Shown here piece by piece: positions 1 through 33,707 of a DNA stretch of 33,707 bases; within the stretch, counting starts at the first letter, position 1, and the number at the start of each line of letters is the position of its first letter. Where the stretch lies: contig CAMUJH010000047.1 of NCBI GenBank assembly GCA_947089145.1, positions 1 to 33,707 on the forward strand. The letters are read 5' to 3'. The position numbers and the translations under genes were made by a program. The notes under the pieces were generated by a model. It did no database searches, was not told where the DNA came from, and saw only the letters and a list, made by a program, of their open reading frames with translations. This DNA is from an uncultured Hungatella sp. GTDB taxonomy: Bacteria; Bacillota; Clostridia; Lachnospirales; Lachnospiraceae.

Positions 1-54
1 CGGTACGCACGGTGGTGTGAGAGGACGGCGGTTAATCACCGCCTCCTACTCGAT
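1..54 (+). mobile_element. group II intron 3' end (domain V remnant, domain VI, 3' splice site)
   Basis: The first bases match the 3' strand of a group II intron domain V (GTACGCACGGT), followed by the GGTGTGAGAGG linker. A domain VI hairpin follows, with GGCGGT at 27-32 pairing with ACCGCC at 38-43. The 3' side reads CCTACTCGAT, so an unpaired A at 48 lies 7 nt from the terminal AT. That is the usual place of the branch-point adenosine, and ending in AY is the usual 3' boundary. The intron body and any reverse transcriptase lie left of the window. The intron would be transcribed in the same direction as the downstream operon. The exact boundary at 54/55 is inferred from the consensus. Confidence 0.8.
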
Positions 55-134
55 TGCCCGGACACCTGGAGGGAAGGACATTGGCAAAAATGACGGAATA
101 TGGCAAGTTTACACCGGAATTATTCAAGAAATAA
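55..134 (+). CDS. 3' exon of an intron-interrupted gene, or a very short ORF
   Basis: Directly after the intron boundary one frame stays open from codon 57 to a TAA at 132-134. It ends in a plausible hydrophilic C-terminus (TEYGKFTPELFKK). Two readings are possible. It may be the last roughly 25 codons of a gene whose 5' part lies beyond the intron. Or it may be a separate peptide of about 17 residues starting at TTG 81 behind a GGAGGGAAGG ribosome site. I favour the first, because bacterial group II introns can sit inside genes and this is the frame open at the junction. The family is not recognisable from so short a tail. Confidence 0.35.
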
Positions 135-140
135 GGTTCG

Positions 141-166
141 CTTATGTGATAAAATTTGTGCATAAG
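141..166. promoter_or_regulatory. inverted repeat upstream of the amidohydrolase operon
   Basis: CTTATG at 141-146 and CATAAG at 161-166 form a dyad with a 14-bp AT-rich spacer, 45 bp upstream of the first operon gene. It is a candidate operator, possibly for the AraC regulator encoded three genes downstream. The arms are only 6 bp and no clear -35/-10 pair is visible here, so support is weak. Confidence 0.3.
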
Positions 167-210
167 TTAAAAAAGCCGGCTAAAGTAAACAAAAAAGGAG
201 AGGTAAGCAG

Positions 211-1218
211 ATGAAATCTATTGATGTGTTCTGTCACCTGATGCCAAAAAAGTATGCGGAAATGGCAATGAACCAGTCGCCTAACAAGTCCCATATGTTT
301 GTCAGGGCGCTGAATATGCAGGCCATGTCCGATATGGACTACCGCATGGAGGTGATGAAGAGGTTTTTGGGGTATAAGCAGATTCCTAATATCGTCTCTC
401 CCCCGGTGGAAGCGCTTGCGGGACCGGACCAGTCCCCTAAAATCGCAGCTTTGGGCAATGACGAGATAAAGGAGATTACAGAGAAACATCCTGAGTATTA
501 TGAAGGGTTCATTGCAGGGATTCCCTTTAACAATGTTCCCGCCTCTGTAGATGAGATCAAACGGTGTAAGGCCATGGGGGCCAAAGGCGTTCAGATTTAC
601 ACCAGCATGAACGGCGAGGCCATTGATCAGGAGAAATTCTGGCCTATTTACGAAACCTGTGAGAAGCTTGAACTGCCTCTTTTGATTCATCCCGTGGGAG
701 GACAGATGATTCCGGAATATTCTGGGGAGGAACGGTCAAAATATGAACTGTGGTTTCTCATCGGCTGGCCGTATCAGACTACGGTTGCCATGTGCAGGCT
801 GGCATTCGCGGGGATTTTTGAGGATTTTCCAAATCTTAAGATTGTGACCCACCATGTGGGGGCCATGATTCCCATGCTGGAAGGACGGATTGAAAACGGG
901 CTAAAAATGTACGGGGGAAGGACGGCGCCGGAGCTTAAGGAGGCTTTGACCAAAACCAGGATGAAAGGCAACCCTCTGGATACTTTTAAGAAATTTTACG
1001 CGGATACGGCGTCCTTTGGTTCAGCTTCGGCTATTCGGGCGGGGATTGACTTTTTTGGAAAAGACCATATCCTGTTTGCGTCGGACATGCCCTTTGACCC
1101 GGAGAAAGGGCCGGGTTATATTGAACGCACCTTAAACTGCATAGATGAGCTGCAGCTTACCCAGGAAGAGAAAGAGGCCATTCTTTATGGAAATGCCCAG
1201 CGGATCTTTCATGTATAG
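211..1218 (+). CDS. amidohydrolase-2 family protein (decarboxylase-type)
   Basis: A 335-residue protein of the metal-dependent amidohydrolase_2 group (COG2159), which includes ACMSD, gamma-resorcylate and other aromatic-acid decarboxylases as well as true hydrolases. Visible family landmarks are His160 (LLIHPVGG), His214 in THHVGAM, and Asp292 in FASDMPFDPE near the C-terminus, followed by the usual NAQRIF tail. The N-terminal metal motif is degenerate: DVFCH has Phe7 where the first His of HxH is expected, keeping only His9. Start ATG 211 follows AAAGGAGAGG. No signal peptide, so cytoplasmic. It sits 27 bp upstream of a membrane exchanger, which suggests that it decarboxylates or hydrolyses what that protein imports. 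Substrate unknown; decarboxylation is an inference from the family. Confidence 0.85.
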   Translation: MKSIDVFCHLMPKKYAEMAMNQSPNKSHMFVRALNMQAMSDMDYRMEVMKRFLGYKQIPNIVSPPVEALAGPDQSPKIAALGNDEIKEITEKHPEYYEGFIAGIPFNNVPASVDEIKRCKAMGAKGVQIYTSMNGEAIDQEKFWPIYETCEKLELPLLIHPVGGQMIPEYSGEERSKYELWFLIGWPYQTTVAMCRLAFAGIFEDFPNLKIVTHHVGAMIPMLEGRIENGLKMYGGRTAPELKEALTKTRMKGNPLDTFKKFYADTASFGSASAIRAGIDFFGKDHILFASDMPFDPEKGPGYIERTLNCIDELQLTQEEKEAILYGNAQRIFHV

Positions 1219-1245
1219 TTGCCTTGATGGAGGAGGAGATTCCAT

Positions 1246-2616
1246 ATGATGAAATTGGTGGTTTCTACATTGACAAATCAGTTTTTCCTGATGTTCCTTG
1301 CCATTGCCACAGGGCTTTTAATCGGGAAGATTAAGATTAAAAGCTTTTCTCTGGGGGTTTCCGGAGGGATTTTTACGGGGATTGTAATCGGATACATAGT
1401 TACCAACTGGGCCCATGGAGTGACGGAGGGAGGAACTGGGTTTTCCGATGCCAAGAGGATTCTTTCCACAGGGGTTGTGGCACAGGCATTCTTTACGTTC
1501 TTTCTCCTTTTGTTCCTGGTTTCCATTGGGATGAAAGTCGGCGGCAGCATCGGAACCATATTTAAACGGTACGGGATGAAGTTTGTGGTCATCGGCGCGG
1601 TGATTCCGGTGATTTCCATGGCCACGGCCTGCGTGCTCTATGGCACGGTGCTGTCCTCCAAGCCGTCGGTTACGCCCTATGAAACCATTGGCATGTTTGC
1701 GGGGGCCATGACTTCCACCCCTGGATACGGGACGGCCCTGGACGCGTCGGGAGGGCTGGACTATGGCAGAATTTATGATGAAGCGCCGGAAAAAGAGAAA
1801 AACGCAATGCTTTTAAAAATCGATCCGTCAGGCGCTCTTACGGCTGAAAATACGGCAAACCTTAACGAGGAGCAGACAGCGGCCTACAAGGAGGCGGTTT
1901 CTTCTGCCATCAGCCTGGGATATACGGTTGCGTTTCCCATTGGAGTGCTGGTTATTGTGGTGATGATTTCCATTCTTCCCAAAGTGTTTGGCATTGATTT
2001 GGAGAAAGAGAAGGAAAGGTATCGGCTTGAGCTGAACGCCATCGGGGATTCTGGAAAGAAAGCGAAGGAACAGCCCTTAAACTTTATGGTTATTGCCCTT
2101 GTTGCAGTTATTGGCATTGCTGTGGGGAATATTACGATTCCTCTGGGAAGCTTCGGAAGTTTTTCCCTGGGAGCAGCAGGGGGAGTCCTGCTTGCAGCCC
2201 TGATACTCAGCTATATGGGACAGATCGGCCCGGTGAATTTCCGCATGGACTCCAAAGCCCTGGGACTTATGTATCAGATGGGGCTGGTGTTTTTCATGGC
2301 CGTGGTCGGGCTTCGGTACGGATATGATGTGGTAACGTCCCTGATGGGTTCTGGACTGGCTCTTGCGGTGGCGGCGATTTTTGTGGAGGGGATTGCCGTT
2401 TTGGTAAGCTTCTTTATTGGACATAAAGTATTTAAGCTCAACTGGCTGATTTTAAGCGGCGCCATCGCCGGAGGCTGCACGTCCGCCCCGGGGCTGGGAG
2501 CAGCCATCAGTTCCACCGGTTCTGAGGAACCGACGGCAGGCTATGGGGCGGCGCAGCCCTTTGCCATCCTTGCAAATGTGCTGCTTGCAACTGTATTTTT
2601 CAGCATTATGCTTTAA
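1246..2616 (+). CDS. Asp-Al_Ex family membrane exchanger
   Basis: A 456-residue, strongly hydrophobic protein with about ten membrane segments in two related halves around a charged loop near residues 250-280 (KEKERYRLELNAIGDSGKKA). Each half carries the glycine-rich signature of the aspartate-alanine exchanger family: GAMTSTPGYGTALDASGG in the first, and GAIAGGCTSAPGLGAA near the C-terminus. AspT of Tetragenococcus swaps aspartate for alanine and so powers a decarboxylation cycle. Typical members (AspT, YidE, YbjL) are about 550 residues with TrkA_C domains in the middle; those are absent here. ATG 1246 and ATG 1249 both lie behind GGAGGAGGAG. Together with the preceding decarboxylase-type enzyme, a substrate/product antiporter is plausible, but the substrates are unknown. 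Confidence 0.85.
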   Translation: MMKLVVSTLTNQFFLMFLAIATGLLIGKIKIKSFSLGVSGGIFTGIVIGYIVTNWAHGVTEGGTGFSDAKRILSTGVVAQAFFTFFLLLFLVSIGMKVGGSIGTIFKRYGMKFVVIGAVIPVISMATACVLYGTVLSSKPSVTPYETIGMFAGAMTSTPGYGTALDASGGLDYGRIYDEAPEKEKNAMLLKIDPSGALTAENTANLNEEQTAAYKEAVSSAISLGYTVAFPIGVLVIVVMISILPKVFGIDLEKEKERYRLELNAIGDSGKKAKEQPLNFMVIALVAVIGIAVGNITIPLGSFGSFSLGAAGGVLLAALILSYMGQIGPVNFRMDSKALGLMYQMGLVFFMAVVGLRYGYDVVTSLMGSGLALAVAAIFVEGIAVLVSFFIGHKVFKLNWLILSGAIAGGCTSAPGLGAAISSTGSEEPTAGYGAAQPFAILANVLLATVFFSIML

Positions 2617-2688
2617 GCTTTTTGATATGGCAGCGGCGGTTAGGCCGGGTTATACTATAGACAGTACATAAACCAGGGAGTGATTTTT

Positions 2689-3522
2689 ATGGATGATTTC
2701 TGGATTGAACACCGTTACACGGCAAACAGCTATAAACTGCCATATCATTTTGAGAATAGGTATCAGGTCGTATTTCTGCTTGGGGGGAAAATATTGTACC
2801 AGGTGGGGGATAAAGAGTATGAGGTTTCAAAAGGCGGCATGATCGTGCTGAATACTCTGGAGGAACATACGTTAAAGGTTTTGGAATATCCCTATGAGCG
2901 CTACGTCATTGGGATACGGCCGGATTTTTTTCAGCATGAGGTAAAGTACCCGGAGGTGATCGCCGTGTTTATTAAGCGCCCGGCAGATTTTTCCCATCTG
3001 CTGACCGTGACGGAGCCTGTGTGGAAATACCTTTATGAAGTGATACAGGAGATGGAGAGGGAGTATCTGGCAAAAAAGAAGTACTGGGAAATGTATGTGG
3101 GCGCCAATCTGCGGAGGATGTTTATTACAATTTTCCGGGAATGCGCGGACGCTATGTCCATGATGAAGCTGGGAAACGGGATTACGGTGGCTTACAATGT
3201 GATGAATTATCTGAACCACCATTTCACACAGGAACTGAATATCGACAGTATCGCGGCGGCGCTGTTTCTCAACCGGGATTACATTTCTCATGTATTTAAG
3301 GAGGAGACGGGATACAGCATCATGGCCTATGTGATTTCTCTGCGCGTTAACCGGGCCAAGCTCCTGCTGACACAGACGGACCGAAGCGTTACTGACATTG
3401 CCATGGCATGCGGCTACACGGATTTTACTTATTTTTCCAAGCAGTTTAAGAAGCATACCAATATGTCACCCAGCAAATTCAGGAAAAATGCCGAAAGGAG
3501 CGAGGAAATTTATGGCACATGA
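2689..3522 (+). CDS. AraC family transcriptional regulator
   Basis: A 277-residue regulator. The N-terminal roughly 130 residues form an AraC-type cupin sensor (YQVVFLLGGKILYQVGDKEY then a GGMIVLNTLEEHTL strand). The C-terminal roughly 100 residues hold the double helix-turn-helix: LNIDSIAAALFLNRDYISHV for the first, and SVTDIAMACGYTDFTYFSKQ with the FKKHTNMSPSKFRK ending for the second. ATG 2689 is preferred over GTG 2680 because AGGGAGTGA sits at the right distance. It lies inside the operon, and its end overlaps the next reading frame by 11 bp, so it is probably co-translated with the reductase. It likely controls this operon in response to the substrate. Confidence 0.9.
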   Translation: MDDFWIEHRYTANSYKLPYHFENRYQVVFLLGGKILYQVGDKEYEVSKGGMIVLNTLEEHTLKVLEYPYERYVIGIRPDFFQHEVKYPEVIAVFIKRPADFSHLLTVTEPVWKYLYEVIQEMEREYLAKKKYWEMYVGANLRRMFITIFRECADAMSMMKLGNGITVAYNVMNYLNHHFTQELNIDSIAAALFLNRDYISHVFKEETGYSIMAYVISLRVNRAKLLLTQTDRSVTDIAMACGYTDFTYFSKQFKKHTNMSPSKFRKNAERSEEIYGT

Positions 3523-4867
3523 AAAGTTTCATTATAAAAGCCTGGAAGATGTGATGGAAGCGGCCAAAGGGCTGAATCTGCAGCTTCCCTTTGGGAAAGA
3601 TACGAAGATTCTTGCACAGCCGCTGAAAGTGAGAAATATATGTCTGCCAAACCGTCTGGGAATCGCCCCCATGGAGGGCGCGGACTCCCTGCCTGACGGA
3701 TCGCCTTCGGAATATACGTCCCGCCGCTATGTAAGGGAAGCCGAAGGCGGAAGCGGGCTTATCTGGTTTGAGGCGATTTCCATTGTGGAGGAGGGGCGTT
3801 CTTCCAGGACGCAGCTTCTTCTTAACAGGGATAACCTGGATAGTTACAAAAGGCTTACGGATGAAATCAGAGAGGCAGGGCGAAAAGCTAACGGATTTGC
3901 CCCATATCTGGTTATGCAGGCCAACCACAGCGGCCGCTATTCCAATCCGGACAATAAGCCGGCGCCTATGATTGCTTACCGCCATCCCTGGCTGGAAGAG
4001 TACCGGGAAGCGGATGATTCCTGCATTGTAACGGATGATTATCTAAAGGGGCTGGAGGAGGCCTTCGGCCAGGCGGCAAAGCTGGCAAAGGCGGCGGGGT
4101 TTGACGCAGTTGATATAAAGTCCTGCCACGGATATCTTCTTGCGGAGCTGTTATCTGCCTATACCCGGCCGGGAATGTACGGGGGCAGCTATGAAAACCG
4201 CACCCGTCTGTTAAAGAACGGGATTCTGGCGGCAAAGGCTTATGAGGACGAAAGGTTCATGGTCACTTCCCGGCTGGGAATCTATGACGGGTATCCGTAC
4301 CCCTGGGGTTTTGGCGTAAAAGAGGGTAATGGGCTGTCGCCGGATTTTACGGAGCCCATCCGTCTTGTTAAGGAGCTGCGCGAAGATTATGGACTGGACC
4401 TGATAGACCTTACCATGGGCAACCCTTATGCCACAACCCATGTGACCCGTCCTTTTGACGTGGGGAAATATGTGCCGGAGGAACATCCTTTTGTGGGGCT
4501 TCACCGGATGATAAGGGGCATCGGGACAGTGAAAAGGGCGGTGCCGCTTATGACGGTTTACGGGTCTGCGCCTACATATTTGAGGCAGTACGCCGATTTG
4601 TTTACGGCCGGGGCCGTACAAGAGGGGCTGTGCGACGGCATGCTCTTTGGGAGGATGGCCTTTGCTGACCCGGATTTTGCCAATGAGATTGTAAAATGCG
4701 GCAGAATCGATCCCAAAAGGGTCTGCTTAACCTGCGGAAAGTGCGGAGATTTGATTCGGGCCCACAAGCCTACAGGCTGTGTTGTCCGGGACCCGAAAAC
4801 ATTTTTAGGATTTTATAAAGAATTTGCGGAGACAAAAAGCAAGCTTCCGGCAAATTTCAGAGGATAG
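3512..4867 (+). CDS. old-yellow-enzyme type NADH:flavin oxidoreductase with Fe-S motif
   Basis: A 451-residue TIM-barrel flavoenzyme of the OYE / 2,4-dienoyl-CoA reductase group. The N-terminus has the FMN strand NRLGIAPMEGAD, QANHSGRY supplies the QxxHxGR motif, and CHGYLLAELLSAYTR is the HGYLxxxFLSP active-site segment. A cysteine cluster C405-x2-C408-x2-C411-x11-C423 would bind a [4Fe-4S] cluster. The protein stops about 30 residues later, so the FAD/NAD(P) domain of full-length 2,4-dienoyl-CoA reductase, BaiCD or BaiH is missing. Electrons would have to come from a partner or directly from NAD(P)H. ATG 3512 follows AAAGGAGCGAG. Such enzymes reduce activated C=C bonds. Two more redox genes follow in the operon. 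Confidence 0.88.
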   Translation: MAHEKFHYKSLEDVMEAAKGLNLQLPFGKDTKILAQPLKVRNICLPNRLGIAPMEGADSLPDGSPSEYTSRRYVREAEGGSGLIWFEAISIVEEGRSSRTQLLLNRDNLDSYKRLTDEIREAGRKANGFAPYLVMQANHSGRYSNPDNKPAPMIAYRHPWLEEYREADDSCIVTDDYLKGLEEAFGQAAKLAKAAGFDAVDIKSCHGYLLAELLSAYTRPGMYGGSYENRTRLLKNGILAAKAYEDERFMVTSRLGIYDGYPYPWGFGVKEGNGLSPDFTEPIRLVKELREDYGLDLIDLTMGNPYATTHVTRPFDVGKYVPEEHPFVGLHRMIRGIGTVKRAVPLMTVYGSAPTYLRQYADLFTAGAVQEGLCDGMLFGRMAFADPDFANEIVKCGRIDPKRVCLTCGKCGDLIRAHKPTGCVVRDPKTFLGFYKEFAETKSKLPANFRG

Positions 4868-4905
4868 AGACAGGTCTGCAAGTGTGGTTTAAGGAGGATT
4901 TTATA

Positions 4906-5673
4906 ATGAAGAAAACAGCGATTGTTACCGGGGGAAGCCGGGGAATCGGGTATGCGGTGGCAAAACAGCTTGGGCTGGACGGATGCCAGGTGGTGATCTT
5001 TTCCCTGGAGAATCCGGCTGACTGCCAGGAGGCATTTGATAAGCTGACAGAGATGGAGATTGACTGGCATTATATTCAGGGTTCCATTGACTCTGGGGAG
5101 GGAAGGGAGCGGCTGGTAAGGGAGACGGTGGAGCATTTCGGGCGGATTGATATTCTGGTGAATAATGCCGGGGTGGCGCCAAAGGAGAGAAAGGATCTTC
5201 TTGAAATGACCCAGGAGAGCTTTGACCGGGTTGTGGGCATCAACACAAAGGGAACATTGTTTCTGACGCAGGCGGTGGCAAAGCAGATGGTGAGCCAGGA
5301 GCAGGTATTTGCCAACAAGGGCCATATCGTGAATATCGGCTCCTGCTCTGCCCAGGTATCTTCCGTTTCCAGAGGGGAATACTGCATCTCCAAGGCGGCG
5401 GTGTCCATGGTAACCACCCTTTTTGCGGACCGTCTGGCGCCGGAAGGGATTGTGGTCAATGAGGTCCGGCCAGGGGTCATTGTCACGGATATGACCAGCG
5501 TTGTAACGGAAAAGTATGATAAAATGATCGCGGACGGCGTTTTTCCCATTGCCCGCTGGGGAAAGCCGGAGGACGTGGCCGGTGTGGTCAGCCTGTTCTG
5601 TTCTGACCGCATGGTATATACTACGGGCAATTACGTGGATGTTGACGGCGGATTTCACATAAAACGCCTGTAA
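4906..5673 (+). CDS. short-chain dehydrogenase/reductase (SDR)
   Basis: A 255-residue classical SDR. It has TGGSRGIG at 8-15 for the dinucleotide, NNAG at 86-89, a catalytic Ser146 in NIGSCSAQ, and Tyr159/Lys163 in YCISK. The C-terminal DVDGGF is typical of the 3-oxoacyl reductase-like branch. ATG 4906 lies behind TAAGGAGGA; an upstream in-frame GTG at 4882 lacks a ribosome site. It is 38 bp after the OYE gene and 9 bp before the flavoprotein gene. It would interconvert a ketone and an alcohol on the pathway intermediate using NAD(P)H. The specific substrate cannot be read from the sequence. Confidence 0.92.
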   Translation: MKKTAIVTGGSRGIGYAVAKQLGLDGCQVVIFSLENPADCQEAFDKLTEMEIDWHYIQGSIDSGEGRERLVRETVEHFGRIDILVNNAGVAPKERKDLLEMTQESFDRVVGINTKGTLFLTQAVAKQMVSQEQVFANKGHIVNIGSCSAQVSSVSRGEYCISKAAVSMVTTLFADRLAPEGIVVNEVRPGVIVTDMTSVVTEKYDKMIADGVFPIARWGKPEDVAGVVSLFCSDRMVYTTGNYVDVDGGFHIKRL

Positions 5674-5682
5674 GGAGAGATG

Positions 5683-7683
5683 ATGGAGATTAAGGAGCTT
5701 ACGATTGAAAATATTGTGGTTGGGACAGGCGCGGCAGGCTTTCAGGCAGCGCTGCGTCTGCACCAAAACGGGGACAGAGATGTTGCCATATTGACGGAGC
5801 ATATGAATGGGGGAACTTCCAGGAATACGGGGTCGGACAAGCAGACGTATTATAAGCTGTCCCTTGCCAGCGGGGATATGGATTCTGTGCGCACCATGGC
5901 GGAGGATCTGTTTGCGGGCCAGTGCGTGGACGGGGATCAGGCTCTGTGTGAGGCGGCTTTGTCGGCGCGCTGCTTTTTTGCCCTGACTGAGCTGGGGGTG
6001 CCTTTTCCGTGTACGGAATACGGCGAGTATATGGGATATAAGACGGATCATGACCGAGGGAGGCGGGCTACCAGCGCCGGCCCTTATACTTCGAAGCTGA
6101 TGACGGAGTGCCTGGAAAGGAGCGTAAGGGAGAAAGGCGTCAGGATTATGGACAGGATGCAGGTTATCCGCCTTCTGGTAAGGGACGGCCGGATCTACGG
6201 CGTCCTGTGCCTGGATAACCGTGAGAGGGATCGGGAGGGTTATGTGCTGGTCTGGTGCCGCAATGTGATCCTGGCAACCGGAGGCCCGGCGGGGATGTAC
6301 CATGACAGCGTTTACCCGGTTTCCCAGCTTGGCTCCAGCGGAATGGCTTTTGAGGCCGGGGCGGCGGGAAAAAATCTTACGGAGTGGCAGTTTGGGCTGG
6401 CGTCTTTAAATCCCAGATGGAATGTAAGCGGAACATATATGCAGGTTCTGCCCAGATTCGTTTCCACTGACCAGGAGGGCGGGGATGAGAGAGAGTTTCT
6501 CATGGAGTATTTTGAAAGGGAAGAGGACATGCTGTCCATGGTATTTTTAAAAGGATACCAGTGGCCTTTTGACGTGAATAAAATCTTCGGCGGTTCTTCT
6601 GTCATAGATCTTCTGGTATATCAGGAGACGATTCTTCGGGGGCGGAAGGTATATCTTGACTTTACAAGGAATCTGGGGGACGGCGCCGTTCCTTTTGAAA
6701 AGCTGGCGCCGGAGGCTTATGATTACTTAAAGCAGGCGGGAGCATTGTTTGGCACGCCCATTGAACGATTGAAGCAGATGAATGAGCCGGCCATCTTTTT
6801 TTATCAGGACCATAAGGTGGATCTGTATCATGAGAAACTGGAGGTAGCTGTCTGCGCCCAGCATAATAACGGGGGGATTGCCACGGATGGTTATTGGGAG
6901 ACAAAGATCCGGGGACTGTTTACAGCAGGTGAGGCGTGCGGAAGCCACGGGGTTACCAGGCCCGGCGGTACGGCTTTGAACGCGGGGCAGGCAGGTGCCC
7001 TGCGGGCTGCCCAAAAGATCCGTCTTCGAAAGCTGCATGGCAGGGAAAGGGCGGTTTCTGACCATATCAGGCAGGATTTGAGGGAGGAAGCAAAGGAGTT
7101 TGTGAACCTTCCTATGCAGGCGCGGGGCACTGTGGCTCTGGGGGAACTGTGGCAGAAAGCGGCTGTGAGGATGAGCGCCTGCGGCGGCATGATCCGGGAG
7201 AAGGGGCGTCTGGAAAGGGCGCTTAGAGAGATTGAAGGAGAGCTGGAGGGCTATCTGGGGCTTGTGAAAACGCCTTTGGCAAATCAGCTTTCCCTGTTTT
7301 ACCGGCTGCGCGATATGCTGATCTCACAGAAAGTCTATCTGTCTGCCATGGTGGACTACATAGAAAGCGGAGCGGGCAGCCGGGGGTCGGCCCTTTACAT
7401 GGATGAGAATGGAAGGCTGCCGGAGGGTAAGCTGCCGGAATTGTACCGGTGCAGGCTTGATAACGGGGCCCACGGAGGGATCGTTCAGGAGGTTACGCTT
7501 TGGGGCCGGGAGTGCAGGGCCCAGTGGCGGCCGGTGCGGCCGATTCCGCAGGTGGATTATTTTTTTGAGAATCAGTGGAGGGCATATCGGGAGAGGGAGA
7601 TAAAACCTCCCTTTTCCGGTTCTGACTTGGCTGATGGTTCTGTTTATGAGCGCCAATGTAATGGTTTCCTGATCGGCTTATGA
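5683..7683 (+). CDS. FAD-dependent fumarate-reductase-like flavoprotein
   Basis: A protein of about 666 residues related to the succinate dehydrogenase/fumarate reductase flavoprotein and L-aspartate oxidase family. The N-terminal FAD Rossmann motif is VVGTGAAGFQAA, then GGTSRNTGS matches the family's G(G/S)xS(x)A-like FAD pyrophosphate loop. A late FAD segment reads GLFTAGEACGSHGVTRPGGT. The last roughly 130 residues are a helical C-terminal domain like FrdA/NadB. There is no signal peptide, FMN domain or haem motif, so it is cytoplasmic, unlike secreted flavin reductases. ATG 5683 is chosen over ATG 5680 because AAGGAGAG would be too close to 5680. As last gene of the operon it probably reduces or dehydrogenates a C=C/C-C bond of the intermediate. 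Confidence 0.85.
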   Translation: MEIKELTIENIVVGTGAAGFQAALRLHQNGDRDVAILTEHMNGGTSRNTGSDKQTYYKLSLASGDMDSVRTMAEDLFAGQCVDGDQALCEAALSARCFFALTELGVPFPCTEYGEYMGYKTDHDRGRRATSAGPYTSKLMTECLERSVREKGVRIMDRMQVIRLLVRDGRIYGVLCLDNRERDREGYVLVWCRNVILATGGPAGMYHDSVYPVSQLGSSGMAFEAGAAGKNLTEWQFGLASLNPRWNVSGTYMQVLPRFVSTDQEGGDEREFLMEYFEREEDMLSMVFLKGYQWPFDVNKIFGGSSVIDLLVYQETILRGRKVYLDFTRNLGDGAVPFEKLAPEAYDYLKQAGALFGTPIERLKQMNEPAIFFYQDHKVDLYHEKLEVAVCAQHNNGGIATDGYWETKIRGLFTAGEACGSHGVTRPGGTALNAGQAGALRAAQKIRLRKLHGRERAVSDHIRQDLREEAKEFVNLPMQARGTVALGELWQKAAVRMSACGGMIREKGRLERALREIEGELEGYLGLVKTPLANQLSLFYRLRDMLISQKVYLSAMVDYIESGAGSRGSALYMDENGRLPEGKLPELYRCRLDNGAHGGIVQEVTLWGRECRAQWRPVRPIPQVDYFFENQWRAYREREIKPPFSGSDLADGSVYERQCNGFLIGL

Positions 7684-7761
7684 CATTTACATTCCTATTT
7701 TCAATCATCTCTTTTGTGTCCTTTCTTCTTTATGTTTTGTCAAGGCAGTTCAGGGATGTGA

Positions 7762-7884
7762 ACGGAAAAGGATCCTTGGCATGCTGCCAAAGAACAAGGG
7801 ATCTGTGTACCCATGATTGTGTACGGCGTATTGACCGATATCATAGCCAGCAAATACCGGGATTATATGAAAGCGGTTCAATGA
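7762..7884 (+). pseudogene. possible C-terminal gene remnant
   Basis: Between the flavoprotein stop and the terminator, one frame is open from just after a TGA (7759-7761) to TGA 7882-7884. It reads like protein: WHAAKEQGICVP, then MIVYGVLTDIIASKYRDYMK. It has no start with a ribosome site, and the terminator follows about 34 bp later, as after a real gene. The simplest reading is the tail of a deleted or frameshifted gene. The family is not recognised. The overlapping ORF in the neighbouring frame (7680-8024) looks random and is not called. Confidence 0.3.
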
Positions 7885-7917
7885 TTTTGATTCTTAGTTT
7901 CCAAAATATAAACTTAG

Positions 7918-7958
7918 AGACGGCCTTCAGCAGTAAAAAATGCTGGGGCCGTCTTTTT
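7918..7958 (+). terminator. Rho-independent terminator
   Basis: AGACGGCC (7918-7925) pairs with GGCCGTCT (7947-7954). An inner CAGCA/TGCTG pairing extends the stem around an A-rich loop, and TCTTTTTC follows. It ends transcription arriving from region A and isolates the sulfur operon from it. Confidence 0.85.
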
Positions 7959-8076
7959 CTATGCCTTGTTTGGGGGAAACGGTTTTTAAAAAGGAAATTA
8001 TTCGGGCTCTGTCATTTTTTGTGATAAGTTTGACCTAAACAGGGACCTTAAAAATCATAACAAGGAGGAAGTTCAC

Positions 8077-8112
8077 ATGAAAGTTTCGGACATATTAAAT
8101 ATTACCTATTGA
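8077..8112 (+). CDS. 11-codon ORF (leader peptide or gene-start remnant)
   Basis: AAGGAGGAA at 8062-8070 is an excellent ribosome site 6 nt before ATG 8077. The frame encodes MKVSDILNITY and stops at 8110-8112, inside the -35 box of the metY promoter. It must be transcribed from further upstream, because the consensus metY promoter would not cover it. It may be a leader peptide, or the start of a gene cut off when the sulfur operon's control region became joined here. It carries no Cys or Met run that would suggest classical attenuation. Confidence 0.3.
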   Translation: MKVSDILNITY

Positions 8113-8158
8113 CATAGTAGGTGATAGGTGCTATAATTTCACCTATCAAATCAATAGG
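8104..8158. promoter_or_regulatory. nested inverted repeats, probable Rrf2 operator
   Basis: TGATAGGTG (8122-8130) and CACCTATCA (8140-8148) form a perfect 9-bp dyad whose 9-nt centre contains the -10 box. It is flanked by ACCTA (8104-8108) with TAGGT (8118-8122), and by CCTAT (8142-8146) with ATAGG (8154-8158). So one half-site type occurs five times over the promoter. The third gene of the operon encodes an Rrf2 regulator, which makes autorepression the natural reading. The assignment to that protein is inferred. Confidence 0.75.
8109..8137 (+). promoter_or_regulatory. sigma-A promoter of metY-cysK-rrf2
   Basis: TTGACA (8109-8114) and TATAAT (8132-8137) are both perfect consensus hexamers with a 17-bp spacer. 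Transcription should begin near 8144 and leave a leader of about 40 nt before the metY start. So strong a promoter would be expected to need repression, and it is overlaid with inverted repeats. Confidence 0.92.
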
Positions 8159-8183
8159 CAAAAAATGGAAAGGAAGTATGATT

Positions 8184-9473
8184 ATGCCGGATTATAAATT
8201 TGAGACACTGCAGCTCCATGTGGGACAGGAAAAGCCTGACCCTGCAACCGATGCCCGCGCTGTACCCATCTATGCCACTACCTCCTATGTATTCCGCAGC
8301 TGCGAACATGCGGCGGCCCGCTTCGGCCTTGCTGACGCCGGCAATATCTATGGCAGGCTGACAAATTCCACACAGGACGTGCTGGAACGGAGAGTGGCGG
8401 CTCTGGAAGGCGGAGCGGCGGCATTGGCCCTGGCTTCCGGAGCCGCGGCAATCACTTATACCCTGGAGGCCCTTGGCCAAAACGGAGGCCATTTCGTGGC
8501 GCAGAAGACGATTTACGGAGGAAGCTACAATCTCCTGGAACACACCCTCCCGAATTTCGGAATCACAGCCGCTTTTGTCAATATTCATGATCTGGCTGAG
8601 GTGGAAGCTGCCATTCAGGAGAATACCAGGGCTGTCTACATCGAAACACTGGGCAATCCAAACAGCGATATTCCGGATATTGACGCTTTGGCACGGCTTG
8701 CTCACAGGCATGGCCTGCCGCTGGTTGTGGATAACACTTTCGGCACTCCGTATCTGATTCGTCCCATAGAGCATGGGGCGGATATCGTTGTACATTCCGC
8801 GACAAAATTTCTGGGCGGCCATGGCACCACCTTAGGCGGAGTGATCGTGGATTCCGGCAGATTTGACTGGGCGGCCGGAGGAAGGTATCCTGCCATCGCA
8901 GATCCTAATCCCAGCTACCACGGCATTTCGTTTGTAAAAGCAGCGGGAAAGGCGGCCTTCGTAACTTACATACGAGCCATTCTGCTTCGGGATATGGGTG
9001 CTGCGATCTCCCCCTTTGCGGCATTTCTGCTTTTGCAGGGGATCGAGACGCTGTCCCTGCGCTTAGAGCGCCATGCAGAAAACACCAAAAAGGCAGTGGA
9101 ATTCTTGAATGGCCATCCGTTGGTTGAGAAGGTGAATCACCCGTCTCTGCCTGACCACCCGGATCATGGGCTGTATGAGAGATATTTTCCCAACGGCGGA
9201 GGCTCCATCTTTACCTTTGAAATCAAGGGCGGCGTAAAGGAGGCCCACAGATTTATTGACAGCCTTCAGATTTTCTCCCTTCTTGCCAATGTGGCGGATG
9301 TGAAAAGCCTTGCCATTCACCCTGCCACCACCACCCACAGCCAGCTGAACCAGAAAGAACTGGGGGAGCAGGGCATTAAGCCCAATACCATCCGCCTGTC
9401 CATAGGCACGGAGCACATTGACGATATAATCGCAGATTTGCAAAAAGGCTTTGATGCAGTAAAGGAGGCATAA
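8184..9473 (+). CDS. metY: O-acetylhomoserine sulfhydrylase (PLP enzyme)
   Basis: A 429-residue Cys/Met metabolism PLP enzyme. It would join O-acetylhomoserine and sulfide (or a thiol) to give homocysteine and acetate. The PLP lysine is Lys208 in [10 protein letters not shown]. Upstream, [18 protein letters not shown] is the typical region, and the N-terminus [14 protein letters not shown] is characteristic of the longer MetY subgroup rather than cystathionine gamma-synthase. ATG 8184 is preferred over ATG 8178, which is too close to AGGAAG. It is first in an operon with cysK (4 bp apart) and an Rrf2 regulator, under a consensus promoter. The length matches the MetY family. Confidence 0.93.
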
Positions 9474-9477
9474 GAAC

Positions 9478-10419
9478 ATGAGCAATATTTTTACATCTGC
9501 CGATCAGCTGATCGGAAAAACCCCTCTTCTGGAGCTGACACATATTGAAAAAAAATTGGGGCTTAAGGCAAAGGTAGCCGCCAAGCTGGAGTATTTCAAT
9601 CCGGCAGGTTCTGTAAAAGACCGTATTGCCAGGGCGATGATAGACGAGGCAGAGGCTGCAGGCAAGCTTACGGCCAATACGGTGATTATTGAACCCACAA
9701 GCGGCAATACGGGTATTGGCCTTGCATCCGTGGCCGCGGCAAGAGGCTACCGGATCATTATTGTAATGCCAGAAACCATGTCTGTGGAGCGCAGACAGCT
9801 GATGAAGGCCTACGGTGCAAAACTGGTGCTTACGGAAGGCTCCAAGGGCATGAAGGGAGCTATTGCCAAGGCCCATGAGCTTGCTGCCGGGATGCAGGAC
9901 AGCTTTATTCCCGGTCAATTTGAAAACCTTGCCAACCCGAAGGCCCATAGAGAGCATACAGGCCCCGAGATATATGAAGATACAGACGGCAAAGTGGATA
10001 TTTTTGTGGCAGGTGTGGGTACAGGCGGAACCATTACCGGCGTGGGGGAATATCTCAAATCCAGGAATCCGGACATCCGGATAGTTGCCGTAGAACCGAA
10101 GACATCTGCAGTCCTTTCTGCCGGCGTGGCCGGAGCCCACAAGATTCAGGGCATTGGCGCAGGCTTTGTCCCTGCTGTCCTCAACACAGGCATCTATGAT
10201 GAGATTATTCCGGTTTCCGATGAAGATGCTTTCTCTACCAGTAAGCTGATCGGCAAAAGCGAAGGGATTCTTGTGGGGATCTCCTCTGGTGCAGCGGCCT
10301 ATGCAGCCATTGAGCTGGCAAAGCGCCCGGAAAATCAGGGGAAGACCATCGTTGTTTTGCTGCCCGATACCGGTGACAGATATCTGTCCACTCCCCTGTT
10401 TACCGAGGAGAAAAAGTGA
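9478..10419 (+). CDS. cysK: cysteine synthase A (O-acetylserine sulfhydrylase)
   Basis: A 313-residue PLP enzyme making cysteine from O-acetylserine and sulfide. Lys47 in NPAGSVKDR carries [15 protein letters not shown] is the substrate loop, and [16 protein letters not shown] is the phosphate-binding glycine loop. The sequence from [20 protein letters not shown] onward is a textbook CysK start. The ribosome site AAAGGAGG lies in the last codons of metY, so the two are translationally linked. With metY and rrf2 it forms a sulfide assimilation unit. Confidence 0.96.
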
Positions 10420-10420
10420 G

Positions 10421-10840
10421 ATGATGATTTCAACAAGAGGGAGATATGCGCTGCGGGTAATGATTGATCTGGCAGAGCATGTCCAGGACGGATACACCCC
10501 TATGAAAATAATTGCCCAGAGACAGAACATCTCTCTGAAATATCTGGAGCAGATCCTTCCCCCGCTGACGAAAAGCGGCATGATTGAAGGCTTACAGAGA
10601 AAGGGCGGAGGATATCGGCTGACAGCCAATCCGTCTGCTTATCGGGTAGGCGATATTCTGCGGCTGACAGAGGGGGATCTGGCGCCGGTGGCCTGTCTTG
10701 GCCGCGGGGCAGAGGCATGTGAGCGTGCCGGATACTGTAAGACGTTACCCATGTGGAAGGAATTCTACAAGATGACCAATGCATATTTTGACGGAATAAC
10801 GTTGTCAGAACTGATGAAAGAAGAACCCTCTGCTTTGTGA
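10421..10840 (+). CDS. Rrf2 family transcriptional regulator of sulfur assimilation
   Basis: A 139-residue Rrf2 protein. The N-terminus MMISTRGRYALRVMIDLAEH is the family start. A winged helix follows, with ISLKYLEQILPPLTKSGMIE and the RKGGGYRL wing. Three cysteines in ACLGRGAEACERAGYCK (spacing 8 and 6) sit where IscR-like members bind an Fe-S cluster. CymR-type proteins lack that cluster and instead bind CysK. ATG 10421 lies one base after the cysK stop, with GAGGAG 10 nt upstream. Its place after cysK and the operator-like dyads on the operon promoter indicate an autoregulated cysteine or Fe-S sensor. Whether it senses through a cluster or through CysK is open. Confidence 0.9.
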   Translation: MMISTRGRYALRVMIDLAEHVQDGYTPMKIIAQRQNISLKYLEQILPPLTKSGMIEGLQRKGGGYRLTANPSAYRVGDILRLTEGDLAPVACLGRGAEACERAGYCKTLPMWKEFYKMTNAYFDGITLSELMKEEPSAL

Positions 10841-10913
10841 TGATGGTACCAGCAGATTCTAGACAGCTTTGCGGAAATAACAGGTGTGTGATTTATCCGC
10901 CCTTTTTTGCTGA

Positions 10914-10941
10914 GGCCAGCAGGCCGAAAGGCCGGCTGGCC
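10914..10941. repeat. strong GAAA-tetraloop hairpin between convergent genes
   Basis: GGCCAGC (10914-10920) pairs with GCTGGCC (10935-10941), and GGCC (22-25) with GGCC (30-33) closes a GAAA tetraloop, with one A/G mismatch. No T-run follows on either strand. It lies in the 164-bp convergent gap between rrf2 and the FMN-barrel gene. A second short palindrome (GGCTGCC-A-GGCAGCC, 10977-10991) sits nearby. It may protect or terminate transcripts from either side, or be a dispersed repeat copy. Confidence 0.6.
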
Positions 10942-11004
10942 AGTAACCTGATGCGGAGTTTGGCTATTTTGGGCTGGGCTGCCAGGCAGCCAGAAACTCT
11001 GAAA

Positions 11005-11400
11005 TTACAATTCCTTTTTATTTTCCGATCCCGGAGTGGTGACGATCACTTTATGGGGAGTAATAATAAGGGCTCCCTTTGCGGTTGCGGCACCGTTGAA
11101 CATCTTTTCTACCATGGCTTTAAAGGCATCAACAGCTGGGCCTTCAGTGATATACTGGGCCTCGCCTTTGATTTGATATCCTTCCAGGCTTTTAGCATCA
11201 TATGCGGAAATGGCAATTCTGCCGTTGCCGTCCTTGATATTTTTTAATGTAGTCTCCAGAAAAACATCCCCTACAAGCAGCTTTCCGTCTTCTGTCACAT
11301 CTTTAAAAGCGACCGGAACCACGTTGGGTTCATTGTCAAGGCAGGTGGCTAAATCCCACATATTCTCTTTCAGCAGCTTTGTTACATGTTCGTTCAGCAT
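11005..11400 (-). CDS. pyridoxamine 5'-phosphate oxidase-like FMN split-barrel protein
   Basis: A 131-residue small flavoprotein fold. After MLNEHVTKLLKENMWDLATC come the FMN-barrel strands NVVPVAFKDV and KLLVGDVFLETTLKNIKDG, then RIAISAYDAKSLEGYQIKGEA. This pattern is typical of stand-alone PPOX-like proteins that bind FMN or F420. They are rarely true PdxH enzymes; the length is half that of PdxH. It is divergent from an HxlR regulator, a pairing often seen with redox- or electrophile-responsive genes. It has its own promoter, and AGGAGG lies just upstream of its ATG. The substrate is unknown. Confidence 0.88.
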   Translation of the reverse strand: MLNEHVTKLLKENMWDLATCLDNEPNVVPVAFKDVTEDGKLLVGDVFLETTLKNIKDGNGRIAISAYDAKSLEGYQIKGEAQYITEGPAVDAFKAMVEKMFNGAATAKGALIITPHKVIVTTPGSENKKEL

Positions 11401-11444
11401 AAGTTGACCTCCTAATCAAAATGGAATGTTTGTTTGATGGCCTT

Positions 11445-11473
11445 ATTATAGAAAATAGGCTTCCAAAGGACAA
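11445..11473 (-). promoter_or_regulatory. promoter of the FMN-barrel gene
   Basis: On the minus strand TTGTCC (11468-11473) and TATAAT (11445-11450) are 17 bp apart, leaving a leader of about 38 nt before the start codon at 11400. Confidence 0.7.
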
Positions 11474-11495
11474 GATATTAAGAAATTTATTATAA

Positions 11496-11513
11496 ACTAT
11501 TAAATTTCATAGT
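11496..11513. promoter_or_regulatory. ACTAT-N8-ATAGT dyad, possible HxlR operator
   Basis: ACTAT (11496-11500) and ATAGT (11509-11513) form a dyad between the two divergent promoters. It resembles the ACTAT...ATAGT half-sites known for the HxlR members YodB and CatR of Bacillus, but with a longer centre. From this place one dimer could repress both genes. The arms are short, so support is moderate. Confidence 0.45.
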
Positions 11514-11516
11514 AAC

Positions 11517-11545
11517 TTGCCCGAATATAGGAAAAGCCATATAAT
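11517..11545 (+). promoter_or_regulatory. promoter of the HxlR gene
   Basis: TTGCCC (11517-11522) and TATAAT (11540-11545) have a 17-bp spacer, giving a leader of about 70 nt before the HxlR start. Confidence 0.7.
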
Positions 11546-11624
11546 AAAAGGGAAGCAAAGCTGACTGCCCAAATAGGCGGCTGGATAAAAAGGGCAGAAA
11601 TAGAAAAAAGCCGGGAGGAAGCAT

Positions 11625-12020
11625 ATGTATCAGAAAAAGATGGCTCAGGATATTCGCTGTCCTTTGGAGTACGGCCTTGAAATATTTGGCGGGAAATGGA
11701 AGCCCAGGATTATCTGCGTGCTAAATGAAAAGAAGATTCTGCGGTACAGCGGAATCAGGAAAGAGATGACCAATATAACGGACGCAGTGCTGGCAGCCGC
11801 TTTAAAAGAACTGATCCGAGATGGCATTGTGGAGAGAAAGTCCTATGATGAGGTGCCGCCCAGGGTAGAGTACAGCCTGACAGACAAAGGAATTTCCGTG
11901 GTTCCTATTCTGCAGAGCATCTGTGCCTGGTCTGGCATCTTCCGCAAAAGCGGCAGTGATCATGTGCTGGCACAGTGTGAAAAATGCGATTATAATGGTG
12001 CGGCTGCCAGGAGGACGTGA
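11625..12020 (+). CDS. HxlR family transcriptional regulator
   Basis: A 131-residue winged-helix regulator. CPLEYGLEIFGGKWKPRIIC is the HxlR signature, with its N-terminal Cys11 matching the redox-active Cys6 region of YodB. Next come the recognition helix (ITDAVLAAALKELIRDGIVE) and the wing (YDEVPPRVEYSLTDKG). Four further cysteines lie in the C-terminal part, including CEKCD. GGGAGGAAG precedes ATG 11625. It probably represses itself and the divergent FMN-barrel gene, responding to electrophiles or redox stress; the signal is inferred. Confidence 0.92.
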   Translation: MYQKKMAQDIRCPLEYGLEIFGGKWKPRIICVLNEKKILRYSGIRKEMTNITDAVLAAALKELIRDGIVERKSYDEVPPRVEYSLTDKGISVVPILQSICAWSGIFRKSGSDHVLAQCEKCDYNGAAARRT

Positions 12021-12069
12021 CAGGAGACAGGACGCAGAGCGATACGTCTGATTTGCAAAAAAGGAGTTT

Positions 12070-12783
12070 CTATAATACAGAAAGCATGTTATAAAGTTTC
12101 AAAAGCCGGATGTCGTCCTTGGATACTTTTAATTTCTTTAAAAGAGCGGCATCCTCCCGCAGCCGCATTCTTGAGAAAAGCATCTTCATGGCAATGGGCA
12201 TCATAGGACGGGTAGAAAAGCCGTTCCACAGTCCCCACTTGGTGTCGGAGCTTAAATATGAGGCCAGGATCTGGACACTGGCCTTTTCCATGGGGCTGTC
12301 CTGATTGGTCAGCTGGATATTGGTCAAGGCATCATAATGCTCAATATATCCCCAGTAAGTATTTTCACAGATCTGATAGTGATCATAGTCATTTAAATTC
12401 ATATACATCATAATTTTATATCCAGAGACATCCGATTCTGAAAGAATATCAAAAACACAGCGGATTAGCTGATTGTTTCTTCCATCAAACAGATAGGAGT
12501 AAAACTGTGACAGCCCCATAAAAAAGGAAGGACAGGCAGCAGAAGGCTGAGGCTGGGCGGCGATGGTCGGAAGGTAGTAAAAAAAGTACTCAATGTGTAC
12601 ATGGAGGGCCTGGGCTATAAGGTACAGAGTCTCAACGTCCACGGGAATCTCACCTTTTTCATATTTGGAAATGGTGGATTTGCTTTTTCCGATGATCTGC
12701 GACATCTCTTCCAGAGTGATCTTGTTTTGTTTGCGGCATGCCCGTATCTGCCTGCCAACCAAAGCGCTGGTTTCGTTGGTCAT
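12070..12783 (-). CDS. XRE family regulator with a C-terminal sensor-like domain
   Basis: A 237-residue protein. Residues 5-65 are a lambda-repressor-type helix-turn-helix (GRQIRACRKQNKITLEEM, then IGKSKSTISKYEKGEIPVD, followed by LYLIAQALHVH). The remaining roughly 160 residues are mostly helical, carry several Tyr and Met residues, and match no family I can name. They could bind a small ligand or mediate oligomerisation. It starts behind AAGGGGG and is transcribed away from the C-S lyase operon. The 235-bp gap between them holds the operon promoter and an 8-bp dyad, so it is the likely regulator of that operon (inference from position). Confidence 0.85.
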   Translation of the reverse strand: MTNETSALVGRQIRACRKQNKITLEEMSQIIGKSKSTISKYEKGEIPVDVETLYLIAQALHVHIEYFFYYLPTIAAQPQPSAACPSFFMGLSQFYSYLFDGRNNQLIRCVFDILSESDVSGYKIMMYMNLNDYDHYQICENTYWGYIEHYDALTNIQLTNQDSPMEKASVQILASYLSSDTKWGLWNGFSTRPMMPIAMKMLFSRMRLREDAALLKKLKVSKDDIRLLKLYNMLSVL

Positions 12784-12940
12784 ACCTGTTTCCCCCTTAA
12801 AAAGTGCATATAAATCAACAAAGCGGCGATTTTTGTTAGTTTTTACAATTTCTTTTATATCTTACCATATATCAAGGGAAAATTCCATGTAATACGAAAA
12901 AAAATAAAAATTTTTCTACTGACAGTGGAAATCTGTATTT

Positions 12941-12969
12941 TTGATTTTACGCTTTTATTTTGATACAAT
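12941..12969 (+). promoter_or_regulatory. promoter of the C-S lyase operon
   Basis: TTGATT (12941-12946) and TACAAT (12964-12969) with a 17-bp spacer, 50 bp before the first start codon. The -10 box is embedded in the dyad at 12959-12981. Confidence 0.75.
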
Positions 12970-12981
12970 CCACGTATCAAA
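12959..12981. promoter_or_regulatory. TTTGATAC-N7-GTATCAAA operator
   Basis: Perfect 8-bp arms (12959-12966 and 12974-12981) straddle the -10 box and start site. A protein bound here would block the promoter. The divergent XRE gene is the obvious candidate partner, though this is inferred only from position. Confidence 0.7.
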
Positions 12982-13018
12982 GAAAAATCTCCAAAAAGAG
13001 AGGAAAAGGGGTAGAAAA

Positions 13019-14239
13019 ATGTACGATTTTGATGAAGTTATTGACAGACAACACACAAACGCTATGAATACTGACGGTTTTCGAAGCTACATATTCCATG
13101 CAGACGAGAATATGACCTTTCCGTATAAGGATGAGGAGTTTATCCGGATGTGGGTGGCGGATATGGAATTTGCCACGCCGGATGTGGTCATTGACGGAAT
13201 GAGGAAGCGTCTCGACAAGCGGATCTTCGGATACACCAGAGTGTTTGAGAAAGGCTATTACGATGCGTTCCTTGCCTGGTGCAAAAGACGGTATGGCTGG
13301 GTATTTCCAAGGCAGGAGCTGGTGATGTCCAACGGAATTATTCCTGCCCTGTATGAACTGGTGGAATACATCTGCAAGCCGGATGAAAAAGTACTGTTTT
13401 TGACCCCCTCCTATGCGTATTTTAAATATGCCGCAGAGTTCAGCAAAAGGGATTATGTCTGCTCAGACCTGCGGTATGAGGACGGGCAGTATTCCATTGA
13501 TTTTGAAGATTTTGCGGCAAAGGCAGCTGAGGAGAAAAATACCCTGCTGATTCTGTGTAATCCACACAACCCAAGCGGACGGGTGTGGACAAAAGAGGAA
13601 CTGGAAAGGCTGGCAGAGATTATTCAGAGGAACAGCTTGTGGGTTATTTCCGATGAAATCCATTGTGACCTGCTGCGCAGAAACCAGAGACACATTCCAT
13701 TGGGCCTGGTAATGCCGGACTACCAGCGCCTTGTAACTTGCATGGCTCCCAGCAAGACTTTTAATCTGGCAGGAATGATGATTTCCAATATTATCATCCG
13801 CGACCAGGGGCTGCGGGCAGTCTGGCTTGACCGCCACTATAATTTTGACAACCCGATTAGTATCGCCGCAGCCCAGGCGGCTTATGAAAAAGGAGAACCC
13901 TGGCTGGAGGAGCTGAGGATTTACCTGGATGAAAATTTCCGATTTGTAGGGGAGTACCTGAAAGAGAATCTGCCAAAGGCAAAATACCAGCCGTCTCAGG
14001 CGACTTATCTGGCATGGGTTGACTTAAATGCTTACTTTGAGCCGGATGAGACGCTGCCCTTGTTCTTTGCTTATAAAGCAGGCGTTCTTCTGGAAGGCGG
14101 AAATATGTTTGTACAGAATTCAGACGGCTTTATTCGGCTAAACCTGGCCTGTCCAAGGGCAACTCTGGCAGAGGGGTTAAGACGGATCTGTGAGGCGGTG
14201 AATACGAGGCACACAGAAAAGTATGTGGGAGAGAATTAA
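13019..14239 (+). CDS. patB: MalY/PatB-type cysteine-S-conjugate beta-lyase (copy 1)
   Basis: A 406-residue fold-type I PLP enzyme of the MalY/PatB group. The subgroup hallmark MWVADMEFATP lies near residue 45. CNPHNPSGRVWTKEEL is the central loop, VISDEIHCDLL carries the PLP-pyridine Asp, and Lys246 in MAPSKTFNLAGM forms the Schiff base. These enzymes beta-eliminate cystathionine, cysteine and S-substituted cysteines to a thiol, ammonia and pyruvate via 2-aminoacrylate. ATG 13019 follows AGGAAAAGGGG; upstream in-frame codons would lie in the promoter. First gene of a six-gene operon. The symbol is family-level; the preferred S-substituent is unknown. Confidence 0.9.
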   Translation: MYDFDEVIDRQHTNAMNTDGFRSYIFHADENMTFPYKDEEFIRMWVADMEFATPDVVIDGMRKRLDKRIFGYTRVFEKGYYDAFLAWCKRRYGWVFPRQELVMSNGIIPALYELVEYICKPDEKVLFLTPSYAYFKYAAEFSKRDYVCSDLRYEDGQYSIDFEDFAAKAAEEKNTLLILCNPHNPSGRVWTKEELERLAEIIQRNSLWVISDEIHCDLLRRNQRHIPLGLVMPDYQRLVTCMAPSKTFNLAGMMISNIIIRDQGLRAVWLDRHYNFDNPISIAAAQAAYEKGEPWLEELRIYLDENFRFVGEYLKENLPKAKYQPSQATYLAWVDLNAYFEPDETLPLFFAYKAGVLLEGGNMFVQNSDGFIRLNLACPRATLAEGLRRICEAVNTRHTEKYVGEN

Positions 14240-14327
14240 ACCGCATGAACGTCTGGGCTTCTCTGCTGCAGAATGATGGAAAAATAAATGGTGCAAAGGG
14301 ATTTTGTTCACAAAAAAGGAGAAAGAT

Positions 14328-15671
14328 ATGGCAAAAGAACAGGTAGAGTTAAAACAGGTATTGGGATTTAAGGAACTGTTTACCCAAGCAGTAGGAAACA
14401 TTATCGGTGCTGGAGTTATGACGCTTTTAGGTTCAGCCATTGCGCTGACAGGGCGCTCCCTTCCATTTTCGTTTTTGGTTGCTACATTCATCGTAGTGGG
14501 CTATGCGCTCCCCTATGTCCTTATCTGCAGCGTGGCGCGGGTGAAGGGCGGAACGTATACCATGATTGGAATGCTTGCCGGTACGAGGCTTACCGGTGTG
14601 CAGTGCATTATGAATATTTTGGGCAACTTGGGACTGGGCATGTATGGCTTATCGCTGGCCTCATATTTTATCAGCTTTTTCGGTTTTGGCGATCCCAAGG
14701 TGATTGCATTGATTGCAGTGACGATATTCTATTTATTAAATGTATTTGGCATTGATAAGATGGCAAAGGCGCAGAATGTGATTGTATTGATGCTTTGTGT
14801 GGCGCTTGCTCTATTTGCCGCTTTCGGCATCAGCCATGTGCAGCCGGATTATTTTACCAACGGATTCATGACTGGAGGCTGGATGGGTTTATTCCAGGCA
14901 GGTGCGCTTATGACCAATGCGGTAGCCGGAGCATCCATGATCACGGCATTATCCGGCGAGGCAAAAAATCCCACCAGGGATATTCCGCTGGTTATCATAA
15001 TTGCAACTTTATCAGTATCAATCTTGTATGCCATTATTTCCGTAGTTGCGGCGGGTGTACTTCCGGTAGAGCAAGTGGCTGGGGAAAACTTATCCATGGT
15101 GGCCAATATTGTATTATCCAAGCCGCTTTACGTATTCTTTATGGTATTTGGCGCAATGTTTGCGATTATTTCTACCTTAAACGGACAGTTTGCCACAGCA
15201 TCCAGACCTCCGCTGCAGGCTTGCAGAGATGGCTGGTTTCCAGAGTGGATGGGGTATGTGCATCCGAAATTCCGCACGCCGGTAGTGCTGCTGACCATGT
15301 TTTACCTGATTTCTGTATTTACCATTTTATCCGGTTTGAAGATTAGAACCATTGCCAACCTGACCATTATATGCAGCGGAATTACCATATTAATTACCTG
15401 TGTTGCCGTTGTCCGACTGCCAAAGGTGTGCCCTACTGGCTGGAAGCACTCCAAGTTCCGCTGTTCCAATACCGTGCTTATCCTGATTGCCATTTATGCA
15501 ACAGGGGCGGAACTTTTTAATATTTATTTAAATATGAAGCAGCTTTCTCCCAAGATGCTGCTGGGAAATATTGCAATGATCATTGGGGCTGTGGCTTTTG
15601 CCTTTGCACGTTATAAATACACCCATATTACGCCCAGTTATATTGAAAATATGGGGGAAGAGCAGAAATGA
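14328..15671 (+). CDS. APC family amino acid permease
   Basis: A 447-residue protein with about 12 membrane segments. TM1 carries VGNIIGAGVMTLLGSA, the GxG helix break that binds substrate carboxyl and amino groups in the APC fold. TM6 region GASMITALSGEAKNPTRDIP is the second family motif. ATG 14328 follows AAAAAAGGAGAAAG. It lies between a C-S lyase and an amidohydrolase/M20 pair, so its substrate is probably an amino acid derivative such as an S-substituted cysteine or its N-acyl form. Specificity is not visible from sequence. Confidence 0.9.
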   Translation: MAKEQVELKQVLGFKELFTQAVGNIIGAGVMTLLGSAIALTGRSLPFSFLVATFIVVGYALPYVLICSVARVKGGTYTMIGMLAGTRLTGVQCIMNILGNLGLGMYGLSLASYFISFFGFGDPKVIALIAVTIFYLLNVFGIDKMAKAQNVIVLMLCVALALFAAFGISHVQPDYFTNGFMTGGWMGLFQAGALMTNAVAGASMITALSGEAKNPTRDIPLVIIIATLSVSILYAIISVVAAGVLPVEQVAGENLSMVANIVLSKPLYVFFMVFGAMFAIISTLNGQFATASRPPLQACRDGWFPEWMGYVHPKFRTPVVLLTMFYLISVFTILSGLKIRTIANLTIICSGITILITCVAVVRLPKVCPTGWKHSKFRCSNTVLILIAIYATGAELFNIYLNMKQLSPKMLLGNIAMIIGAVAFAFARYKYTHITPSYIENMGEEQK

Positions 15672-15736
15672 ATCAATGAAGCAGTAAAAACGGCAGATAC
15701 AGAAAGACGATCTGATAATGTAAAGGAGGAGAGAAC

Positions 15737-16897
15737 ATGATAAAGATTCAAGGCGGAACCATCCATACTGCAGTAAATAGAGAAGCCTTTCAAGGAGATA
15801 TTTTGATTGATGGAAAAAGGATCAAAAAAATTGGTACAGATATTCCGGAAGAGGCTGAATCCGTTATTGATGCCAGAGGACTGGATATTTTTCCAGGATT
15901 TATTGATGCCCACTGCCATGTAGGCCTGGATGTGTTTGGCGGCGGCCCGGCAGGGATGGAGTTTAATGAAACAAATGACCCGGTTACGCCGCAGCTTCGG
16001 GCCATTGACGGAATTAATCCTTTTGATAAGCACTTGGAGCTGGCACGCAAAGGAGGCGTTACATGCATAGCCACAGGTCCGGGAAGTTCAAATGCCATTG
16101 GCGGAACATTTGCGGCCATTAAGACTTGGGGGAAGCGGGCTGATAATATGATTGTCAAAGATCCCATTGGTATGAAATGCGCTTTTGGAGAAAATCCGAA
16201 AAAATTTTACCAGACAAAGGGAATTTCCAGCCGTTTGACCAATGCAGCCGTTATCCGAAATGCTTTGAAAAAGGCACAGATTTATAAAGAAAAATTGGAT
16301 GCCGCCAGAGGAGACAGGGCGAAATACCCTGCTTATGACCAGAAATCTGAGGCGCTTCTTCCGGTACTTTCCAGGGACATACCGCTTAAAGCCCATGTAC
16401 ATCAGGCAAATGATATTTTCACTGCTCTTCGGATAGCCAAAGAATTTCAGGTGGATATTACCTTGGAGCATGTAACAGAAGGCTATCTGGTAGTAGATGA
16501 ATTGGTGCAGGAAAAAGTAAGTATGGCAGTAGGCCCGTTCTTCTGTTCCGGTTCAAAGCTGGAATTTCAGAATGTCAGCATAGCAAATGCCGGAATTCTG
16601 GCAAATGCCGGGTGCCATGTCTGCCTTATTACAGATGCGCCGCTGATTCCGCTTCAGGGATTGCCGCTGTATGCAGGGATGGCAATAAAAGCAGGAATGG
16701 ATAAATACGAAGCCCTTCGGGCTATTACCATAAATGCCGCTGAACATCTTGGAATTGCAGATCGGGTCGGTTCCCTGGAAGAAGGCAAGGATGCGGATCT
16801 GGTAATTGTCAGCGGTTCTCCGTTTACGGCAATGGGGGATATCCGATACGTATGGATTGACGGAAGACAGGTGGAAGGAATATGTGCAAACTCATAA
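15737..16897 (+). CDS. HutI/prolidase-like metal-dependent amidohydrolase
   Basis: A 386-residue amidohydrolase_1-type enzyme (COG1228-like). It has the N-terminal beta-sandwich, then DAHCH (His59, His61), AHVHQAND (His220, His222), His245 in EHVTEGY and Asp300 in LITDAPL: the full metal set of the superfamily. The C-terminal GSLEEGKDADLVIVSG closes the sandwich. ATG 15737 sits behind AAAGGAGGAGAG. Relatives include imidazolonepropionase and Xaa-Pro or acyl-amino-acid dipeptidases. In this operon it could open a cyclic derivative or release the amino acid from a dipeptide such as a cysteinylglycine conjugate. Both are inferences. Confidence 0.85.
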   Translation: MIKIQGGTIHTAVNREAFQGDILIDGKRIKKIGTDIPEEAESVIDARGLDIFPGFIDAHCHVGLDVFGGGPAGMEFNETNDPVTPQLRAIDGINPFDKHLELARKGGVTCIATGPGSSNAIGGTFAAIKTWGKRADNMIVKDPIGMKCAFGENPKKFYQTKGISSRLTNAAVIRNALKKAQIYKEKLDAARGDRAKYPAYDQKSEALLPVLSRDIPLKAHVHQANDIFTALRIAKEFQVDITLEHVTEGYLVVDELVQEKVSMAVGPFFCSGSKLEFQNVSIANAGILANAGCHVCLITDAPLIPLQGLPLYAGMAIKAGMDKYEALRAITINAAEHLGIADRVGSLEEGKDADLVIVSGSPFTAMGDIRYVWIDGRQVEGICANS

Positions 16898-16950
16898 AAA
16901 GATAAAGTGCAGTGACAGCAATTCATTAAAAATATAAGGAGGCAATAAAA

Positions 16951-17319
16951 ATGAAGTTAATTAACACAGAAAAAGCGCCAGGGGCAATCGGGCCGTACTC
17001 TCAGGGATTTGAGGTAAACGGGGTAATTTACACTTCCGGGCAGATACCAGTAAACCCGGAGAACGGGGAAATACCAGAGGGAATTGCCCTGCAGGCGGAG
17101 CAGAGCTGCAAAAATGTAGGGGCAATTCTGGATGCTGCAGGAAGCAGCCTTGCAAAAGTATTTAAGACCACCTGTTTTTTGGCGGATATGAGAGACTTTG
17201 CGGCATTTAATGAGGTTTATGGAAAATATTTCGTGTCAAAGCCGGCAAGAAGCTGCGTGGTGGTGAAGACCCTGCCTAAGGGTGTACTGTGCGAGATAGA
17301 GGCTGTGGCAGAGACATAA
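16951..17319 (+). CDS. ridA: RidA family enamine/imine deaminase
   Basis: A 122-residue YjgF/YER057c/UK114 protein. It keeps the catalytic set: Tyr16 in GPYSQGF, the GVIYTSGQIP strand, Arg100 in PARSCVVV, and Glu116 in CEIEAVAE. That pattern belongs to the active archetypal RidA subgroup, which hydrolyses 2-aminoacrylate to pyruvate and ammonia. The start lies behind AAGGAGG. Its presence between two C-S lyases fits well, because those enzymes release 2-aminoacrylate, which otherwise inactivates PLP enzymes. It is the only RidA gene in the window. Confidence 0.95.
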   Translation: MKLINTEKAPGAIGPYSQGFEVNGVIYTSGQIPVNPENGEIPEGIALQAEQSCKNVGAILDAAGSSLAKVFKTTCFLADMRDFAAFNEVYGKYFVSKPARSCVVVKTLPKGVLCEIEAVAET

Positions 17320-17374
17320 TCCAGAAGACATATGTTCAGGGATGAAAACAGGATTGAGTGATTAGAAACATAAG

Positions 17375-17413
17375 GGCCAGGCCATGATTGCACCACTGCA
17401 AATTGTCCTGGCC
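17375..17413 (+). promoter_or_regulatory. intra-operon hairpin
   Basis: GGCCAGG (17375-17381) pairs with CCTGGCC (17407-17413), with an inner TTGCA/TGCAA stem around CCAC. AATTCTTAATT follows, which is too poor in T for a good terminator. It lies in the widest gap of the operon (155 bp, between ridA and the M20 gene). It may attenuate or stabilise the upstream message. Confidence 0.5.
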
Positions 17414-17474
17414 AATTCTTAATTAAAGGATAAGAGACAGCGGCTTACGAAGATGCATGGGAAGGAGAAAAACA

Positions 17475-18659
17475 ATGGAGCTATCCAGGATAAAGGAACT
17501 TTCTGTAAAGTATCAGGAGTACATGGTTAAGATGCGGAGGGAATTTCACTGCCATCCGGAACTTTCTGGGGAGGAGTACCATACAAGGGATATTCTGGTT
17601 CGGGAAATCGAAGCAATGGAGCTGCCCTATAAGCTGTTAAAAGGAACGGGGCTCATTGCAGTGATTGAAGGGAAAAAGCCAGGAAAGCACAGGGTGATCC
17701 GTGCGGATATGGACGGGCTTCCTGTGAAAGAGGAGATCTGCAATTTAAAGCAGCCCAAGGCCTGCGTGTCCAAGATTGACGGCGCTTGCCACGCCTGCGG
17801 CCATGATGCCCACATGGCAGTGCTTTTGGGGACGATGAAAGTACTGACCCAAATCAGAGACGAAATGGAAGGCACGGTGTACTGCTGCTTTGAGGAGGGC
17901 GAAGAGACAAACTGCGGAATAGAAACTATGTTGGAAATGCTGGAGGAATACCCTATTGATGAATGCTTTGCGCTCCATGTGTACAGCGGGCTGGATGCCG
18001 GAAAGGTGAATATTGTCCCAGGACCCAGGATGGCGGGAACAGTGGGCATTGGATTTCATGTAAAGGGAAAAGCAGGCCATGGCTCCAGGCCGGATCAGGC
18101 GGCAAATCCCATTGTGCCGGCAGCCCATATTATTACCCAGATCGATTCGGCATTTTTAAATCAGATCAATGCAGAGGAAACCGTTACCTTAGGGATTTGC
18201 GTGTTCCAGGCCGGAGAAACCACCAATGTTATCCCGGATGACGCCTATATTGGAGGGACGGCACGGTACTTCAATAAAGAAGAGGGGGAGAAAGCACTGT
18301 CTATTATTAATATGGTTGCCGAACATACTGCTGCCTGCCATAAATGCACCATAGAGTTTACACAGAGAAATAAAATCAGCCTGCTTCCAGTGGTGAATGA
18401 TGCAGGTGTTGCCGGCCGGGTGCAGGAAATGGCCGGAAAAATCTGCGGTATAGATGTTCTGGGAGAATGTGACCGATGGTATGCTTCAGAATGTTACAGT
18501 ATGTATCTGGAAAAATATCCAGGTGCGCTGGGATTTTTAGGAATCCGAAACAAAGACTACGGCAGCGGTGCGGCGCACCATAATGGAAAATTTGACATTG
18601 ATGAGAGTTCTCTGTATTTAGGCGTGTGTGCAGAAATTGGGTTTGTGTTGAGCAAGTAG
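17475..18659 (+). CDS. M20 family N-acyl-amino-acid amidohydrolase
   Basis: A 394-residue M20D-type peptidase/deacylase. FHCHPELSGEEYHTRD is the typical N-terminus. The metal ligands are in CHACGHDAHMAVLLG and the catalytic EEGEE, and the lid domain begins near GKAGHGSRPDQAANPI. The C-terminal GAAHHNGKFDIDE completes the site. Members include hippurate hydrolase, N-acetyl-diaminopimelate deacetylase and the N-acetylcysteine-conjugate deacetylases of Bacillus sulfur operons. No signal peptide, so intracellular. ATG 17475 follows GGAAGGAGAA. The next gene is a C-S lyase 20 bp away, which favours removal of an N-acyl group from an S-substituted cysteine. Confidence 0.92.
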   Translation: MELSRIKELSVKYQEYMVKMRREFHCHPELSGEEYHTRDILVREIEAMELPYKLLKGTGLIAVIEGKKPGKHRVIRADMDGLPVKEEICNLKQPKACVSKIDGACHACGHDAHMAVLLGTMKVLTQIRDEMEGTVYCCFEEGEETNCGIETMLEMLEEYPIDECFALHVYSGLDAGKVNIVPGPRMAGTVGIGFHVKGKAGHGSRPDQAANPIVPAAHIITQIDSAFLNQINAEETVTLGICVFQAGETTNVIPDDAYIGGTARYFNKEEGEKALSIINMVAEHTAACHKCTIEFTQRNKISLLPVVNDAGVAGRVQEMAGKICGIDVLGECDRWYASECYSMYLEKYPGALGFLGIRNKDYGSGAAHHNGKFDIDESSLYLGVCAEIGFVLSK

Positions 18660-18679
18660 AGAAAAAGAGGATGGGTGAA

Positions 18680-19855
18680 ATGGAAAGACAGGAATTTTTA
18701 GATAATTATTTAACGGATCGCCGTGGGACTGACTGCTCTAAATGGGACGGCCTTAAGGCAAAGTTCGGAGAAAAGGATCTGCTTGCCATGTGGGTGGCAG
18801 ATATGGAGTTTAAGACGTGTGACGCCATTACGACGGCTTTGGAGAAGAGGGTCCGCCACGGAGTCTTTGGCTACAGCATTGTGCCGGATCGTTACTATGA
18901 GGTGTATTCCCGATGGATGGAGAGACGATACGGATTTCCGGTAAAGAAAGAGTGGGTGAGATTTTCTACAGGCTGTGTGACTGGCATTTCTTGGATGATC
19001 CATGCGTTTACCAATCCTGGAGACGCCTGCATGATACTGACGCCGGTTTACTACCCATTTCACAATGTGGTAACCAATAATAACCGTATCCTGGTAAAAG
19101 TAGATTTAAAATATCATAACGGCTATTTTACCATGGATTATGATGCGGTTGAAAAGGCGGTTAGGGAGAATCAGGTTAAGATGTTTCTCATGTGCTCTCC
19201 CCACAATCCGGCGGGAAGAGTGTGGACGGAGGAAGAACTGGATCAGGTGCTTGCCATCTGTAGGAGGCACCATGTGCTGGTGGTCAGCGATGAGATTCAT
19301 CAGGATATTGTGTTTAAGGGAAAACGGTTTATTCCGGCGGCTGCAGTGGCAGGCAGGAAGTACAGAGACATGGTGGTAACTCTGAACTCTGCATCGAAAA
19401 CCTTTAATCTGGCGACGCTGATCCATTCCCATATTATAATTACAGATGAGAAGCTGATGGAGGCTTACGATAAGTTTGCATCAGGCCTGAACCGGACAGA
19501 AGTCAGCATCATGGGAATGGAAGCCGCTATGGCTGGTTATGAAAAAGGGGAGGAGTGGCTTGGCTCAGTGCTGAATGTCATCTATGACAATTACTGCTAT
19601 CTGAAAGGAACTCTTGAGAGAGGGCTGCCAGGGGTGCAGGTGTGCTGCATGGAAGGAACTTATCTGCCGATGATTGATTTGAGAGCCTGTGTGGAACCGG
19701 ATAAGGTGCAGGAGTTTGTGCAGAAAAGGTGCCGTCTTGCTGTGGATTACGGAGAGTGGTTTGGAGATGGGTATAAGGGGTTTATTCGCATGAACCTGGC
19801 CACAGATCCGGCCTATGTGAGACAGGCGGCGGAGAGGATGATCAGTCAGGCATAA
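18680..19855 (+). CDS. MalY/PatB-type cysteine-S-conjugate beta-lyase (copy 2)
   Basis: A 391-residue second MalY/PatB enzyme. MWVADMEFKTCDAIT, CSPHNPAGRVWTEEEL, VVSDEIHQDIVFKGK and Lys240 in NSASKTFNLATL mirror copy 1. The active-site surroundings differ: SAS before the lysine instead of APS, and a different N-terminal specificity region. The two therefore probably act on different S-substituents. ATG 18680 is preferred over ATG 18671, because AAAGAGG abuts 18671. It is the last gene of the operon and precedes a strong terminator. Confidence 0.9.
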   Translation: MERQEFLDNYLTDRRGTDCSKWDGLKAKFGEKDLLAMWVADMEFKTCDAITTALEKRVRHGVFGYSIVPDRYYEVYSRWMERRYGFPVKKEWVRFSTGCVTGISWMIHAFTNPGDACMILTPVYYPFHNVVTNNNRILVKVDLKYHNGYFTMDYDAVEKAVRENQVKMFLMCSPHNPAGRVWTEEELDQVLAICRRHHVLVVSDEIHQDIVFKGKRFIPAAAVAGRKYRDMVVTLNSASKTFNLATLIHSHIIITDEKLMEAYDKFASGLNRTEVSIMGMEAAMAGYEKGEEWLGSVLNVIYDNYCYLKGTLERGLPGVQVCCMEGTYLPMIDLRACVEPDKVQEFVQKRCRLAVDYGEWFGDGYKGFIRMNLATDPAYVRQAAERMISQA

Positions 19856-19863
19856 TAGTGGGT

Positions 19864-19906
19864 ATCCCCCTTAGCTGCTGCAGGGACAGCTAAGGGGGAT
19901 ATTTTC
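19864..19906 (+). terminator. Rho-independent terminator of the C-S lyase operon
   Basis: ATCCCCCTTAGCTG (19864-19877) pairs perfectly over 14 bp with CAGCTAAGGGGGAT (19887-19900) around a 9-nt loop, followed by ATTTTCTG. It lies 9 bp after the last gene. Confidence 0.9.
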
Positions 19907-20015
19907 TGCTTTCATATAAGTCTTTTTTTCTCTTCTGTTAAGTCGCAAAAAAACATTCCCATTTCAGACATGCAGATTTATACTGAAAAATAAAAATGCA
20001 GGAGGAATCAACGTG

Positions 20016-20708
20016 ATGGCTCATGATAAAAAGAAATTCTTGACATTCAGTTATGATGACGGCGTGACCCAGGACAAAAGGCTTGTAAAGATCTTTAATA
20101 AATATGGACTGAAAGCAACCTTTAATATAAACTCAGAGCTGCTTGGAACTCCCGGATATTTAAGACGGGAGAACATGTGGATCAGCCACAATAAAATAGA
20201 GCCGGAGGAGGCGGCTCAGGTTTACAGAGGCCATGAAGTGGCAGTCCATACCCTGACCCATCCCCATCTGCCGGAATTGACCGATGATGAAGTCGTACGT
20301 CAGATTGAGGAGGATAGGGTAAACCTGGAGAGGCTTACGTGGCAGAAGGTGGAAGGCATGGCCTATCCCGGAGGAGGGCTTACCCATGATGATCGGGTGG
20401 TGGAGCTTATCAGGACCCGGACAAAAATGCGGTATTGCAGAACCACCATAAGCAGCTACAGCTTTGATGTGCAGAAAGATCTGCTGCAGTTTAAACCCAC
20501 CATATACCACCTGGAATTTGATAAAATGATGGAACTGGGAGAAAAATTTTTATCGCTGAATGCAGAGGATATACAGATTTATTATATTTGGGGACACAGC
20601 TATGAATTTGATTATTATGACACCTGGGACAAATTCGAGCAGTTCTGCAAGATGATGAGCGGACGGGATGACATCTTTTACGGGACGAATAAAGAGGTTC
20701 TTTTCTAA
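20016..20708 (+). CDS. polysaccharide deacetylase family protein (CE4-like)
   Basis: A 230-residue NodB-homology protein. FSYDDG supplies the catalytic Asp and metal Asp (motif 1), and HTLTHPHL supplies the two metal His (motif 2). YPGG near residue 115 replaces the usual RxPY/Y arginine motif, and a late WGHSYEFD resembles motif 5. No signal peptide, so it acts in the cytoplasm, unlike wall-modifying CE4 enzymes. GTG 20013 and ATG 20016 are both possible behind GGAGGA. It lies alone between a terminator and the sugar-binding protein's promoter. It may remove acetyl groups from imported oligosaccharides, linking it to the next locus (inference). Confidence 0.85.
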   Translation: MAHDKKKFLTFSYDDGVTQDKRLVKIFNKYGLKATFNINSELLGTPGYLRRENMWISHNKIEPEEAAQVYRGHEVAVHTLTHPHLPELTDDEVVRQIEEDRVNLERLTWQKVEGMAYPGGGLTHDDRVVELIRTRTKMRYCRTTISSYSFDVQKDLLQFKPTIYHLEFDKMMELGEKFLSLNAEDIQIYYIWGHSYEFDYYDTWDKFEQFCKMMSGRDDIFYGTNKEVLF

Positions 20709-20711
20709 AAA

Positions 20712-20746
20712 GTCGGTATTTTCCCGTGGTTATGTCGGAATAATCC
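20712..20746 (+). promoter_or_regulatory. tandem 13-bp direct repeats, candidate AraC-type activator site
   Basis: GTCGGTATTTTCC (20712-20724) and GTCGGAATAATCC (20734-20746) match at 10 of 13 positions. They start 22 bp apart, two helical turns, and the second ends 2 bp before the -35 box. That is the classical layout of AraC-family activator sites. The YesN-type response regulator encoded in this locus is the likely binder (inference). Confidence 0.65.
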
Positions 20747-20748
20747 AT

Positions 20749-20776
20749 TTGTGGCACTGCTCTTTTTTGCTAGAAT
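20749..20776 (+). promoter_or_regulatory. promoter of the sugar-binding protein gene
   Basis: TTGTGG (20749-20754), a 16-bp spacer ending in TGC, and TAGAAT (20771-20776): an extended -10 promoter with a weak -35, as expected for one that needs an activator. An inverted repeat, CTTTTTTGCT (20762-20771) with AGCAAAAAAG (20783-20792), spans the -10 and start region and could be a second control site or a leader hairpin. Confidence 0.65.
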
Positions 20777-20818
20777 TAGAGCAGCAAAAAAGTTTATGCG
20801 AAGGAGAGGAGAAGAAAT

Positions 20819-22222
20819 ATGAGAAGTAAAATGAAACGCATAGCAGCATTAGGCCTTGCAGGCATTATGATAGGTTCCCTGGCAGCCTGCGGCGGGAGCG
20901 CAGGCGGTGGAGAAACCCAGCCGGCCGGCGCCGGCACTGCAGCCGCTTCGGATAATAAGACGGAGCAAAGCGCAGGCGCCCAGGCAGACAACACCGGCGC
21001 AGGGGAGGCTGTAACCTTGAAATTCTCATGGTGGGGAAATCAGAACCGGCATGACTACACTCAGAAAATCCTGGATAAGTACACGGAGCTCCATCCCAAT
21101 GTAACCTTTGAAGCCATGCCGTCAGGTTGGGACGGATATTTTGACAAGCTGTCTACGCAGGCTGCTTCAGGGTCTATGCCGGATATTGTGCAGATGGATT
21201 ACTTGTATATCACTACTTACGCAAAGAACAATTCCCTTGCGGACATGCAGCCATACATTGACAATGGCACCATCGATGTATCAGGAATGTCAGAGGCTGT
21301 TTTAAACACGGGAAGAATCGACGATAAACTGGCTGGGATTGTAGGTTCCACAGGAACCCTTGCAGTAGGATACAATCCCGACGTGTTTAAAGAAGCCGGG
21401 CTGGAGGAGCCTAATCAGTCAGGAGACTGGACCTGGGATGATTTTGCGGCTGCTGCGAAAAAGGTTAAAGAAACCACGGGAAAACTAGGCGTGACTTCAA
21501 CCGGCGTTGTAGATGACACCAATCTGTTTAACTATTGGGTAAGACAGCATGGGGAGCAGCTGTTTGCTGATGACAACCGGTCGCTGGGCTATAAGGACGA
21601 TCAGATCATGGTGGATTATCTCAACATGTGGAAGGATCTGATGGATGCAGGCGCTGCGGCTAATCCTGACGAATATGCCCAGATCCAGACATTAGGCCAG
21701 GAAGCCGGACCAGTGGTTACGGGAGATGCCGGAATGATCAATGAGAACAATAATTACGCTAGCAAGATGAGCAGCAGAAACAGCAATTTAAAGATCACTA
21801 CGCCTCCTCTTAACAGTACCAATACAAAGGCCATGTGGAATAAGCCTGGGTATTTCCTCTGTATCTCAGAGACATCCAAGGTAAAGGATGAGGCAGCGGC
21901 ATTTATCAGCTGGTTTTTGAATTCCGAGGAAGCAAATGACATTATGATGGCTGAGAGAGGCGTTCCGTCTCTGTCTAATGTAAGGGAATTCCTGGTTAAC
22001 TCCGGAAAGATGGATCAAAAGCAGAAAGAGATGTTTGAATATGCAGACATGGTGCTTGAATTTTCCGGCGAGGCTCCCGCACCAGATCCTATCGGTATCG
22101 CAGAAGTGGGAGAGAGCTTTAAGAATTCGGCATATAAGGCATTTTACGGCCAGATATCAACAGAAGAAGCAGCGGCTGAATTCCGAAAGGAAGCAGACGA
22201 GATTTTAGCACGCAATAATTAA
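20819..22222 (+). CDS. CUT1 extracellular sugar-binding lipoprotein
   Basis: A 467-residue family 1 solute-binding protein. The signal peptide ends in the lipobox LAAC, with the lipidated Cys at residue 24, followed by a Gly/Ala/Thr-rich linker to about residue 60. The mature domain begins VTLKFSWWGNQNRHDYTQKI, typical of oligosaccharide binders. GDWTWDDFAAAAKK and the WFLNSEEANDIMMAERGVPS segment are family landmarks. It sits on the outer membrane face and hands sugar to the two permeases 6-7 kb downstream. A terminator right after the gene should make its transcript the most abundant of the locus. Confidence 0.95.
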   Translation: MRSKMKRIAALGLAGIMIGSLAACGGSAGGGETQPAGAGTAAASDNKTEQSAGAQADNTGAGEAVTLKFSWWGNQNRHDYTQKILDKYTELHPNVTFEAMPSGWDGYFDKLSTQAASGSMPDIVQMDYLYITTYAKNNSLADMQPYIDNGTIDVSGMSEAVLNTGRIDDKLAGIVGSTGTLAVGYNPDVFKEAGLEEPNQSGDWTWDDFAAAAKKVKETTGKLGVTSTGVVDDTNLFNYWVRQHGEQLFADDNRSLGYKDDQIMVDYLNMWKDLMDAGAAANPDEYAQIQTLGQEAGPVVTGDAGMINENNNYASKMSSRNSNLKITTPPLNSTNTKAMWNKPGYFLCISETSKVKDEAAAFISWFLNSEEANDIMMAERGVPSLSNVREFLVNSGKMDQKQKEMFEYADMVLEFSGEAPAPDPIGIAEVGESFKNSAYKAFYGQISTEEAAAEFRKEADEILARNN

Positions 22223-22234
22223 TCCGCACAAAAC

Positions 22235-22286
22235 ATGCCCTAAAACCGTAAAGCGCAGATGCTCAACTGGTTTTAGGGCATTTTTC
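22235..22286 (+). terminator. terminator/attenuator after the binding-protein gene
   Basis: ATGCCCTAAAACC (22235-22247) pairs perfectly with GGTTTTAGGGCAT (22269-22281), followed by TTTTTC. Partial read-through would feed the enzyme, two-component and permease genes at a lower level than the binding protein. Confidence 0.88.
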
Positions 22287-22342
22287 ATGGACAGGTTTCT
22301 GCTTTTAAGAAAATGTGGTAAACTGCAAGGGGAGGGAATGAC

Positions 22343-25141
22343 ATGACTGTAAAAAAGGTACATTTAATACTGTTTATGGGACAGAGCAATATGGCCGGAA
22401 GAGGCGATGAAAAAGAGGCTCCCGACGTGCCGGAAGGAATGGGGTTTGAATTCCGCCCTGTCACTGCTCCGGATCGCCTGTATCCTCTGAAGGAACCGTT
22501 TGGAAAAGATGAAAATGATATTTTGGGCGTGTATGAGCCTGGGATGAAGACAGGGTCCATGGTATCGGCATTTGTAAATGCCTATGTGGAAGAGACAAAA
22601 ACCCCGGTAGTCGGGGTATCCTGCTCAAAGGGCGGATCTGCCATAGACCAGTGGCTCCCGGGGACTCCATATTATGAGGACGCGGTCCGCCGAATGAAGA
22701 GGTGCGAAGCCTGGCTGCTGGCTCAGGGCATTGAGATAGAACGCCGTCTGATGGCGTGGTGCCAGGGGTGCACAGACGGGGATCTTCACACGGATTCGGA
22801 AGTATACCGGCAGCATACAGCCTGCATGCTCCACGCTTTTATGAAAGAATGCGGCGTAGAGACATGTTTTCTGATTCAGATCGGGAATCACAGGGATGAC
22901 CCGCAGCTTTATGTTCCAATTCAGGAAGCGCAGCAGAAGCTGGCGGATGAGGAAGAACACATTATTCTTGTCAGCCGCCAGTTTGCAGACTTTGCCCGCC
23001 TGGGGCTGATGAAAGATGAATTTCACTATTGCCAGAAGGGCTATAATCTGGTGGGGGAAGAGGCCGGGAGAACTGCGGGGCAGTATATTGCGGCAGAAAC
23101 GAACCAGGCGGGGAAGAATACTTTTATACTGACAAGGAACGTTGTGGTGGAGACAGCCCCAGAGATTGCTAATGAGCCTGTAAAGCGTGCGGTATCACGT
23201 TTTTACCGGGATCTTTCTATGGTGCTGGAGCCGCCGGACAAAGAGGAAGGCAGGGCGGGAAACATATACTTGAGGAAAGGATGTTTTCCAGCAGAAGAAT
23301 TTCATATCTCTGTCAAAAACAGCAAGGACATGGAGATCGCTGCTTCAGAAGAACTGGGATTTATTTACGGGCTTCTCTATATCAGCGAACATTGCCTGGG
23401 AATTCTTCCGTTCTGGTTCTGGAATGACCAGAAGTTTGAAAAAAAGAGGCAGATTGCCATCCCGTTTACCAGGTATGATTCAGAGAAAAGGCCGGTAGCC
23501 TATAGAGGGTGGTTTATTAATGACGAAGTTTTGATCAGCAGATGGAAAGCGGGAAAAAGTGAGGAGTACCCATGGGAAATGGCATTGGAAGCGCTGCTGC
23601 GCTGCGGCGGCAACACGGTAATTCCGGGAACAGACAGCAATTCAAAAAAATATGCAGGATTGGCAGGGAATATGGGGCTGTGGGTTACCCAGCACCATGC
23701 GGAGCCTTTGGGAGCAGAAATGTTTCTGCGGGCTTACCCGGACAAAGAACCTTCGTTCAAAAAGTATCCCCATCTGTTTCGGGAGCTGTGGGTGGAAGGA
23801 ATCAAAAGGCAGATGAACCATAAAATCATCTGGAATCTTGGCTTCCGGGGGCAGGGGGATACTCCCTTTTGGGAGAATGATCCTCAGTATGACACGCCTG
23901 AGAAGAGAGGGCGCCTAATCAGCAGTATTATGAAAGAACAGTATGATCTTGTACGTCAATATGTTTTCGACCCTGTTTTTAGCGCTAATTTGTATGGGGA
24001 AACCATGGAGCTATATCAGCAGGGGCTGATTAGTCTTCCTGAGGACGTGATCATGATCTGGGCTGACAACGGGTACGGGAAAATGGTGTCCAGAAGGCAG
24101 GGCAATCACAACCCCCGCATCCCGGCACTTCCGGACCCTGGGCTAAAAGGCAGAAGGCATGGCGTTTACTACCATGTATCATTCTACGATCTTCAGGCTG
24201 CCAATGTCCTGACCATGATGCCAAATTCCATGGATTTTGTGAAAAAAGAACTGACCTCCGGGTATGACCGAGGCATTACCGCACTGTGGCTTGTGAACTG
24301 TTCCAATGTCAAGCCTCATGTTTATCCGCTTGACTTTGCTGCGGCTTTGTGGAACCGTCTGGACACGGAACCAGAGGAACATCTGGAACAGTACGTGTGT
24401 AACTATTATGGGAATGGTTTTTTGGGAGAGATGAAGGAGTGCTTTAAGGAATATTTTAGGGCTGTTCTCCCCTATGGTGAGAGGGAAGACGAACATGCAG
24501 GCGAGCAGTTTTACAATTATGTAACCAGAATCCTTGCCCATCACTGGATAAAAGACGGAGGGAAGGCAGCGTGTGAGGAACTGAAATGGTGCAGGCCTGC
24601 TGGAACCTTTTCTGAGCAGGTTACATGGTTCGCATTAAAATGCGAAACCGCATATCCGGGATTTGAAAGGCTCCTTGACCGGTGTGCAAGCCTGGCCAGG
24701 GAGCTTAAGGAGGACGGCAGCAGGCTGTGGAAGGACTCTCTGCTTCTTCAAGTAAAGCTCCACGCCTGCTGCCTGGAAGGAGTGCAGCATTTTGGAAAGG
24801 CATACTCTGCATATGAAAACAGCGATTATTTCATGGCCTTTTATGAGGCAGGCCGGGCGGCAGACTGTTTTGATCGGGGCCAGGCAGCCATGGAGGAGTG
24901 CTGTCACGGCAAATGGACAGGCTTTTATGACAATGACTGCCAGACAGATATAAAGGAGACTGCCTACCTTCTCAGGCTGCTGATGGGATATATACGGAAT
25001 CTGGGAGACGGGCCATACTTTTATCAGTGGCAGAGGAGGGTCATTTATCCAGAAAAGGACAGAAAGATCATGCTGCTTTTAAACTATGAGAATCATTTGA
25101 CAGACGAAGAACTGTATCGGGCGATGAGGGAAAAAGAATGA
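22343..25141 (+). CDS. SASA-type acetylesterase / GH115 alpha-glucuronidase fusion
   Basis: A 932-residue two-domain enzyme. Residues 5-250 are a SASA/CE6-like SGNH esterase, with Ser15 in LFMGQSNMAGRG, a GVSCSKGGSAIDQW block, and Asp-x-x-His in KDEFHYCQKGYN. From about 265 to 790 the sequence follows glycoside hydrolase family 115: PVAYRGWFINDE, WVTQHHAEPLGAEMF, YYHVSFYDL, and LWLVNCSNVKPHVYP. A helical end follows. GH115 members remove (methyl)glucuronate from xylan side chains. The usual acidic residue after NVxDxKP is not seen, so GH115 catalysis is uncertain. No signal peptide: it would act on imported oligosaccharides. GGGGAGGGAA precedes the ATG. It overlaps the kinase gene by ATGA. 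Confidence 0.82.
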   Translation: MTVKKVHLILFMGQSNMAGRGDEKEAPDVPEGMGFEFRPVTAPDRLYPLKEPFGKDENDILGVYEPGMKTGSMVSAFVNAYVEETKTPVVGVSCSKGGSAIDQWLPGTPYYEDAVRRMKRCEAWLLAQGIEIERRLMAWCQGCTDGDLHTDSEVYRQHTACMLHAFMKECGVETCFLIQIGNHRDDPQLYVPIQEAQQKLADEEEHIILVSRQFADFARLGLMKDEFHYCQKGYNLVGEEAGRTAGQYIAAETNQAGKNTFILTRNVVVETAPEIANEPVKRAVSRFYRDLSMVLEPPDKEEGRAGNIYLRKGCFPAEEFHISVKNSKDMEIAASEELGFIYGLLYISEHCLGILPFWFWNDQKFEKKRQIAIPFTRYDSEKRPVAYRGWFINDEVLISRWKAGKSEEYPWEMALEALLRCGGNTVIPGTDSNSKKYAGLAGNMGLWVTQHHAEPLGAEMFLRAYPDKEPSFKKYPHLFRELWVEGIKRQMNHKIIWNLGFRGQGDTPFWENDPQYDTPEKRGRLISSIMKEQYDLVRQYVFDPVFSANLYGETMELYQQGLISLPEDVIMIWADNGYGKMVSRRQGNHNPRIPALPDPGLKGRRHGVYYHVSFYDLQAANVLTMMPNSMDFVKKELTSGYDRGITALWLVNCSNVKPHVYPLDFAAALWNRLDTEPEEHLEQYVCNYYGNGFLGEMKECFKEYFRAVLPYGEREDEHAGEQFYNYVTRILAHHWIKDGGKAACEELKWCRPAGTFSEQVTWFALKCETAYPGFERLLDRCASLARELKEDGSRLWKDSLLLQVKLHACCLEGVQHFGKAYSAYENSDYFMAFYEAGRAADCFDRGQAAMEECCHGKWTGFYDNDCQTDIKETAYLLRLLMGYIRNLGDGPYFYQWQRRVIYPEKDRKIMLLLNYENHLTDEELYRAMREKE

Positions 25142-26901
25142 TCGGCCAAAAATACCGGGATTTAAAGTTAGCCGAAAAAATGATCATTGTGTATATTCTG
25201 ATGCTGGGAATCTGCCTTTTTATCAGCATCACGGCGCTGCAGGTCAGTTTTAATATCTATGACGGAAAATTATATGAGAAATCTCTGACAGAGCTGGATT
25301 TTTTCACCAAGGAGGTCAACAGAAGCTTAGACGAGGTGGAGAGGATTTCCTACAACATAGCCCTGGACTTGAAAATCCAGGAGCAGCTATCCAAGATGAA
25401 GCATATGGATCATGATTTGGCGGATTATGCATATGAGGTATATCGGCTTCGGCTGCTGTTTGACAACCAGCTTACGAATTCCAGCATGATTTCCAATATG
25501 GCCTATACAGACGGGGAGAAAACCCAGTTCGTGGTGGGGATTGCCACGGGAACCATAGATGGGGAGATGTACGATTCTGTGATGGACAGAATCCATGAGG
25601 CCAAGGGGGCCTATGTGGTGCAGCAGCCTACAGCCGAGTATCCCTATCTGCTGTCAGGCAGAGATATCCGAAAGTATATTGATGTAAGTCTGGAGTACCT
25701 GGGAAGCCTTCTGATTACCTGCGATGTATCCAGCATGATTGAGAGAAATATGAATGATCTGGAGGCGGCAGGCTTTGGCCTATGCGTGTTCTCGGAGGAG
25801 GGCGTGATTTATGAAAACCAGGAGCGCATGATGGAGCGCCTGCCAGAGCTGGAAGGAGACAGCGGATATCAGATTGTCAAGGAACAGGGACAGAGATACT
25901 TTGTCTGTCATTTAAAATCTGCAAAAACAGGGTGGATGTATGTCAATGTATTTCCTTATTCGGAAATCTACGGGCAGAACCAGAACCTGCGGTATATGAT
26001 GGTGGGAGGATTCCTTGTGCTGTTTCTTGCGTCCGCTTTGGTCTTAAAAAAGCTGGCCCATATGATCGTAAAGCCTTTGGAGCATCTGACGGAGAGCATG
26101 CAGATCGTGGAAACCGGGGATTTTGACAGGGCGAGAGAGTTTCTGGGAACCAGTATGCAGAAGGATGAGATTGGCCTTATGACCAGGGAATTCAGAGTCA
26201 CCCTTGATAAGATAGACAACCTGATCCATGAGAACTATGAAAAACAGCTTCTGGTGAAGGACACAAAGTATAAAATGCTTCAGGCCCAGATTAATCCCCA
26301 CTTTCTTTACAACACATTAAACAGCATCAACTGGATGATCCGGGCCAACAAGAATCATGAGGCTGCGGAAATGACGGTGGCCCTGGGAACCATCCTGCGG
26401 TCAGCCCTGAACAAACAGCAGTATGTGGCCATTGAGGAGGAGCTGGACAGCCTGAGAAAGTATATGACGATTCAGGAATACCGGTACAGAAAGCGTGTCA
26501 CGTTTTCTGTGGAATGCAAGGTCTGCGGCAGATATCTGATTCCCCATATGACGCTGCAGCCCCTTGTGGAAAATTCCATCTATCATGGAGTTGAAAAGAT
26601 GCTTACGCCCTGCGCCATCTCCGTTTCCATCAAGGAGGAAGGGGAGCGGATACAGGTCATGGTGTCTGATAACGGCCCCGGCATGACGGAGGATGAACTG
26701 GAGTCGGTCCGCTCCTTTACTGCCAGGTCAAAGGGCCACGGCATTGGCCTGAAAAATATTTATGAGCGGCTGAAAATGGCATTTGAACAGGATGCGGATT
26801 TTAAGATATGCAGCGCCCAGGGGCAGGGCACGGCGGTAACCATCACGATTCCCAAAAAGGAGGTGATTGAAAACAATGATCCGAGTATTGCTGGTAGATG
26901 A
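25138..26901 (+). CDS. YesM-type sensor histidine kinase
   Basis: A 587-residue membrane kinase. TM1 spans about residues 15-36. An extracellular sensor region of about 245 residues follows, then TM2 at about 284-302 and a HAMP segment to about 360. Next comes the His_kinase domain with His388 in QAQINPHFLYNTLNS, the N-box LQPLVENSIYHGVEK, and the G-boxes SDNGPGMTEDE and GHGIGLKNIYERL. This architecture is that of YesM-type kinases, which detect sugars or binding proteins outside the cell. It is translationally coupled to the upstream esterase/GH115 gene and overlaps its response regulator gene. Confidence 0.95.
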   Translation: MIGQKYRDLKLAEKMIIVYILMLGICLFISITALQVSFNIYDGKLYEKSLTELDFFTKEVNRSLDEVERISYNIALDLKIQEQLSKMKHMDHDLADYAYEVYRLRLLFDNQLTNSSMISNMAYTDGEKTQFVVGIATGTIDGEMYDSVMDRIHEAKGAYVVQQPTAEYPYLLSGRDIRKYIDVSLEYLGSLLITCDVSSMIERNMNDLEAAGFGLCVFSEEGVIYENQERMMERLPELEGDSGYQIVKEQGQRYFVCHLKSAKTGWMYVNVFPYSEIYGQNQNLRYMMVGGFLVLFLASALVLKKLAHMIVKPLEHLTESMQIVETGDFDRAREFLGTSMQKDEIGLMTREFRVTLDKIDNLIHENYEKQLLVKDTKYKMLQAQINPHFLYNTLNSINWMIRANKNHEAAEMTVALGTILRSALNKQQYVAIEEELDSLRKYMTIQEYRYRKRVTFSVECKVCGRYLIPHMTLQPLVENSIYHGVEKMLTPCAISVSIKEEGERIQVMVSDNGPGMTEDELESVRSFTARSKGHGIGLKNIYERLKMAFEQDADFKICSAQGQGTAVTITIPKKEVIENNDPSIAGR

Positions 26902-28399
26902 TGAGGATATTGAGAGGGAGGCCATGGCGGAGATCATTCCGTGGAAGAAACTTGGCATGGAGCTGGTGGACATGGCATGGAATGGGATTGAGGGCCTGGA
27001 AAAAATACGGGTAAGCGAACCGGATATTGTGATCACGGATATCAAGATGCCTGTCATGGACGGAATCCAGCTGATAGAGAAGACCAGAGAATCGTACCCG
27101 GATCTTCTGTTTGTGGTTCTTTCCGGCTACGGGGAATATGAATATACCAGCAGGGCCATGGAGCTTGGAATCCGGCACTACATCTTAAAACCCTGTGATG
27201 AGGAAAAAATTGTGGAAGTGCTCCAGGGGGTGAAGGGGGAACTGGAGGAGCAGAGGGATAGGAGAAAGGCGGAGCTTGAGTACCGCAGCACTTATAACCG
27301 TATGCTTCCCCGCGTAAAAGAACAGATTCTGGGAATTCTCATTACAAAAAAGCAGGTGTCAGGGTCTGATAGGGTTCTTCTGGAAAAGTTCATGGAGGAT
27401 GTAAGAAACTCTTTTGTGCTGCTGGGAATCCAGTCGCCCCAGGAGCTGGAGCAGCTGGACAGGTTTGTGCTGACAAACATTTTAACAGAGCTTTTGGGGG
27501 CTGAGAATATCTATATGGATACTTCCACTAAAAATGAGATGATTTATCTGATTTCGGAAGAGATGGCAGAGAATCTTCAGCCTTTGGTCTTAAAAGTCCA
27601 CAAAGAGTACAGGAAATATAAGGAGGCCAGGCTCCGCTTTGCCGTCAGCAGAGCCGGGGGCATTGAGGAGGCCAGCCGCCTCTATGAACAGCTTCAGGAG
27701 TTGTTCTTTTTGGGCGATTCGGAAGGCAGCATGGAGTTTATCAGCTTTGAAATTTTAGACAGGCCAAAGGAAGGCTTTACCGTAATGCCGGACCCTGACA
27801 GGATTCGATCTGCCAGGAATTACGGGGATGTTTTATTTGAAATATATGTTTCTAAGGTAGCCATGGAGATACGGGGGTTTTCGCAAAAGCGGACCCGGGA
27901 TTCTTTTCGGTTCTTTTTGAATATGTTCTGCGGCAAAGAAGACTGTCAGTGGAACGATGAGGATGCCTGGGAAGTCCTGAAAACGGTAGTCGAAGAGTGC
28001 GCCCTTTTTGTGGGGGCGTCTCTGCCGGATACAAAGGATGGAAGCCGTCTGAAGCATATTCTGTACAGCATCTATCAAAATATTAAAAATCCGGACTTAA
28101 GCCTGCAGTATCTGGCAAAAGAAGTGCTCTTTATGAACAAAGATTACTTTGGACGTTTCTTTTACCGGTGTACCAATGAGAAATATTCCGCCTTTCTGCT
28201 GCGCGTCCGCATGGAGCTGGCAAAGCGCCTGATGGCGCTGGAGCCGGACATCCGGATATCTGAGTTAGCCCAGCAGATCGGCTATCCTGCCGACGGGCAA
28301 TACTTTGCAAAGGTATTTAAAAAGTATACGGGATTGGCGCCGTCGGAATATCGAAGGATGGAAGCCAACGGGGAAAGTCGGAATTTTTCAGACAGATAA
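26876..28399 (+). CDS. YesN-type response regulator with AraC output domain
   Basis: A 507-residue regulator. The receiver domain spans 1-125, with DDED for the acidic pocket, the phosphoacceptor Asp55 in VITDIKMPVMDG, and KP in YILKPCDEE. A linker of about 270 residues follows. The C-terminal AraC double helix-turn-helix occupies about residues 400-500 (LSLQYLAKEVLFMNKDYFGR; ISELAQQIGYPADGQYFAKV, then the KYTGLAPSEYRR end). ATG 26876 follows a 10-base ribosome site AAGGAGGTGA, and the gene overlaps the kinase by 26 bp. It would activate this locus, plausibly through the direct repeats upstream of the binding-protein gene. Confidence 0.95.
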   Translation: MIRVLLVDDEDIEREAMAEIIPWKKLGMELVDMAWNGIEGLEKIRVSEPDIVITDIKMPVMDGIQLIEKTRESYPDLLFVVLSGYGEYEYTSRAMELGIRHYILKPCDEEKIVEVLQGVKGELEEQRDRRKAELEYRSTYNRMLPRVKEQILGILITKKQVSGSDRVLLEKFMEDVRNSFVLLGIQSPQELEQLDRFVLTNILTELLGAENIYMDTSTKNEMIYLISEEMAENLQPLVLKVHKEYRKYKEARLRFAVSRAGGIEEASRLYEQLQELFFLGDSEGSMEFISFEILDRPKEGFTVMPDPDRIRSARNYGDVLFEIYVSKVAMEIRGFSQKRTRDSFRFFLNMFCGKEDCQWNDEDAWEVLKTVVEECALFVGASLPDTKDGSRLKHILYSIYQNIKNPDLSLQYLAKEVLFMNKDYFGRFFYRCTNEKYSAFLLRVRMELAKRLMALEPDIRISELAQQIGYPADGQYFAKVFKKYTGLAPSEYRRMEANGESRNFSDR

Positions 28400-28412
28400 T
28401 CTGGAGATTCCA

Positions 28413-28441
28413 TTCAGAACCATATGGGAAAACGATATAAT
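28413..28441 (+). promoter_or_regulatory. candidate promoter of the permease genes
   Basis: TTCAGA (28413-28418) and TATAAT (28436-28441) with a 17-bp spacer in the 90-bp gap before the first permease. A 9-bp direct repeat TCAGAACCA occurs at 28414-28422 and 28449-28457, the first copy over the -35 and the second past the start site. Confidence 0.55.
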
Positions 28442-28489
28442 AAGCCCATCAGAACCAAATAAAAATTTGATAGGAGGATGGTGCTTATT

Positions 28490-29401
28490 ATGAAGAGTAA
28501 AAAGAAACGGGCTGTCATCAAGCCGGCTGACAATGTGGTAGCCTACCTGCTTATGGCGCCCTGGCTTGTGGGGTTTATTGGGATGTGGCTGATTCCTGCG
28601 GTCATATCCATTTATTATTCCTTTACGGATTTTAATTTGCTGAATACCCCAAAGATCATCGGATTAGCCAACTATATCCGCGCGTTTACCCAGGATAAAA
28701 CATTTGTCCAGGCTCTTAAGGTGACATTTTCATACGTCCTGATTCTTGTGCCCTTAAGGCTTGCGTTTGCTCTGTTTGTGGCCATGCTTTTAAATAAGAA
28801 GCATATGTGCCTTGGCCTTTACAGAACGCTGTATTACGTCCCTTCCATTATCGGGGGCAGCATTGCGGTTTCTGTTGTGTGGAAACAGATTTTCGGCAAC
28901 AAAGGCGTGTTTATGACCCTGCTGTCCGTGTTTGGAATTAATCAGGCCACCTCGCTTTTGGGAAACCCGAAAACAGCGTTAAGCGTCATCATTTTAATGG
29001 GGGTATGGCAGTTTGGTTCCTCCATGCTGATCTTTTTATCCGCGCTGAAGCAGATTCCATACAGCCTTTATGAATCGGCTATGGTAGACGGGGCAAGGCC
29101 TTCCTACACCTTTTTCAGAATCACCCTTCCCATGCTGACGCCCACCATTTTTTTCAATCTGATTCTGCAGATTATCAACGGCTTCCGGGTGTTTACGGAG
29201 AGCTATGTAATCACGGACGGAGGCCCGTTAGACAGCACGCTGTCTTATGTCCTTTATTTATACCGCAGGGCCTTTACTTATTTTGACATGGGTTACAGCT
29301 GTGCCCTGGCGTGGATTTTGGTTGCCATTATTGCGGTTTTTACCGTAATCATATTCAAGACACAGAAGAATTGGGTATATTACGAGTCTGAGGAGGGTTG
29401 A
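28490..29401 (+). CDS. CUT1 ABC sugar permease, MalF/LacF type
   Basis: A 303-residue permease with six membrane segments. The N-terminal NVVAYLLMAPWLVGFIGMW is the typical start. The EAA loop reads YESAMVDGARPSYTFFRITL, the contact site for the ATPase. ESYVITDGGPLDSTLSY is the conserved region before the last helices. ATG 28490 is preferred, but AGGAGG at 28472-28477 is 12 nt away; GTG 28481 and ATG 28478 are in frame and sit too close to that site. Heterodimer partner of the next gene. No ATP-binding subunit is encoded in the window. Confidence 0.93.
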   Translation: MKSKKKRAVIKPADNVVAYLLMAPWLVGFIGMWLIPAVISIYYSFTDFNLLNTPKIIGLANYIRAFTQDKTFVQALKVTFSYVLILVPLRLAFALFVAMLLNKKHMCLGLYRTLYYVPSIIGGSIAVSVVWKQIFGNKGVFMTLLSVFGINQATSLLGNPKTALSVIILMGVWQFGSSMLIFLSALKQIPYSLYESAMVDGARPSYTFFRITLPMLTPTIFFNLILQIINGFRVFTESYVITDGGPLDSTLSYVLYLYRRAFTYFDMGYSCALAWILVAIIAVFTVIIFKTQKNWVYYESEEG

Positions 29402-29403
29402 AA

Positions 29404-30255
29404 ATGGGAATGCATAAAAAAAGAAGAATCAATGCGGTTTTGTTTCACCTGGGAGCGTGCGTGCTTGGCTTTTTCATGATCTATCCTCTGCTTTGGCTTG
29501 CGGCCAGCTCGTTTAAGAGCAATGATACCATGTTTCTGGACACGTATTCCCTGATTCCCAAAGTATGGGATGTGGTTACCAATTACAGCAGCGGATTTGC
29601 GGGAATCAGCGGCGTAAAATTTGTGACGTTTTTTGCCAATTCCCTGATGGTGACAGTCATCGGCACCGTGGGATGCGTGCTCACATCCCTTCTTGCCGCC
29701 TATGCCCTTTCCAGAATCAAATTTAAGTTTTCCGGCTTCTGGTTTGGCTGCGTGATGATGACCATGATGATTCCTCCCCAGGTCATGGTGGTTCCCCAAT
29801 ATATTATCTTGAAGAAGATAAATCTGATTGATACGAGAACAGCCCTTGTCCTTCCCTGGATATTCGGAGGCGCATTTTTTATCTTCCTGATGGTTCAGTT
29901 TTTCCGGGGAATCCCCAGGGAGTTGGATGAGGCTGCGGAGATCGACGGCTGCGGAAAAATTAAGACCTTATTTTTGATTCTTGTTCCGGTGGTAAAGCCT
30001 GCTATTATTACGTCCTCTATCTTTTCGTTTTACTGGATATGGCAGGATTTCTTCCAGCCGCTGATCTTTATGAACAGCGTAGACCGCTTTACCATCCCCC
30101 TTGCGCTGAACATGTATCTGGACCCTAACTCTTACAATAACTACGGCGGCCTGTTTGCAATGTCGGTTATTTCACTGCTGCCGGTTATCATCTTCTTTAT
30201 TATCTTCCAGCGGTATCTGGTTGACGGGATCGCTATGGACGGAATTAAGGGTTAA
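29404..30255 (+). CDS. CUT1 ABC sugar permease, MalG/LacG type
   Basis: A 283-residue permease with six membrane segments. The EAA loop is ELDEAAEIDGCGKIKTLFLI, and the C-terminus RYLVDGIAMDGIKG is the conserved MalG-type ending that docks on the ATPase. ATG 29404 is 7 nt after AGGAGGG, just past the stop of the preceding permease. The last 84 bp are shared, on the opposite strand, with the end of the convergent AraC gene. Confidence 0.95.
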   Translation: MGMHKKRRINAVLFHLGACVLGFFMIYPLLWLAASSFKSNDTMFLDTYSLIPKVWDVVTNYSSGFAGISGVKFVTFFANSLMVTVIGTVGCVLTSLLAAYALSRIKFKFSGFWFGCVMMTMMIPPQVMVVPQYIILKKINLIDTRTALVLPWIFGGAFFIFLMVQFFRGIPRELDEAAEIDGCGKIKTLFLILVPVVKPAIITSSIFSFYWIWQDFFQPLIFMNSVDRFTIPLALNMYLDPNSYNNYGGLFAMSVISLLPVIIFFIIFQRYLVDGIAMDGIKG

Positions 30256-31143
30256 ATGCTTCCGATACTGCAAAGGCGTTGTGTGCATATATTTCCGGAA
30301 CACTTCAATAAAATAACTGGAGCTGCCAAACCCGACGCTGTATGCGATCTCGCTGATTGACCCATCCGTGCTGCGAAGCAGCTGGGCCCCTTTTGACAGG
30401 CGAAACATCTGGACATAGGAAAAGATGGTTTCGCCTGTCATTTTTTTGAAAAAGCGGCAGCACTCACTGGCAGACAAAGCGGCCTGTGCAGCCACGTCTG
30501 CAATCGTGAAAGATTCCCCATGATGGACATTGATATAATCCAGAATTGTCTGAAGCCTTTGGTTTTCCAGTGAGTTCCGGGCAGAAAGCTTGTCAACCTG
30601 GACGGAATGGTTTCGGATCAGCTTCAGCCAGATTTCTCCTAAAAGCAAGGCACATTCATACTCATATGCGAAAGGCTGCTTATCAGTAAGCTGACAGATG
30701 TTTTGGACACTTTCCAGTATACGGTGCTGCCAAGGTTCTTGTTCATCCATAAGAATTGCGGAAAAAGCAGGAAGATCCCTATATGGCAGAACATAATTCT
30801 GCTGAAAGATGCTGCCATCGAAAAAGCAAAGCAGCTTGGGATGAAAATTCAGGCAGAGATAGGAACTGTCAGGATTGCCTGTCGGTTTGGCAGTATGGAG
30901 AAAGCCGCTGTTTATGAAAATTCCCTGCCCCTTTTGCAGCAGGAAGCGGCGCTGGCTGACAATGAATTCAATAGAACCGAATGTGACGACGCATAACTGC
31001 ATTTCCTTGTGCCAATGCCAGTTGGTAAAGCCAAGGACATTGCGGCTCATAACGGAATGATAAACTGCTACAGGAAAGTCAAATGTTCCGTGAAGCGTTG
31101 TTTCTCTGCTGCTGTGGTCAATGGGTATATCGTAAACCTGCAT
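30172..31143 (-). CDS. AraC family transcriptional regulator
   Basis: A 323-residue regulator. The cupin sensor covers about residues 20-155, with HWHKEMQLCVVTFGSIEF and FLLQKGQGIFINSGFLHTAK. The double helix-turn-helix lies at about 215-300, with FTIADVAAQAALSASECCRF and SISEIAYSVGFGSSSYFIEV then RKYMHTTPLQYRKH. About 25 charged residues follow that are not part of the family and are encoded opposite the permease end. ATG 31143 is preferred over TTG 31152, because GAGG is 10 nt upstream. It is divergent from ygeY-dpaL and is the probable regulator of that pair. Confidence 0.92.
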   Translation of the reverse strand: MQVYDIPIDHSSRETTLHGTFDFPVAVYHSVMSRNVLGFTNWHWHKEMQLCVVTFGSIEFIVSQRRFLLQKGQGIFINSGFLHTAKPTGNPDSSYLCLNFHPKLLCFFDGSIFQQNYVLPYRDLPAFSAILMDEQEPWQHRILESVQNICQLTDKQPFAYEYECALLLGEIWLKLIRNHSVQVDKLSARNSLENQRLQTILDYINVHHGESFTIADVAAQAALSASECCRFFKKMTGETIFSYVQMFRLSKGAQLLRSTDGSISEIAYSVGFGSSSYFIEVFRKYMHTTPLQYRKHLTLNSVHSDPVNQIPLEDNKEDDNRQQ

Positions 31144-31182
31144 TATTTGCAATACCTCAATATTGTTATATTTTTAGATTAT

Positions 31183-31211
31183 ATTATGATATACATAGTA
31201 AAAAAAGTCAA
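31183..31211 (-). promoter_or_regulatory. candidate promoter of the AraC gene
   Basis: On the minus strand TTGACT (31206-31211) and CATAAT (31183-31188) are 17 bp apart, giving a start site about 35 nt before the AraC start codon. The facing promoter for ygeY is less clear: TATAAT at 31212-31217 lacks a good -35. Confidence 0.5.
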
Positions 31212-31234
31212 TATAATGATAGATAAGGTCAGAT

Positions 31235-31250
31235 GACGGAAACGTTTGTC
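31235..31250. promoter_or_regulatory. AAACGTTT-centred palindrome upstream of ygeY
   Basis: GACGGAAACGTTTGTC contains a perfect 8-bp AAACGTTT core with GAC/GTC flanks. A CG-centred core is typical of LacI-family or CcpA (cre) operators. Match to the full cre consensus is only partial. It sits between the ygeY -10-like sequence and the start codon, so a bound repressor would act as a roadblock. Confidence 0.35.
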
Positions 31251-31295
31251 GTGGCTGGAGTGCTGGAAAAATAAGTGATGGCGGAGGAATTTATG

Positions 31296-32468
31296 ATGGA
31301 AAAAGAAATGGGATGGACAAAAGAATACGGTCAAGCTCTGATTGGCTTTTACCGACAGGCCATACAGACGCGCAGCTATTCAGACGAAGAAGGCGATATG
31401 GCCAGATTGACAGAGGCCAAAATGAAGGAACTGGGTTATGATGAGGTATACATAGACTCCACAGGAAACGTAGTGGGACGGGTGGGAAACGGCCCGAAGA
31501 TTATCCATTTTGATTCTCATATGGACAATGTAAAGGTGAATGATCCGGAAAACTGGATTGTGCCGCCCTTTTCAGCGGAGATCGTAGACGGGCAGATCTA
31601 CGGCAGGGGCAGCGTGGATATGAAAGGCGGCCTCAGCGCATCGGTATTTGCGGCGGCTTTGGCAAAGAAACAGGGACTTCTGGACAAAAAGACGGTTTAT
31701 GTCACAGGTTCTGTGTGCGAAGAATACTGTGACGGAGTGTGTCTGGAACATTTTTACAGGGAAAGCGGCGTAAAGCCGGATGTGTGCATTATCTGCGAGC
31801 CTTCGGACAATACGATCACGCTTGGCCATACAGGAAAAGTACAGGCCGTGATCAAAACGTATGGCGTATCCGCTCACGGTTCTGCGCCGGAGAAGGGGAT
31901 CAATGCCGTATATGAAATGGCGGAGATCATCAGCCGTGTGGAAGCGTTAAATAAGAAACTTCGCACTGTGCCTGGAGGCGGAACCATTGTGCTGTCCCAC
32001 ATTTCCTGTGAAACAGCGTCTTTGAACGCGGTCCCCAGCATGTGCCGGATTTATCTGGACCGGCGGCTGCGTCCGGGAGAATGCGTGGAACAGGCAAAGG
32101 CGGAAATGGAGGCCTTGATTGCAGACAGGCATAGGGCGTCCTGGGAATTGGGAACTTTGCATCATACCAGCTGGACCGGTGCTGAATTGGCATATGAACC
32201 TGCCCATGAACCTTGGAAAATAGATGAAGACGCACCTTTGACAATGGCCTGCAGACAGGCTTATGAGGATGTGTTTGGCCAAAAGCCTGATTCATATGAT
32301 TTCTGGGACTTCGGAACAAATGCGGTGGTGCCTGTGTCTATGGGAGTTGCTGCCATTGGCTTTGGCCCGGGAGAGTATAAGCTGGCCCACATGACTAACG
32401 AGCACTGTGACCCTGAAAAGGTAAAAGATGCCTGCCGGTTTTACACGGAACTAATAAGATTGCTGTAA
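31296..32468 (+). CDS. ygeY: YgeY-type M20 family metallohydrolase
   Basis: A 390-residue M20 peptidase/deacylase. The metal sites are FDSHMDNV, GRGSVDMKGG and CEEYCDG, with CEPSDNTITLGHTG and the dimerisation domain from SAHGSAPEKG. The C-terminal LAHMTNEHCD has the last metal His. This matches the YgeY family found next to dpaL (ygeX) in E. coli and sometimes described as selenium-metabolism-linked. ATG 31296 is best spaced from GGAGGAA; ATG 31293 and ATG 31278 are alternatives. It would release an amino acid, perhaps diaminopropionate, from a conjugate for the next enzyme (inference). Confidence 0.88.
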   Translation: MEKEMGWTKEYGQALIGFYRQAIQTRSYSDEEGDMARLTEAKMKELGYDEVYIDSTGNVVGRVGNGPKIIHFDSHMDNVKVNDPENWIVPPFSAEIVDGQIYGRGSVDMKGGLSASVFAAALAKKQGLLDKKTVYVTGSVCEEYCDGVCLEHFYRESGVKPDVCIICEPSDNTITLGHTGKVQAVIKTYGVSAHGSAPEKGINAVYEMAEIISRVEALNKKLRTVPGGGTIVLSHISCETASLNAVPSMCRIYLDRRLRPGECVEQAKAEMEALIADRHRASWELGTLHHTSWTGAELAYEPAHEPWKIDEDAPLTMACRQAYEDVFGQKPDSYDFWDFGTNAVVPVSMGVAAIGFGPGEYKLAHMTNEHCDPEKVKDACRFYTELIRLL

Positions 32469-32501
32469 TCTGGGGGAATCAAAAGACAGGAGAAAGCGGA
32501 T

Positions 32502-33707
32502 ATGGAAAGCGGAATAAAAGCAGTACATTTGCACCGTAAGACAGGGGAAACCCGGCATCGGGAGGAAAGATTTGGGATAAAATGTGCCCAAAGGGCCTGG
32601 AATTTTCACAGGACTTTTCCTGAGTATTCTATGACGCCATTAATCAATTTAAAAAATCTGGCCGGAAAGTCAGGCGTGGAAAGCATCTATGTAAAGGATG
32701 AAAGCTTCCGTTTTGGACTGAACGCGTTTAAAGTGCTGGGAGGAAGCTATTGCATCGGAAGCTATATGGGGAAACGCTTAGGGCTGGACATCAGTGAGGT
32801 TTCCTATGAAATGCTCAGAAGCAGGGAGACAAGAGATCGGCTTGGAAGCCTGACGTTTGTAACAGCAACAGACGGAAACCATGGGCGGGGAATTGCATGG
32901 ACGGCAAACCGCCTGGGACACAAAAGCGTAGTTTATATGCCAAAAGGAAGCGCCAGAGAGCGGCTGGCCCATATCCGGGAATTGGGGGCAGAGGCACATG
33001 TGAAAGAATTTAATTATGATGATACAGTACGGTATGCCAGAGAGATGGCCCAAAAATACGGCTGGATTCTGGTGCAGGATACAGCCTGGGAGGGATATGA
33101 GGAGATTCCGGGCTGGATTATGGAAGGATATGCCACAATGGCCTTGGAAGCCTGGAAACAGTTAAAAGGAGTAAAACCGACCCATATTTTTCTCCAGGCT
33201 GGAGTAGGGGCTATGGCAGGGGCAGTCGCAGGATTTTTCTCCAGCTTATGGCTTGATGAAGAAAAACCCTTCATAACAATTGTGGAGCCTAACAAGGCGG
33301 ACTGTATTTATCGCACCGCCATGGCTGATGATGGAAAACTTCATGGAGTGAGGGGACACATGAATACAATCATGGCGGGGCTTGCCTGTGGGGAGCCATG
33401 CCCCATTGGCTGGAAAGTACTCCAGGACTATGGTGACTGTTTTATCTCCATGCCGGACTGGGTTGCTGCTAATGGAATGCGTATTTTAGGCAGTCCTATG
33501 GGAAATGATCAAAGGATTATATCAGGTGAAAGCGGAGCGGCAGCAGTTGGGCTTGCTGTGGAAGTTCTCAGGGAGAAAAAACTGGACTGGCTGAAAACGG
33601 AATTGAAACTGGATCGGGAATCACGAATCCTATGTTTTTCTACAGAAGGAGATACAGATAAGGAAAATTATCGGAGGATTGTGTGGGACGGCTTGTATTC
33701 TAAGCTA
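32502..33707 (+). CDS. dpaL: 2,3-diaminopropionate ammonia-lyase (3' end cut by window)
   Basis: 402 codons are visible with no stop before the edge. E. coli DpaL is about 398 residues, so the gene is nearly complete. It is a fold-type II PLP enzyme turning 2,3-diaminopropionate (and D-serine) into pyruvate and ammonia through 2-aminoacrylate. Lys77 in RFGLNAFKVLGG holds PLP, at the same number as in the E. coli enzyme. The acid/base aspartates are Asp124 in TATDGNHGRG and Asp193 in VQDTAWEGYEEIP. SGESGAAAVGL is the phosphate-side loop. ATG 32502 follows ACAGGAGAAAG, 33 bp after ygeY. Confidence 0.95.
   Translation, partial: MESGIKAVHLHRKTGETRHREERFGIKCAQRAWNFHRTFPEYSMTPLINLKNLAGKSGVESIYVKDESFRFGLNAFKVLGGSYCIGSYMGKRLGLDISEVSYEMLRSRETRDRLGSLTFVTATDGNHGRGIAWTANRLGHKSVVYMPKGSARERLAHIRELGAEAHVKEFNYDDTVRYAREMAQKYGWILVQDTAWEGYEEIPGWIMEGYATMALEAWKQLKGVKPTHIFLQAGVGAMAGAVAGFFSSLWLDEEKPFITIVEPNKADCIYRTAMADDGKLHGVRGHMNTIMAGLACGEPCPIGWKVLQDYGDCFISMPDWVAANGMRILGSPMGNDQRIISGESGAAAVGLAVEVLREKKLDWLKTELKLDRESRILCFSTEGDTDKENYRRIVWDGLYSKL

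Follow-up and report, generated by a model that had tools for sequence, protein, structure and literature searches.

Gut bacteria are credited, in the available part of PMC5515271, with setting thiols free again from conjugates made by the host through a C-S lyase activity, which alters the fate of pollutants; the benefit of this chemistry to the microbes is called poorly understood in a review of which a portion was consulted (PMC5534341). In those same portions the gut cysteine-conjugate beta-lyase of the enterohepatic cycle is described as an activity, and no dedicated operon is named (PMC5515271, PMC5534341). FnaPatB1 of Fusobacterium nucleatum animalis (7qug) is described, in the accessible text of PMC11203769, as a single enzyme with high activity on cysteine conjugates carrying hydrophobic substituents, which is ascribed to an elongated loop. 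The thioalcohol (body-odour) route of Staphylococcus hominis runs from an importer (DtpT) through an M20 hydrolase (PepV) and PatB to a thiol; the importer is of the POT type, the hydrolase is an M20A member and the genes are stated to be unclustered (PMC11742315, as excerpted). The Bacillus subtilis scm (yxe), ytn and yha clusters recover sulfur from alkylated cysteine by acetylation, monooxygenase cleavage and deacetylation of N-acetylcysteine, and in related clusters 2SL replaces the monooxygenase (PMC12757645 and the available part of PMC9706529).

The window analysed here, a stretch of 33,707 nucleotides from an uncultured, probably gut-dwelling Hungatella sp., contains a gene cluster which is probably an operon dedicated to the use of cysteine S-conjugates, with an importer that can be exchanged. 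It shares with the gut activity the proposed reaction on host-made conjugates. Its first lyase closely resembles FnaPatB1; here the enzyme is encoded in a gene cluster. Like the S. hominis route it combines an importer, an M20 hydrolase and a lyase of the wider PatB clade; it differs in having a candidate importer of the APC type, an M20D hydrolase, a regulator, a second lyase and RidA, all in one gene cluster. An M20-family hydrolase and a putative recovery of sulfur from alkylated cysteine are also shared with the B. subtilis clusters, whereas cleavage here would be by PLP beta-lyases after unmasking, and no acetyltransferase, monooxygenase or 2SL was found among the ten genes scanned at 11005-20708. 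A preliminary description of this DNA had considered the layout distinct from the Bacillus sulfur operons, which agrees with that absence, and searches of open-access papers gave no description of the gene set.

Six genes lie on the forward strand: CSL1, a PatB-type C-S beta-lyase (13019-14239); an APC-superfamily amino-acid permease and candidate importer (14328-15671); a metal-dependent amidohydrolase (15737-16897); a RidA enamine/imine deaminase (16951-17319); an M20D amidohydrolase that may deacylate the conjugate or act on it as a dipeptidase (17475-18659); and CSL2, a second PatB-type C-S beta-lyase (18671-19855). The gaps between them are, in order, 88, 65, 53, 155 and 11 bases. An XRE-family regulator gene (12070-12783, minus strand; Pfam HTH_3, 59 bits) is divergent from CSL1. 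A GC-rich hairpin 3' of CSL2 (19864-19900) belongs to an intrinsic terminator-like element on the plus strand (19864-19913); the fold of 19850-19930 has an energy of -34.3 kcal/mol (z -5.1), and none of 200 shuffles was as good. The 155-base gap between RidA and M20 folded no better than its shuffles, 77 of 200 of which did as well (z -0.3). Coordinates agree with the preliminary description of six genes in one direction with an XRE gene opposite, and a strong hairpin stands where that description placed a strong terminator. The six may be co-transcribed, to judge from the single strand, the gaps of 11-155 bases, the hairpin at the end and the recurrence of the gene set. The T tract of the hairpin is modest and the element was missing from the list of the mechanical scan. 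Cysteine-synthesis genes are located upstream of the operon, at 8121-10416.

Both lyases pass the curated cut-off of 340 bits of TIGR04350, the model used for PatB/MalY-type C-S beta-lyases, with 362.1 bits for CSL1 and 386.8 bits for CSL2, and both contain the motif SKTFN (at positions 245 and 242, respectively), which we take to hold the PLP lysine. They are 31% identical to each other. CSL1 matches FnaPatB1 (7qug) with E 3e-209 and 72% identity, and its identity to ShPatB is 49%. CSL1 has the long N-terminal loop with the equivalent of Tyr25, and the FnaPatB1 residue is found at all nine of the mapped pocket positions. In the tree FnaPatB1 is sister to the six operon CSL1 proteins (support 100/99), within a wider clade (support 100/100) whose outermost row is ShPatB; a row on a very long branch, G000_C1paralog, was disregarded as probably a wrong-frame reading. 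From its pocket and its place in the tree, CSL1 would be expected to take hydrophobic S-substituents. CSL2 forms a clade of its own and, in the alignment with the FnaPatB1/ShPatB subgroup, lacks the long N-terminal loop and has no Tyr at the place of Tyr25. One alignment leaves gaps under Tyr25 and another sets other letters there, so that just the absence of a Tyr is relied on. A conserved NRTE stretch lies close to its pocket, and the substrates of CSL2 may differ from those of CSL1, being perhaps polar or charged. The reading of the CSL2 pocket varies with gap placement between the BLAST CSL1-CSL2 alignment and the multiple alignments, and it is not certain that its Arg and Glu are equivalent to positions 274 and 276 of ShPatB.

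With 250 bits against TIGR01891 (cut-off 153.75), the M20 protein falls in M20D as a generic member. Its residues Cys108, His110, Glu143, Glu144, His168 and His369, presumably the metal and catalytic residues, are invariant in all seven aligned sequences, the window included. The best solved relative is 1ysj, YxeP, now ScmP (E 2.6e-51, 178 bits over residues 14-382). No NCBIfam equivalogue cut-off was reached (CpsA carboxypeptidase 250 of 500 bits, DoeB2 196 of 550 bits), no model of an N-acetylcysteine or N-acetylcysteine-conjugate deacetylase matched, no PepV model matched at E 0.001, and a search of plasmids at E 1e-80 gave no match to the protein. RidA scores 159 bits against TIGR00004 (cut-off 106) and has the PARS motif, which we assume to contain the catalytic Arg. 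The permease matches PF13520 at 122 bits (cut-off 27), its nearest solved chains being 6f34 and 5oqt; membership of the APC family tells little about substrate. These scores bear out the earlier naming of two MalY/PatB lyases, an APC permease, RidA and an M20 enzyme. The label of HutI/prolidase-like given to the amidohydrolase did not hold, with scores far under the NCBIfam cut-offs for HutI (62 of 298 bits) and Xaa-Pro dipeptidase (59 of 500 bits), and the protein is filed as neither. Its nearest solved chain is 3ooq (E 1.4e-84), to our understanding Thermotoga TM0119, and it has motifs that we take to be those of a metal site.

The amidohydrolase was also tried as the gene that defines the operon and rejected, as fixed partners are absent around the best 80 of at least 409 relatives. 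No relative of CSL1, CSL2 or RidA occurs in those 80 sets of flanks (at most 8 kb on each side, and in many cases less), and a distant M20 (28 and 32%) occurs in two. When neighbours were clustered (62 of the best 80 of at least 409), the commonest, at 12 of 80 loci, was an ATPase judged by eye to be OppD-like.

The gene set recurs in six genomes from four genera of one family, ie the window, G025, G136, G725, G226 and G797, with presence and absence of the core genes re-tested by tblastn. All six loci have the XRE gene, CSL1, CSL2 and a transporter, with the lyases as first and last gene. RidA and M20 are each present in five; G797 has no RidA in the stretch fetched and, for G226, the 18 kb fetched contain no M20 gene, so that neither gene is needed for this type of locus. 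The amidohydrolase is found in two of the six loci and is an accessory; the idea of a "complete" route that includes its step is not borne out. The transporters belong to four unrelated families: APC, Opp ABC, YfcC/DcuC (three loci) and the Na_H_antiporter family.

The distribution of the locus is patchy. M20 orthologues at 73% or above are present in 2 of 26 genomes of the same genus (window included); among the 298 other genomes drawn from the family, one has such an orthologue. CSL2 orthologues at 70% or above are present in 4 of 397 genomes, again counting the window. In G720, G005, G006 and G255 a lyase and an M20 gene are also neighbours, with other members of their families in these roles. 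By contrast, 79 other genomes of the family contain 78 PatB-type lyases, of which one (G053) is within 5 kb of an M20D gene. G053 and G071, the two nearest co-locations of that survey, were rejected as instances of the locus: G053 has a different run of genes, in which the lyase matches at 25% and the M20 at 30% and the amidohydrolase is another one, and in G071 lyase and M20 are on opposite strands, some 7 kb from each other. Around the CSL2-like genes (46-52%) of G162, G731 and G165 the other operon genes are absent in 18 kb, save a 24% aminotransferase-like match in G731.

Uptake and cleavage of cysteine S-conjugates is, on these sequence comparisons, a well supported role for the operon, which very probably imports cysteine-joined molecules and splits off the sulfur-bearing part. 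We infer the import role, the substrates, the order of steps and the regulation from sequence. The permease would import an S-substituted cysteine, either free or masked at the amino or carboxyl side. Unmasking to the free amino acid by the M20D hydrolase, where present, is proposed because a PLP lyase needs a free amino group; the mask could be N-acetyl (a mercapturate), glycine (a Cys-Gly conjugate) or another acyl or aminoacyl group. CSL1 would then cleave conjugates whose S-substituents are hydrophobic, and CSL2 those of another kind, perhaps polar or charged. Either lyase would release a thiol and 2-aminoacrylate, and RidA would hydrolyse the latter, in its imine form, to pyruvate and ammonia. 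Replacement of the importer while lyases and regulator are kept suggests that the form of conjugate taken up differs between species. PatB-type lyases also accept cystathionine and cystine, which counts against an S-conjugate reading.

The preliminary description had proposed a route for N-acylated cysteine S-conjugates. A conserved lyase locus with importer, RidA and hydrolase agrees with it; the sequence data do not establish N-acylation of the substrate, given a generic M20D enzyme and a locus, that of G226, with no M20 in the stretch fetched. That the masked substrate is a host-made N-acetyl-cysteine S-conjugate, with M20 as its deacetylase, is possible and somewhat doubtful. The PLP lyase would require prior deacylation, and three loci combine M20 with a YfcC transporter, which scores 129 bits as a DcuC type and 40 bits with the AbgT family, the namesake of which imports an N-acyl amino acid. 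The M20-family enzymes ScmP, YhaA and YtnL are N-acetylcysteine deacetylases, and ScmP is the nearest solved relative; however, M20 is distant from ScmP and below every equivalogue cut-off, and ScmP itself is specific for N-acetylcysteine, with undetectable activity on N-acetyl-S-(2-succino)cysteine (PMC12757645).

It is rather unlikely that the operon acts on an S-conjugate of Cys-Gly, or on another peptidyl one, with M20, perhaps together with the amidohydrolase, as the dipeptidase as in the S. hominis route. G025 does have an Opp-type peptide ABC importer, whose binding protein matches best the glutathione binder GsiB (212 of 594 bits, far under the cut-off), but APC and YfcC transporters are, to our knowledge, not peptide importers, and PepV models were unmatched. 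CSL1 falls in the clade of ShPatB, which works with PepV, a dipeptidase of the M20A group that acts on Cys-Gly-3M3SH (PMC11742315, available text); the protein here is M20D by model score.

An operon for general sulfur amino-acid metabolism is less likely still. The lyases would act on cystathionine, cystine or lanthionine, M20 would trim general acyl-amino acids or peptides, and S-conjugates would be side substrates. Cystathionine is a common substrate of PatB/MalY enzymes, cysteine-synthesis genes are nearby, and the NRTE stretch beside the CSL2 pocket is charged. Substrates of the cystathionine type are listed for another Fusobacterium lyase in the consulted part of PMC11203769; against this, CSL1 has the pocket of FnaPatB1 at every mapped position, and the hydrophobic ShPatB pocket is described as unfavourable to cystathionine in the excerpt of PMC7385124. 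A chance cluster of unrelated genes, which would fit the flanks of the amidohydrolase relatives, is very improbable, being contradicted by the six genomes, from four genera, in which XRE, CSL1 and CSL2 recur together with RidA and M20, and may apply to the amidohydrolase only.

Stated in full, the S-conjugate reading is that certain gut Lachnospiraceae-like bacteria scavenge cysteine S-conjugates of host or dietary origin by means of a dedicated operon under XRE control, in which a fixed core (two lyases, with one hydrophobic and one probably charged pocket, and usually RidA) is joined to a plug-in front end, an importer with or without a matching unmasking hydrolase, exchanged between species. 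As a whole we regard this as tentative, with clearly less than an even chance. If the scavenging reading is true, the operon would mark, at the genetic level, the microbial limb of the mercapturate/thiol enterohepatic cycle, and the Tyr25-type "odour" lyase pocket would reach beyond odour-forming staphylococci. A conserved, regulated operon would supply a gene set for metagenome searches and knock-outs, and the pairing of these lyases with importers of four kinds, in the presence or absence of M20, would form a natural experiment that predicts the form of conjugate for each species.

Of the 13 CSL1 loci examined, the window among them, 10 have a divergent XRE gene, its relatives having 44-83% identity, and the regulator may act on the operon through a dyad upstream of the promoter. 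The probable promoter, TTGATT-17-TACAAT (12941-12969, plus strand), came from a scan which alone was at chance level (17 sites against 15.2 expected); the aligned upstream regions of relatives show an element like it. The dyad put forward earlier as the operator, TTTGATAC-N7-GTATCAAA (12959-12981), is real and exact and overlaps the -10 box. G025, of the same genus, has most of it (14 of 16 letters), but it is not kept in five other upstream regions (10-11 of 16). A candidate for regulator binding is a different, 17-bp dyad, TTCTACT-GAC-AGTGGAA (12914-12930), which recurs more widely, upstream of CSL1 in G025 and G226 and, more weakly, in G725 and G797. It is not clear in G136 and G720, where the full dyad is unsupported (10 letters each; 104 and 98 of 500 shuffles, respectively), and the gapped motif is absent from the upstream regions of G695 and G393. 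The consensus was drawn after five upstream regions had been viewed, which makes the motif test partly circular, and the shuffles keep single-base content only. The regions that helped to build it scored 13 (G000, 0 of 500 shuffles), 12 (G025, 2 of 500) and 11 letters (G725, 14 of 500). Only G226 and G797 came after the consensus, and they scored 13 of 14 letters (0 of 500) and 11 of 14 (11 of 500), respectively. The exact dyad pattern occurs at one place in the 4,463,145 bases of its own genome.

The predicted operon comprises six genes on the + strand (13019-19855), separated by intergenic gaps of 88, 65, 53, 155 and 11 bases, in the order CSL1 (a PatB-type C-S lyase), APC permease, amidohydrolase, RidA, M20 and CSL2 (the second PatB-type lyase). 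An XRE-type regulator is encoded in the opposite direction at 12070-12783, and the operon ends in a hairpin (19864-19900) which folds far better than shuffled sequences. Both lyases, RidA and the M20D hydrolase score above the curated NCBIfam cut-offs, and the permease exceeds its Pfam cut-off. The genes and the end hairpin of the preliminary description are real, but the amidohydrolase could not be retained as HutI or a dipeptidase, as neither cut-off was reached. The window represents bases 1-33707 of contig C47 in a 4.46 Mb assembly (127 contigs, 87% complete). Well downstream of the operon lies a second M20-family gene, YgeY-like (31275-32468; 376 bits against a cut-off of 321).

Orthologues were sought for three genes (M20, CSL1 and CSL2), and the surroundings were fetched for every other matching genome. 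Counting the window, M20 orthologues were found in 4 of 26 genomes of the genus (E 1e-80) and 2 of 299 of the family (E 1e-130); among 398 phylum genomes the window was alone (E 1e-105). CSL1 orthologues were present in seven of 398 phylum genomes (E 1e-150, window counted) and, in the genus of genome G136, in three of 11 (E 1e-130). CSL2 gave 8/397 family genomes (E 1e-120, window counted). Six loci, from four genera by their genus labels, contain both lyases, preceded by the XRE gene. Presence or absence of each gene at these loci was re-tested by tblastn, absence referring to the fetched stretch and not to the whole genome. The order is CSL1-OppABCDF-amidohydrolase-M20-RidA-small protein-CSL2 in G025, CSL1-RidA-M20-YfcC-CSL2 in G136 and G725, CSL1-M20-YfcC-CSL2 in G797, and CSL1-antiporter-family transporter-RidA-CSL2 in G226. 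Identity to the window proteins is 80-90% for CSL1, 71-79% for CSL2, 86-93% for RidA, 69-91% for M20, 65-83% for XRE and 67% for the amidohydrolase. The gene set is real, conserved and modular: its content across the six loci implies that a core has been kept while the importer was exchanged among four protein families. Among the open PMC papers listed, no title, abstract opening or passage describes it, and its novelty is provisional, as that literature takes in few subscription papers and no bioRxiv preprints. The published work listed concerns single lyases, the unclustered S. hominis route and the B. subtilis clusters. The small protein of G025, which lies between RidA and CSL2 and has a frame of 126 residues (stretch L093, 6435-6815), looks glutaredoxin-like by eye (GSHLCQDT) and matched nothing in Pfam or NCBIfam at E 0.001. 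Transposase/TnpB-like frames, also recognised by eye, lie beside the G226 operon (L131, 15428-18000) and hint at possible mobility.

CSL1 is 72% identical to FnaPatB1 of Fusobacterium nucleatum animalis (PDB 7qug) and 49% identical to ShPatB of Staphylococcus hominis. ShPatB positions 25, 46, 72, 108, 134, 274, 276, 362 and 376, taken from PMC7385124, were mapped via alignment; with the numbering offset set from the sequence, all nine ShPatB letters match that source. The corresponding CSL1 residues, Y V Y I Y Y F E R, are identical in FnaPatB1 and in 6/6 operon loci. FnaPatB1 clusters in the tree with the six operon CSL1s (100/99), and ShPatB forms the outermost row of a wider CSL1 clade (100/100). 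A Tyr25 equivalent is present in FnaPatB1 and in each of the tree's 12 CSL1 rows; among the sequences compared, this predicted counterpart of the odour-lyase tyrosine extends beyond the odour-forming staphylococci, and the published statement on its distribution is too narrow for them. FnaPatB1 is reported to have high activity on cysteine conjugates with hydrophobic substituents (PMC11203769), and because of its homology to that enzyme CSL1 most likely prefers hydrophobic cysteine S-conjugates. The recurring gene set and the FnaPatB1-like pocket uphold the general reading of the operon as a cysteine S-conjugate route, the core reaction of which is very probably the cleavage of such conjugates.

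CSL2 is 31% identical to CSL1, lacks the elongated loop and falls in a separate clade of the tree (support 100/99). An NRTE stretch is found in all six operon CSL2s and in none of four cousins (G162, G731, G165 and G255). In the multiple alignment the Arg and Glu of this stretch fall at ShPatB positions 274 and 276, which face the S-substituent, and an Asp falls at 362. This placement is likely, with some uncertainty because the gap in the BLAST alignment of CSL2 falls elsewhere. We suggest, as a new idea, that the CSL2 pocket would suit polar or charged S-substituents and so complement CSL1.

Since a PLP lyase acts only after a masked amino group has been freed, a mask of the N-acyl or aminoacyl kind would fit the role of M20. 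The expected metal and catalytic residues of M20D enzymes show no variation across seven aligned sequences, window counted, and NCBIfam names no closer function for this protein. The YfcC importers of three loci point weakly to acyl amino acids. The closest solved M20 relative is 1ysj, whose protein is ScmP; according to PMC12757645, ScmP is specific for N-acetylcysteine, with no detectable activity on N-acetyl-S-(2-succino)cysteine. The Opp importer of G025 points more toward peptides such as Cys-Gly conjugates, its binding protein scoring best with GsiB, far below the cut-off. M20 is absent beside the lyases of G226, which could import free conjugates. As the generic M20, the ScmP specificity, the importer hints and the M20-less G226 differ in their implications, N-acyl, Cys-Gly/peptidyl and free conjugates are all kept as candidates. 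The N-acylated substrates originally proposed become one of several options, with ScmP and G226 weighing against them.

The amidohydrolase may act on a second masked form, opening or hydrolysing it. It exceeds general Pfam amidohydrolase cut-offs only, and its nearest solved chain is 3ooq. Its presumed metal-site motifs are intact. It occurs in two of the six loci, the window and G025, which belong to one genus (67% identity). Among the matches listed, its nearest named records come largely from MAGs of Lachnospiraceae and further Clostridia, many of them of animal-gut origin; the organism of the window is probably a gut-dwelling, Lachnospiraceae-like bacterium.

A dyad, TTCTACT-GAC-AGTGGAA, lies upstream of the -35 box at 12914-12930. 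Equivalents are found in G025 (TTCTATT-GTT-AATAGAA) and G226 (TTCCACT-GAC-AGTAGAA). Weaker versions occur in G725 and G797, and the upstream regions of G136 and G720 show no clear dyad. The pattern TTCYACTNNNAGTRGAA occurs at a single place in its own genome, ie at 12914-12930, which fits XRE as a predicted single-target regulator; allowing up to two mismatches it occurs once in the window, against 0.27 expected by chance. The operator first proposed, a dyad at 12959-12981, overlaps the -10 box, is kept among the relatives compared in G025 only and was rejected as a conserved operator. Further upstream lies a sulfur-assimilation cluster (8121-10837) that ends 2.2 kb before CSL1. Its genes encode an O-acetylhomoserine/O-acetylserine sulfhydrylase (8121-9470), cysteine synthase A (9478-10416) and an Rrf2 regulator (10427-10837), which matches IscR and CymR best, in both cases below cut-off. 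With the sulfhydrylase and synthase so close, released sulfur could feed cysteine synthesis. Inspection of the G136 stretch by eye showed no genes of these kinds, and they were therefore left out of the conserved core. A divergent pair encoding a PNPOx-type flavin protein and an HxlR regulator (11005-12020) is also present ahead of the G136 operon (L097, 5722-6828); there the XRE gene has a thioredoxin gene as its neighbour. Downstream in the window is a SASA-esterase/GH115 fusion protein by Pfam (22343-25141), with lookalikes seen by eye near the operon in G725 and G025 (L107, 11194-12030 and 16850-18000; L122, 7652-7999).

Thirteen CSL1 loci were compared, the six operon loci and those of G720, G695, G654, G699, G615, G393 and G680. 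Ten of them have a relative of the XRE protein divergently beside CSL1; none was found within 18 kb in G654, G615 and G680. Lyase and regulator occur without the remaining operon genes in G695, G699 and G393, which suggests that the pair of regulator and CSL1 came first, with importer, hydrolase, RidA and CSL2 as later additions. The CSL1 relative of G654 (contig C1, 3365709-3366911) carries a single TAG within the match, which may reflect decay or a sequencing error, or may be a stop lying at the match end.

Pairing of a lyase with an M20 enzyme arises repeatedly and is not the rule. G720 has XRE, CSL1 (59%), a different M20 (31%) and a different amino-acid permease; G005 and G006 combine a lyase (32% to CSL2) with YfcC (53-56%) and M20 (46-47%); in G255 an M20 (29%) has a CSL2-like lyase (46%) beside it, together with an ABC importer of the amino-acid type. 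A baseline survey of 80 family genomes gave 81 PatB-type lyases at E 1e-70, three of them in the window's genome. One of the other 78 has a TIGR01891 gene within 5 kb (G053, 3.1 kb between starts), against a rough chance expectation of about 0.4 (103 such M20 genes, 79 genomes of ~3 Mb), and a second has one within 10 kb (G071, 8.0 kb between starts). The G053 run (L120, 6250-12946) is a different one and consists of a gene that by eye resembles a transporter, a PatB-like lyase (25%), a metal-dependent amidohydrolase, M20 (30%) and a further gene, its combination of lyase, amidohydrolase and M20 having apparently been assembled independently.
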